Shown here one piece after another: positions 1 through 41,229 of a stretch of DNA of 41,229 nucleotides. This DNA comes from Patescibacteria group bacterium (GTDB lineage Bacteria; Patescibacteriota; WWE3; 0-14-0-20-40-13): contig JAHINB010000020.1 of NCBI GenBank assembly GCA_018896215.1, positions 1 to 41,229 of the forward strand, written 5' to 3'. The notes under the pieces were generated by a model, which saw only the letters and a list, made by a program, of their open reading frames with translations, was not told the DNA's origin and did not search any database. The position numbers were made by a program, and so were the translations under genes. How positions within the stretch are numbered: the first letter of the stretch is position 1; the number at the start of each line of letters is the position of its first letter.

Positions 1-411
1 AAGCCCGCCGAAAAATCCGTCCGTCCGAAAGTTTTGGGGGCGAAGCCCAAGCAGGCGGGCAAAAAGGAAGGGGGTTGGGGGGAAGGAATTTTTGCCCGCC
101 TGCTTCCGTTCCCGTCCCGTTTGAGCAAAGGAAAAGCGGAAGGGGGGTTTGGGGGGAATTCCGCTTTTCCTTTGCGAAATCAAAATGAGGCCAGCCCCGC
201 CACCTGCCTGAATACTTGGAAGGCAGAACACCGCAGAAAAATACTCTTTTCATTAAGAGAAAAAGAAATCCGGCGCGCGCACAATGAAAAGAGCAAAGAG
301 TATTTTTCTGTGGTGTGGCGAGCGGAGCGAGCGGTGGCGGGGCTGGCTTCCTTGGTCTGGTTTCGTTCAGGAGTTTTTGATAAAATAGGTTCGAGCCAAA
401 CTGTAAAGACA
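1..411. repeat. Gene-free region of nested long inverted repeats
   Basis: No credible gene is seen. The stretch is built from inverted repeats: 49-67 pairs with 88-106 (arms around GCAGGCGGGC), 124-139 pairs with 159-175 (GCAAAGGAAAAGCGG), and 190-204 pairs with 333-347 (GCCAGCCCCGCCACC). Inside the last pair, 229-254 pairs imperfectly with 283-315 (around AGAAAAATACTCTTTTC). G-runs separate the arms. The possible reading frames here are by-products of the palindromes. Function is unknown; nested hairpin insertions are the simplest reading. Confidence 0.6.
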
Positions 412-419
412 CACCAATT

Positions 420-548
420 GGGCAAGTGGCGGAATGCGTTAGAAAATGTTTTCACAAAGTGAAATACATTTTGTTTCGTCCCGTAAAGTTTGCGTAGCAA
501 ACTTGTTCGGGAGCAGACGCGATGGACTTCGATTTGCGAAAGCAAATC
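420..548 (+). pseudogene. Broken tRNA-Leu copy interrupted by hairpins
   Basis: Positions 420-436 and 513-529 reproduce the acceptor/D-arm and the anticodon 5' half of the intact tRNA-Leu(TAA) at 572. They are separated by about 76 bp of double-hairpin sequence. After the anticodon-loop CTT a second hairpin (530-548, GATTTGCGAAAGCAAATC) follows and the 3' half of the tRNA is absent. It cannot fold as a tRNA and looks like a duplication remnant. Confidence 0.7.
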
Positions 549-571
549 TAGAGGAATTTTATTTGGTTAAT

Positions 572-658
572 GGGCAAGTGGCGGAATGGCAGACGCGATG
601 GACTTAAAATCCATTGTCCTTTAAAGACGTGAGGGTTCGACTCCCTCTTTGCCCACCA
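572..658 (+). tRNA. tRNA-Leu(TAA)
   Basis: The acceptor stem GGGCAAG pairs with TTTGCCC. The anticodon loop CTTAAAA gives TAA, a long variable arm is present, and the T-loop is GGTTCGACTCC. CCA is encoded and overlaps the first bases of the adjoining structured repeat. Confidence 0.95.
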
Positions 659-780
659 CGTAAAAATCTTGTCGATCCCCGACTTTAGGTCGGGGGAGAC
701 TAGAGTTTTAGAGTGCCCCGTTTAATTTGAGCGAAGCGAAAATTATTTCGGGGCGAGTTTCACAACAAGATTTAACGTGG
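656..780. repeat. tRNA-3'-end structured repeat, family 1, copy I
   Basis: The closing stem CCACGTAAAAATCTTGT (656-672) pairs with ACAAGATTTAACGTGG (765-780). Between the arms are a hairpin around CCCCGAC..GTCGGGG, the conserved box ACTAGAGTTTTA, and a hairpin GCCCCG..CGGGGC. The element begins exactly on the CCA of tRNA-Leu(TAA). Two more copies in the window do the same at other tRNAs. No coding capacity is seen. Confidence 0.8.
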
Positions 781-844
781 CGCGGCCACACAGATTGTGT
801 ACTTGTAGGGGAGTATTTTTTGAATTAAAATAAGCCATTACTTT

Positions 845-920
845 GGTGAGGTAGCCAAGTTGGTCACGGCTCTGGTCTGAAAAACCAGCCATGTGAGTTC
901 GATTCTCACCCTCACCACCA
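845..920 (+). tRNA. tRNA-Phe(GAA)
   Basis: The acceptor GGTGAGG pairs with CCTCACC. The anticodon stem CTGGT/ACCAG encloses CTGAAAA (anticodon GAA). CCA is encoded at 918-920, directly followed by a double-hairpin repeat. Confidence 0.93.
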
Positions 921-987
921 TTAGTCTTTGTGTTCGCAAAGCAAACTACAAAGACTTATGTCCTCCGTAGCTTTAGCGTAGGAGGAC
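921..987. repeat. tRNA-adjacent double-hairpin repeat, family 2
   Basis: It starts TTAG at the base after the tRNA-Phe CCA. Hairpin 1 is TAGTCTTTG..CAAAGACT, then the linker TTATG, then hairpin 2 GTCCTCC..GGAGGAC. The same plan with different stem sequences is seen at 3667, 3740 and 4404. No T-tract follows, so it is not a classical intrinsic terminator. Confidence 0.7.
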
Positions 988-1003
988 TGTTTTTATAAGT
1001 TCT

Positions 1004-1080
1004 CCTGAGGTAGCCAAGTGGTCTAAGGCCGCGGTCTGTAAAACCGTTATTCGTAGGTTCGAATCCTACCCTCAGGACCA
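1004..1080 (+). tRNA. tRNA-Tyr(GTA), short variable arm
   Basis: The acceptor CCTGAGG pairs with CCTCAGG. The anticodon loop CTGTAAA gives GTA, and the T-arm is GTAGG/CCTAC around TTCGAAT. CCA is encoded. The variable region is only about five bases, so the molecule has class I form, whereas bacterial tRNA-Tyr normally has a long class II arm. Confidence 0.88.
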
Positions 1081-1095
1081 TCCAAAATTATTCAA

Positions 1096-1182
1096 GCCGA
1101 GATGGCGAAATGGTAGACGCGCAACGTTGAGGTCGTTGTGGGCGAATAGCCCTTGGAGGTTCAAGTCCTCTTCTCGGCACCA
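1096..1182 (+). tRNA. tRNA-Leu(GAG)
   Basis: The acceptor GCCGAGA pairs with TCTCGGC. The anticodon stem CAACG/CGTTG encloses TTGAGGT (GAG). A long variable arm and encoded CCA are present. The CCA is shared with the start of family 1 repeat copy II. Confidence 0.95.
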
Positions 1183-1308
1183 CGTAAAAATCTTGTTGAA
1201 TTCGCAAAATAAATTTGGCGAATGAAACTAGAGTTTTAGAGTGCCCCGTTTAATTTGAGCGAAGCGAAAATTATTTCGGGGCGAGTTTCACAACAAGATT
1301 TAACGTGG
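1180..1308. repeat. tRNA-3'-end structured repeat, family 1, copy II
   Basis: It has the same closing stem as copy I (CCACGTAAAAATCTTGT with ACAAGATTTAACGTGG) and the same second hairpin (GCCCCG..CGGGGC). The first hairpin is a different sequence, GAATTCGC..GGCGAATG. It begins on the CCA of tRNA-Leu(GAG), which shows modular exchange of internal hairpins. Confidence 0.8.
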
Positions 1309-1324
1309 CACAGCCATAAGAATT

Positions 1325-1400
1325 CGGGGATTGGCGCAGTTGGTAGCGCGCCACGTTTGGGACGTGGAGGCCGTCAGTTCGAGCCTGACATCCCCGACCA
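1325..1400 (+). tRNA. tRNA-Pro(TGG)
   Basis: The acceptor CGGGGAT pairs with ATCCCCG. The anticodon stem CCACG/CGTGG encloses TTTGGGA (TGG). CCA is encoded. The dus gene begins 26 bp downstream. Confidence 0.95.
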
Positions 1401-1425
1401 CGCTTAGTAAAATAACATACATGTA

Positions 1426-2472
1426 ATGTCCAATTTTTGGCAAAAACTTGCAAAACCTTTTACCGTACTTGCTCCCATGGAGGATGTCACAGATTTTGTC
1501 TTTAGAGAAATAATTTGCGATCTTGCCAAACCCGATGTTATCTTCACTGAATTTACCAGCTCTGACGGTCTTTGTTCATCCAAAGGTTACGAATATAGCA
1601 TTAAAAAACTTCTCTATTCCAAAAAACAACGCCCCGTTGTAGCACAAATATGGGGTAGTAATCCAAATCTACTCTACAATGCAACCCATATTGTGAGAGA
1701 TCTGAAATTTGATGGGGTTGATATAAACATGGGATGCCCCGATAGAGGTGTAATTAAAAAAGAAGCTGGTTCGGCACTTATTCAAAATAAACAATTAACT
1801 GGCGAGATTATCTCCGCAGTGAGAGAAGGTGCGGGTAATATGGCTGTCAGTGTTAAGACAAGAATCGGCTTTGATTCTATTGTAACGGAAGATTGGATAC
1901 GCTTTTTACTGGAACAAAAAATTGACGCTTTAATAATTCATGGTCGAACTGCTCGGGGGAAATCAAAAATACCAGCTGATTGGGATGAAATCGCCAAAGC
2001 CGTTTTGTTAAAAGATAAAATCTCTCCCAAAACAATAATTATTGGTAATGGTGATGTAAAAAGCTACGCAGAAGTTGTGGAAAAACATCAAAAGTATGGC
2101 GTGGATGGGGTTATGATTGGACGAGGAATTTTTGCCGACCCTTGGGTTTTTGATAAATCCCCCACTCCCAAAGTACACTCACCACAAGACAAAATTAATA
2201 TCCTGCTTAAACATACTAAATTGTTTTGTGAAAAAAACACAATACTCACAAGTGAGTATGAAACGCCCCCGACACTAGGTCGGGGTAATTTATCGGAGGA
2301 TTTCTCTAAATCTTGTTATAAAAATTTTGATGCCCTAAAGAAATTCTTTAAAATGTATGTAAATAACTTTAATGGCGCGGATAAGATTCGTCAGCAACTT
2401 ATGGAATGTAATAATTTTGCCGAAGTGCAAAAAGTGGTAGACTTAAATTCATGCGCGATAAAAAAGGGTTAA
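1426..2472 (+). CDS. dus: tRNA-dihydrouridine synthase (Dus family)
   Basis: A 348-residue FMN-dependent enzyme that reduces uridine to dihydrouridine in tRNA D-loops. Visible family motifs are LAPMEDVTD near the N-terminus (FMN site), NMGCPDRG with the catalytic Cys at about residue 104, VKTRIG, IIHGRTARGKS, GNGDV and GRGIFADPW. Length is normal. There is no clear Shine-Dalgarno sequence; the ATG follows AT-rich promoter-like sequence just after tRNA-Pro. The 3' end overlaps the next gene by 22 bp. A small palindrome (2267-2285) lies in frame in the C-terminal third, in a region poorly conserved in the family, so activity is probably kept. The exact Dus subtype is not assigned. Confidence 0.92.
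   Translation: MSNFWQKLAKPFTVLAPMEDVTDFVFREIICDLAKPDVIFTEFTSSDGLCSSKGYEYSIKKLLYSKKQRPVVAQIWGSNPNLLYNATHIVRDLKFDGVDINMGCPDRGVIKKEAGSALIQNKQLTGEIISAVREGAGNMAVSVKTRIGFDSIVTEDWIRFLLEQKIDALIIHGRTARGKSKIPADWDEIAKAVLLKDKISPKTIIIGNGDVKSYAEVVEKHQKYGVDGVMIGRGIFADPWVFDKSPTPKVHSPQDKINILLKHTKLFCEKNTILTSEYETPPTLGRGNLSEDFSKSCYKNFDALKKFFKMYVNNFNGADKIRQQLMECNNFAEVQKVVDLNSCAIKKG
2267..2285. repeat. In-frame palindrome inside dus
   Basis: CCCCGAC ACTAG GTCGGGG is read through as part of the Dus protein. Nearly the same palindrome (CCCCGACTTTAGGTCGGGG, 676-694) forms an internal hairpin of the repeat after tRNA-Leu, so the same hairpin type occurs both in a repeat and inside a coding gene. Confidence 0.7.
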
Positions 2473-3443
2473 TCCTACAAATTATTGGAATCACCACATT
2501 GCTTTTTATTGTCTTTAAAGACAAAGAGCAGTTTATTACTATTCTAAACACCGCTGATCTTTCTTATTTACCCCAAATTGCCTTTTACAGTTATCTGGCT
2601 ATTTTGTTTTCCGGGATAGGTTTTGTTTTGGTGGCGCGACTTTTTGAAATTAAAGTAAAAACCATTGCTCTTTTGCCAATCGCGATACTCTCCATCGTAA
2701 TAAATAACTTGATGGCGTTTGGCGGAGTTGCCGGATTTTCCTTAAGGATTGTAATGCTTAAAAGATACGATATCAAAGCAAGATTGGTGATAGCGGCATC
2801 GCTTTTTCATATGTATTTGTACACGATTGGAATTACCGCGTTTATTCCTTTTTCCCTAATTCATATTTTTAACAACTATGTATTATCTCCACGGCAATAT
2901 CACACTCTAGTAGCTCTGTCCTACACCTCTTTTATTATTTTTTGTCTAGCAACGATTGTTTTGCTTTTTTCTCAAGTACGAAAAATCGTTCTTTTGGGGA
3001 CAGAAAAAGTTCTTAAAGTTTTTTCCAAAAAATCATTAAGCGAATCATTTGCTAATTTTGATTTGGTACTTTCTACCGGAATAAAATCCGCCACCAAAAA
3101 ATTTTGGATTTTTCCCCTACTGGTATTGATTGTAATTGCAGATTATGGATCGGCGTCTCTGGCTTTAGGTTACTGTTTTAAAGCCTTTAATATTTCTTTG
3201 GGTCGCTTTTCAATCTTTAGCGGGATGGTGGTTGGAGCATCGGCAGGAATTATTTCGATGATTCCAGGAGGCTTGGGGGTTCAAGAGGCATCGATGTCCG
3301 AAATCTTTAAATTTATGGGAGTTCCCTTTAATACAACATTCCTAGTTTCTCTTTTGTTTAGAGCGGTTTTTTATCTAGTACCTTTCGCGCTTGCGCTTAC
3401 TTCGCTCTTTGTTATCAACAGAAGGAAAAAAATATTGGGGTAG
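2451..3443 (+). CDS. Membrane flippase/LPG-synthase-like protein (UPF0104)
   Basis: A 330-residue polytopic membrane protein with about eight hydrophobic segments. GGVAGFSLRIVMLKRY near residue 85 and SMIPGGLGVQEASM near residue 275 are typical of the lysylphosphatidylglycerol synthase transmembrane family (also called UPF0104/AglD-like). These proteins act in lipid or lipid-linked sugar transfer or flipping. No cytoplasmic aminoacyl-transferase domain is present, so lysine transfer should not be assumed. It starts inside the end of dus, which suggests translational coupling. Confidence 0.8.
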   Translation: MRDKKGLILQIIGITTLLFIVFKDKEQFITILNTADLSYLPQIAFYSYLAILFSGIGFVLVARLFEIKVKTIALLPIAILSIVINNLMAFGGVAGFSLRIVMLKRYDIKARLVIAASLFHMYLYTIGITAFIPFSLIHIFNNYVLSPRQYHTLVALSYTSFIIFCLATIVLLFSQVRKIVLLGTEKVLKVFSKKSLSESFANFDLVLSTGIKSATKKFWIFPLLVLIVIADYGSASLALGYCFKAFNISLGRFSIFSGMVVGASAGIISMIPGGLGVQEASMSEIFKFMGVPFNTTFLVSLLFRAVFYLVPFALALTSLFVINRRKKILG

Positions 3444-3453
3444 GATGGCCGCA

Positions 3454-3593
3454 CCACGTTAAATCTTGTCGATATTGATATAGAATCACTGCCACGTAAG
3501 AATTCTCACTTCGTTCGAATTCAACGTGGCTACGTAAAACTCTAGTCTCATTCGCCAAATAAATTTGGCGAATTCGACAAGATTTTTATGTGG
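3454..3593. repeat. tRNA-3'-end structured repeat, family 1, copy III
   Basis: Read on the minus strand it begins on the CCA of tRNA-Lys and has the same closing stem (ATAAAAATCTTGTCG with ACAAGATTTAACGTGG). It shares hairpin 1 with copy II (GAATTCGCC..GGCGAATG) and the ACTAGAGTTTTA box. The second hairpin is replaced by a different palindrome at about 3491-3531, itself bounded by CCACGT/ACGTGG, so it looks like an element nested in an element. Confidence 0.78.
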
Positions 3594-3665
3594 TGGATCG
3601 CCAGGGGGTCGAACCCTGAACCTACCGGTTAAGAGCCGGTTGCTCTGCCATTGAGCTAGCGATCC
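3591..3665 (-). tRNA. tRNA-Lys(CTT)
   Basis: Reverse strand. The acceptor GGATCGC pairs with GCGATCC. The anticodon stem ACCGG/CCGGT encloses CTCTTAA (CTT). CCA is encoded and shared with the adjoining family 1 repeat. Confidence 0.93.
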
Positions 3666-3666
3666 A

Positions 3667-3735
3667 TTAGAACATATTAGCGAGTTTGCGAGCTTAAATG
3701 TTCTTATGTCCGCCAAAGCTTTAGCGACGGCGGAC
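3667..3735. repeat. Double-hairpin repeat, family 2, beside tRNA-Lys
   Basis: TTAG, then hairpin TAGAACAT..ATGTTCT, then linker TTATG, then hairpin GTCCGCC..GGCGGAC. It has the same architecture as 921-987 with different stems. Here it touches the 5' side of the reverse-strand tRNA-Lys. Confidence 0.65.
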
Positions 3736-3739
3736 TTGC

Positions 3740-3819
3740 TTAGCCCATCCTTCGCTCGCCACAGGCGAGCTACGGAGGGCACAAGAAACTGTACGATACT
3801 TCGTATCCACAGTTTCTAG
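3740..3819. repeat. Double-hairpin repeat, family 2, after tRNA-Arg
   Basis: Read on the minus strand it begins CTAG immediately after the tRNA-Arg CCA. Hairpin AGAAACTGT..ACAGTTTCT follows, then TTGTG, then a second hairpin containing CTCGCC..GGCGAG, close to the one in the 4404 copy. No T-tract follows. Confidence 0.65.
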
Positions 3820-3895
3820 TGGTGCGCCCGGAGCGAATCGAACGCTCAACCTCTACCTTAGAAGGGTATTGCTCTATCCGTTGAGCTACGGGCGC
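3820..3895 (-). tRNA. tRNA-Arg(TCT)
   Basis: Reverse strand. The acceptor GCGCCCG pairs with CGGGCGC. The anticodon loop CTTCTAA gives TCT. CCA is encoded. The 27-43 pair of the anticodon stem is an A-G mismatch. Confidence 0.9.
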
Positions 3896-3969
3896 ATGTT
3901 GGGACTTTGTGAGCACCCAAAGACTTTGTAAGTATAATATATTTTGGTACAATCTAAAAGCTTAAAGAT

Positions 3970-4247
3970 GCGGCGGTAGTTCAGTTGGTAGAATGCCTCC
4001 CTTCTCCCAAAAAACTTGGAGCGTAGCGACCTAGTTTTTTGAGAATCCCGTGAATGTGCAATAAAGATTTGTTGGCGATGGTAGTTCAATGGTAGAATGC
4101 CTCCCTTCCAAGGAGGAGGTTGAGGGTTCAAATCCCTTCCATCGCTCCAAGTTAACGGGATCGCGTAAAATTAGTGCTTCACAAAAGTTCAGCACATTTT
4201 ACGGGACAAGGAGAAGGTCGCCAGTTCGAATCTGGTCCGCCGCTCCA
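3970..4247 (+). pseudogene. tRNA-Gly gene split in its anticodon loop
   Basis: The 5' part (3970-4003) and 3' part (about 4207-4247) together form a complete cloverleaf: acceptor GCGGCGG/CCGCCGC, D-arm, T-arm and CCA. They are separated by about 203 bp placed after C32-T33-T34. The insert has a hairpin (AAAAAACTTGG..CCTAGTTTTTT), a whole intact tRNA-Gly, and a second hairpin (GTAAAAT..ATTTTAC). The rejoined anticodon depends on the exact junction: TCC if the first inserted C is kept, TAC if the last A is kept. Either a disrupted gene or one needing RNA splicing or processing. I see no clear group I intron core. Confidence 0.65.
4075..4149 (+). tRNA. tRNA-Gly(TCC), nested in the split tRNA-Gly
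   Basis: The acceptor GCGATGG pairs with CCATCGC. The anticodon stem CCTCC/GGAGG encloses CTTCCAA (TCC). CCA is encoded. It lies wholly within the interruption of the flanking tRNA-Gly and is closely related to its 5' half. Confidence 0.92.
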
Positions 4248-4248
4248 C

Positions 4249-4325
<77 letters not shown>

Positions 4326-4326
4326 T

Positions 4327-4403
4327 GGTGGGTGTAGTTCAATGGTTAGAATGCTTCCCTGTGAAGGAAGAGGTTGTGGGTTCGAATCCCATCACCCACC
4401 CCA
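4327..4403 (+). tRNA. tRNA-His(GTG)
   Basis: The acceptor GTGGGTG pairs with CACCCAC, with an encoded extra G at -1 opposite C73, the histidine identity element. The anticodon loop CTGTGAA gives GTG. CCA is encoded. Confidence 0.94.
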
Positions 4404-4482
4404 TTAGAAAATGTTTCCACCGAAGGTGGGTTACATTTTCTTATGCCCTTCGTAGCCCGCCTATGGCGAGCGAAGTAGGGCT
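4404..4482. repeat. Double-hairpin repeat, family 2, after tRNA-His
   Basis: It begins TTAG at the base after the tRNA-His CCA. Hairpin GAAAATGTTTCCACC..GGTGGGTTACATTTTC follows, then TTATG, then a hairpin CCCTTCGTAG..CGAAGTAGGG with an inner CGCC..GGCG. Hairpin 1 resembles the insert in the broken tRNA-Leu (439-480). Confidence 0.7.
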
Positions 4483-4491
4483 ATTTAGTTT

Positions 4492-5319
4492 ATGCAAAAA
4501 GAAATCCGCTGGTTGCTTAAAGAAAAATATCACTGGACAGAGGCAGAAATTCTTTTAAATCAGCGTTTACCCTTACCAGAAGAAACATTTGACATCAAAC
4601 GCCTTGAACAAGGAGAACCTGTGGCTTATGTAATTGGTAAAACCGAATTTTTAGGTTGTGTTATTGATCTTTCTTTAAGACCGCTGATTCCCCGTCCCGA
4701 AACCGAATATTGGGTAAACCAAGCCATAAAAGGAAAAAATCGGGTACTACCCGATTCGGGTAGTACCCGCATGGTTAAAGCCTTAGACCTATGCTGTGGG
4801 TCGGGGTGTATTGGAATAGCGTTACTAAAACACTTATCAAATGTCTCAGTTGATTTTGTAGATATAGACGATAACGCTCTTAAACAAACGGAAATAAATT
4901 TAAAACTAAATCTCATAAGGGGCGATCCCCGTTCGATTAGGGATAATCCCTTACAGGGATTATCCCTTATCAAGTCAGATCTATTCTCGAGTCTAAAGGG
5001 GAGAAGATACGATTGTATTTTTTGCAATCCGCCGTATGTCAACCCCAACGGCAAGTTTGATAAAAACCTAAAATTTGAACCCAAAGAAGCCCTTTTTGCC
5101 AAAGACAATGGGATGTTTTTTATCAATAAAATCCTAAGGGGATTCACCAAATACTTAAAACCAAATGGTATTTTGTATTTAGAGTTTGGGGATGATCAAA
5201 AAGTTTTGATTGAGAGGAAGCTTAAGTTACTTGAGAGATCCAAGAGACGCGACTTCTCTTTTCACAAAGACCAATTCGGGAAATGGAGATACCTCAAAAT
5301 CGAGGAATTTATGAGATAA
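4492..5319 (+). CDS. prmC: Release factor glutamine N5-methyltransferase
   Basis: A 275-residue SAM-dependent enzyme that methylates the GGQ glutamine of peptide release factors. Visible features are the N-terminal helical domain, RPETE (68-72), the SAM motif LDLCCGSGCIGIAL (98-111) and the catalytic NPPY (179-182). Two palindromic inserts are read in frame: residues about 82-92 (4741-4769) between RPETE and the SAM motif, and residues about 143-160 (4921-4968) before NPPY. Both fall in surface-loop positions of the fold, so the enzyme is probably active. There is no Shine-Dalgarno sequence. The start ATG is the first in frame after the repeat. Confidence 0.93.
   Translation: MQKEIRWLLKEKYHWTEAEILLNQRLPLPEETFDIKRLEQGEPVAYVIGKTEFLGCVIDLSLRPLIPRPETEYWVNQAIKGKNRVLPDSGSTRMVKALDLCCGSGCIGIALLKHLSNVSVDFVDIDDNALKQTEINLKLNLIRGDPRSIRDNPLQGLSLIKSDLFSSLKGRRYDCIFCNPPYVNPNGKFDKNLKFEPKEALFAKDNGMFFINKILRGFTKYLKPNGILYLEFGDDQKVLIERKLKLLERSKRRDFSFHKDQFGKWRYLKIEEFMR
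4741..4769. repeat. In-frame palindrome 1 inside prmC
   Basis: CGGGTACTACCCG ATT CGGGTAGTACCCG is a near-perfect hairpin in the coding sequence, adding about 11 residues (RVLPDSGSTR) that are not part of the normal PrmC fold. Confidence 0.75.
4921..4968. repeat. In-frame palindrome 2 inside prmC
   Basis: A small GGCGATCC palindrome is followed by AGGGATAATCCC TTACA GGGATTATCCCT. It adds about 18 residues just before the strand preceding NPPY. Confidence 0.75.
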
Positions 5320-5329
5320 TGGGAGGATT

Positions 5330-6949
5330 ATGCTTTATCGATTAGTAACTAGCCTACTTATCGTTGTTTTGGTTTTTTCTATTAAACCAGTCAACGCTTT
5401 TGCTCAAGGCGATGTCTCCTTTGAAGTTTCAGTAAGCGCTGTGTACGATTATACCAATTCGGAGTATACACAAGTTGCCATTACTAATACTGTTACCAAT
5501 TTAAAGCAAAGCGTTGTTTTAGGCAGTCAATTTATTAAAACTGGGTTTAATGATATTTGGGATGTAAAAGTTTCTTCGCAAAATAAATCTTTAGATTTTC
5601 AAACCACTACGGGTACAAGTGGTCGTGATATAGAGATAAACTTTACCGAACCTATTGTGGGAAAGGAAAATAGTTTTTCTTATACTGTTTCATTTAAAAC
5701 TTTGGAGTCTTTGGAAAATAATGGACTAATTAGAGAAATTTACATTCCCAAAGTCAAGCGGTTGTCGGAATACCAAAGCTATCAAATTACCGTTGTGTAT
5801 CCTAACTATTTTGGAGAAGTAAGCTTTGCCTCTCCAGCGCCTTACACGCTAGACACAAGTAAAAATAGTTTAACATTCGCGAATGAGTCTTATTATACCG
5901 TCGCAATGGTGGTCTTTTTTGGAAACTACCAAATATATAACTTTGATTTAACATACGATTTAGAGAATCCCACGGTATTTGTCCAAGATAGGGTTATTAC
6001 ACTCCCCCCAATTATTGCCAGTCGTCAGGAGGTCATCGTAAAAAAAATTACACCAATTCCAAAAGATATTTATCTTGACTCCGATGGAAACACCCAAGCC
6101 GTAATCAAAGTTAAAGAAAAATCTACGCAAATTGTAAAAGTTTCGGGATTAATCAAGGTAATTAATCATCCCATAGATCAAAAAGACTCCTTAAAAATCT
6201 TGCGGATGTCGGCTGGCAATATCCAAGAATACACAAAACCACTGCCTTTCTGGGAGGTAGATGACCCGGACATTAAAGCGGTTGCTCAAGAATTAGCAAG
6301 TTCAAAAGAGTCTAATCTAGAAAAAGCTAAAAGTGTTTTTGACTTTGTAACCCAGAATATAACTTACGATTCCACAAAACAATCTTTAGGAAATTCTCTT
6401 CGTCTTGGCGCTGTCAAAACGCTGGAAATCAAGAAGGGGGTTTGTATGGAATTTAGCGACTTAACAATTGCCCTGTTGCGCGCTTTGAGCATTCCTGCAC
6501 GAGAGATCGATGGCTTTGCTTATTCTAAAGATTTATCCAAAAAGCCACTTTCGGTTTTTTATAATAAAGAAGACGATTTTTTACACTCTTGGGTGGAATT
6601 TTACGATCCTTCCTATGGTTGGATACCAATAGACCCTACTTGGGGAGCCACTTCGGGATTAGACTACTTTAACAATTTTGATTCCAACCATGTTAGTCTA
6701 GTAATTAAAGGAAAAGACTCTACAAACCCCCTTCCTCCAGGATATTTTAGAAGCGCCAATGATTTGACTAAAAAAGTCAATATTAGTTTTGCAACCAATA
6801 GCGAATGGAACCCCAACGAAAGTTTAATTAAGAATCTAAATACCAATACCAACCTTAAAGCTATTGAAATTTTAGGAATTTTTGTGGCTGTTGCCCTGTG
6901 CGTGAGCTTGGTAATTTTAGCATTTCAGCTACTCCGCCCCCATACCTGA
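5330..6949 (+). CDS. Secreted transglutaminase-like protein
   Basis: 539 residues with an N-terminal signal peptide (about 1-25, ending NAFAQG) and a C-terminal transmembrane segment (about 512-535). A transglutaminase-like core carries Cys372 in GVCMEFSDL, His419 in LHSWVEF and Asp435 in PIDPTWG, the expected triad. The first 270 residues are beta-rich and unassigned. It is probably anchored outside the cytoplasmic membrane, acting as protease or acyl-transferase on surface proteins. It begins 10 bp after prmC, with GGGAGG just upstream of the ATG. The 3' end overlaps the convergent peptide-binding gene by about 20 bp. Confidence 0.85.
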   Translation: MLYRLVTSLLIVVLVFSIKPVNAFAQGDVSFEVSVSAVYDYTNSEYTQVAITNTVTNLKQSVVLGSQFIKTGFNDIWDVKVSSQNKSLDFQTTTGTSGRDIEINFTEPIVGKENSFSYTVSFKTLESLENNGLIREIYIPKVKRLSEYQSYQITVVYPNYFGEVSFASPAPYTLDTSKNSLTFANESYYTVAMVVFFGNYQIYNFDLTYDLENPTVFVQDRVITLPPIIASRQEVIVKKITPIPKDIYLDSDGNTQAVIKVKEKSTQIVKVSGLIKVINHPIDQKDSLKILRMSAGNIQEYTKPLPFWEVDDPDIKAVAQELASSKESNLEKAKSVFDFVTQNITYDSTKQSLGNSLRLGAVKTLEIKKGVCMEFSDLTIALLRALSIPAREIDGFAYSKDLSKKPLSVFYNKEDDFLHSWVEFYDPSYGWIPIDPTWGATSGLDYFNNFDSNHVSLVIKGKDSTNPLPPGYFRSANDLTKKVNISFATNSEWNPNESLIKNLNTNTNLKAIEILGIFVAVALCVSLVILAFQLLRPHT

Positions 6950-8395
6950 CATTTGGTATTCCCATTTAACAAAGTCTCTTAATCGTTCCCAGGGATAATA
7001 AAGATCATCAATTAACGGAGCTTTAATTTTGTCGCTCATATTATAATAATAAACTTCATGATATAAAAATAACGCCGGTACCTCTTCGTTGATTACGGTT
7101 TGAAAAATGCTGTAGTGCTCTAATCTTTGTTCGGGATCGGTTTCTTCGCGACCTTTTTCTAAGGCTTTATCCACTCTAATATTAGAGAATTGCGATAGGT
7201 TAAGTCCTGGGTACTGCTGTTGCGTAGAATGCCAAAAGACATATCTGTCGGGATCGTGTCCTACTTCTTCTCCTAGCAAAATTAAATCGTAATCCCTTTC
7301 TGTGCTGATCAGATTGTTGATTTCTGCGGGTGTTAAAGGGTTTAATTCAATTTCCAGATTTAACTTTTTGGCTTCCTGGACAATGTAATTGGCCACAAGA
7401 GAAAGTTCTTTGGAATTAGAGTACGAAAGAGACGACTTTACAACAGTGGTTTCGGGACTTTGGTTGGGATCGTAATCTAAAGACGCTAAATCTTTTTTTG
7501 TAACCCAACTATTGCTGATTACCCCATCGGTTTTTACCACTTTATCCTTAAGCAAAGTCTTTTGCAGGTAATCTAAATCGATAGATTTGGCTAGTTTTTT
7601 TCTTAAGTCTTTATCAGAGAAAGGCTCTTTGGAGGTATTAAAGTGCAAAACAAAATAACGACCGTAGATTGGAGTGCTAATTTTATGCATTCCATGAAAA
7701 TTAAATTCTTGTCTGGCAAAAAACCCGTCAATTTCTCCAAGTTTATAAGCAGTTTGCAGGTCAGTATCCGACTTGTAAACTCTAAAGGCTATTTTATTTA
7801 ATTTATAAGCAGGGTTGCTAGTATATAAGCTAGCTTGTTTCTGGTGAAATAGAACAATTTGAGAGACTCCATCTTTTGTTCGAGATACTTTAATAACCCT
7901 AAAGTCACCGGAACCATTAACATACAAATCAGAGACTTTGTTACTATCCTTTGAGGAGACTAATGGAAATGTAAGAATAGATAAAAATGGTGAGAACTTA
8001 TTGGGAAGGATGAACTTAACTGCCGTATCACTCACTCTGTCAATTCTAATTTCACTAAGGCTGGAATATAATGAGGCGGAATACAAAACATCGTCAGCAG
8101 TAATTGGATCGCCGTTGTGCCAAAAATTATTCTCACTGATTGTCACCGTATAAGAAAGTCCGTCATCTCCCACCTCTACCGTTTTGGCTAGATCGGAAAC
8201 CAAGTTTCCTTTGTCGTCATATTTGTAAAGACCGCGGTAGACCAAACTCACAATAGTTTTTTCAGCGTCTGTAGTGCTTTGTGGTGGGTAGATGCTTCGT
8301 ACCGGACCTACAACCCCCTCTATGTATAATGTAGGAACTATCAATGATTTAAAAAAAATCCAAATGGAATAAAGTACGGTCGCAACAGCCAGCAT
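6929..8395 (-). CDS. ABC-type peptide-binding protein (SBP family 5)
   Basis: 488 residues. It has an N-terminal hydrophobic anchor followed by the extracellular solute-binding family 5 pattern: STTDAEKTIVSLVYRGLYKYD, then AKTVEVGDDGLSYTV, then NFWHNGDPITADDVLYS, and C-terminal PALFLYHEVYYYNMSDKIKAP. The family binds oligopeptides or other ligands for Opp/Dpp-type transporters. No lipobox is seen, so the N-terminal helix probably anchors it. No permease or ATPase lies in the window. It starts two bases after the secG stop, so the two are probably cotranscribed. Confidence 0.87.
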   Translation of the reverse strand: MLAVATVLYSIWIFFKSLIVPTLYIEGVVGPVRSIYPPQSTTDAEKTIVSLVYRGLYKYDDKGNLVSDLAKTVEVGDDGLSYTVTISENNFWHNGDPITADDVLYSASLYSSLSEIRIDRVSDTAVKFILPNKFSPFLSILTFPLVSSKDSNKVSDLYVNGSGDFRVIKVSRTKDGVSQIVLFHQKQASLYTSNPAYKLNKIAFRVYKSDTDLQTAYKLGEIDGFFARQEFNFHGMHKISTPIYGRYFVLHFNTSKEPFSDKDLRKKLAKSIDLDYLQKTLLKDKVVKTDGVISNSWVTKKDLASLDYDPNQSPETTVVKSSLSYSNSKELSLVANYIVQEAKKLNLEIELNPLTPAEINNLISTERDYDLILLGEEVGHDPDRYVFWHSTQQQYPGLNLSQFSNIRVDKALEKGREETDPEQRLEHYSIFQTVINEEVPALFLYHEVYYYNMSDKIKAPLIDDLYYPWERLRDFVKWEYQMSGMGAE

Positions 8396-8397
8396 TT

Positions 8398-8622
8398 TTA
8401 TTTGATAAACACGGAAACTGTGGATACTGCAACAAAGGCAATGGCAACAGCGATGGTAGCAAAAAAGATGTAGCGGTCAAAGCCTCGTTTGGTGGCAAAA
8501 TAATTAGCGTATCCCGAAGATGAGGATAAACCAGCTCCGCCACCTTGAAGGATGATGAGGGTTATGAGCAAGAGAGACAATAAAATCTGTAGTGATGTAA
8601 TTAAAAGTGCTGGAAAAAACAT
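8398..8622 (-). CDS. secG: Protein translocase subunit SecG
   Basis: About 74 residues from the internal ATG at 8622, with two transmembrane helices separated by the diagnostic LQGGGAGLSSSSG and YFATKRGFDRYIF. SecG is the small accessory subunit of the SecYEG channel. An in-frame ATG at 8652 would overlap the upstream gene, so 8622, four bases after that gene's stop, is preferred. It sits between a small membrane protein gene and the peptide-binding protein gene. Confidence 0.9.
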   Translation of the reverse strand: MFFPALLITSLQILLSLLLITLIILQGGGAGLSSSSGYANYFATKRGFDRYIFFATIAVAIAFVAVSTVSVFIK

Positions 8623-8626
8623 TAAA

Positions 8627-9037
8627 TTAGTTTTCAAACAACCACATAACAATTCTAGATAACCAACTGATAATAAACGAACATAGTGTTACTGTCCAAA
8701 AAACATTTAAAGAGGCGTTGGGAACCCTAAAGCCGTTTGAGGAAAATCCGCCAAATTCAAACGCCGAAACAGTAAATCCCGAAACCAAATAGGTCGTAAG
8801 ATAAAGCATAAAAACGCCAATTATCCAGGAAATTGTTCCCAAGGTAATAAAGTTTATGGGCAACATTACCAGTTTTAAAACGGGTCGCAAAATTAAATTG
8901 AGCAGGGAAAAAACCGCGCCAGCAAGAAGCAGGGTTTTAATGTTGTTGTCAAAGCTTAAACCTGATACCAAAAGAGAGCAGGCATAAATTGCAATGACCG
9001 AAACAAAAATTCTCTTGAGAATTGTTTTCATAAACAT
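8627..9037 (-). CDS. Small membrane protein, phage-holin-4_2/YvlD-like
   Basis: 136 residues with four predicted membrane helices. The centre, AVFSLLNLILRPVLKLVMLPINFITLG, matches the family called phage holin 4 superfamily 4_2 or YvlD. These are common chromosomal membrane proteins of unknown role, not evidence of a prophage. Two ATGs (9037, 9031) are possible and neither has a Shine-Dalgarno sequence. It is first in the run with secG and the peptide-binding gene. Confidence 0.78.
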   Translation of the reverse strand: MFMKTILKRIFVSVIAIYACSLLVSGLSFDNNIKTLLLAGAVFSLLNLILRPVLKLVMLPINFITLGTISWIIGVFMLYLTTYLVSGFTVSAFEFGGFSSNGFRVPNASLNVFWTVTLCSFIISWLSRIVMWLFEN

Positions 9038-9059
9038 AGGCTAAGGAAGTATACAGTAT

Positions 9060-12000
9060 TTAGTTGCGAATTTCCACCCAGCTGGTCTTAAATTCTTTAA
9101 GCTCTCGTTGCGAGCTTAAAACCAATGGCGAGGGATCGTAAATCACCAAAAGCACCGGATCCAAATTCCCATTCCCCGGAACTTTGCTCATATCTCGATT
9201 AATTAAAATATCCCCGCTAGAATACAACCCCCCGCTTATTGTAAGAGTTTTATCTCTGCCATCATTTGCTCCCGTTTCCCCATCAACAATAGTAGTATTG
9301 TTTCCCACAACAATTACCGTAGCTTCTATTAAATCAACATCTTTGGAAACAACCAAATTGCCGTTTATTACAAGTATTAAAGTTGTATTAGAGGAAGAAG
9401 AGGAACTTTTATTTATTCTCTCGTTTATTGTTAAGTCTCCATTAAAAAGTATTACCGCCACAGCGGGGTTTGTTCCATTAATTTTATAATTTTTAAGCGA
9501 GTTTCCTAAAGACGAAACGGACGAAGTTGGCTTATAAATTCCACCTTTTGATAAATCTCCTATGTTGGATGTTGCTGTAGCTGAATCTTCCAGTAGCCCA
9601 AAGCTTTTGTTGGGATCAAAAAGCGCCGGAAAGGAAATAGGTTTTGCACCCGATCCAAAAATGCTCCATCCAGTACTACTTGAGGGAACAAATAAATCAT
9701 CAGGTGTTGATCCACTAAATGATTGGGTAGTTAAAACGCCAAAGGCTTGACTTCCAATATTAGTGAATGATCCAACTATGGTAGAAACATTGTTTGCTGT
9801 GGCGTAAAAGTACTTATTTGGTGGAAGGTCGTCCATAGCGGTTTGACCGTTGACATTGACATCGCCCCCGTAAACCTGGAACCAGGGAGCGGGAACTAAA
9901 TCATTTAAGACAAAATCTACTGTTTTATTGGAACCGTCTGTAAGGGTAACTGCTCTTGCTAAACCGCCACACGATGAGGTAACCGTTTTTTCGGCTGGAG
10001 GTGTTAGAGATACCGTGTAGTCGCCAAGTGGTAGATTACTAAAAGAGTAAGAAGGGTTTGAGGTTGTTATTTGAGTACTTCCAGACGCAGGCACTAAAGT
10101 TACTGGAGCTCCCGAAAAGGAAGACGCTCCGCTTGTGGAGCAACTGGTTTGATCTGGCTGGTAATAAACAGTTCCGCTAATCGATCCTGTTACCGCTACA
10201 ACAGTTGCTGTTGTTGGACAGGTACTTGTTCGTATTGGACGCACGGAATCGGTAACCGTAAGTTGTAAACCATAGCTTCCAATTGCAAGATTGGCCCCAA
10301 AGGAATTTTTAGCCGTCCAGTTGGTTACAGCGCCTGTAGCGTTCGAAAATTGACCAAGAGCACCCCAGGAGTATTGAACAACTCCAAGTACATTGCCCAA
10401 CACAGTTCCTGTAAGAGAGGAGTAAGTTTGGCCTGTAATAACACTAAATGTAAGCGGGCTTACAGAACAAGAGATTGGCGCAAGAACAGTAATTTGAGGA
10501 GATACCGTGTGGGTTCTAGTTATAGATTGGGTTCCAGTTGCAGTTACCGTAATGGTGTAAGTCCCACTAGGAGTTGCCAGAGCTGTTGTAACTGTTAGTG
10601 TTTGTGTTCCTGTGGGAGTTATCGAAACTGGTGATAAAGAGCAGGTCGGTTTATTTAGCAAAGATCCTAATACCAAACAGGTTGGAGACAAAGCAGTACT
10701 CCATCCATTTACCGAGACATAAGAGATTGTATAGGAAGAGCCCTGTCCCTTGTCAACAGAAGCTGTAGCAGGCGCAACGGTCATTGTAAAGTCAGGACCA
10801 TTTCCAATTGTAAGACCTGCAGAATCTGCGTGCGTTCTTGTATAACCACTTTGAGTAGAAGGTCCTGCAGTTACTGTAATAGTATATGCTCCGGAGTTTC
10901 CTGCCGTGTTGGATATTGTTCCAGTGGTCAAGGCGGTTATGGAGGGTATCTCCGATAACTTGTTTAGGTTGCATACGGGACCTGCAGGAGAAACCGTGCA
11001 AGACAAAGGAACTGCTACTGTCCAGTCAGAAGATCCATCTCGTAGGTTGACGCTAAACGATCCATTTACCCCTTCTGTGGTTGCGATGGCACTTTCCACA
11101 ATATTTACAGAAAAATCTGGTTCGTTCGAAACTGTTATCGGCGTGGTACATCCACCAGAAACTCCTTTGGTATCCGTTACTGTTAATCTCACATCGTAAG
11201 TTCCGCTGGGAAGATTAACGGATGAAGCGTTCTTAGCCGTCCAAGTAGCGCCAGCTAAAGAAGTACCGCTCAACGATCCACCGCTGGCTGACCAAGACGG
11301 GGTTAAACTCCCCACTCCTCCTGCCGTTGTTGCTGTCACGGTAGATACTCCTCCTGGAAACACGCTAGTTGGACTTGCTGAAAGAGAACAAGAGGGAACA
11401 TCTCCTACAGTTACCGTTACAGAAGTGGAGTGAGTTCGTGTTGTTCCCGATTGGGTTCCGCTGGCATTTACTGTAATAGTGTAAGTTCCATTGGGAGTTT
11501 GAGAAACCGTAAAAACGGTTAAAGTTTGCGCTCCGGGGGGGGTAACAGATGGCAAAGATAATGTACAAGTTGGTTTGTTGGCAGATGTTCCCGAGACCGA
11601 ACAAGTTGGAGACAAAGCGCTATTCCATCCATCAATGGATTCATACATTACCAGATGCGAAGAACGCGATCCTTTGGTCACTGATGCCGATGCAGGAGAA
11701 GCCCACATCAAAAAATCCGGAGCGTTGACAACAGTAATGGGTTTAGTACAGGTTCCTGTGAGAGAACCATCGGATACAGTCAGGTTAATGTCTGGACTTG
11801 AGGCGACTGGTGGAGCAGTCCAGGTTGTGGGGTTAGTTGTAGTGTTGGAATAACTGCCTGCGGAAGATGTCCAAGTATAGCTGATAGGGTTTCCGTCGGG
11901 ATCGGAAGCTGTGGCTTGCGCGGTATTAGCAGAACCCACAATAACAGGGCTTGGAGGTGCGGTGATGGAACATGTTGGGGCGCGATTAGCTTGAGTAATA

Positions 12001-15000
12001 ACCAAACTGACATTGGCAGAATGTGCGGCATCGCCATTTATTGTTAATGTGTACGACCCAACCACTATTGAAGCGGTGGTGGCGACAGAAACAGTTTTTG
12101 CCGTCCCGGATGTCGAAGGAACAAAAGCTGTATTGGGTATTGTACAAGTAGCGTTAGCTGGACATCCAGAAATAGATGGAGTAATAGAGGTTGACCAACC
12201 ATTTAGAGCTGTAAAGGTTGCGGTATATGTTGTTGATGAACCCTGCACTACAGAACGAGAAGTTGGAGAGAGAGAAACAGAAAAATCTGGAATCGCTGTT
12301 GGGGGGATTACTTGCAAAGTCAGCCAAGCCGAATGGGGAATCGGTTTGCTTAAGGCTGGAGAGGTGGCGCTGGTTTGGAACATCAAATAATAAGTTCCAA
12401 GAGAGGCGCTACTCCCGGCGGAAAATGTGATTGTGGAGTTGCAATCGGGGGTGCAGGAAGATGGAGAGTAATTAACGCTTATACCGCTAGGGGGGTTGCC
12501 GGTTGCGTTTGCTGGCCACCAAACACTAGATCCTGGATCGGTGCTTTGCCATCCAATCAAACCAAATCCCACTGAAAGAGAGAAGTTATAGCTTGTAGAT
12601 GGAACTTGATCGGCGGTTCTTCCCAATGTCGTTTTTGACCCTCCCTGCTCTACGGAAACGCTGGTTGGATTGATCCAAAATGTGTAGTTTTTAACATGAG
12701 CGACGCTGGCGCAACTGGCGCTTCCTTCCACCCCAGAAACTAATAGATTTAAATCATAATCCGTTCCCGGAAGTCCTGTATTTCCCGACTGCGCTGTCCA
12801 GCGAGGAGTTGCCGATGCGGTACTGCTGTACGATCCGGCGCTGGCTGACCAAGTGTATGTTGGGTTAGTGATGCCTGTTACCGTGGCTTTTAGATCTAAA
12901 TAGTCTCGGGCGTAGGGATCCATTCCAGACAGGTTAGTGGAGCTGATAACGCATCCGCGAGACTGTGACACTATGAGAGTTAAATTGGCCGTTTTGCCTT
13001 CGTCAGTTGACAACCTTACATTATAGGATCCCCTTCCGGGAAAACTGACGCTAAATCTCGCTGTTCCGCTGGCTCCAGCAACCACTGCCGAGGCGGGAGA
13101 GCAAGATCCTCCGTTATCAACAGCACAATACACAGTCACATTGCTTGTCCAACCGTTGAGTGGAGTCAGAGTTGCGGTAAGAGTTTGCGCAGGATACCAA
13201 GTGTAGATTTCGCGCAGTGTAGTGTTGGTGCTGTCCCATTTCGCGGTCATGGTGTAGTCGGGAGTTGCAACAGAAATCACCGTTACTGGTGTAGTACAGT
13301 TAGCAAAGACGCCATTGCCATCCGTGACCTTAAGATTAACATCATAAGTTCCACTGGGAAGATTAACGGATGAGGCGTTTTTGGCAGTCCAAGTGGCTCC
13401 AGATAAAGAAGTACCGCTTAAGGTTCCTCCACTACTAGACCAGGTTGGAGTTAAACCTCCTACCCCTCCTGATGATGTTGCTGTAATAGTGGATACTCCT
13501 CCCGGAGGCACGCTAGTGGGACTTGCCGAAAGGGAACAGGAAGGAGGGTCTCCCACGGTTAAAGTTACGCTGGTTGAATGCGTGGAGTCTCCAGTAACTG
13601 TTATGGTGTAATCTAGTTTTGGAGTGTTGGCATTTGTCGCGACAGTTAAAGTTTGCTTTGCTAGGGCAGAAAGCGGTGTCAAAGACCCAGAGGCTATTGC
13701 CAAAGAGCAGGTTGGTTTATTTGATGAAGAAGATCCGGCAACGGAGCAGGTTGGACTTAAATTACCGCTAAATCCACCAGAAGGGGTATAAGTAATTTCG
13801 TAAGTTGTAGTGGCGCTTTGACCTATAGAACGAGTTGTCGGGCTTGCTGACATAGAGTAGGCTGGCGTGAGCGCTGGCGTTACTGTTATACCCCCAGTGC
13901 AGGTTGCGTAATTTGCCGAGTTGGCTGTTTCGTAAACTTTAAGTCCTAAATTAAACGATTGGGCGCTGGAAATATTAGGAGGAGTCCATGTTGAAGGGTT
14001 TCCCGTTACGGGATTCCAACTTCCCACGGGATCTCCAACTCCCAGAGGATTCCAGTTGTAGGTTACTGGCATGGATAAATCATCGGACGAGAAAGAGCCG
14101 GTTAGCCTGGAAGTTTGGGCTGTTGTGATTGAACTCGGGGCGGGAGAAACCCCGCAGGATTTTATCTTTGCCTTAATCGTTAGAGCTATATCCACATAGT
14201 GAGTGGCATCTGCTCTTATCCTGTATGCATAACCTCCAGGGGTTGCGCTCGTTGAGTTTGTGATGGAAAGTGTTCTATTTGTTCCAGGGCTTGCCGGAGG
14301 AACGAAAGAGTTTGTGTTAAATGAATATGTGGGTTTAGTTGCTCCCACGGGAGCCGTTACCGAAACAGTTGGGGTTATCGCTGTACTCCAGCCATTTGTT
14401 CCGGTAAAGTTTATATCGTAAGTAGTAGTATCCCCTTGATAAATGGTTCTGGAGGTTGGGTTTGCCGATAGCAATAAATTTGGTGTTGAGACAATACAGG
14501 TAGCTACTGTAAAAAACTGCTCTTTCGCCCCGATGTTTCCGACCGAATCTCTTGCGTATATCCAAACGGAGTGGCTCCCCGCGGACAGACCTGTAACCGT
14601 TTTTGTTGTGGAGAAGGAGTAAGTTGTAGCGTTTATCTCATCAATATTGCTTGCCGAATAAGAAAGAGAAGAATTTCCGCATCCCGTGTCCGAACCGCTC
14701 CAAGAAAGTGCTACTGATCCGTCGCTGTTTCCGGGGTTGGCGCAGGTTGGGGTGGCGTTTATAACCCCTATTGTCGGATGCGAAGTGTCAATTGTGTAAA
14801 CAGAATCTCCAGACCAGGATCCCCATAAAGAGGTGCTTTCTTTATACCGTGCTTTTATAGAGTAATTGCCATCGGGTTGCAGGGGATAGGAGGAACTTTG
14901 AGTAAAGGCGGAAATCACCCTACCATAAACTGCGTTATTGCTGTCCCAGCTGGTGTCTAGTTCCGTCCCGTTTGCGGTAAAACAACCCGAATTGCTTATA

Positions 15001-16154
15001 CTCCATACCCAGCTTGGGGTCGTGTCATTTGTACAAACCGCGCTTCCCGGGGTTGGGTAGAGATTAGATACAGAGGGGCGGGTCGCGTCTATCCCTACTG
15101 TAGCACTGTCGGAGCAGGTTCCGTAGGTAGTACCGCCATTATTGCTGTAGCAAACTTGAATGGAATCGCCACTTGTTCTGTCCAAGGCAGAGGTCCACGA
15201 AGTTAGCTCGCTATTAAAATATTCGGTAACTCCTCCCCAGCTTTTGATTATTTTGGTTTTGTTAATAGCGTTACAATATCCACTATACGAGTAAGATCCC
15301 CTAGTCCAAGTTGGTGTGGTATCTTCTGTGCAAGATGAGGCGGTAAATGTTGGAGCGGGAGGAGGCGAGTTGTTACAGACGGTGAATGGAGCAGAACAAA
15401 AGTTGTCCGCTTCGCTTTTTTCGTTGGTAATGGCATTAGTGGAATCAACCTTTATATAGTAAGTATGTGAACCTGTTGTGGAGACTGTTAATCCACTGAA
15501 TGTTTTTGTCGCACTAAACCCTTTCATAATTCCATCTACGGGAATACGAGATACATAAGAACAACTGGAAGTTTGGGGGTTGCAATCCAAAAAAATGTCG
15601 CCGGAAGATGCTCCGGCGTACGCCGATCCGATATTATTTATCGTTACGCTTGTAGTGTGAGTTTGGTTGAGGTAGGGATTGGCGGGAGATAAAACAACCG
15701 AATTGCAAGTGAGGTTGGGTCTCTTGCATTCGCTACTTAGCGTACAAAGATTGCTATAGCACGCACAACCGCCACCGGAACAAAGTGGTTGATTTTCATT
15801 TACTACACAGTTATCAACCGAATTGCAGGAGCTGTAGGAACAAGAAGCTGGGATGCTACATCCAGTACAATCGCTACCATCCCAAGTCTCGAGATAGAAG
15901 ACATTGTTAGAGCAAGAGGAACGACAATAAACCGTGAGGTCACACTTAAAACAATCACCATACCAAGGATCTGCTCCATAATCCAAGGCGCAAGTGGAGT
16001 TTGGAAACATGTCATACGCGAAACTGTCATAAGTACATGCCATTGTAGCAGTAGATGAGACTGCAAAAAAACAAAGCAAGATAAAAATAAAAACACACAA
16101 CCCCTTGAATTTTTTAAGGTAGCAAGAGTAGCTCGAGATTTGGGACAAAACCAT
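9060..16154 (-). CDS. Giant Ig-repeat surface protein (2364 aa)
   Basis: Layout: an N-terminal hydrophobic export segment (about 14-40); a Cys-rich module (about 40-150) with MFPNSTCALDYG and GDCFKCDLTVYC; CARDB-like and Ig-like domains; then many degenerate Ig/PKD-like repeats. Two recurring repeat types are CSLSASPTSVxPGGVSTxTA and a TxSVTxGxxTTY..GWSTxLSPTCSV type. A carboxypeptidase-regulatory-like domain lies near 2010-2080, and the C-terminal 250 residues are beta-rich (LILVINGNLVVSKDVDLIEATVIVVG). It is probably secreted and surface-exposed, involved in attachment. No sortase motif or C-terminal anchor is seen. It has a leaderless-type start. Long Ser/Thr/Gly/Pro-rich stretches make it the largest protein here. 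Confidence 0.85.
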   Translation of the reverse strand: MVLSQISSYSCYLKKFKGLCVFIFILLCFFAVSSTATMACTYDSFAYDMFPNSTCALDYGADPWYGDCFKCDLTVYCRSSCSNNVFYLETWDGSDCTGCSIPASCSYSSCNSVDNCVVNENQPLCSGGGCACYSNLCTLSSECKRPNLTCNSVVLSPANPYLNQTHTTSVTINNIGSAYAGASSGDIFLDCNPQTSSCSYVSRIPVDGIMKGFSATKTFSGLTVSTTGSHTYYIKVDSTNAITNEKSEADNFCSAPFTVCNNSPPPAPTFTASSCTEDTTPTWTRGSYSYSGYCNAINKTKIIKSWGGVTEYFNSELTSWTSALDRTSGDSIQVCYSNNGGTTYGTCSDSATVGIDATRPSVSNLYPTPGSAVCTNDTTPSWVWSISNSGCFTANGTELDTSWDSNNAVYGRVISAFTQSSSYPLQPDGNYSIKARYKESTSLWGSWSGDSVYTIDTSHPTIGVINATPTCANPGNSDGSVALSWSGSDTGCGNSSLSYSASNIDEINATTYSFSTTKTVTGLSAGSHSVWIYARDSVGNIGAKEQFFTVATCIVSTPNLLLSANPTSRTIYQGDTTTYDINFTGTNGWSTAITPTVSVTAPVGATKPTYSFNTNSFVPPASPGTNRTLSITNSTSATPGGYAYRIRADATHYVDIALTIKAKIKSCGVSPAPSSITTAQTSRLTGSFSSDDLSMPVTYNWNPLGVGDPVGSWNPVTGNPSTWTPPNISSAQSFNLGLKVYETANSANYATCTGGITVTPALTPAYSMSASPTTRSIGQSATTTYEITYTPSGGFSGNLSPTCSVAGSSSSNKPTCSLAIASGSLTPLSALAKQTLTVATNANTPKLDYTITVTGDSTHSTSVTLTVGDPPSCSLSASPTSVPPGGVSTITATSSGGVGGLTPTWSSSGGTLSGTSLSGATWTAKNASSVNLPSGTYDVNLKVTDGNGVFANCTTPVTVISVATPDYTMTAKWDSTNTTLREIYTWYPAQTLTATLTPLNGWTSNVTVYCAVDNGGSCSPASAVVAGASGTARFSVSFPGRGSYNVRLSTDEGKTANLTLIVSQSRGCVISSTNLSGMDPYARDYLDLKATVTGITNPTYTWSASAGSYSSTASATPRWTAQSGNTGLPGTDYDLNLLVSGVEGSASCASVAHVKNYTFWINPTSVSVEQGGSKTTLGRTADQVPSTSYNFSLSVGFGLIGWQSTDPGSSVWWPANATGNPPSGISVNYSPSSCTPDCNSTITFSAGSSASLGTYYLMFQTSATSPALSKPIPHSAWLTLQVIPPTAIPDFSVSLSPTSRSVVQGSSTTYTATFTALNGWSTSITPSISGCPANATCTIPNTAFVPSTSGTAKTVSVATTASIVVGSYTLTINGDAAHSANVSLVITQANRAPTCSITAPPSPVIVGSANTAQATASDPDGNPISYTWTSSAGSYSNTTTNPTTWTAPPVASSPDINLTVSDGSLTGTCTKPITVVNAPDFLMWASPASASVTKGSRSSHLVMYESIDGWNSALSPTCSVSGTSANKPTCTLSLPSVTPPGAQTLTVFTVSQTPNGTYTITVNASGTQSGTTRTHSTSVTVTVGDVPSCSLSASPTSVFPGGVSTVTATTAGGVGSLTPSWSASGGSLSGTSLAGATWTAKNASSVNLPSGTYDVRLTVTDTKGVSGGCTTPITVSNEPDFSVNIVESAIATTEGVNGSFSVNLRDGSSDWTVAVPLSCTVSPAGPVCNLNKLSEIPSITALTTGTISNTAGNSGAYTITVTAGPSTQSGYTRTHADSAGLTIGNGPDFTMTVAPATASVDKGQGSSYTISYVSVNGWSTALSPTCLVLGSLLNKPTCSLSPVSITPTGTQTLTVTTALATPSGTYTITVTATGTQSITRTHTVSPQITVLAPISCSVSPLTFSVITGQTYSSLTGTVLGNVLGVVQYSWGALGQFSNATGAVTNWTAKNSFGANLAIGSYGLQLTVTDSVRPIRTSTCPTTATVVAVTGSISGTVYYQPDQTSCSTSGASSFSGAPVTLVPASGSTQITTSNPSYSFSNLPLGDYTVSLTPPAEKTVTSSCGGLARAVTLTDGSNKTVDFVLNDLVPAPWFQVYGGDVNVNGQTAMDDLPPNKYFYATANNVSTIVGSFTNIGSQAFGVLTTQSFSGSTPDDLFVPSSSTGWSIFGSGAKPISFPALFDPNKSFGLLEDSATATSNIGDLSKGGIYKPTSSVSSLGNSLKNYKINGTNPAVAVILFNGDLTINERINKSSSSSSNTTLILVINGNLVVSKDVDLIEATVIVVGNNTTIVDGETGANDGRDKTLTISGGLYSSGDILINRDMSKVPGNGNLDPVLLVIYDPSPLVLSSQRELKEFKTSWVEIRN

Positions 16155-16163
16155 ACATTGTAT

Positions 16164-16192
16164 ATTATAGATAGGTAAGGATGTAAAATCAA
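16164..16192 (-). promoter_or_regulatory. Promoter of the giant surface protein (leaderless)
   Basis: On the minus strand, TTGATT (-35), 17 bp, TATAAT (-10), and the ATG only 9 bases after the -10 hexamer. Transcription would start at or next to the ATG, so no Shine-Dalgarno is possible. Confidence 0.65.
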
Positions 16193-16257
16193 CTAGAAAG
16201 AAGTTGCTCCCGTCCAGTGTTTCTCCACTTAAGGATTATACTGAACGAGAGCATCGT

Positions 16258-16593
16258 TTATGGGATGGTGCTACAGCCAGCACAATCACTACCATCCCAA
16301 GTCTCGAGATAGAAGACATTGTCAGAGCAAGAGAAACGACAATAAACCGTGAGGTCACACTTAAAGCAGTCGCCACGCCAGGGATCGACCCCGTAATCCA
16401 AGGCGCAAGTGGAGTTTGGAAACATGCCATACGCGTAAACGTAATGTCGTATGCTAACATCAAAAACGAGCGGGAACCACACTTTTGTGGGTGTGGTGGG
16501 GGCGGCGACAGTGGTGTTTGCGGGGGTTCCCACGCCCAGCAACACAAACGCCAGGACGACGATGAGAGTGAGTCGACCAAAGATTTTCTTCAT
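16258..16593 (-). CDS. Short secreted Cys-rich paralogue of the giant protein's N-terminus
   Basis: 111 residues. A clear signal peptide (about 1-31, KKIFGRLTLIVVLAFVLLGV) is followed by a module nearly identical to residues 45-100 of the giant protein: MFPNSTCALDYGVDPW, GDCFKCDLTVYC, NVFYLETWDGSDC. It stops right after CAGC, where the giant protein continues. It has a strong Shine-Dalgarno (AAGGAGGTGCATC-ATG) and the shared promoter at 16695-16733. It could be a truncated duplicate or a functional short secreted form; the intact start, signal and promoter favour expression. Confidence 0.75.
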   Translation of the reverse strand: MKKIFGRLTLIVVLAFVLLGVGTPANTTVAAPTTPTKVWFPLVFDVSIRHYVYAYGMFPNSTCALDYGVDPWRGDCFKCDLTVYCRFSCSDNVFYLETWDGSDCAGCSTIP

Positions 16594-16694
16594 GATGCAC
16601 CTCCTTAAGATGCATTTTTTGAGATTTTAGCCGAGACGGACCGCCTGTCCGTGGGCTTTCGTTTTTGAGCCAAACTTCCGCTCAATATGCCTTT

Positions 16695-16733
16695 ATTATA
16701 CCACTTAGGTTGTCTCCCCGTCAAATTCTATAG
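16695..16733 (-). promoter_or_regulatory. Shared-type promoter P1
   Basis: Minus strand: CTATAGAATTTGACGGGGA with -35 TTGACG (16719-16724), 18 bp spacer, and extended -10 GTGGTATAAT (16695-16700). It drives the 16593 gene with a leader of about 90 bases. Confidence 0.75.
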
Positions 16734-16936
16734 TCTTTCATAGCACCCATGATCGCCTTTACCTTGATAGCTGTCGGTAAGTTTGCGTCGAGCAATACTA
16801 CATTTTTCAGTTGCCCACTCAATGTGATGTACTGTCTCAAGCACTTCTGCAACTGCTCTTGCGTTTCCGTTGTTGCCGGAAGATTGTATCCAGATTTCTT
16901 TCTGGTTCTCTCCAAAATTCTCTTGTAACAGAGATT

Positions 16937-17267
16937 CGCATCCCCATGTAGACATTCTGTTAGAATCCACCCAGATCTTACAATCTCAGAGTGTGTATAT
17001 TTAGATCCCACTCCCGAAGTGTCAGATATTTTTACGAAAGCCACTATAAGTTTTCCCAAAGAGTGTGCTAAGTGTAAATTTGTAAATTCGTGTAGGGGTG
17101 GTTGTGTTAGCAGAAGAATTCTGAACAAAAGCGCATATAAGCCCGATGAATTTTGTCCTATTGTTAGGGGTTTTAAGGTTCCTGATATAAACTTCAAATT
17201 GGCTACTAATCCGAAAGATCTTATTCACGCATCCTACCTTTGCACAATAGTTTTGAGCCTCGAGTAG
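16937..17267 (+). pseudogene. 3' remnant of a radical SAM/SPASM gene
   Basis: The open frame contains SPCRHSVRIHPDLTISEC, then ECAKCKFVNSCRGGCVSRR, then PDEFCPIV: a SPASM-type auxiliary iron-sulphur cluster domain. An in-frame TAA lies just upstream of 16937. The same frame continues before it as weakly similar sequence from about 16749, and no CxxxCxxC radical SAM core is found. It is read as a decayed peptide-maturase gene cut at its 5' end near promoter P1. It lies just upstream of another radical SAM gene. Confidence 0.65.
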
Positions 17268-17279
17268 TTTTTATTTGTT

Positions 17280-18839
17280 ATGGTGATAATAATTTGTCCA
17301 CGGGCAGATACGCATAGAACAACAGAAGAGAATTTGGGTGCTGAATATATCGTATCTTTCTTGAGAAGCAAGGGAATAGAAGTTGTGTACATAGACGCGT
17401 GGTTATGCAATCTAGAAAATAAAAAGATTCTTGAAATGCTTAGGAAAGTGAAACAACCTATTTTAGTGGGTCTTTCAATGTCAATGGACTCTTTTTCTTC
17501 TGGATGTTATTTATCGAAATCCATAAAGACCATTTTTCCCGATGTACATTTGACCACAGGTGGTTACAAACCAACCTTCTCTGCAGAAGAAGTTTTAAAA
17601 TCTTGCATAAATATAGATTCGGTGTGTTTTGGCGAAGGTGAACTTACAATTTTTGATTTATACAAGACTTTAAGCGCAAAAAAAGATTGGAAAAAAACAC
17701 GAGGATTAATTTATTTAGATAAGAATGGTACTGTTATCAAAAACAGCCCACGCACTCTAATAAGAGATTTAAACAGTCTACCGTTTCCCTGTAGGGATTA
17801 TATAAATATTGTAAAGAAAAAGAAAACCCCAGCACATATTTCTGCAAGTAGAGGGTGTTATGGAAACTGTTCTTTTTGTAGTATAAATTCTTTCTATAAA
17901 CTGTGTCCTGGAAAAAAGTGGCGATCTCGTAGTGTAGAAAATATAGTTGAGGAGATCTGTTTGCTAAATAAAGTACACGATATACGCTCTTTCAAATTTG
18001 TGGACGATAACTTCTTTTCTCCAGTAGATACGGATTTGAGAGTTGATAAATTTTGTAAGTTCGTTAGACAGAAAAAATTGAATATAGAGTTCAGAATTTC
18101 GGCAAGAGCTAACGATATGGTAGAAGAAAGAATTGGAAAACTTGTGCGGATTGGATTGTATTCTGCTAGTGTTGGGGTAGAATCTGGAAATCAAAAATCT
18201 TTGAATCTCTTTAATAAAGGAACGACTGTTGACCAAAATTGTATAGCTTTAGATATTTCACGAAAGCTTGGGGTATATATACAAATGGGTTTTATTCTTT
18301 TTAATCCGCTTACCGATATGGAATCTTTAGTAGCAGATTACCGTTTTTTAGTTGCCAATAAGGACAGCATTACTAAAGGCATTTTTTCCTCTTTATTCCT
18401 TGCGGAGGGCACACCTATCACAGAGATGTTTGTTAAGAAGGATGTCATCAAGTATAAATCGGGATCAAATTATATTTACGAACCAATCAACAAAAAAGTA
18501 GCTATAGTCTTTAGAAGTTTAAAACTTTGGGCTATGAATAATACTGCGCTAAGAGATAAAGTCATAGATCCCTTATCAGCACCAAAGGTCGTTCCTAAAG
18601 GCTTAAGACCGCAATTTCTATCGTTGTGTATTAGAGTAAAGAAGTTAGACCTTTATATTTTCGGTACGATATTAAAAATGGTTTCTAGTGGTGTAGAAGA
18701 GAATGTTGTTACCAAATATGTTTACAACCAAATACAATTGAACAAGAGCTTCTGGAAAACTATTTCAGAAAAAACAGATACCCTTTACTTGCAGGGGAAA
18801 CTAGAATACGATACAGGGAGGAACAAATACATAATTTGA
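17280..18839 (+). CDS. B12-binding-type radical SAM protein
   Basis: 519 residues. The N-terminus (about 1-140) is a cobalamin-binding-like Rossmann domain (IIICPRADTHRTTEENLGAEYI, VGLSMSMDSF, TTGGYKPTFSAEEVL). The radical SAM core carries the cluster motif C193-YGN-C197-SF-C200, and SASRGCYGNCSFC is typical of this class. Members methylate or rearrange unactivated carbons, often in natural products. The B12-ligand histidine is not evident, so cobalamin may not be bound. The final ATGs overlap the Nudix gene (17-GTG region at 18836), suggesting one transcript. Substrate unknown. Confidence 0.85.
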   Translation: MVIIICPRADTHRTTEENLGAEYIVSFLRSKGIEVVYIDAWLCNLENKKILEMLRKVKQPILVGLSMSMDSFSSGCYLSKSIKTIFPDVHLTTGGYKPTFSAEEVLKSCINIDSVCFGEGELTIFDLYKTLSAKKDWKKTRGLIYLDKNGTVIKNSPRTLIRDLNSLPFPCRDYINIVKKKKTPAHISASRGCYGNCSFCSINSFYKLCPGKKWRSRSVENIVEEICLLNKVHDIRSFKFVDDNFFSPVDTDLRVDKFCKFVRQKKLNIEFRISARANDMVEERIGKLVRIGLYSASVGVESGNQKSLNLFNKGTTVDQNCIALDISRKLGVYIQMGFILFNPLTDMESLVADYRFLVANKDSITKGIFSSLFLAEGTPITEMFVKKDVIKYKSGSNYIYEPINKKVAIVFRSLKLWAMNNTALRDKVIDPLSAPKVVPKGLRPQFLSLCIRVKKLDLYIFGTILKMVSSGVEENVVTKYVYNQIQLNKSFWKTISEKTDTLYLQGKLEYDTGRNKYII

Positions 18840-19267
18840 TAAACGCACCTATGAAAACGCATAAAAACAGAAAAGAGTTTGGTGTGGCCGTGAAGGCCCT
18901 AATAAAAAGGAATGACAAGTTTCTAATTTTGCATAAAAGTAGTGAGGAAGATATAAATCCTAATTCATACGATATACCTGGTGGACGGATAAGTTTTGGG
19001 GAGACACTTAAAGAAGCGCTAGAAAGGGAAATTCTGGAAGAAACAGGCTTAGATGTTACCGTGGGTCGTATTTTAGAGGCATGGACTTTTACCAAAAATA
19101 ATTCTTTTCAACTTACAGGCATAAATTATCTATGTAGCTACAGCTCTGGAAAGGTGCGGTTAAGCGCAGAACACGACTCTTATAAATGGGTTTGCGTCAA
19201 AGATATTTTAACATCAGGAAATTATCCAGAATTTCTTGTGGGGGCTGTTAAGCTTACCACGGAATGA
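18836..19267 (+). CDS. Nudix hydrolase
   Basis: 143 residues with a complete Nudix box: G-x5-E-x7-REILEETGL (GGRISFGETLKEALEREILEE). Such enzymes cleave nucleoside diphosphates linked to another group. The start overlaps the end of the radical SAM gene by four bases; an alternative ATG lies at 18851. Coupling to a radical SAM enzyme hints at a linked pathway or at metabolite clean-up, but the substrate cannot be told. Confidence 0.88.
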   Translation: MINAPMKTHKNRKEFGVAVKALIKRNDKFLILHKSSEEDINPNSYDIPGGRISFGETLKEALEREILEETGLDVTVGRILEAWTFTKNNSFQLTGINYLCSYSSGKVRLSAEHDSYKWVCVKDILTSGNYPEFLVGAVKLTTE

Positions 19268-19315
19268 TTGTTAAACATAAATTTTTAAACTAGTTGAGGG
19301 TTTATGCTCGAGCCC

Positions 19316-20486
19316 GGTAGCGTTCAAAAAATGGTGGGTGAAATAGCCTCTTTTAATCTTCAATACAAGCAAAACTCCTGTTTTTCCCCTAAAATGACCT
19401 CTATGACTAAAAAAAACTAAACATCCAAGGTGTCCTTTTTGTCTTAAAAGTGAGTTTGTAATTAAACATCAAAAACGAGGTTCTGTGAGGAGATATCTTT
19501 GCAAGGAGTGCAACAAAACTTTCTCTAAAAACTATTCATTTGGTAAACCATCATCAAAGGAAATGGCTAACTGGTATCTTGATGGAATCTCCTTTAGAAA
19601 GATTGGAAAACAGTTAGGCTGTGTGGGGTCGTTGGTATATAAAACGGTCAAAGTATTTTTAAATCAGCTTCCATCTAATTTGGATATAACGGGAGAGTTT
19701 TGTAATGTAAGTAAATTCAGTGGGTTACTGGAAGTTGATGGAACTTATGTAAATGTTAAAGGGTATAAAAACAAAATCCCAGCTATTTATGGAGTAGATT
19801 TCTTAACCCACGATATACCACACTTTGCCCTTGTTCCTTCTGAAAGTTACCAAGCCTATCTGGTGTTCTTTAAACACATAGAGCTGTTAGGATACAACTT
19901 ACGATATTTGGTTTGTGATGATAATAACAATATAAAACGATCGGCTAGATATATCTTTCCAGATGTAGTTATCCAAACCTGCCTTAAACATTACCGAAGC
20001 AATATTCAAGATGATTTAGGATTAAAAACAAGCAAGAAGTATTTAGATTTTTATCTTGAAATAAACGGGATATTTGAAAATAGGCTCTGTCTCCCGGAGT
20101 TGTTTTTTGAGGTTGTAAGAATAAGTAAAATTTATACGAATGATGAGAAATACATTTTTTGGTTAAGTGATATTTTAAGAAGACGAGAAGAATTAACAAA
20201 TTATCATTATCATAAGTTTGAATATGCCCCAAACACCACCAATCTAATTGAGGGATTTAACTCCCATTTAAAATCAAGAACAGATAGTTTACGGAGATTT
20301 TCATCGTTTAAAAGTGCTAAAACCTGGCTTAATGCATACTTCCTTAAGAGGGGACTTTCTAAGTTCACAGACTGCAAAGGAATGTTTAAAAAACTTAATG
20401 GATTTTGCTCGCTTGAGAAGACTAAAAAAGATGAGGTTTTGTTACCTAAATTGTTCTAAATCACCCACCAAAAAGTGAACGCTACC
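19316..20486 (+). mobile_element. Insertion sequence with 26-bp terminal repeats
   Basis: Inverted ends are 19316-19341 and 20461-20486, sharing GGTAGCGTTCA at the outside and GGTGGGTGA inside. It is flanked by a perfect 9-bp target duplication CTCGAGCCC (19307-19315 and 20487-20495). It carries one transposase gene. Intact ends and duplication indicate a recent insertion. It split a region downstream of minus-strand promoter P2, so whatever P2 originally transcribed is disrupted. Confidence 0.9.
19394..20459 (+). CDS. IS transposase, zinc-ribbon plus DDE-type, frameshifted at an A8 run
   Basis: The main frame (from about 19425) reads HPRCPFC..CKEC (zinc ribbon), a helix-turn-helix-like segment (SFRKIGKQLGC), and a DDE-like core with EVDGTY, VCDDNNN and NLIEGFNSHLKSR. 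No start codon exists in this frame before 19485. ATGs at 19394 and 19403 read into the run of eight A (19409-19416) and would join the frame if one A were lost. Either transcriptional slippage makes the full protein, or the copy is dead. A GTG at 19485 would lose half of the zinc ribbon. It resembles IS256/Mutator or IS1-type enzymes; the family is not settled. Confidence 0.75.
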
Positions 20487-20521
20487 CTCGAGCCCCGAGC
20501 ACGATTGATTTCGATGCCTCC

Positions 20522-20559
20522 ATTCTACCACAATTTTGGATTGTGGTTAAATCCTATAG
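20522..20559 (-). promoter_or_regulatory. Shared-type promoter P2 (weak variant)
   Basis: Minus strand: ACTATAGGATTTAACC, -35 TTTAAC (20546-20551), 18 bp, -10 TAGAAT (20522-20527). It lies just after the stop of the 55-residue peptide and fires into the IS. The same arrangement (peptide, then promoter) is seen at 25812. Confidence 0.55.
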
Positions 20560-20570
20560 TACGGAAGCTG

Positions 20571-20738
20571 TCACTCCCATCGCCAATTTGTCGCCTGGCG
20601 AGTCTCCGTACGGCTGTCGAACGGCGTTGATGGTGTTTCTGGAGGCATTGGATACTGCCACCAACGAGGTCTGCGGATCGAAGCTATAATGGCGAGTAGT
20701 CGCCTACCGAGAGCACAGAAAATCGTGTTTGTCTTCAC
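20571..20738 (-). CDS. 55-aa candidate precursor peptide 1 (C-terminus TNWRWE)
   Basis: The GTG start (20738) follows AGGAGGTGTATT, a strong Shine-Dalgarno. The peptide has the same length as its paralogue at 25859 and shares KTNT, LGRRLL, WW-Y-P-PP, DSR and the last six residues TNWRWE. The N-terminal half is basic/hydrophobic and the C-terminal half Pro/Ser/Thr/Trp-rich, like a leader plus core. It sits 92 bp downstream of a CofE-like gene and 600 bp downstream of a metallopeptidase gene. No known family is recognised. The Trp-Arg-Trp triplet and terminal Glu are natural candidates for modification, but this is inference. Confidence 0.72.
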   Translation of the reverse strand: MKTNTIFCALGRRLLAIIASIRRPRWWQYPMPPETPSTPFDSRTETRQATNWRWE

Positions 20739-20781
20739 AATACACCTCCTAAAGTGCATTTTGAGATTAGTGTTTGTATTA

Positions 20782-20845
20782 TAACAAGATTTAAGAAGAA
20801 ATACTAAAATATTTCGCTTTAGCGAAAGCGTTACATATTTTCACC
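20782..20845. repeat. Interspersed repeat, partial copy (C)
   Basis: AACAAGATTTAAGAAG.., the hairpin TTTCGCTTTAGCGAAA and GCGTTACATATTTT match the first 60 bases of the 95-bp repeats at 21696 and 27527. The copy overlaps the last codons of the CofE-like gene and, on the minus strand, ends in CTTGTTATAAT, which serves as the -10 of the peptide gene. Confidence 0.7.
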
Positions 20846-21640
20846 GAGTAAAACGAGGTGGGAATCTATACCACGCATATCGTTCTTTAGTTGCTCTGTG
20901 GCAATAAGGTCGGACAGCTTGCCATCCTTATCGGGATACTTGAAACCACGGATAAGAACTACAGGTAACCCCGCTTTACTTTGACCCATTAAAAGAGAGC
21001 CCGCTGCAGATATTTCATCGGCAAAGGAGATGTTTACATTTCGTTTTTTACCATAAAGATCAACTTCATCAACCGCTCCTCTAAGAACGGCGGGCATGCC
21101 TGCAACACCAATTGCAAGTCCGATGGAACCGACCCGATATCTAATACCTAATGAATCGTTAATAACCACACCTACTTTTTTACCAGTTGACTTGGCAATT
21201 GCATCGCTAATCTTTTTGGCGCTTTTATCTGGATTAAGTGGCAATAAACTTACCTTTTCTTCTTCTGGCTTTGCGGTGTTAGCACGGTCAATACCTCCAC
21301 TCGTGCAGATAAAGCCAAGGTTGTGAAGCGTTTCTACTACCCCAGGTTTTACATTAAGAATCTGCGACTCATGCATCATTAGTTCTATAATTCGTGCATC
21401 TTTGCCACTTTCTCGAGCAATTTCAAATGCTTTTGCTGAGGGTGTGATAGAAACAAGAGATACCAGACGCCCCTCCGCTTTAGATATAATTTTTGAAGTC
21501 ACTACAAGCACATCCTGGTTCTCAAAAGCAATGCCAGCGTCACTGGCACATTTTAAAATTATGGCACTAATATCATCACCTTCTTTAATTAAGGGAATGT
21601 TCGGAATTGCAATAAGTGTAATGGAATAAAGATTTTTCAT
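20831..21640 (-). CDS. CofE-like gamma-glutamyl ligase 1
   Basis: 269 residues of the coenzyme F420-0:L-glutamate ligase (CofE/FbiB N-terminal) family, which uses GTP to form amide bonds with glutamate. Family features are IKEGDDISAII, DVLVVTSKIISKAEGR, a glycine-rich STGKKVGVVINDSLG, RYRVGSIGLAIGVAG and ADEISAAGSLLMGQS. Length is typical. No other F420 gene lies in the window, and CPR bacteria are not known for F420 synthesis, so the acceptor may differ. The next gene downstream is the TNWRWE peptide. The last ten residues come from repeat sequence and differ from copy 2. The promoter with palindrome GTTACAGTAAC is at 21649-21680. Confidence 0.85.
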   Translation of the reverse strand: MKNLYSITLIAIPNIPLIKEGDDISAIILKCASDAGIAFENQDVLVVTSKIISKAEGRLVSLVSITPSAKAFEIARESGKDARIIELMMHESQILNVKPGVVETLHNLGFICTSGGIDRANTAKPEEEKVSLLPLNPDKSAKKISDAIAKSTGKKVGVVINDSLGIRYRVGSIGLAIGVAGMPAVLRGAVDEVDLYGKKRNVNISFADEISAAGSLLMGQSKAGLPVVLIRGFKYPDKDGKLSDLIATEQLKNDMRGIDSHLVLLGENM

Positions 21641-21648
21641 AATCTTAG

Positions 21649-21680
21649 GTTACAGTAACTTTTCCCCTAACCAAAGTCAA
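21649..21680 (-). promoter_or_regulatory. CofE-1 promoter with operator-like palindrome
   Basis: Minus strand: -35 TTGACT (21675-21680), 17 bp, -10 TACTGT (21652-21657). The perfect palindrome GTTAC-T-GTAAC (21649-21659) covers the -10. The whole block recurs upstream of CofE copy 2. The weak -10 under a palindrome suggests control by a dimeric regulator, not identified here. Confidence 0.6.
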
Positions 21681-21695
21681 CCTTTTGCAACCCAT

Positions 21696-21791
21696 AACAA
21701 GATTTAAGAAAAAATACTAAAATATTTCGCTTTAGCGAAAGCGCTACATATTTTTATGTGTCTACACATAAAAATTTATAGTTTGCGTGGG
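21696..21791. repeat. Interspersed 95-bp repeat, copy A
   Basis: It contains AACAAGATTTAAGAA, ATACTAAAATATTTCGC, a TTTCGC/GCGAAA hairpin, the perfect palindrome ATTTTTATGTGT/ACACATAAAAAT (21750-21775) and TATAGTTTGCGTGGG. It is nearly identical to 27527-27620. The AT-flanked palindrome could act as a bidirectional terminator between the CofE gene and the metallopeptidase gene. Confidence 0.75.
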
Positions 21792-21803
21792 TTATTTGTT
21801 AAA

Positions 21804-22145
21804 TTATTGGGGTTGGCTTTCAATATATTTTTCTTTCTTCTCATGTGCCATTTTTTCGGCTTCTGGGTGTAATATATGTGCAATTTCGTGACGAATAACC
21901 AATTCCAAACCCCCGGCCCTCTCTATTTGGTAAGGACATACTGTAATGTATTTGTCCTCAAGACAATACCCACCCCAAGTACCAAAATATCTCCAATAGC
22001 AAATAATGTCTGGAGTGCATTCTATAACTGGAGGTGTAGTTACCTTTAGCCAGTTTTCTAACCAATTTTTTCGTTCTTGAGTTGGTTCAAAATAGACAAT
22101 TCCATGATCTTTATACCACTGTCTTTTTTCGTCTGATATATGCAA
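21804..22145 (-). CDS. Small HExxH metallopeptidase-like protein
   Basis: 113 residues with HEIAH at 86-90, followed by LHPEAEKMAHEKKE, a zinc-protease signature in a small protein of SprT/minigluzincin size. The only starts are TTG (22145) or none further up; there is no Shine-Dalgarno, and the N-terminal part has no recognisable fold. Three Cys and several Trp residues lie in the middle. It is one of four HExxH proteins within 12 kb. It lies below the terminator of the Cys-rich peptide operon, so it is likely expressed on its own. A role in cutting leader peptides is possible but unproven. Confidence 0.65.
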   Translation of the reverse strand: MHISDEKRQWYKDHGIVYFEPTQERKNWLENWLKVTTPPVIECTPDIICYWRYFGTWGGYCLEDKYITVCPYQIERAGGLELVIRHEIAHILHPEAEKMAHEKKEKYIESQPQ

Positions 22146-22199
22146 AAAGCTTTTTTTAAAATTTTTAGTGTGTTTATATAGCTAATCCAATTCAAAATT

Positions 22200-22293
22200 C
22201 AAAATGTTATTTTCTTAAAATAACATTTTGACAAGCGACTAAGCTATACATCAATGTTCAAAACAAACAAAAATACGACATTTTGTTTTGAAC
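22200..22293. repeat. Two strong AT-rich palindromes in a gene-free stretch
   Basis: Perfect palindrome CAAAATGTTATTTT/AAAATAACATTTTG at 22200-22230, and an inverted repeat GTTCAAAACAAA..TTTTGTTTTGAAC at 22255-22293. They lie between the metallopeptidase gene and the terminator. I see no gene from 22146 to 22395. Confidence 0.6.
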
Positions 22294-22309
22294 TTGCTAT
22301 ATATAACCA

Positions 22310-22360
22310 TAAAAAAGAATAAAGGCTTGTCTAGTTTTATAAATACATACTAGACAAGCC
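22310..22360 (-). terminator. Intrinsic terminator of the Cys-rich peptide operon
   Basis: The minus-strand stem GGCTTGTCTAGT/ACTAGACAAGCC is followed by TTTATTCTTTTTTAT. It lies 36 bp after the stop of the last Cys-rich peptide gene. Confidence 0.8.
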
Positions 22361-22395
22361 AGTCTGAATCTGTGACGAAACGCCTACTCCCTGTT

Positions 22396-22518
22396 TTATT
22401 TGGATTCGTCGCACGAATCACACATTTCGACACAGTCATGACATCCGTCGTCACATTCGTCACAATCCCAGTCACATTCGTTGCTCTGACCACCCAAAAC
22501 AACGACTCCGGGTAGCAT
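22396..22518 (-). CDS. Cys/Asp-rich candidate precursor peptide A (40 aa)
   Basis: ATG after AAAGGAGGTGATAAGC, a strong Shine-Dalgarno. Leader-like MLPGVVVLGGQSNE is followed by a core with seven Cys at 15, 19, 22, 26, 29, 33 and 36, a strict alternating 4-3 spacing that would put every Cys on one face of a helix. Most Cys are followed by Asp (CD). No Lys appears before the last residue and overall charge is strongly negative. It is homologous to peptide B in the leader (LP--VVL) and core. It is the last gene of the radical SAM operon. Candidate substrate of the SPASM enzyme (thioether-type peptide) or a metal-binding peptide; not in a family I can name. Confidence 0.78.
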   Translation of the reverse strand: MLPGVVVLGGQSNECDWDCDECDDGCHDCVEMCDSCDESK

Positions 22519-22550
22519 GCTTATCACCTCCTTTCTTTTTGTCTCGCCGT

Positions 22551-22694
22551 TTAGTCGTCACAAACATCGCAGTCACAGTCGTGACAGTCGCAAGAATCGC
22601 AATCGCACAGTTCAATGCAATCGCATTCCCTGTCGCATTCGTCGCCTTTTTGATCGCTCAAGACAACGATTCTGGGTAGCGTACTTGCGATCAC
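22551..22694 (-). CDS. Cys/Asp-rich candidate precursor peptide B (47 aa)
   Basis: The GTG start follows AAAGGAGGTGATACCA. Leader IASTLPRIVVLSDQKGDE resembles that of peptide A. The core has ten Cys at 20, 24, 26, 30, 32, 35, 37, 40, 42 and 45, mostly as CD or CDC pairs, and one His. Acidic and Cys-dense. It lies 39 bp after the second metallopeptidase gene and 32 bp before peptide A, same strand. The GTG is chosen because it lies at the ideal distance from the Shine-Dalgarno and aligns with the start of peptide A. Confidence 0.78.
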   Translation of the reverse strand: MIASTLPRIVVLSDQKGDECDRECDCIELCDCDSCDCHDCDCDVCDD

Positions 22695-22733
22695 TGGTAT
22701 CACCTCCTTTCTTTCTCTTAAGTTACAAGATAC

Positions 22734-23384
22734 TTATAGTAGCTTTGTTGCCTCAACAATAGCTTCGTCTAAAGAATTCCAAATTTTGGATTTATACAAG
22801 TCACGCAAAGGTTTTTCGTTTGGTTTTCCTTCCTGTTCTGGGTTGGAAAAAAAAGTTATAGATTCTTTAAGTAGCTCATATTTTTCTAAATCAAGATTTT
22901 TGATAACTGGATAATAATAGTAAAACATAAAATGGTTTAGCTCGTGTTTTATAGTATTTAATTGGGAAGACAGATATTTATAATTTACAAAAAAATACTT
23001 TTGTTTGTAGTTGTAAGGAAAAATAAAGTTTGTTGTTATATACGCGGCTGCTTCCTTAAAAGGAAACGGTTTTTTATATAAAAATTCTAATGAATAAATT
23101 AACGAATCCCCAATTCTATCCCACACATTTTTAAGCTTTGTAATACTATCGACTATTACTTCTTTATTGGGGCTGTAAATTTGTTCGAGATAATCTCGGG
23201 TTTTGCTAAAAGCTTCTTGGTCGTTTTTTGCAGAGTTTAGAATGACTTGCAAAGGCAGATCAAGCTTTGATAAAAGATTTTCTTGGATATTACCGCGACC
23301 GTGTCTAAAGGATTTAAAATTAAAAATATAATCTATATATGTTTGCGCATCTTTTTCGATAGAGTATTTAACTTCTAATTTCAT
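22734..23384 (-). CDS. HExxH metallopeptidase-like protein 2
   Basis: 216 residues with HELNH at 147-151 and a likely third zinc ligand Glu174 (LLKESITFF), the gluzincin arrangement. No signal peptide or membrane segment, so cytoplasmic. The N-terminal 120 residues are helical and not recognised. It is placed 25 bp after metallopeptidase 1 and 39 bp before Cys-rich peptide B in the same operon, so its natural partner would be those peptides (leader removal or degradation). No clear Shine-Dalgarno. Confidence 0.72.
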   Translation of the reverse strand: MKLEVKYSIEKDAQTYIDYIFNFKSFRHGRGNIQENLLSKLDLPLQVILNSAKNDQEAFSKTRDYLEQIYSPNKEVIVDSITKLKNVWDRIGDSLIYSLEFLYKKPFPFKEAAAYITTNFIFPYNYKQKYFFVNYKYLSSQLNTIKHELNHFMFYYYYPVIKNLDLEKYELLKESITFFSNPEQEGKPNEKPLRDLYKSKIWNSLDEAIVEATKLL

Positions 23385-23409
23385 ATTTAATGTTACTATC
23401 CCACAATCT

Positions 23410-24222
23410 CTAATTGTTCGATTGCAGATTCATCAAATTTTTAAACTCTTGTTCTAAACTTGGAACTTTTAACCCAGTGTTCTCCTCAAAGGCGTTTTTG
23501 AAAAGTTGCACATCGTATGTCATGAATTGTATTCTTAGAACTTTTAAAATCGCTTCCAAACCCACCTTTTTTATTAAAAATTCAACAAAATGACCCGCAA
23601 AGTTATAACCATCATGCTTTATAAAATTTGTCCAACCTTGATAGTCTCCAATCCCCACAAAAATTCCCCCCTTTGGAAAATGTCTGGTTTTAAGAGGCTG
23701 AAGTTGATTACTGGCTACATAAGCAAGACCCTCGTTTAGCCAAATGGGGAGACTCGATCCGTTGGTAAGCTCCAAAAAGCACAGATGTGAAAGTTCGTGG
23801 CAAAAAATCTTCAAAAAATCTTCTCTTCTTCTTCCGCTAATATAACTAAAAACACTTGGGGCAAACAAACCAATAACCCTTCGCTTGTAATCTAAAAAAC
23901 CCACTTCCCAATTTTTAGTTTCTTTACCCAAATACTTGTTAAAATTCTCTCTCTCATAAAACAATCTAACATTCACTCGTGGAAGTTGGGTGTTAAAAAA
24001 TAGTTTTAGTTTCGGTTTTAATTCATTAAATAAATGCTTTACCTTTCTAAGGTCGTCTTTGTTTTTGCGCCCTTGGTATATACATAAAAACTGATGTCTG
24101 CCATTATCTACCATATATGTAAAACGCATCCTTATAATAGGAAAATATAAAAACAACTGTGAGGTTTGCTCACTGTAATCTGTCGAAAAAAGCGCGGAGT
24201 CGAAAATTGGGTTTGTCTCCAA
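23410..24222 (-). CDS. Gluzincin metallopeptidase-like protein 1
   Basis: 270 residues with HELSH at 142-146 and WLNEGLAY at 161-168 (third ligand Glu164). This HExxH plus NEGxA pattern is that of peptidase MA/M1-like and minigluzincin proteases. No export signal. The only usable start is TTG (24222), preceded by GGAG eight bases earlier. It lies 30 bp after Cys-rich peptide C and upstream of metallopeptidase 2. Likely a cytoplasmic protease of the peptide system; the target is inference from position. Confidence 0.78.
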   Translation of the reverse strand: METNPIFDSALFSTDYSEQTSQLFLYFPIIRMRFTYMVDNGRHQFLCIYQGRKNKDDLRKVKHLFNELKPKLKLFFNTQLPRVNVRLFYERENFNKYLGKETKNWEVGFLDYKRRVIGLFAPSVFSYISGRRREDFLKIFCHELSHLCFLELTNGSSLPIWLNEGLAYVASNQLQPLKTRHFPKGGIFVGIGDYQGWTNFIKHDGYNFAGHFVEFLIKKVGLEAILKVLRIQFMTYDVQLFKNAFEENTGLKVPSLEQEFKNLMNLQSNN

Positions 24223-24252
24223 TCCTGCAACTCCGCGCGCTCAGCTCACCTC

Positions 24253-24396
24253 CTAATCACAGTCGCACTGTACACAGTCACATTTGCCGACATCACAGAA
24301 ATCGTTGTAGCAGTCCTCTTCGCATGAAGTTTGGGACGCCACCTGTGACGAGTCGCTCACGAGAATGCTCACAAAACCGAAATCTTGACTGATCAT
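24253..24396 (-). CDS. Cys/Asp-rich candidate precursor peptide C (47 aa)
   Basis: ATG after AAAGGAGAGCGAAG. Leader-like ISQDFGFVSILVSDSSQVAS is followed by a core with seven Cys (25, 29, 34, 39, 41, 44, 46) ending CDCVQCDCD. Leader sequence differs from A and B while the CD-rich core is alike, as in multi-precursor RiPP clusters. It lies 27 bp after the radical SAM/RRE gene, the classic position for a precursor. Confidence 0.78.
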   Translation of the reverse strand: MISQDFGFVSILVSDSSQVASQTSCEEDCYNDFCDVGKCDCVQCDCD

Positions 24397-24423
24397 CTTC
24401 GCTCTCCTTTCAAAATACCTTGT

Positions 24424-25737
24424 TCATGACACCTCGATGATCTTCTTTTGATGCAGAACAGAGATCATCATTGCTGCCTCTGCTAATCCGATACCAAACC
24501 TTCTTGGCAAATCCTCTAATAGAATGCTAGCCTCCTTTCTGATTTCAAGAAACATCTCGTAGCTTCCATGTTTTAGGAAGGCTATCTCAACTTTCCCAAC
24601 GCTAGAGCTAACTATACCACCAAAATTCTCGTTACGAAAGCAAACACCACCAACAACCCTGAAGCGCGAAGGCGGAGTCGCTCTTAGCGTCTTCGTAGGT
24701 GTACCAATCACATTGTGAGAACCACTTGCAAGTGGGTCCATGCCCCTAGCACGCGGATCAAACTTAGATGCCACACGACAACCACCACCACAGATATAGA
24801 AGGACGGACATTCTATACATTCCTGTGGTAATAGCGAGCCATCACGCAGGTCCGACATTCGTTCCCAAATAATCTTGAGTGATTCATCCAATATATTGCC
24901 GTAAACTTTGCTGCTGTGTGGACAACTTCGAACAGATCCATCAGCACCAATGGCGCAAGTTGTAGTACCAGCACTACACCGCTTATTGATTAAAGATGAA
25001 TACTTACTCATATCACCTATAAAACAGAGCGGGTAGGGTTCTAGAACACCAACCCTGAGATTGGTATTTCTCGATAACTCCACAAGAGTGTCAAGACTTC
25101 TATGTATTGCATCCTCGGTTGGTAGCACTAACACGAAGTCCCCCAAAATATCTGGGTGTCCCATTCTCGTTGCAAAAAAGGATCTTGCACCAAGTTTTGC
25201 AGCCAGCATTCCTGTTTGATAGATCATATCTTGGTTTTGAGATGTTAGTACCATACTTACACCAACGGAGAAACCAACCTCCTTCGCGCACAAAATTCCT
25301 TGTAGGGATTTTTCGTAAGCTCCAACAGCCCCTACAATCCTTTCGTGAGTTGCGACATCGTAAGACGATAGAGATGTCAAGATACTACGAAGACCAGCTA
25401 CTTTAAGTTCCTTAAGTAGTGGGGTATCTACATGTGTCAAATTAGAGTTCAGATCGCAAGGGATGCCAAAACCACCCAACAGCTTTAGCAGGTGTAAGGT
25501 TAGATTTTGCACACCTCTAGAAAGAAGAGGCTCTCCTCCAGTTATCGTACAAAAGAAAACTTCCGCATCAGCCAAGGCACTCGCTATCTTGGTGAGAGTT
25601 TCTTGATTCGTAACACGAGGAAGAGCAACAGATCTCTCTTGACGCCAAAAATTGTAACAGTAACAGCACAGTTGGTTACAAGCCTCTGTAACCTCCACTT
25701 GCACCGATATAGGTGCTGACAGTGTTCTGTAAAGCAT
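24424..25737 (-). CDS. Radical SAM/SPASM peptide maturase with C-terminal PqqD-like (RRE) domain
   Basis: 437 residues. The radical SAM cluster motif is C20-NQL-C24-CY-C27. The core has TGGEPLLS, and the SPASM domain has CSAGTTTCAIGADGSVRSC and CIECPSFYICGGGC. The last 80 residues (GVCFRNENFGGIVSSS.. to IIEVS) look like a PqqD/RRE fold that binds leader peptides. SPASM enzymes with an RRE install thioether or C-C links in ribosomal peptides. A strong Shine-Dalgarno (AAGGAGGTGAATCC) and promoter P3 precede it. It heads an operon: maturase, peptide C, two metallopeptidases, peptides B and A, terminator. Confidence 0.88.
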   Translation of the reverse strand: MLYRTLSAPISVQVEVTEACNQLCCYCYNFWRQERSVALPRVTNQETLTKIASALADAEVFFCTITGGEPLLSRGVQNLTLHLLKLLGGFGIPCDLNSNLTHVDTPLLKELKVAGLRSILTSLSSYDVATHERIVGAVGAYEKSLQGILCAKEVGFSVGVSMVLTSQNQDMIYQTGMLAAKLGARSFFATRMGHPDILGDFVLVLPTEDAIHRSLDTLVELSRNTNLRVGVLEPYPLCFIGDMSKYSSLINKRCSAGTTTCAIGADGSVRSCPHSSKVYGNILDESLKIIWERMSDLRDGSLLPQECIECPSFYICGGGCRVASKFDPRARGMDPLASGSHNVIGTPTKTLRATPPSRFRVVGGVCFRNENFGGIVSSSVGKVEIAFLKHGSYEMFLEIRKEASILLEDLPRRFGIGLAEAAMMISVLHQKKIIEVS

Positions 25738-25811
25738 GGATTCACCTCCTTATCGGATTCTGATTCCTAGATTAGAGTTTCGGTAGTACCGAACTCTTTA
25801 AAACTACTTAT

Positions 25812-25849
25812 TGTATATCACTTTTGGAGGTTTTCGTCAAATCCTATAG
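25812..25849 (-). promoter_or_regulatory. Shared-type promoter P3 of the maturase operon
   Basis: Minus strand: ACTATAGGATTTGACGAAA, -35 TTGACG (25835-25840), 17 bp, -10 TATACA (25812-25817). It begins 9 bp after the stop of candidate precursor 2 and gives a leader of about 65 bases before the maturase. Confidence 0.75.
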
Positions 25850-25858
25850 TTCTTAGGA

Positions 25859-26026
25859 TTATTCCCACCGCCAATTTGTTTCTTGGGTAAGTGGAATACG
25901 ACTGTCAAGCGTTGAGGGTGGTGATTTTGGGGGTGTCGGATATCGCCACCAAGGCGACCGCCAGACCGAAACTACTAGGGAAAGCAAGCGTCGACCGAGA
26001 GTATAGAAAACCGTGTTCGTTTTCAC
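25859..26026 (-). CDS. 55-aa candidate precursor peptide 2 (C-terminus TNWRWE)
   Basis: GTG start after AGGAGGTGTATC. It has the same length as peptide 1 (20571) and keeps KTNT, LGRRLL, PWWRYP-PP, DSR and TNWRWE, with no indels. Divergence is concentrated in the middle, so the start, the Trp-rich motif and the C-terminus appear constrained. It follows CofE copy 2 by 35 bp (its -10, GGTATAAT, overlaps the end of that gene) and precedes the radical SAM maturase operon. Candidate substrate of CofE-like and/or radical SAM enzymes. Confidence 0.74.
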   Translation of the reverse strand: MKTNTVFYTLGRRLLSLVVSVWRSPWWRYPTPPKSPPSTLDSRIPLTQETNWRWE

Positions 26027-26061
26027 GATACACCTCCTGAAGTGCGTTTCGAAATCTGTGT

Positions 26062-26841
26062 TTATATTATACCACGCATATCGTTCTTTAACTGATCTGT
26101 GGCGATAAGATCAGGGAGTTTACCATCCTCATTTGGATATTTAAATCCACGAATAAGAACTACTGGCAACCCAGCCTTGCTCTGACCCATTAAAAGAGAG
26201 CCTGAAGCGGATATTTCATCGGCAAAAGAAATGTTTACATTTCGTTTCTTGCCATAAAGATCAACCTCATCAACTGCTCCTTTAAGAACAGCAGGCATGC
26301 CGGCAACACCAATTGCAAGCCCAATAGAACCAACTCGATATCTAATACCTAAAGAATCGTTAATAACCACACCTACCTTTTTACCAGTTGACTTGGCAAT
26401 TGCATCACTAATGATCCTGGCACTTTCGTCTGGATTGATTGGCAACAAGCTTACTTTTTCCTCTTCTGGTTTTGCAGTGTTGGCACGGTCAATACCTCCA
26501 CTCGTACAGATAAAACCAAGATTGTGAAGCGTTTCGACGACACCCGGTTTTACATCAATAATTTGTGCCTCTTGTATCATTAGTTCCACAATCCTTGCAT
26601 CCTTGCCACTTATACCAGCAATCTCGAGAGCTTTTGTTGAGGGTGTTACGGAAGCGAGGGATACCAAACGACCCTCCGCCTTAGAAATAATTTTTGAAGT
26701 CACTACGAGCACATCCTTATCCTCAAAAACAATACCAGCATTGCTAACACACTTGAGGATAATAGCACTAATATCATCACCTTCTTTGATTAAGGGAATG
26801 TTTGGAATTGCAGTAAGTGTAATGGAATAAAGATTTTTCAT
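26062..26841 (-). CDS. CofE-like gamma-glutamyl ligase 2
   Basis: 259 residues, closely related to copy 1 over its whole length, with all the family blocks (DVLVVTSKIISKAEGR, GGIDRANTAKPEEE, GVVINDSLGIRYRVGSIG, ADEISASGSLLMGQS). It lacks the last ten residues of copy 1, ending at DMRGII where the promoter of the peptide gene begins. The shorter C-terminus is a natural variation or small deletion. Promoter and palindrome are as in copy 1. The conserved pairing CofE then TNWRWE peptide is the key context. Confidence 0.85.
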   Translation of the reverse strand: MKNLYSITLTAIPNIPLIKEGDDISAIILKCVSNAGIVFEDKDVLVVTSKIISKAEGRLVSLASVTPSTKALEIAGISGKDARIVELMIQEAQIIDVKPGVVETLHNLGFICTSGGIDRANTAKPEEEKVSLLPINPDESARIISDAIAKSTGKKVGVVINDSLGIRYRVGSIGLAIGVAGMPAVLKGAVDEVDLYGKKRNVNISFADEISASGSLLMGQSKAGLPVVLIRGFKYPNEDGKLPDLIATDQLKNDMRGII

Positions 26842-26849
26842 AATCTCAA

Positions 26850-26881
26850 GTTACAGTAACTTTTTCCCCAACCAAAGTCAA
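26850..26881 (-). promoter_or_regulatory. CofE-2 promoter with operator-like palindrome
   Basis: Minus strand: -35 TTGACT (26876-26881), 17 bp, -10 TACTGT (26853-26858), and palindrome GTTACTGTAAC (26850-26860), matching CofE-1. Sequence similarity to copy 1 ends just beyond the -35, where the IS fragment begins. Confidence 0.62.
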
Positions 26882-26883
26882 CC

Positions 26884-27468
26884 TTATGTATGGGTTACGG
26901 ACATTTTGGAAAGAATGCCTTTAAATACTAGAAACCCCATTGGGGTTAGGTTATCTAAACTTCTGTGTGGTCTTATTGAGTTAAAGTATATCAAGTAATC
27001 AACAAGTTTGCTGTTAAAGGTTTCTGCATCTTCTATACAATCTATATTCCTGTCTACAAATTCCTCCTGAATAGTTCTATTGAATCGCTCTACGAAAGCG
27101 TTTGATTTGGGGGTTCTGGGGTAAGAAAAGAAATGGGATATATTGTTTTCCTTTAGATAAGAATCGAAGTATCTCTCAAACTCCAAACCATTATCTGTTT
27201 TAACTGCCTTTATCTCAAATGGGGCTACTTTCTCAAGCTTTTGATAGAAGTCCAACGCCATTTTTGACGACAAGCTTTTGTATGTATAGGCAAAGGAAAA
27301 TCTAGAGTATAAATCCACTGCGGTTATGATGTATCTCTTAAGATTAAGGTCAAATCTAGCTATGGAATCTATCTGCACCTGTTGTCCGGGAAAAAGTATT
27401 GCTTCCCCCTTAGGAGCTCTTTCTTTATCTTTTATTTGACACTTCCACCTCCGAAGTGGAAGAAATAT
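26884..27468 (-). pseudogene. IS481/IS3-type transposase fragment (integrase core)
   Basis: The open frame after an in-frame TAA (27469-27471) reads KDKERAPKGEAILFPGQQVQIDS, then a DDE integrase core: QIDSIARFDL, KTDNGLEFERYF, SNAFVERFNRTIQEEF, NSIRPHRSLDNLTP. The N-terminal helix-turn-helix half is missing and no obvious start exists (GTG at 27378 is internal), so it is a truncated remnant. Its 3' end abuts the -35 of CofE-2. It may have brought or cut the duplicated CofE/peptide segment. Confidence 0.78.
27442..27462. repeat. Short hairpin CTTCCAC..GTGGAAG
   Basis: CTTCCACCTCCGAAGTGGAAG forms a 7-bp stem. A near copy with a different loop is at 33894-33915. Both lie beside mobile or broken genes on the minus strand. 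Confidence 0.5.
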
Positions 27469-27487
27469 TTATTGATACCACAATATT

Positions 27488-27526
27488 CTTATACTATTTT
27501 TGTAGTATTCCCGTCAAATCCTATAG
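27488..27526 (-). promoter_or_regulatory. Shared-type promoter P4
   Basis: Minus strand: CTATAGGATTTGACGGGA, -35 TTGACG (27512-27517), 18 bp, -10 TATAAG (27488-27493). It now points into the transposase fragment and probably belonged to a gene since lost. Confidence 0.65.
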
Positions 27527-27620
27527 CAAGATTTGAGAAGAAATACTAAAATATTTCGCCTCAGCGAAAGCGTTACATATTTTTATGTGTCTACACATAA
27601 AAATCTATAGTTTGCGTGGG
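27527..27620. repeat. Interspersed 95-bp repeat, copy B
   Basis: It matches 21696-21791 almost throughout, including the ATTTTTATGTGT/ACACATAAAAAT palindrome (27579-27604) and CTATAGTTTGCGTGGGG. It is directly joined to promoter P4. The promoter motif and this repeat share the AAATCTTG(C/T)TAT junction at several sites. Confidence 0.75.
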
Positions 27621-27657
27621 GCTAGGAGTACCTTTTGTGGTGATATAATAAGAAAAT

Positions 27658-28686
27658 ATGAAAATTGTAAGATTAATAAAGAAGAGCAGAGGTGTTTTAA
27701 ATGGTGTCTCGTTTTTAGTTAACCAGTCAATAGTAATCGATGCGGGGTTCTCAATGAAGGAAAATATTGGATTTTATTCCCAAATAAAGGATATTGGAAA
27801 TTGGGTTTGTGGTCAGAGAATTCCTAATTGGAAATACGTTCCAAGTAGTTTTAATTTATTTATTTCGCATGCGCACGAAGACCATTTCGCAGGCATATAT
27901 TCTATCCCCCACGATAAGAAATATAATCTATTTACTAGCAAACAGACCTACAAAATAATGGTGGAAAAGAGTAAACAACTTGGGTTAGCTTTTCCCAAAC
28001 CAAGCAAAGTAGTTTTTTTAAACAACCTGAAAGAGTATGTTTTTGGCGAGATTACGATAGTCCCCCGTTTAGTAAAACATAACATTCCAGGAAATTATCT
28101 GTTTTTGATATCTTGTGGTGGCAAAAAAATCGTGTATTCTCCCGATTATAATGAGCCCTTTTGGCGAAAAATATCATTAGATGGTGGAGATACATTGATT
28201 ACCGATTTTCTCCCAGAGCTTCCAAAATACATTAAGGGAAGGTTTGACGGAACAAAAATAAAGAGATTTATACACGACAACAGACAACTAATTATAGTTG
28301 ATCATGGATGGGATATTAGTTTCATTTTAAGTATCTTAAAATTGGCCGAAGCAGATGAAAAAAAGATATTTCTATCGTTAACAATAGCCACTAATTTAAA
28401 GGTTGTGGGGGTAAGAGTTTCTAAATACGCTGTGTTGGAAAAAGTGTTTATTAATAAGAAGAAATTTATTATTATCGGTGATTTAAGCGATTATAAAACT
28501 GTTCGTGACAAATATCCTAATATTGCAAGTATCTCGAACAATTATTCACTTAACTTAATGTTTAGAAACCACAAGAAAACTCCATTTTTAAATGTTTTTA
28601 AAGGAGGCCATTTATCAGGACAATTTCTAAAAAAATATTTAAATGGTAAACAAGTAAAAGTGATTAAAGTTAACTATTACAGATAA
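27658..28686 (+). CDS. MBL-fold metallohydrolase
   Basis: 342 residues with HAHEDH at 71-76, the metal-binding signature of the metallo-beta-lactamase fold. Later ligands fit VKHNIPGNY, VYSPDYNEPF and VDHGWD, and GGHLSGQFL near the C-terminus resembles the RNase J/CPSF branch, though the beta-CASP domain is incomplete. A leaderless start: TATAAT lies eight bases before the ATG. Converges with the nucleotidyltransferase gene (10-bp overlap). It could be a nuclease or a small-molecule hydrolase. Confidence 0.75.
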   Translation: MKIVRLIKKSRGVLNGVSFLVNQSIVIDAGFSMKENIGFYSQIKDIGNWVCGQRIPNWKYVPSSFNLFISHAHEDHFAGIYSIPHDKKYNLFTSKQTYKIMVEKSKQLGLAFPKPSKVVFLNNLKEYVFGEITIVPRLVKHNIPGNYLFLISCGGKKIVYSPDYNEPFWRKISLDGGDTLITDFLPELPKYIKGRFDGTKIKRFIHDNRQLIIVDHGWDISFILSILKLAEADEKKIFLSLTIATNLKVVGVRVSKYAVLEKVFINKKKFIIIGDLSDYKTVRDKYPNIASISNNYSLNLMFRNHKKTPFLNVFKGGHLSGQFLKKYLNGKQVKVIKVNYYR

Positions 28687-29369
28687 TGCTTTTTTGTGTA
28701 ATCTATTTGATATCTAAATTCTTTTAAAATTTTTTTCAGGTTGCCCAATTTCCACATTCTTTCATAACTTTTAGAAAGATTTTTGTCAATATTATTTAGT
28801 TCACCCAACATATGCTTGGCGGAAGTGTAAGGCGAATTAAATGACTGAATAAATCCTCGGATAAAGAAAAAAGAGTTGGTCAAAGCAATAGCAGTTGCTT
28901 CGGATAACCGATTATTTTTTTCATATCTAATGGCGTCGTTTAAACCATCTTCGGCATTATTTATTCGACTTTTTAGGTTTATATCTAATTTAAAATTATT
29001 GGCGATCTCTTTTATTTCTATAATCATGTTTTTAGGATCGTATAGAGGTACAGCTTCTTTAGCAAAACAAGCATCGACAACAATACCATCACTAATGTTT
29101 TTTTTAATTTTATCTATATTGGTATATATTAAAGATATTTTGTGATCTTTAAATACATCTTTTGACATATTGTCTTGCTGGTCATTAGACAATTTTTTAT
29201 TACTAACAATAAGCAAATCAATGTCCGAATCCAAACACGCTTGGTTGCGTGCAACCGATCCAATTAAAAAAACTCCTTCAACGCTTGGTTGCTTTTTAAG
29301 ATTCTCTATAACATACTCATTTGCGAGTTTTGTTAAATGTTCATTAATTTTTTCTAATTTAAATTTCAT
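28677..29369 (-). CDS. Nucleotidyltransferase with C-terminal HEPN-like helical domain
   Basis: 230 residues. The N-terminal pol-beta-type motif LIGSVARNQACLDSDIDLLIV gives GS-x9-D-x-D. The C-terminal 110 residues are helical (SEATAIALTNSFFFIRGFIQ), like HEPN or four-helix partner domains. It starts inside the end of the ClpP-like gene (11-bp overlap), so it is the last gene of the maturase operon of part B. It might nucleotidylate a peptide, protein or small molecule. Confidence 0.75.
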   Translation of the reverse strand: MKFKLEKINEHLTKLANEYVIENLKKQPSVEGVFLIGSVARNQACLDSDIDLLIVSNKKLSNDQQDNMSKDVFKDHKISLIYTNIDKIKKNISDGIVVDACFAKEAVPLYDPKNMIIEIKEIANNFKLDINLKSRINNAEDGLNDAIRYEKNNRLSEATAIALTNSFFFIRGFIQSFNSPYTSAKHMLGELNNIDKNLSKSYERMWKLGNLKKILKEFRYQIDYTKKHYL

Positions 29370-29907
29370 AATTTTTTGCAGAACTTATATGGTCAACAAT
29401 GCCTAATTTAATCGCTTCTTGCGGAGAAATTAAGATTCCTTTTTTTCCTTTGATTTTAGCTATGTCAAGCTTTCCTTTAGTATATTTTATTAGCAACTCT
29501 CGCAACCTTGTTGTTTGATAATCGGTCTCTTCGGATAATTCTTCGGCTACTGTACCTTTAATTTCTGTTCTACCAAAAGGTAAGTGCAAATGAATCATTG
29601 TATTTTCGGTAATGTACCGCTGACCAATTTTTCCACTACTTAGCAAGAGTACAGCCATACTTGCCACTACGCCTATTCCAACGGTGCTAATTTTTACCCC
29701 ACACAAACTCATAAAATCGTGAATTGCCAATGTATCTACCACCCTACCTCCTGCCGAATTAATAAACAACATTATAGGTTTATGTGCATCGTCGATTAAA
29801 AAAGTATTAATATCTTTTATTATCTCCTTAGAACTAAGGGGATTGATACTATCAAATAGATATACACTTCTGGTAATATTTTGCGATATGTTTATTTCGT
29901 TTGACAT
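29359..29907 (-). CDS. ClpP-like serine protease
   Basis: 182 residues of the ClpP/crotonase fold. FINSAGGRVVDTLAIHDFM corresponds to the oxyanion and substrate loop of ClpP, Ser83 in GVVASMAV is the nucleophile, His106 in NTMIHLHLP is the general base, and Asp near 175 (LGIVDHI) completes the triad. It is not the housekeeping ClpP (SAGG instead of SPGG, short). Coupled by 16-bp overlap to the SPASM-like gene and 11 bp to the nucleotidyltransferase gene. A leader-peptide protease role is the favoured inference. Confidence 0.83.
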   Translation of the reverse strand: MSNEINISQNITRSVYLFDSINPLSSKEIIKDINTFLIDDAHKPIMLFINSAGGRVVDTLAIHDFMSLCGVKISTVGIGVVASMAVLLLSSGKIGQRYITENTMIHLHLPFGRTEIKGTVAEELSEETDYQTTRLRELLIKYTKGKLDIAKIKGKKGILISPQEAIKLGIVDHISSAKNYEI

Positions 29908-30635
29908 AGGTAGTCCTGATTCATTAAATTACTACTAGCTAAACTTCTAGCCTGACAACAATTTGGGCAAGTGATAAGTTGTTTAAATTTGTTGTAATTG
30001 TGGATTATTTCCTTAACTGAGTTTGTGTAAATATTTCCAAGTAAATACTTTGAATTGCACAAAGCAACACAAGGGTAAAAATTACCCTTGGTGTCGCTGC
30101 TAATTAATCTGGAGTTCACGATACCACATACTTTGCTGGAAGTTTTTTTACGCGACCGGTAATTGACAAATTCTTTATCCTTAATAACCCATGTTACATC
30201 TTCAACATCGTAAGTTAGTTTTTCTAGAAGTAACTTAGATTCCAATTTTGGATTTTTAAATAGGGTGTATACGCTTACAGCAACCGCCGAAAAACTGCCC
30301 TTATTTTTCTTGAGCCAATTTATATCTTTCGCTTTTTCAATTTCGGCAATTAGATTTATATTCTTATACTTTGCAAGTTCTTCTAGACCAAAATTAGAAA
30401 ATTGATTACAGCTGTCTACAATGTAATAATTTGATGTAGAAAGACCAATCTCATTAATAAGATCCGCTATCTTTTTGAAACGAAGAGGGTGTCCTCCAAT
30501 CCCGATCCATTTAAAGTGCTCTTCGACTTTTTTAATGAGTTTGATTATATCTTTGATAGTTACAATATGGGTTGGTTTACAGTGAACTCGATAATCATTT
30601 TTGCCTAAGTTTAGTTCTAATAAATAATCTTCCAT
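29892..30635 (-). CDS. SPASM-like protein lacking the radical SAM cysteines
   Basis: 247 residues. The C-terminal part (CGIVNSRLISSDTKGNFYPC, GNIYTNSVKEII, CPNCCQ) is a SPASM/Twitch-like cluster domain, but the N-terminal half has no CxxxCxxC. It keeps radical-SAM barrel-like features (WIGIGGHPLRFKKIADLI corresponds to the GGEP region). It is probably a catalytically altered partner of the upstream true radical SAM enzyme. Overlaps the PqqD-like gene by 19 bp and the ClpP-like gene by 16 bp. Confidence 0.7.
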   Translation of the reverse strand: MEDYLLELNLGKNDYRVHCKPTHIVTIKDIIKLIKKVEEHFKWIGIGGHPLRFKKIADLINEIGLSTSNYYIVDSCNQFSNFGLEELAKYKNINLIAEIEKAKDINWLKKNKGSFSAVAVSVYTLFKNPKLESKLLLEKLTYDVEDVTWVIKDKEFVNYRSRKKTSSKVCGIVNSRLISSDTKGNFYPCVALCNSKYLLGNIYTNSVKEIIHNYNKFKQLITCPNCCQARSLASSNLMNQDYLCQTK

Positions 30636-30847
30636 AGTAATAGTTCTTTTATAAATTTGGTTGTATCGCTTTTCTTAATTAAAGCATCTTCTAGACTATT
30701 CTCGCATAGTCTATTGACGATTTCCCAACTATACTTGTTAAGTTCCAAAATATTATCAGTTTCGGGATTAAATAAAAATATTTTTTCCCTGCATTCTCTT
30801 TTTACTAAGTTGGAAGTTAATTTATACTTTATATTTATCATATTCAC
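30617..30847 (-). CDS. Stand-alone PqqD-like peptide-recognition protein
   Basis: 76 residues matching the PqqD/RRE pattern: KRECREKIFLFNPETDNILELNKYSWEIVNRLCENS, a strand-strand-helix module with a final helix (KFIKELLLWKIIY). RRE proteins bind the leader of a precursor peptide and present it to the radical SAM enzyme. The gene starts 26 bp inside the end of the radical SAM gene and overlaps the next by 19 bp. This is the strongest single sign that the operon modifies a ribosomal peptide. Confidence 0.82.
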   Translation of the reverse strand: MNMINIKYKLTSNLVKRECREKIFLFNPETDNILELNKYSWEIVNRLCENSLEDALIKKSDTTKFIKELLLWKIIY

Positions 30848-31859
30848 AAAAGGGCTTGTGTGGTTGCACTTTTTTGTAAACTGAATAGGTCAATGCTTTA
30901 CACGCACTATCGCAAATAGGAGGCAGTTCACACAAATCACATTTTTTTGGAACCTTATATGCAGAAAACCTAATAAACCACTCGTTATCGAATTTATTTA
31001 ATTTGCCCTCAACAATGTTCCCAATTTTGGCTTCGGGAAATCCAAGTAACATATTACATGGATAGATATCCCCATTTGGTACAACTGAAATTTGACCCAA
31101 TCCTGCGGCGCAGGTTCTACCGTAAATATCATTTGGTAATACTACATCTAATTTGGTTTTTAGATTTTTGATCTCATCATAACACCTCTTTTTTTCTCTA
31201 AAGTTCATGTAATAATCTTTTTTATACTTTCCCCTTCCCAAAGGGATCATTCCACCAAAAGAGACCATTTCCACACCTAGTTTTTCCGCCAATTTTACAA
31301 ATTCTACAATTTCATGATTATTGTTTTTTGTTAGAGTCATCCCCAACATTACATGAAGCCCATCGTTAACGAATTTATCAATATTGTCCACAATTAATTT
31401 AAAATTTGTATTTCCTCGCACTTCATAGTAGGTCTCCTTGCATGCTGCATCGAGACTTACTTGTAAAATGTGCTTATACCTTAAATTTACCAGTGCTTTA
31501 TTGATAGATTTGTTATAGATTAGACCATTTGTGCTGGTGCTTCGATACACAACATTGTATTTTTCACAGTTATTAGCCAAGGCGATCAGTTTATCAGCTT
31601 TTAAAAAAGGCTCGCCTCCTAGCACATTAATACGAAATATTCCTTTATTCTTACAAAATTTGAGTAAATCAATGGGGTTAATATTAATATCCGATCTGTC
31701 AAGTTCGTCTGGTACAAAACAATAAGAACACCTCAGATTACACCCAAGGGTAACGAACCAAGTCAGTTCAAAAGGGAAAAAACCATCCTCAAAAGCCTCT
31801 GGGTCAATATTAGTTTTAAGTAATTTTGTTCTAATTTTTTTAAAAGTGAGAGACGACAC
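30822..31859 (-). CDS. Radical SAM/SPASM peptide maturase
   Basis: 345 residues. The cluster motif is C40-NLR-C44-SY-C47, GGEPFL follows, and the SPASM domain has CAAGLGQISVVPNGDIYPCN, GNIVEGKLNKF and CDLCELPPICDSAC. The SPASM auxiliary clusters mark peptide or protein-modifying members such as PqqE-like and sactipeptide/thioether enzymes. It starts at GTG (31859), six bases after the stop of the 47-residue peptide; AATAAGGTG is a weak ribosome site. First enzyme gene of the operon. Confidence 0.88.
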   Translation of the reverse strand: MSSLTFKKIRTKLLKTNIDPEAFEDGFFPFELTWFVTLGCNLRCSYCFVPDELDRSDININPIDLLKFCKNKGIFRINVLGGEPFLKADKLIALANNCEKYNVVYRSTSTNGLIYNKSINKALVNLRYKHILQVSLDAACKETYYEVRGNTNFKLIVDNIDKFVNDGLHVMLGMTLTKNNNHEIVEFVKLAEKLGVEMVSFGGMIPLGRGKYKKDYYMNFREKKRCYDEIKNLKTKLDVVLPNDIYGRTCAAGLGQISVVPNGDIYPCNMLLGFPEAKIGNIVEGKLNKFDNEWFIRFSAYKVPKKCDLCELPPICDSACKALTYSVYKKVQPHKPFCEYDKYKV

Positions 31860-31865
31860 CTTATT

Positions 31866-32009
31866 TTACCTTACTAGTTGAGCTTTTTTGGATTTCTCAA
31901 TCCTCGCTTTACTTTCTCTTATCTCCGCATTAGATGTTGGTAATGGACATCCATCTTTGCCATAACAACCAACAACTATTGGTCTTACATACAATTTTTG
32001 TTTTTGCAT
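31866..32009 (-). CDS. 47-aa candidate precursor peptide of the part B operon
   Basis: MQKQKLYVRPIVVGCYGKDG continues with CPLPTSNAEIRESKAR and a basic C-terminus. Cys15 and Cys21 flank the Gly-rich YGKDG, and VV-G-C-G-C pairs resemble precursors of SPASM enzymes. Located immediately before the maturase gene on the same strand. No Shine-Dalgarno, but a good promoter (32045-32073) ends 36 bp before the ATG. No named family recognised; core location is unknown. Confidence 0.68.
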   Translation of the reverse strand: MQKQKLYVRPIVVGCYGKDGCPLPTSNAEIRESKARIEKSKKAQLVR

Positions 32010-32044
32010 AGCTGCATAATGTAAACTAACTTATAATATAATTA

Positions 32045-32073
32045 TATATATACTAAAGTGCGAAAGTTGTCAA
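32045..32073 (-). promoter_or_regulatory. Promoter of the part B operon
   Basis: Minus strand: TTGACA (32068-32073), 17 bp, TATATA (32045-32050). It overlaps the stop codon of the 23-residue peptide gene. Confidence 0.7.
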
Positions 32074-32141
32074 GATTCAAGTGTGCGTTGTATGTTTGTG
32101 GTATAGGTGTTGTTACCAAAACGGAAGAGATTCTTTTTCAT
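32070..32141 (-). CDS. 23-aa peptide gene with strong ribosome site
   Basis: ATG after AAAGGAGGTGCGAA. It encodes MKKNLFRFGNNTYTTNIQRT ending LES; small, basic and polar, with no Cys. The Shine-Dalgarno matches those of the candidate precursors, and the gene lies directly upstream of the part B promoter. It could be a leader-type peptide, a precursor, or a regulatory short reading frame. Not recognised. Confidence 0.5.
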   Translation of the reverse strand: MKKNLFRFGNNTYTTNIQRTLES

Positions 32142-32156
32142 TTCGCACCTCCTTTC

Positions 32157-32186
32157 CCATAACAAGATTTAAGAAGAAATACTAAA
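32157..32186. repeat. Interspersed repeat, short copy (D)
   Basis: CATAACAAGATTTAAGAAG then AAATACTAAAT matches the beginning of the 95-bp repeat. Here it encodes the last residues of the Ppx-like protein (FSISS) and its stop. Confidence 0.6.
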
Positions 32187-33071
32187 TTCTTGTCGAACGA
32201 CTCCATGAACCAGATTGCTATCGGAGGGAATTATAGTTTTTATTTTATACTTTTCAAAAACAGCTTCCGCTATGGCGCTACAAGCCCTAGCACCATGCAT
32301 CCACTTGGGGTTTTGAGGCATCAGCTCTTCCAATTCTTTTAAAGAAACTTTAGAAAATATCTCGCTGTTTCTTTTAGAAAAATTGTCGATATCTATTTTT
32401 TGCGGGTGATCCTCATCTTTGAAAATGTCGTTTTGAGAGATGTTATATCCTGCAATTTTCATGTATGTTAATTCTCCTCCGTTGTAAAAGGCGGTTTCTA
32501 CTTTATTTTTAAGGTTGGGAAGAGCTTTTTTTACAAAAAGTTTAATCTCGTCAATTTTTATTTTCGAAAACTGATCGTTTATTCCTACGAATTTGGACAA
32601 TACTGTTCCTACCCCCAAATCTAAATTATACCTTTCTATGGCTTCTCTGCCGTACATAACAACAAGCTCTGTTGATCCCCCACCTATATTTAGGAGAAGT
32701 AAAGGGCAATCCAAAGTGCATTTTCCAACCAAAGCGCTTTCGAGATAAAAATTCTCCAAATCTTGAGAGATAATATTTAGATAGATACCTGTATTCTCAA
32801 AGATTTCATCAATGAATTGGCGTCTAGCCTGCGGGGGAAGTTTTCTATGGAGGGCTGTAGCGTAGATTTTTATTTTACAACCTTTGTGCTTGTTTTTTAT
32901 TTCGAAAAGAAGTTCTAAAAGCTCTTTTTTACTGGATTGAGATATTCCGCTATCTTCCGTGAAACCATCTTTAAAAGAAATGGAGCGAATCAAGAGAGGA
33001 TGTAGCCTGTTGTCCTTTTGCTTGTAAACTTTGACTGTAGATGAACCTAAATCTATCAGTATTTTTTCCAT
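32169..33071 (-). CDS. Ppx/GppA-like phosphatase (ASKHA fold)
   Basis: 300 residues from the internal ATG at 33071 (alternative start 33086). ILIDLGSSTVKVY is the phosphate-1 loop and LLNIGGGSTELVV the signature of exopolyphosphatase/guanosine pentaphosphatase. The C-terminus (KWMHGARACSAIAEAVFEKY) completes the actin-like fold. Shorter than Ppx, lacking the HD domain. It could act on polyphosphate or (p)ppGpp-type nucleotides. Promoter P5 lies upstream. Confidence 0.82.
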   Translation of the reverse strand: MEKILIDLGSSTVKVYKQKDNRLHPLLIRSISFKDGFTEDSGISQSSKKELLELLFEIKNKHKGCKIKIYATALHRKLPPQARRQFIDEIFENTGIYLNIISQDLENFYLESALVGKCTLDCPLLLLNIGGGSTELVVMYGREAIERYNLDLGVGTVLSKFVGINDQFSKIKIDEIKLFVKKALPNLKNKVETAFYNGGELTYMKIAGYNISQNDIFKDEDHPQKIDIDNFSKRNSEIFSKVSLKELEELMPQNPKWMHGARACSAIAEAVFEKYKIKTIIPSDSNLVHGVVRQEFSISS

Positions 33072-33097
33072 TAGCCGAATTAACACTTAAAATTCAC

Positions 33098-33138
33098 AAA
33101 ATGTCAAGCACTTTTTTGCCTCTTCCCGTCAAATCCCA
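33098..33138 (-). promoter_or_regulatory. Shared-type promoter P5 region
   Basis: Minus strand: CAATGGGATTTGACGGGAAG with -35-like TTGACG at 33127-33132. A second TTGACA lies about 20 bp further on, so the start point and true -10 are uncertain; either would drive the Ppx-like gene. Confidence 0.5.
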
Positions 33139-33835
33139 TTGTTTTACAAGTTATAACTACGGGAGATTGGTATCCACTTTTACTCAATTTATCCAAATCG
33201 TCACCATATTTGTTCCAAAGAGACCATTTCTTGTCTAATTCGCCTTGAATACCACAGCCAATTTTCAAAACCCCTCTCAAGATAGTGTCAAAACCAAACC
33301 CCTTTTCTCGCTCTTTATTAAAAAACCTTCTAAAGAAATCAACAAATCCTATCTCCTCGCCGTCCGAATTGACTCGCAAAAGAGAGGTATTGTAATTAGT
33401 TGGACTAAAGCCACTATTAACTTTTAAGAACTCTTCGCACTCTCCAATAATTGTGGCAAACGCCTCTTTTAGATAATAATTGGTTGCACTATTTAATTTA
33501 AAGCCTAACTCCTTGTGAGCTAGTTCAATCTTTTGATACCAGCAGATATGGGAAAGTTCGTGAATAGCGATTCTATCTACTCTCCGTCCATTCTCCTTCC
33601 CTCCGATAATTTCGTTGTAAATTGAGAAATAGAAATGATTCTTTCCGAATGGGCTAAATGGTAAAAAAGTTGGTATCGCAAAAAACTCAAAAGAAGAATC
33701 CCACCCGCAATCCACAAAATCGAAGGTTATCTCTTGGGATTTTCCATCGTTTGCTGTAGCTATCTCTTTTTTGAGTTTTGGGTATGAATAAAGTATCTTT
33801 CTATGATTTACACCACCATCCCGCATAAAACTCAC
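33104..33835 (-). CDS. HExxH metallopeptidase-like protein 4
   Basis: 243 residues with HELSH at 92-96 and a probable third ligand Glu124 (YLKEAFATI), as in gluzincins. It shares the HELSHxC pattern with protein 1. No signal peptide. The C-terminal 90 residues are not recognised. The start GTG (33835) or ATG (33826) has no clear Shine-Dalgarno. Promoter P5 lies inside its end. Its presence next to the Ppx-like gene, rather than a maturase, weakens the view that all four proteases act on peptides. Confidence 0.72.
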   Translation of the reverse strand: MSFMRDGGVNHRKILYSYPKLKKEIATANDGKSQEITFDFVDCGWDSSFEFFAIPTFLPFSPFGKNHFYFSIYNEIIGGKENGRRVDRIAIHELSHICWYQKIELAHKELGFKLNSATNYYLKEAFATIIGECEEFLKVNSGFSPTNYNTSLLRVNSDGEEIGFVDFFRRFFNKEREKGFGFDTILRGVLKIGCGIQGELDKKWSLWNKYGDDLDKLSKSGYQSPVVITCKTMGFDGKRQKSA

Positions 33836-33837
33836 AA

Positions 33838-33879
33838 TAAAAAAGGGGTGACAAAGTTAAAGATCGGCTTTGTCGCCCC
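33838..33879 (-). terminator. Intrinsic terminator
   Basis: Minus strand: GGGGCGACAAAG and CTTTGTCACCCC arms, then a T-run (TTTTTT). It ends the transcript of the nucleotidyltransferase/HEPN pair at 33949-34525. Confidence 0.75.
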
Positions 33880-33948
33880 CCCTTCGAGTCCCCTCTTCCA
33901 CTTCGGGGGTGGAAGAATTTTGATGTGCCGCAAAAGGAGAGAGTAAAC

Positions 33949-34281
33949 TTAAGATACAGGTATCCCGTACTTTTTTATTTCGACACAAAGAGGATCGAAA
34001 GGGTCGTTAAATCTACCAGGGTTCATGGCAATTGGTTCTATGTTTGGACTTGTTCTCCATGCTATCTTGAACAAATCAGAAGTTTCGGAAAATTCGTCTT
34101 TTCCAAAAGCCCTAGACACAACACAGACATCGATATCGCTATTTTTTGATGCGGTACCCTTGGCGTAAGATCCAAAAAGAATGAGCCTTTCCGGTCTTAT
34201 TCCAGCAGTTAATAAACCTTTTTTAAAGGCCTTTATGGCTTTTTTGGTTTCTTTTTCCCTTAAATTTGTTCTAGTATCCAT
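33949..34281 (-). CDS. MNT-type nucleotidyltransferase
   Basis: 110 residues with LILFGSYAKGTASKNSDIDVCVV, giving GS-x9-SD-x-D of minimal nucleotidyltransferases. Downstream partner of a HEPN-domain gene, which it overlaps by 22 bp. In MNT/HEPN modules the MNT protein nucleotidylates the toxin and blocks its RNase activity. The C-terminal MNPGRFNDPFDPL suits the usual tail. Confidence 0.8.
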   Translation of the reverse strand: MDTRTNLREKETKKAIKAFKKGLLTAGIRPERLILFGSYAKGTASKNSDIDVCVVSRAFGKDEFSETSDLFKIAWRTSPNIEPIAMNPGRFNDPFDPLCVEIKKYGIPVS

Positions 34282-34525
34282 TTTTGCATAGCTTTTATCT
34301 TGTCAAGATAAAGCGTTGTATAACCTTTAGTAGCCTTCTTATACATCTTCCTTCTGTAATCATCGTATCTTGTTTTAAGATTAAAGGCATTAACCTCGGA
34401 GAAAAAGTCAAGATCCTCGTCTTTAAAAGGTATTTTTGTCGCTTTTGCCAAATTTACCAAATTGTGGGTTGGCATGACATCTTAGAGCTGTTTTTCCAAA
34501 ATTTTATGACCTCGTCTACTTCCAT
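34260..34525 (-). pseudogene. HEPN-domain gene, N-terminal part out of frame
   Basis: Residues from 34475 (PTHNLVNLAKATKIPF.. RYDDYRRKMYKKAT.. WILEQI) match the C-terminal two thirds of a HEPN domain. The natural-looking start (ATG 34525, MEVDEVIKFWKNSS) is in another frame with a gap between, and promoter P6 precedes it. Deletion or frameshift has likely broken the toxin, while the MNT gene stays intact; alternatively a short HEPN starts at 34475. Confidence 0.6.
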
Positions 34526-34535
34526 AACTGAACCC

Positions 34536-34574
34536 AAGATACCATTTTTCCCGCCATTCCGTCAAATCCTATAG
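34536..34574 (-). promoter_or_regulatory. Shared-type promoter P6
   Basis: Minus strand: GCTATAGGATTTGACGGAA, -35 TTGACG (34560-34565), 18 bp, -10 TATCTT (34536-34541). It drives the HEPN/MNT pair. Divergent from the MntA promoter (TTTGCG, 17 bp, TAATAT at about 34600-34635), whose gene is leaderless. Confidence 0.7.
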
Positions 34575-34642
34575 CACGATTTGTTTGGTTAGGATTTTAA
34601 AAAACATTTGCGATAATTTCGTTTTGTGATAATATTTTCTCC

Positions 34643-34948
34643 ATGAGTATGGGATTAAGATACGACAACAAAAGCATTGATATTCTTTGTCAAAAATACG
34701 GAATTAGGTTTCTTGGTGTTTTTGGTTCTCGAGCGAGAGGCGATTTTAAATCTACAAGCGACACGGATGTTCTTATCAGATACGCTACAAACTCCTCCGT
34801 CAGAAGCATACTAGATCACATAGCGGTACAAAATAACCTATCTATTATTTTTGGTGGAAAAGTAGATTTGGTAGAGGAGTCTGGTTTAAATAAAGACATT
34901 GCTCCTAATGTAAAAAAGGAGCTGGTTGCCATCTATGAAAACCGTTAG
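34643..34948 (+). CDS. MntA-like nucleotidyltransferase (antitoxin)
   Basis: 101 residues with FGSRARGDFKSTSDTDVLIRY, the minimal nucleotidyltransferase motif. It is followed, with 14-bp overlap, by a DUF86/HepT gene, the standard type VII toxin-antitoxin order. MntA-type enzymes transfer AMP to HepT. Leaderless: TAATAT lies about nine bases before the ATG. Confidence 0.85.
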   Translation: MSMGLRYDNKSIDILCQKYGIRFLGVFGSRARGDFKSTSDTDVLIRYATNSSVRSILDHIAVQNNLSIIFGGKVDLVEESGLNKDIAPNVKKELVAIYENR

Positions 34949-35297
34949 CGTATATCTTAAACATATTTTAGAAGCCTGCGAAAAAGTAGAGATGATGGTG
35001 CAAGATTTGGATAAAGAAGATTTTATGGATAAGGATTGGATTACTCGAGAAGCAATACTTAGACAGTTAGAAATAATTGGAGAAGCGGTAAAAAGAATTC
35101 CCAATGAGTTTAAGTTAAAATACTCCGAAGTTTCTTGGAAGGATATTTCCGGTATGAGAGATTACTTGGTACATGAGTATTTTGCAGTCAACTACGAAAT
35201 GGCTTGGGAAACAGCAATTTCCGATATCCCGAAATTAAAAAAGAAGATAGTCGAGATTGCACTAAAAGAGAATATTAAAATTTCATTAATACCCTAA
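34935..35297 (+). CDS. HepT-like toxin (DUF86, HEPN RNase)
   Basis: 120 residues from the ATG at 34935. Helical DUF86 protein with the catalytic RX4H motif at R-DYLV-H (MRDYLVHEYF), plus IGEAVKRIPNEF. The start lies inside the end of mntA. It belongs to HEPN ribonucleases, inactive when nucleotidylated by MntA. An in-frame TTG at 34926 is an alternative start. Confidence 0.85.
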   Translation: MKTVSVYLKHILEACEKVEMMVQDLDKEDFMDKDWITREAILRQLEIIGEAVKRIPNEFKLKYSEVSWKDISGMRDYLVHEYFAVNYEMAWETAISDIPKLKKKIVEIALKENIKISLIP

Positions 35298-36661
35298 GGT
35301 TTCAAAACATCAAAATCTATAGTTTTTGGTGGGTTTGTGTGGTAGATTCTTGTTTTCCAAACTCTACTGGCTATATCTATTAATTCCTCGTTTGTTATAT
35401 TTCCCACTGCAGACAGATACCAGCTGTTGCGGTTCAAATATTTTTTAGCGTATTTTAATATATCGTCTGGCGTAACGGCATTGATACCTTTTATGTAGTC
35501 TTCTACAGTCCAACGAGACTTGGCTATTAAATTAGGGTAGGTGTGAAAGTTAGCAAACGCTTCTGATGTTTCCAAGGAAAGTTTTAAAGATTTTACCATT
35601 TTGACCTTTGCCATTTTTACTTCTCGCTCATCAATCTTAGATTTGGAAATATTCTGCAACTCTCCGGCAATTATTTTTAAAACCTTCTCGAGACTATTTT
35701 TGGCTGTAGAGGTCCTAATAGAAAAAACGCCCGAATCTTCGAAACCCAACGATCCGACATTAAACTCGTAAACCAGCCCCGCTTCTTGCCTAAGCCTAAT
35801 CGCAAGTCGCGACGCTTTTCCTCTGCCTAAAATTGTCGCCAATACGCGTGATGCTGAAAACAGTTCCCCAAAGAAATTTTGAGCTCTAAAATCTAAAGAG
35901 ATAGAGATATGGTCGGTTTTTAACGAATTATTTGTGGTGATGGTTTCTTTTCGAATAATTGGCAGAGCGCTATTTAGCGCCGCTATTTTCTCTTTTGAGA
36001 TTTTACCGAAACACTTTTCCGCTGATTCCAAAGCATTTGCGTGGGTAATATCTCCAGAAACAAAAACTAAAATGCCGCTAGTTTTTAATACATTTTTATA
36101 CTGATCAACAACATCATCTATTGATATACCACGCAACGATTCCGGAGTTCCTAAAGTTGAGTATTCCAACCTAGTGCCCTGAAAAACAAGTTTCTTTGAA
36201 ATTTCCGAAAGGAGACCCACGGGATTAGAATTTTTCCTGCCGATTTCCGCCAAAATCGCATCCCGCTCCTTGGAAAAACTGTTCGGAGCAAAAGTGGAAT
36301 TCAGAAGTTCCTCGGAAAGAACCTCCAGTACAACCCTGAAATCGCCCGAATCTGGAAAACTTGCCCAAAGGAAAAGAGATTCTACGCCAGTTGTCGCCCC
36401 AAATAAACCACCAACACTATCTATCTTTCTTGCCAAGTCTTCTTTTTTAGGAAATTTCTTTGTCCCAGAGACCAATAAATGCTCCAAAAGGTGGGAAAGA
36501 CCTTCTTTTCCCGCGTGATCAAAACGGGATCCTGCAAGCAAAGAAATAACAATATAGACTGGAGATTTGGGTTTATAAGCAGAAACAAGTTTTATTCCAT
36601 TTTTAAGAGTTGTTGATTTTATGGTTGCGCCAAAATTTTCGAGCGAAACCGTATTTGTCAT
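35294..36661 (-). CDS. M16 family zinc peptidase (PqqF/MPP-like)
   Basis: About 455 residues from the ATG at 36661 (a longer frame starts at 36760 but its first 33 residues overlap promoter P7). HLLEH at 57-61 is the inverted zinc motif HxxEH and AILAEIGRKNSNP carries the likely third ligand. Two M16 halves are present; the C-terminal KARLRQE/GLVYEF R-Y pair is also seen. Cytoplasmic. M16 peptidases trim precursors such as PqqA. It is the last gene of part C, after the MetRS-like gene. Confidence 0.85.
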   Translation of the reverse strand: MTNTVSLENFGATIKSTTLKNGIKLVSAYKPKSPVYIVISLLAGSRFDHAGKEGLSHLLEHLLVSGTKKFPKKEDLARKIDSVGGLFGATTGVESLFLWASFPDSGDFRVVLEVLSEELLNSTFAPNSFSKERDAILAEIGRKNSNPVGLLSEISKKLVFQGTRLEYSTLGTPESLRGISIDDVVDQYKNVLKTSGILVFVSGDITHANALESAEKCFGKISKEKIAALNSALPIIRKETITTNNSLKTDHISISLDFRAQNFFGELFSASRVLATILGRGKASRLAIRLRQEAGLVYEFNVGSLGFEDSGVFSIRTSTAKNSLEKVLKIIAGELQNISKSKIDEREVKMAKVKMVKSLKLSLETSEAFANFHTYPNLIAKSRWTVEDYIKGINAVTPDDILKYAKKYLNRNSWYLSAVGNITNEELIDIASRVWKTRIYHTNPPKTIDFDVLKP

Positions 36662-36730
36662 AAAGATGTAGCCCAGGTAACTATATTTGCATTTTAAGCA
36701 AGCATAATTTCCTGGGCGAGATAGGTTTGG

Positions 36731-36769
36731 AGAATACCACTTCTGTGGTACTCCCGTCAAATCCCATAG
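36731..36769 (-). promoter_or_regulatory. Shared-type promoter P7
   Basis: Minus strand: ACTATGGGATTTGACGGGA, -35 TTGACG (36755-36760), 18 bp, extended -10 GTGGTATTCT (36731-36736). It starts right at the stop of the MetRS-like gene and drives the M16 gene. Confidence 0.7.
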
Positions 36770-37864
36770 TTACGACGAGTATAGCCCCGAAAGTCTTGCG
36801 TAGTCAAACTTGTCGGGATTAAACACATGCTTTAACCCGAGAGTTAAAGTTTGATGGTTTATGTCCTCAACAAGTTTCTCTGGGTTGTCTGTACTTCTCC
36901 TGCTTTCCGCAACCCTTCTTGCAAAGAGCCTAAGTCTCCTGTACCCCACTTCTGAGACAACGGTTGAGAGCGTAGCGTCCTTAAGCGACCATCCGAGAGA
37001 ATTCGCCAGCATAAATCTGGCTGTCAGTTCGTCATGACCTAACTCCGCCAGTTTCTCCAAACACCACTTCCCTACAGTCCCCGGATGGTTTATGTAGGGA
37101 GTAACAATCAGGTGAATCTCTCCATTAAATCCGAGCGTCCTCGCTAACAGTATAGCGAGAAGCCCCTGCTTTAGAACATGGTTGCTAACGACAAGCACAA
37201 GTCGCTTGTCGTTTTCTTGATGGATTAACTCGTACGGCATAGTCTGCCACACAAGCTCCACATCCAGATTTCTTTCTGAATAGAGGAAACCGGTTGGTCT
37301 GTTCTTGCCTACGCAAATTCCGTTTCTTCTGATCTGTCCCATCAAGTCTCGGATCTCTGCAGAGTACGATCTGGGGTGAATCTGCGGGGACTTTCCAAAA
37401 GCGCTTTCTGGAAAGAACATACAAAAACGGCTTTGTGTTGAGGTTGTGGCCTCGCCACCGCATACTACGCAAAAAACCTTTCCGTTTTCAATATGAAAGG
37501 TTTTTGGTTTGAGAAACCTCACTTGCTCAATTGGAATTTCCAAGAGACCGCACTCGCAAACATAGCATTCCGAAACGATGTCGCTAGATTCCACTCTGGA
37601 AAGTATTGTTGCAACATTTCTTTCTAGGCTTGCGACGAGTTCGCCGTCGGTTAGGACTTTTGCTTTCCGGACACCAACAAAGTCCAACTCCTCTCTAAAT
37701 AATAAGATGTCCGCAACAGACGGACTTTTTGCTCCGATTGTTCCAATACATACAGCAAGAGAGTCAGAGCTTCTCTCCCGCAGTATATCCGCAATTACTG
37801 GCGTTAACCAGTATCCCAAAGGAGCGCTACTTCCTTTGGGAGTCATCGGGAGAGTCGCTATCAT
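36770..37864 (-). CDS. Degenerate class I aminoacyl-tRNA synthetase (MetRS)-like protein
   Basis: 364 residues. The start TLPMTPKGSSAPLGYWLTPVIADI aligns by eye with MetRS PYANGSIHLGH..IQADI, but the HIGH motif is replaced by PLGY. A zinc-knuckle region has C100, C103, C105 and C132, C135, as in MetRS. The KMSKS loop is not found at its expected place (PYINHPGTVGKW). It lacks the anticodon-binding size. Family placement is my reading and moderate. Strong Shine-Dalgarno (AAGGAGGTGAACC). Neighbours are an alpha/beta hydrolase and an M16 peptidase. Such proteins may load an amino acid onto a peptide or have lost catalysis. Confidence 0.6.
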   Translation of the reverse strand: MIATLPMTPKGSSAPLGYWLTPVIADILRERSSDSLAVCIGTIGAKSPSVADILLFREELDFVGVRKAKVLTDGELVASLERNVATILSRVESSDIVSECYVCECGLLEIPIEQVRFLKPKTFHIENGKVFCVVCGGEATTSTQSRFCMFFPESAFGKSPQIHPRSYSAEIRDLMGQIRRNGICVGKNRPTGFLYSERNLDVELVWQTMPYELIHQENDKRLVLVVSNHVLKQGLLAILLARTLGFNGEIHLIVTPYINHPGTVGKWCLEKLAELGHDELTARFMLANSLGWSLKDATLSTVVSEVGYRRLRLFARRVAESRRSTDNPEKLVEDINHQTLTLGLKHVFNPDKFDYARLSGLYSS

Positions 37865-37901
37865 GGTTCACCTCCTTGTCAGATGTAGTTGGGGGTATAT
37901 A

Positions 37902-38657
37902 TCAGATTAAATCTTTGGCTACGATATTTGCCAAAAGATCTTCGTTGAATTCGTTTAAGGCGTGTCCCGCGCCTTTTATTTCATGTATTTTTATTGAAAT
38001 ATTTTCATTACCAAGGCATTCCCTTATTGCTTGAGGTGATATTTTGTCATTTTCTCCTTGATATGTTGTAATAAGTGAGGGTTTAGCCCTAAAATTAGAA
38101 AAAATCTTCCCATTTCCGCTAAATTCTTTCTCTAATTCTCTCCAATCTTTTGTCCTGTAAACATTGGGGAATCCCCGTCTCATGAAATCGGCAAGTTTCA
38201 CTCCATCCAATTTTATTTTTTCCATATAGCTTTTTTTAAATAAAGGAACGGCGCTTACCAAAAAGATTTTTGAGACATTGTTTGGCGTTTTTAAAGATTG
38301 AATCACATTTGTTCCAAAACTTATGCCACCAAGAAAGATTCTTTCTACCGCGAGAGGAAGGTTTTCTTTTGCGTAGAGATCAAATACAGATTTTTTAGAT
38401 TCCAGCGCTCTCAAACAATCCAAAACTGTTTTACGGCAGTTTTTGGCAGAAAAATTTCCTCCGGAAACCCAACTTCCATAATAGAAAGGTTGTAAAACAT
38501 TAAATCCCAATTCCGCAAGGCTTTCACCAAACTTGCTCCTGTGCATGTACGAAGGAAGCCCTCCAAGAAAGACTATTGTCCCCAAGGATTTCCCCACCTT
38601 TGCCAAGTAAAGATCACCAAGAAGATTTTTTGCTATCCGTACTCTATGTAGAATCAT
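37902..38657 (-). CDS. Alpha/beta hydrolase
   Basis: 251 residues with the nucleophile elbow GGISFGTN (G-x-S-x-G), acid in YQGENDKISP and base in GAGHALNEF, a complete Ser-Asp-His triad. Possible esterase, peptidase or thioesterase. The start overlaps the nucleotidyltransferase gene end by 14 bp. No signal peptide. Second gene of the part C run. Confidence 0.82.
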   Translation of the reverse strand: MILHRVRIAKNLLGDLYLAKVGKSLGTIVFLGGLPSYMHRSKFGESLAELGFNVLQPFYYGSWVSGGNFSAKNCRKTVLDCLRALESKKSVFDLYAKENLPLAVERIFLGGISFGTNVIQSLKTPNNVSKIFLVSAVPLFKKSYMEKIKLDGVKLADFMRRGFPNVYRTKDWRELEKEFSGNGKIFSNFRAKPSLITTYQGENDKISPQAIRECLGNENISIKIHEIKGAGHALNEFNEDLLANIVAKDLI

Positions 38658-39279
38658 AGGATTGCGAGATTTTTTCCCATAAAATTTCGTAGGATTTTAT
38701 AATATCTTTTCCAGAAAAATTTATCCCCTTTTCTTCTAAAAGCTTTGTTGCTTCCGCCTCCGACAATTTAAAAACATCTGTCAACTCAAACTTGTCACTT
38801 AAAAGGTATAAAGAAAGGACAAGAAATTTTTCCCATCGTTCGCGAACCTCTTTTCGAAGTTCCTTCGTAAACATAGATTTTCTTGCAATATACACATACC
38901 CCTCCATTCTTTCTTTAACGGATTCCCTTACCTTTTCTTTGTTAGGGTAGGGAAAGTTTTTAAAAACATTTTCGCCGATAAGCGCTTTTCCGCATTTAAT
39001 CGCTAGCAGTACATGATGAACTCCATAGCTTCCAAATTTAAAATTTTTCCAGTCTCCAATTTCTTCTTCTCTGATTAAAGATACATCAATCTTAGAAAAA
39101 TCGTCCGACTTTATGGTGTCCAAAAATTGCCAAAATTTCCCTTTTTTTGTTACTATGGCAATGTCTAGGTCGTTTGGAGTTTTTGGATAAAGGGAAGAAC
39201 CAAATTGCACCACACACAAAATAACACCTTTATTCCAGCACTCCAAAAGAGATTTTGGCAAAACAACTGCTTTAGCCAT
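38644..39279 (-). CDS. Nucleotidyltransferase-like protein
   Basis: 211 residues with VVQFGSSLYPKTPNDLDIAIV, a GS-x9-D-x-D nucleotidyltransferase motif, and a helical C-terminal half of 120 residues. ATG at 39279 comes 11 bases after -10 TATAAA of promoter P8, so it is essentially leaderless. First gene of part C. Substrate unknown; a link with the MetRS-like protein (adenylation) is speculative. Confidence 0.75.
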   Translation of the reverse strand: MAKAVVLPKSLLECWNKGVILCVVQFGSSLYPKTPNDLDIAIVTKKGKFWQFLDTIKSDDFSKIDVSLIREEEIGDWKNFKFGSYGVHHVLLAIKCGKALIGENVFKNFPYPNKEKVRESVKERMEGYVYIARKSMFTKELRKEVRERWEKFLVLSLYLLSDKFELTDVFKLSEAEATKLLEEKGINFSGKDIIKSYEILWEKISQSYDST

Positions 39280-39290
39280 TGTTGACGCAT

Positions 39291-39327
39291 TTTATACCAC
39301 TTTTGCCCCTCCCGTCAAATCCTATAG
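39291..39327 (-). promoter_or_regulatory. Shared-type promoter P8
   Basis: Minus strand: GCTATAGGATTTGACGGGA, -35 TTGACG (39313-39318), 16 bp, extended -10 GTGGTATAAA (39291-39296). It drives the nucleotidyltransferase, hydrolase and MetRS-like genes. Confidence 0.75.
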
Positions 39328-39347
39328 CAAGATGTATGAAATATTAA

Positions 39348-39404
39348 GAGGGTTAAGGGAGTCACCCGTTTAGGGTGACACCCTTTTAGGGAGTCACCCT
39401 AAAA
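39348..39404. repeat. REP-like palindromes, left of the RAYT gene
   Basis: AGGGAGTCACCC, TAGGGTGACACCC and a further AGGGAGTCACCCT form overlapping hairpins, with T-poor spacers. Closely related palindromes lie on the other side of the RAYT gene. Confidence 0.75.
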
Positions 39405-39450
39405 AAAAGCTTTACATGAATGTTATATAAATTTAAGATGGATAATTAAT

Positions 39451-40110
39451 ATGCCATGCAAAAATACACGGAAAATATATTCGGAGGATTCTTATTATCA
39501 TGTTTACAATAGAGGTTTTGATAGGAAGGAGATTTTTTTAGACTCGCACGACTACAATACTTTTATCTATCTTTTTAGAACATATTTGGAGCCTGGATTT
39601 ACAGTTAAAAAATTTGATAAAGCTAAAAAAGTTTATGTTGAATATACTCCTGCTCACTGTTATAAAAAAGTCTCATTAAAAGCCTTTTGCTTAATGCCAA
39701 ATCATTTCCACTTGTTAGTTCGTTTATTACAAAAGGAAGGCATGTCAGAATTGCTTAAAAAAGTGTGTCTTAACTACACATCGTATTATAATTCCAAATA
39801 TGATAGAGAAGGAAAGCTATATAATGGTGTGTATAGAGCGGTTTTGGTTAATAATGAACCACAATTTAAGCAACTTACCAGATATATTCATTTAAACCCT
39901 GTTAAATTACTTGATTCAAAGCCTTTAGAAGGCTACGAATTTTCTAGCTTTAATTATATTTTTAGTGACATCAAAAAACCTTGGATTGACTGGAAAGCAG
40001 TGCTTTTAGATAACACTAGGGAAAACTACATAAATTTTGTAAAATGCAAAGAGAAAGATGGGTTTGGAGATAAAGATAGAGAGGAAATTGCAAGTTTAGT
40101 TTTAGATTAA
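39451..40110 (+). CDS. REP-associated tyrosine transposase (RAYT, Y1-type)
   Basis: 219 residues of the IS200/RAYT HUH family. N-terminal SYYHVYNRGFDRKEIF, metal site H85-F-H87 in MPNHFHLLV, catalytic Tyr145 in LTRYIHLNPV. RAYTs are single-copy, domesticated relatives of IS200 transposases which cut and join REP hairpins. REP-like palindromes on both sides support this. No clear Shine-Dalgarno. The C-terminus is short and acidic. Confidence 0.9.
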   Translation: MPCKNTRKIYSEDSYYHVYNRGFDRKEIFLDSHDYNTFIYLFRTYLEPGFTVKKFDKAKKVYVEYTPAHCYKKVSLKAFCLMPNHFHLLVRLLQKEGMSELLKKVCLNYTSYYNSKYDREGKLYNGVYRAVLVNNEPQFKQLTRYIHLNPVKLLDSKPLEGYEFSSFNYIFSDIKKPWIDWKAVLLDNTRENYINFVKCKEKDGFGDKDREEIASLVLD

Positions 40111-40132
40111 GTCTAAATCAGGGTCTAAATCA

Positions 40133-40187
40133 GGGAGTCTCCCGTTTAGGGTGACACCCTTTTAGGGTGACACCCTAAAAATTCCCT
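40133..40187. repeat. REP-like palindromes, right of the RAYT gene
   Basis: CAGGGAGTCTCCC, TAGGGTGACACCC, then AGGGTGACACCCTAAAA; nearly the same hairpins as the left copy, so the RAYT gene is bracketed by its putative substrates. Confidence 0.75.
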
Positions 40188-40194
40188 AAAAATT

Positions 40195-40270
40195 GCCAAT
40201 GTAGCTCAGCTGGTAGAGCAAACGCTTCGTAAGCGTTAGGTCGTGGGTTCGACCCCCACCATTGGCTCCA
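40195..40270 (+). tRNA. tRNA-Thr(CGT)
   Basis: The acceptor GCCAATG pairs with CATTGGC. The anticodon stem AACGC/GCGTT encloses TTCGTAA (CGT). CCA is encoded. Confidence 0.94.
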
Positions 40271-40289
40271 TTGGTGCTATACTTTATCT

Positions 40290-41021
40290 ATGATCAAAAG
40301 ACGAGCTTCAGAACATAAACAAGTTTGTTTCTCACGAAATAAAATTATCTACAAAAAGCTCTTTTATAGAACGCTACTGTCTCTTTTTATTGTTGGCATT
40401 TTATACCTGTGGGTTTTTGGAATATTTTCTAATATAAATAATTTTTGGAAATTGTTTGGAAAATCTGCCACTACCCAATCGCTCGACACTCGCCCACCTT
40501 TTGCACCGTATCTTAAATCAATCCCCATCGCCACTAACAAGGACACGGTCAACATAGAGGGCATCTCCGAGAAAGGAGCTAAAATTGAACTTTTTTTAAA
40601 TGAGCAAAAAGTAGAAGAAACCATTTGCGATAATGACGGGACATTTAATTTTGGAGCGGTAAAAATCCAGCCCTCCAAGAACTCTCTTTACGCAATTGCA
40701 ACCGACGAAGCCCAAAATAAAAGCCTGCAATCGGAGATGAGAGATATTTTATTTGACAATGAAAAACCCAAGATTAGTATTATTGAACCTAGCGAAGGCG
40801 AAACTATCAGCAGTCCAGTTAGAACGGCTAAAGTTGAAGGATCCACGGAACCTAACGCTACAGTTACCATAAACGGAACTCGCGCGATAATTGACGAGAA
40901 TGGAAACTTTTGGCAAATGATGTACCCTGTGGAGGGAGGAAACAAAATTACAGCGCTTGCTATCGATACCGCTGGAAACGAAACCAAGATCGAACGATAT
41001 TTTAGTTTTGAAGAAGATTAG
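40290..41021 (+). CDS. Membrane-anchored Ig-like domain protein
   Basis: 243 residues. A membrane anchor near 25-50 (LLSLFIVGILYLWVFGIF) is followed by two bacterial Ig-like domains (about 75-150 and 155-240), each with a GxxE.GAKIELFLN or GSTEPNATVTING start and a D-xGNF..W core, as in glucodextranase-like domain B. Probably external or periplasmic, structural. Leaderless: TATACT lies six bases before the ATG. Overlaps the opposite flippase gene by 20 bp at its end. Confidence 0.75.
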   Translation: MIKRRASEHKQVCFSRNKIIYKKLFYRTLLSLFIVGILYLWVFGIFSNINNFWKLFGKSATTQSLDTRPPFAPYLKSIPIATNKDTVNIEGISEKGAKIELFLNEQKVEETICDNDGTFNFGAVKIQPSKNSLYAIATDEAQNKSLQSEMRDILFDNEKPKISIIEPSEGETISSPVRTAKVEGSTEPNATVTINGTRAIIDENGNFWQMMYPVEGGNKITALAIDTAGNETKIERYFSFEED

Positions 41022-41229
41022 AAATTCTTACCTCACGATAAACCAGTATCAATACTATAAACTCCGTCAAAATAGTAATGTATGCACAAGCCATATAACC
41101 ATATTGGGGAATTAGAATAAGATTTGCTACCACATTAAATATCAGCCCCAACCCATAAAACACCGGCAAGCGTTTTTGCTTTTCCATAACAACTAATGCC
41201 CAACTGTAAGGAGAGGAGAGAAAAAAAGT
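41002..41229 (-). CDS. Polysaccharide flippase (Wzx/MATE-like), C-terminal part
   Basis: Partial; its start lies beyond the window. The visible 75 residues hold two to three membrane segments, with VFYGLGLIFNVVANLILIPQYGYMACAYITILTE typical of the last helices of O-antigen/MOP-family flippases. The frame is open to the edge. Role in exporting lipid-linked oligosaccharide. Confidence 0.7.
   Translation of the reverse strand, partial: TFFLSSPYSWALVVMEKQKRLPVFYGLGLIFNVVANLILIPQYGYMACAYITILTEFIVLILVYREVRISNLLQN

Follow-up and report, generated by a model that had tools for sequence, protein, structure and literature searches.

The window, the whole 41,229-nucleotide stretch of DNA analysed here, belongs as contig C20 to a genome of 772 kb that is 97% complete and split into 21 contigs; this small size and the named relatives point to a CPR bacterium as the host. 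The window carries six genes on the minus strand, running from 25737 to 22396 in the order maturase, peptide C, HExxH-1, HExxH-2, peptide B and peptide A. The strand, this order and the Cys counts of the peptides (7 in C, 10 in B and 7 in A) are all as the original prediction had described them. Spacings of 25–39 bp had also been given; the listed open reading frames (ORFs) of the operon are separated by 23–30 bases, and gaps of 32–39 bases occur only before peptides A and B, once their starts are set from ribosome sites. These strong sites, AAAGGAGGTGAT, precede both A and B and set each start a few codons inside the listed ORF, which begins at 22527 for A and at 22703 for B; they favour ATG 22518 as the start of A and GTG 22694 as the start of B.

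Just 3′ of peptide A, a terminator-like hairpin (22308–22362, minus strand) is formed by a perfect 12-bp inverted repeat, GGCTTGTCTAGT...ACTAGACAAGCC, and followed by a T-rich tail. The RNA fold of 22300–22395 has an energy of -24.4 kcal/mol (z -2.7), and the hairpin, which is plausibly the terminator of the operon, was missed by a simple terminator scan because its loop is longer than 8. At the opposite end, a candidate promoter, TTGACG...TATACAAT (25800–25840, minus strand), was seen by eye as a string near 25800–25837, and is a possible promoter of the operon. The consensus promoter scan gave this string no score. Of the defined promoter and terminator of the original prediction, the terminator is thus plausible and the promoter unproven.

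Peptide C (24253–24396, minus strand), 47 residues long, is the first gene after the maturase. It has the leader motif GFVSIL and the core CEEDCYNDFCDVGKCDCVQCDCD, and its position and motif are common to homologous loci. Peptides B (22551–22694, minus strand; likely MIASTLPRIVVLSDQKGDECDRECDCIELCDCDSCDCHDCDCDVCDD) and A (22396–22518, minus strand; likely MLPGVVVLGGQSNECDWDCDECDDGCHDCVEMCDSCDESK) are paralogues with the common leader LP[GR][VI]VVL, and the strict 4-3 Cys spacing reported for peptide A is exact (4-3-4-3-4-3). Across all loci, 26 distinct precursors contain 3–10 Cys each, with a median of 6. The leader motif [GA][FY]x[SG][LIFV], which was picked after viewing the leaders, occurs in 9 of the 26, against 0.2 in shuffles; it looks like the short hydrophobic strand that is bound by an RRE, to which it may correspond. 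The precursors are short, combine a leader with a variable core and adjoin a modifying enzyme, as is the general rule for RiPP genes. In the only close pair of peptides (L126/L127), five silent and four changing codons were found and all Cys are kept, which, from this one pair, is suggestive of conservation at the codon level. Chance was rejected as the origin of the Cys-rich ORFs, which hold their position even where the relationship is distant and seldom follow other genes.

The maturase and the two HExxH proteins

The maturase (24424–25737, minus strand; 437 residues) is a radical SAM/SPASM protein, with Pfam matches to Radical_SAM (1.3e-17) and SPASM (1.8e-6) that both exceed the Pfam cut-off. 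It contains a CxxxCxxC motif at residues 20–27 and SPASM cysteines at residues 254, 272, 307, 310, 316 and 320; the motif cysteines are invariant in a 17-member alignment, as is Cys 238. No curated NCBIfam equivalog cut-off is reached, the best equivalog score being 84.9 bits, and the PapB-type ranthipeptide model NF047865, with its cut-off of 340 bits, is among those unmatched. The AlphaFold2 model (pLDDT 85) has its best PDB fold matches in SkfB, SuiB, anSME and PqqE, and the closest solved relatives in profile and fold searches are RiPP maturases such as SkfB, SuiB, PqqE and TigE.

The C-terminal domain (approximately residues 365–437) is predicted to consist of three strands followed by three helices, the order found in an RRE, with strands at 366–370, 373–378 and 384–389 and helices at 390–400, 409–414 and 418–430 in the AlphaFold2 model. 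It bears a near-invariant R-x-E and, in most members, an F-G motif. The domain is thus RRE-like in its predicted topology. Pfam, PDB profiles and a comparison with the PqqD profile gave no support for an RRE in the maturase: no PqqD (PF05402) match was found in 20 C-terminal domains of the family, and hhalign against a small PqqD set returned a probability of 14.7%. Of the proposed SPASM maturase with a PqqD-like domain, the SPASM assignment holds, whereas the PqqD-like domain agrees in predicted topology and not in sequence.

Among known systems, enzymes of the PqqE/MftC type resemble the maturase in that radical SAM begins near residue 1 with no N-terminal RRE and a SPASM domain follows, and their models match it weakly. 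These enzymes act on PQQ or mycofactocin precursors together with a separate PqqD or MftB, whereas the maturase has its extra domain fused at the C terminus. SkfB, the sporulation killing factor maturase (PDB 6EFN), is the best profile match (2.9e-32) and the best fold match, with 22% identity in the fold alignment, and is likewise a radical SAM enzyme with a C-terminal Fe-S domain whose substrate is a ribosomal peptide; it differs in having its RRE at the N terminus and, in place of a full SPASM domain, a twitch (PMC8326336). Proteusin epimerases of the PoyD type are radical SAM enzymes with a C-terminal RRE (PMC8326336), but lack a SPASM domain and act on proteusin precursors.

HExxH-1 (23410–24222, minus strand; about 270 residues, with an uncertain TTG start) contains HELSH, followed after 17 residues by the Glu of WLNEG. 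The invariant residues H142, E143, H146 and E164 make up an HExxH motif with its downstream Glu ligand. The protein matches Peptidase_MA_2 at 5.6e-5, under the curated cut-off, and M1 aminopeptidases in the PDB at 2.7e-5; Peptidase_MA_2 is matched by all nine aligned members of the family and M1 by six of them. These motifs and matches place HExxH-1 among the gluzincins, as a minimal relative of M1/Peptidase MA. HExxH-2 (22734–23384, minus strand; 216 residues) belongs to a second metalloprotein family, without a Pfam family, and has HELNH and an invariant Glu 23 residues downstream (H147, E148, H151 and E174). In fold comparison, its AlphaFold2 model (pLDDT 88) shows a weak resemblance to proteins around the M1 catalytic domains (E 0.6–3). 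In NCBIfam (E up to 1), HExxH-1 matched no family and HExxH-2 had one unrelated match, at 0.12. The putative metal ligands of both proteins fit the gluzincin (clan MA) motif.

The weak fold matches of HExxH-2 include EryP, an M1-type lanthipeptide zinc-metallopeptidase and thus an HExxH protein linked to a RiPP, although EryP has about 850 residues and the HExxH proteins of the cassette roughly 190–315. Both families are present in the window, as the original prediction of paired gluzincins had it, but pairing is not the rule, since most loci carry one of the two families and few carry both. Two further small HExxH proteins are encoded in the window, at 21804–22145 and 33104–33835, the latter matching the HExxH-2 profile weakly (7e-5).

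Conservation of the cassette

A protein search of 143 related genomes returned the window and six clear maturase homologues with 28–38% identity, most of which are followed directly by a Cys-rich short ORF and then by an HExxH gene. Among 380 genomes of the phylum, 17 have maturase matches at E 1e-40 or better. Of 45 genomes in the window's class, 6 have a full-length maturase, counting that of the window, and the distribution is therefore patchy. A Mutator-type transposase (19485–20459) and an rve integrase core (26884–27378) flank the operon region, which may account for this patchiness. In a scan of named genomes, members in CPR bacteria come from Azambacteria, Kaiserbacteria, Buchananbacteria, Woesebacteria, Uhrbacteria, Kerfeldbacteria, a Paceibacterota and Saccharibacteria, the Kaiserbacteria member having two cassettes in a single locus. 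Outside CPR, members occur in Mariniphaga (Bacteroidota), a deltaproteobacterial metagenome-assembled genome (Myxococcota under the taxonomy that the tree follows) and Clostridium (Bacillota). The cassette of maturase, precursor and gluzincin is thus conserved across CPR lineages, as expected of a RiPP class in a CPR bacterium, and restriction to CPR is not borne out.

The original prediction would have been refuted had homologues of the maturase never lain near Cys-rich short genes, and the loci contradict that outcome. Each downstream region was read, and in 23 of the 23 intact, readable members of the peptide clade, the gene that comes first downstream of the maturase encodes a short Cys-rich peptide; these members are from named CPR lineages, other genomes of the window's phylum, Bacteroidota, Myxococcota and Bacillota. 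These peptides have at least three, and usually four or more, Cys crowded towards the C terminus. The arrangement of peptide, maturase and gluzincin recurs in relatives with only about 25–38% maturase identity, and is therefore more than chance. By an automatic criterion (at least four Cys in the last 32 residues), a Cys-rich ORF follows 21 of 32 maturase-overlapping ORFs, a set in which some ORFs lie outside the clade or are counted twice. The figure for other long ORFs is 21 of 600, and several of these 21 cases are genuine peptides that adjoin other radical SAM genes. A Fisher test (p about 1e-26) was based on counts entered by hand and is given no weight.

Several loci depart from the common layout. 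In L047 the peptide lies upstream of the maturase instead, and in L134 the maturase is shortened, with peptide and gluzincin kept. At L128:4830-6155 there is no separate peptide, and the maturase homologue ends in a Cys-rich C-terminal tail of its own; beside it lie a further radical SAM gene and genes resembling those of a methyltransferase and a glycosyltransferase. A sister clade (L051, L055, L056, L058, L059 and L061; support 100/99) is without such peptides.

Profiles of the two HExxH families gave 24 matches within about 2.7 kb of peptide-clade maturases and none at out-of-clade loci. The profiles were built from members of the same peptide-clade loci, and their informative parts are therefore the empty control loci and the extra members found (in L124, L130, L133, L134 and L048, and as second genes of L123, L126 and L045). 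In the sister genome G001, a maturase fragment and an HExxH-2 gene with 75.6% DNA identity (L133:5687-6720) are probably a decaying copy of the operon; no peptide was seen at this locus. No dedicated peptide exporter is found among the 25 commonest of the 83 Pfam families that occur in 71 genes neighbouring the loci. Searches for the cassette on mobile elements led to the rejection of a phage-borne origin, IMG/VR giving weak, partial relatives only, and of a plasmid-borne cassette, plasmids giving only distant PqqE-like and GDL-type enzymes.

Proposed product and rival readings

The gene set and its order, the conservation, the leader motif, the constraint on Cys and the enzyme families are established by computation. 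In the proposed pathway, the operon would make a RiPP, a small, chemically modified Cys-rich peptide, from peptides C, B and A as precursors, each with a leader of 14–24 residues and a Cys-rich acidic core. The maturase, probably using its C-terminal domain to bind the leader, would alter the core by radical chemistry, most likely forming sulfur-to-carbon (thioether) links from Cys to nearby residues. In the cytoplasm, the leader would next be cut off or trimmed by the two gluzincins, leader removal being their likeliest role. Metal binding, signalling and inter-bacterial antagonism are candidate functions of the product. That the genes form a RiPP cassette of precursor, maturase and peptidase is highly probable; given such a cassette, the chances of thioether chemistry are roughly even. 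SPASM radical SAM enzymes also make C–C, ether and epimerized products, and thioether chemistry is therefore unproven. The pathway as a whole, from leader-guided thioether modification of the core to leader removal by gluzincins, is moderately favoured; the missing sequence match to PqqD/RRE and the lack of a peptide exporter among the 25 commonest neighbour families count against it.

The composition of the cores constrains these readings. Adjacent Cys (CC) are absent (0 observed against 33.1 expected), CxC is enriched (49 against 31.7), and a Cys–Cys spacing of 7 is also enriched. The absence of CC, the CxC and CxxC spacings and the mostly acidic cores would suit metal binding, and the product may instead be a modified metal-chelating peptide, metallothionein-like or copper-buffer-like, in which the maturase changes a few residues and most Cys remain free thiols that bind metal. 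We regard this as unlikely: Cys spacing differs widely from locus to locus, unlike a fixed metal site, and the 25 commonest of 83 neighbour families contain no recurrent family of metal transporters or metal sensors. A precedent exists in Cys-rich copper-binding RiPPs (PMC12452194, PMC12538549); these peptides, bufferins among them, are likewise small and Cys-rich with a dedicated modification enzyme, but are made by MNIO (DUF692) enzymes rather than radical SAM enzymes (PMC12452194).

Asp directly after Cys (CD) is enriched as well (67 observed against 44.6 expected, z 5.5), which would suit Cys–Asp β-thioethers as formed by PapB in freyrasin, PapB accepting Cys-Xn-Asp with n of 0–6 (PMC9413430). 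The PapB/freyrasin ranthipeptides and SCIFF/CteB share with the cassette short peptides with many Cys and, in most cores, both Cys and Asp. PapB, however, prefers CX3D to CX0D in nested substrates (PMC9413430), and Cys-X3-Asp stands at chance in the cores (28 against 29.5, counting only Asp), three of which (L129, L054 and L060) contain no Asp at all. A universal Cys–Asp thioether is therefore unlikely, and the Cys–Asp rule drawn from the original prediction is not supported. The maturase also scores below the cut-offs of these families, and the PapB model is absent from the best 25 NCBIfam matches of the window maturase; a PapB-like activity is accordingly improbable.

The gluzincins could act other than on leaders, as immunity or clean-up proteases destroying the peptide or on other targets. 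The alternation of two different families between loci, and a gluzincin gene on the opposite strand in L044, L048 and L053, would be consistent with such a role, which we nevertheless consider quite improbable, as the tight linkage of the gluzincin gene, which often follows the peptide immediately within a shared transcription unit, suits a biosynthetic role at least as well. It is very improbable that the HExxH proteins are α-ketoglutarate-dependent hydroxylases that modify Asp. In favour of this reading, most cores are Asp-rich, and in other RiPPs HEXXH hydroxylases work alongside radical SAM enzymes and hydroxylate Asp and His (PMC12636437). Against it, HExxH-1 has the third-ligand Glu and M1/Peptidase MA matches, the hydroxylase model TIGR04267 was matched by neither protein (NCBIfam, E up to 1), and these oxygenases need O2, whereas most CPR bacteria are regarded as anaerobes.

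With leader-guided modification and gluzincin trimming as the preferred reading, the cassette is a real and apparently unnamed RiPP-type family. A literature search, with most subscription journals outside its coverage, found no paper describing it. As a kind, radical SAM enzymes with Cys-rich peptides as substrates are already known; the maturase family, its C-terminal extra domain, the two gluzincin families and the spread across CPR are apparently without a description in the sources searched. Categorically new product chemistry is possible. More tentatively, and at less than even chances, the cassette would represent a RiPP class of its own, either ancient or spread widely by transfer among CPR bacteria, with a SPASM radical SAM enzyme that has its recognition domain fused at the C terminus, CC-free cores, interchangeable minimal leader peptidases of two gluzincin families and a poly-thioether product of a new pattern. 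The genomes of CPR bacteria are very small, and a life on other microbes is assumed for many of these organisms; to our knowledge, few of their specialized products have been described. A peptide-modifying cassette kept in such tiny genomes therefore points to a product that pays its cost. With only three to six genes, it could be transferred to a laboratory strain for direct testing.

Other peptide clusters

A second RiPP-like cluster occupies 28677–32009 of the window on the minus strand. It comprises a 47-residue peptide (31866–32009), a radical SAM/SPASM protein (30822–31859), a 76-residue PqqD-like protein (30617–30847; PqqD E 0.17, below the cut-off), a SPASM-only protein (29892–30635) and a ClpP-like protease (29359–29907), all on the minus strand, and also includes a nucleotidyltransferase. 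In relatives, another radical SAM enzyme followed by a 62-residue peptide with 15 Cys is found at L126:9318-10846, and Cys-rich peptides outside the maturase family lie beside a radical SAM gene at L130:5488-6691 and beside a Cys-containing 492-residue protein at L052:5100-6711.

A CofE/F420-ligase-like gene is duplicated in the window (20571–21640 and 25859–26841, minus strand), and each copy precedes one of two paralogous ORFs of approximately 55 residues (VKTNT..LGRRLL...WW.YP.PP...TNWRWE). These ORFs have a strong ribosome site and indels that keep the frame, and are the only two copies in the genome.

Follow-up and report, generated by a model that had tools for sequence, protein, structure and literature searches.

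The window, which is the whole 41,229-nucleotide stretch of DNA that was analysed, contains six reading frames on the minus strand, running from 32009 to 28677. All six were located in the order named in the original prediction: a 47-residue peptide, a radical SAM (rSAM)/SPASM protein, a PqqD-like protein, a SPASM-like protein, a ClpP-like protein and a nucleotidyltransferase. The features of the locus, from right to left, are as follows.

32156..32191, plus strand: dispersed repeat at the right edge of the AT-rich unit, truncating a Ppx/GppA-type gene (32169-33086)
32039..32074, minus strand: promoter-like TTGACA ... TATATA/TATAAT (by eye)
31866..32009, minus strand: putative 47-residue precursor peptide, MQKQKLYVRPIVVGCYGKDGCPLPTSNAEIRESKARIEKSKKAQLVR (coding score, motifs)
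30822..31859, minus strand: predicted radical SAM/SPASM maturase, 345 residues (Pfam, NCBIfam, PDB, cysteine positions)
30617..30847, ATG at 30841, minus strand: stand-alone PqqD/RRE-like protein, 74-76 residues (Pfam, RRE profile)
29892..30635, minus strand: partner protein with a predicted degenerate radical SAM fold and a SPASM domain, 247 residues (Pfam, local profile)
29359..29907, minus strand: ClpP-like serine protease, 182 residues (Pfam, alignment)
28677..29369, minus strand: nucleotidyltransferase of the Pol-beta/MNT superfamily with a C-terminal extension, 230 residues, GSVARNQACLDSDIDLL (Pfam, motif)
27658..28686, plus strand: convergent metallo-beta-lactamase (MBL)-fold hydrolase (HAHEDH), in the AT-rich unit with the operon (Pfam)
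27520..27620, plus strand: dispersed repeat copy at the left edge, in the same orientation as the right-edge copy

Neighbouring genes among the five that encode the enzymes and the recognition protein overlap, as had been predicted, and do so by 11-26 nt (an overlap of 20 nt replaces that of 26 if the PqqD-like gene is started at its ATG), and the stop of the peptide gene lies 6 nt before the start of the rSAM gene, a spacing that, with the overlaps, is as in a translationally coupled operon. The end coordinate predicted for the operon, 32141, lies outside the peptide gene, whose frame starts at 32009; another ORF, of 23 codons and preceded by a strong Shine-Dalgarno sequence, begins there. 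No Shine-Dalgarno sequence precedes the 47-residue frame. Just 5' of it lies TTGACA-17-TATATA, with TATAAT 4 nt further on; a promoter scan of the region did not list the TTGACA site under its rules and gave site counts at the chance level set by shuffled sequences, and in AT-rich DNA the pair is only suggestive. No transporter or immunity gene was found within the operon.

The rSAM/SPASM protein matched the Pfam models Radical_SAM (58 bits) and SPASM (23.3 bits). Its rSAM cluster motif, CNLRCSYC, is complete (C40/C44/C47), as is its set of seven SPASM cysteines (C250...GX4-C268, C307x2Cx5Cx3C320, i.e. C307/C310/C316/C320, and C338), so that it conforms to CxxxCxxC plus the CX9-15GX4C and CX2CX5CX3C...C pattern. 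In NCBIfam its best curated relatives, WgkB, PapB and MftC, gave 92-97 bits, far short of the cut-off in each case; the matches to PapB (NF047865, 96.5 bits against a cut-off of 340) and MftC (TIGR03962, 91.6 bits against 265) were full-length, and PqqE was matched with 61.6 of 381 bits. Relatives in the PDB were 5wgg and 5v1q, which we take to be CteB and SuiB, and PqqE (6c8v). Judged by sequence, the enzyme is a peptide-maturase-like SPASM protein outside every named subfamily, and its chemistry cannot be named because the cut-off of no maturase family was reached.

The partner protein matched the Pfam SPASM model with 23.8 bits, and with a local rSAM/SPASM profile its C-terminal SPASM region scored 21.7 bits, the best of 1,000 shuffles reaching 9.0. 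Upstream and colinear with it lies GIGGHPLRF, with GGHP in place of the GGEP motif, a stretch that is by itself without significance. CxxxCxxC is missing, and the SPASM part retains six or seven cysteines, including C170...GX4-C189, C223x2C226 and C244. Because the cluster motif is gone and the SPASM cysteines are kept, the partner is by its motifs a degenerate rSAM/SPASM protein, possibly still able to bind a cluster. Weak matches to it in two genomes of the phylum (G337 and G231) proved to be unrelated ORFs.

The PqqD-like protein scored 12.7 bits in Pfam (E=0.17), which is under the cut-off. Across 24,736 models this E-value corresponds to p~7e-6 for the single PqqD model, which is the fair figure because PqqD had been named beforehand. 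A profile of RiPP recognition elements (RREs), built from MftB, PqqD and eight PqqD-like proteins of the phylum, matched the protein with 13.7 bits (p~3e-6), where 5,000 shuffles reached 10.0 at most. In this targeted test the protein thus scored as a RiPP recognition element. Few genomes of the phylum (9 of 286) have a PqqD that passes the cut-off, and stand-alone PqqD is established as the trans-RRE of PqqE (PMC8326336). AlphaFold2 models of the PqqD-like protein (single sequence, pLDDT 51) and of the partner (4 rows in the alignment, pLDDT 40) were set aside as unusable.

The ClpP-like protein matched the Clp protease family (E=3e-30), and alignment with the housekeeping ClpP showed that its Ser/His/Asp triad is retained (VASM, HLP and GIVD). 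It shares 31% identity with the tig-linked ClpP of the same genome and 32-36% with other ClpP of the phylum, and its nearest relative is about 39% identical over the aligned part. In alignment with these ClpP proteins it begins about 18 residues late, so that the axial N-terminal segment is gone, and KGKKG stands where the tig-linked ClpP has DMDRD, which contains the Asp-Arg oligomerisation sensor; neither feature of the canonical unfoldase-docked tetradecamer is therefore present. Its motifs indicate that it is a divergent, catalytically complete ClpP paralogue. From what is known of ClpP structure and function, docking of an unfoldase would have been lost and peptides could enter freely.

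The nucleotidyltransferase matched Polbeta/NTP_transf_2 in Pfam (34-37 bits), has a complete GS...DSDIDLL motif, and has generic relatives. A precedent for such an enzyme in a RiPP cluster is PsmN of pseudomycoidin, which has been connected with the attachment of hexose to a phosphorylated lasso peptide (PMC9266682). The convergent MBL-fold hydrolase was considered as a PqqB and rejected, since it is RNase J/Z-like and the PDB gave a weak match to RNase J and otherwise nothing relevant; its link to the operon is putative. The family calls for the ClpP-like protein and the nucleotidyltransferase, the SPASM-like partner lacking CxxxCxxC and the stand-alone PqqD-like RRE had all been put forward in the original prediction, and all are upheld by the scores above, the RRE by the targeted test and with a Pfam score under the cut-off.

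The 47-residue frame, as the first gene of the operon, places a short ribosomal precursor-like gene beside a modifying enzyme. At 0.18 bits/codon, its codon score is above that of every one of 91 spurious ORFs (35-70 codons) used for comparison and ranks in the top quarter of pieces taken from true genes. The peptide contains a YxxPxV motif at Y7 and two cysteines, Cys15 and Cys21, the first of which forms CX3D with Asp19. YxxP-type motifs occur in RRE-bound leaders of lasso precursors, and 1% of shuffled peptides carried YxxPx[LIVM] among their first 20 residues. CX3D, which is the target motif of PapB (PMC9413430), occurred in 4% of shuffled peptides. Together, the two motifs may be taken as hints, not as proof. 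A search of 361 phylum genomes gave no homologue of the peptide.

For relatives of the whole cassette, synteny was searched at the protein level in 286-379 phylum genomes; the queries were the genes for the rSAM, partner and ClpP-like proteins and for the peptide, together with the PqqD family model. The rSAM gene was additionally run against 45 genomes of the class, and selected cassette genes against GTDB contigs, IMG/VR, plasmids and phages. Neither the roughly 380 genomes of the phylum nor, for the genes searched there, the genomes of the class, the GTDB contigs or the IMG/VR, plasmid and phage records yielded a relative of the cassette. The closest rSAM match in the phylum (31%, genome G348) was rejected as a cassette relative, as a second rSAM gene adjoins it and the gene set differs. 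The combination of six genes was thus met nowhere else in the collections searched, and because no second copy was found, both the peptide and the linkage of the genes are without comparative support and are argued from the anatomy of the locus.

The operon lies in a 4.6-kb AT-rich unit (27556-32155) with 32.3% G+C, compared with 40.3% in the remaining contig and 37.5-45.3% at ten other loci of the genome. Additional copies of the repeat that marks both edges of the unit are present at 20778, 21691 and elsewhere in the genome, with one pair in tandem. The Ppx/GppA-type gene is stopped by the right-edge repeat after VVRQEF; in relatives the gene has about 420 codons, and the two copies inspected (G225 and G233) run about 115 residues further. 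A search for the lost part elsewhere in the genome returned only a 33% paralogue. Because the edge repeat truncates a gene that is full-length in relatives, the unit with its operon was probably acquired horizontally; insertion or recombination at the repeat probably brought it in and cut the Ppx/GppA-type gene short. Graspetide RiPP clusters are known to occur in CPR bacteria (PMC8939145). The host genome is 772 kb in size, and those of its relatives are 0.4-1.4 Mb, in keeping with an organism of the CPR/Patescibacteria type.

Taken together, the precursor-like peptide, complete rSAM/SPASM enzyme, PqqD-type RRE, partner and ClpP paralogue support the earlier claim of a peptide-maturation operon; the leader-protease and tailoring roles that this claim gave to the ClpP-like protein and the nucleotidyltransferase are candidate roles. 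We regard it as probable that the operon arrived by horizontal transfer and is a RiPP-type peptide-maturation cassette with a new composition and with the 47-mer as its precursor. Counting against this are the lack of a second copy in the collections searched, the lack of a transporter or immunity gene in the operon, the sub-threshold Pfam score of the PqqD-like protein and the failure of the maturase to reach any family cut-off. What the locus shows directly is the order and overlap of its genes and the domains and motifs that they encode; the pathway below, with its division of the peptide into leader and core, is inferred. The N-terminal part of the peptide, KLYVRPIVV, would be bound by the PqqD-like protein and then presented to the rSAM/SPASM enzyme, which would cross-link or oxidise residues within GCYGKDGC; a thioether joining Cys to Asp within CX3D, or a bond involving Tyr16, would be examples. 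The SPASM partner, which is catalytically incomplete, could serve the maturase as a scaffold or as an additional Fe-S electron conduit. The ClpP-like protein, having no ATPase-docking N-terminus, might cut the leader off the modified peptide with no unfoldase, and the nucleotidyltransferase might finally modify the product or confer self-protection. The more specific proposal that an unfoldase-free ClpP paralogue is the dedicated leader peptidase of an rSAM peptide pathway that uses a catalytically dead rSAM partner is a tentative one and, in our estimate, rather doubtful.

Alternatively, the operon might modify a protein, such as the ClpP-like protein that it encodes or some other protein of the cell, and the 47-residue frame would then be a leader ORF or incidental. 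SPASM enzymes acting on proteins are known, namely the sulfatase-maturing and quinohemoprotein-maturing types, and the 47-mer is without homologue and without Shine-Dalgarno sequence. However, a PqqD-type RRE beside the enzyme indicates a short ribosomal peptide as substrate, and the gene-like codon use of the 47-mer, its first position in the operon and its distance of 6 nt from the rSAM start also argue against this explanation, which we consider unlikely.

A cofactor pathway like those of PQQ and mycofactocin, in which the peptide would be converted into a small redox molecule, with the ClpP-like protein, the MBL-fold hydrolase and the nucleotidyltransferase acting in later steps and export being unnecessary, would agree with the similarity of the maturase to MftC and PqqE, with the lack of a transporter in the operon, and with the location of the MBL-fold gene in the same AT-rich unit. 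The MBL protein, however, is closer to RNase J/Z than to PqqB, and no cofactor-dependent dehydrogenase was seen beside the operon. In addition, mycofactocin-type precursors terminate in their modified residues, whereas in the 47-mer the segment proposed to be modified is followed by a basic tail of 20 residues. A cofactor pathway is accordingly given a low probability.

A defence or toxin-type system, in which the nucleotidyltransferase would act as effector or antitoxin and the rSAM protein would be viperin-like, is highly improbable, since the match of the rSAM protein to PADLOC pVip (55.6 bits) is limited to the rSAM core (33-184) of an enzyme with a complete SPASM domain, which viperin-type rSAM proteins lack, for which reason a viperin identity was dropped, and since the weak matches of the nucleotidyltransferase to HalB and MntA (27 of 190 and 26 of 60 bits) cover the generic catalytic motif only and lie far under the cut-offs.

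If the peptide-maturation reading is correct, several aspects of the cassette would be of wider interest. Few natural products are expected from small-genome bacteria of the CPR/Patescibacteria type, so that the product of a compact operon for a modified peptide, carried on foreign DNA, would be a candidate for a signal, a weapon or a cofactor of the cell. Searches of the literature for ClpP in RiPP clusters with radical SAM enzymes gave nothing relevant; should the ClpP-like protein prove to be the leader protease, it would represent a new class of RiPP protease, in an ultra-small bacterium, with none like it in the literature searched. The ClpP-like protein shares its fold and Ser/His/Asp triad with the housekeeping ClpP and differs from it in being encoded in a maturase operon.

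Each of several known systems resembles part of the cassette. The nucleotidyltransferase gene is shared with the cluster of the lasso peptide pseudomycoidin (PsmN), and the YxxP-type leader motif with lasso precursors, whereas a lasso cyclase is absent from the operon. Full-length similarity of the maturase and the CX3D in the precursor recall the PapB-type maturation of the ranthipeptide freyrasin, in which the precursor has six CX3D compared with one here and the operon differs. As in GeoRSP, an rSAM/SPASM enzyme is paired with a SPASM protein; the SPASM-only protein of GeoRSP likewise lacks the rSAM cluster motif, and that system also has a PqqD partner, but we know of no ClpP or nucleotidyltransferase in it. 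The GeoRSP models (TIGR04303/TIGR04304) gave 52.5 of 400 and 13.2 of 300 bits, so that neither cut-off was reached, and although curated models for cluster-less partners exist (GeoRSP_SPASM), the partner described here misses that cut-off. The rSAM/pseudo-rSAM pair would be a compact test case for the roles of catalytically incomplete SPASM partners. With PqqA-PqqD-PqqE and MftA-MftB-MftC, the cassette has in common a short precursor, a stand-alone PqqD-type RRE and a separate rSAM/SPASM enzyme with seven SPASM cysteines, and it differs from both in its extra cluster-less SPASM partner, its ClpP-like protease and its nucleotidyltransferase.

The island that carries the main, probable peptide-maturation operon lies among the following features of the window.

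20778, 21691, 27520 and 32156: dispersed repeat AAGATTTRAGAARAAATACTAAA, also found on contigs C3, C8 and C10 of the source genome
32073-32141, minus strand: 23-codon ORF MKKNLFRFGNNTYTTNIQRTLES, at the island edge
32169-33086, minus strand: Ppx/GppA-type gene, taken together with L069:7955-9226
24253-25737, minus strand: another maturase cluster, distinct from the main operon
20831-21640 and 26062-26841, minus strand: two F420-0:gamma-glutamyl-ligase (CofE-like) genes
9060-16154, minus strand: repetitive, secreted-looking protein of 2364 aa
33949-34281: MNT-type gene
34643-35297, plus strand: MNT/HepT toxin-antitoxin pair

The end coordinate in the original prediction (32141) coincides with the start of the 23-codon ORF, which has a strong Shine-Dalgarno sequence (AAAGGAGGTG) and is given no support by codon statistics.

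Island segments in the window are bordered by the dispersed repeat, which is followed by a TTTCGC...GCGAAA hairpin in most copies seen and occurs on C8 as two tandem copies (a 65-nt pair). At the island edge the repeat cuts off the 3' end of the Ppx/GppA-type gene, which in the two relatives inspected (G225 and G233) has an extra C-terminal domain of ~115 residues.

A short partial copy of the 2364-aa protein was observed at 16258-16593. The two CofE-like genes are closely similar products of local duplication, and an integrase-core gene adjoins one of them.

The other maturase cluster encodes a radical SAM/SPASM protein with an RRE-like C-terminus and a 47-aa peptide rich in Cys and Asp (SCEEDCYNDFCDVGKCDCVQCDCD), both genes being preceded by strong Shine-Dalgarno sequences and followed by a peptidase-like gene with an HELSH motif.
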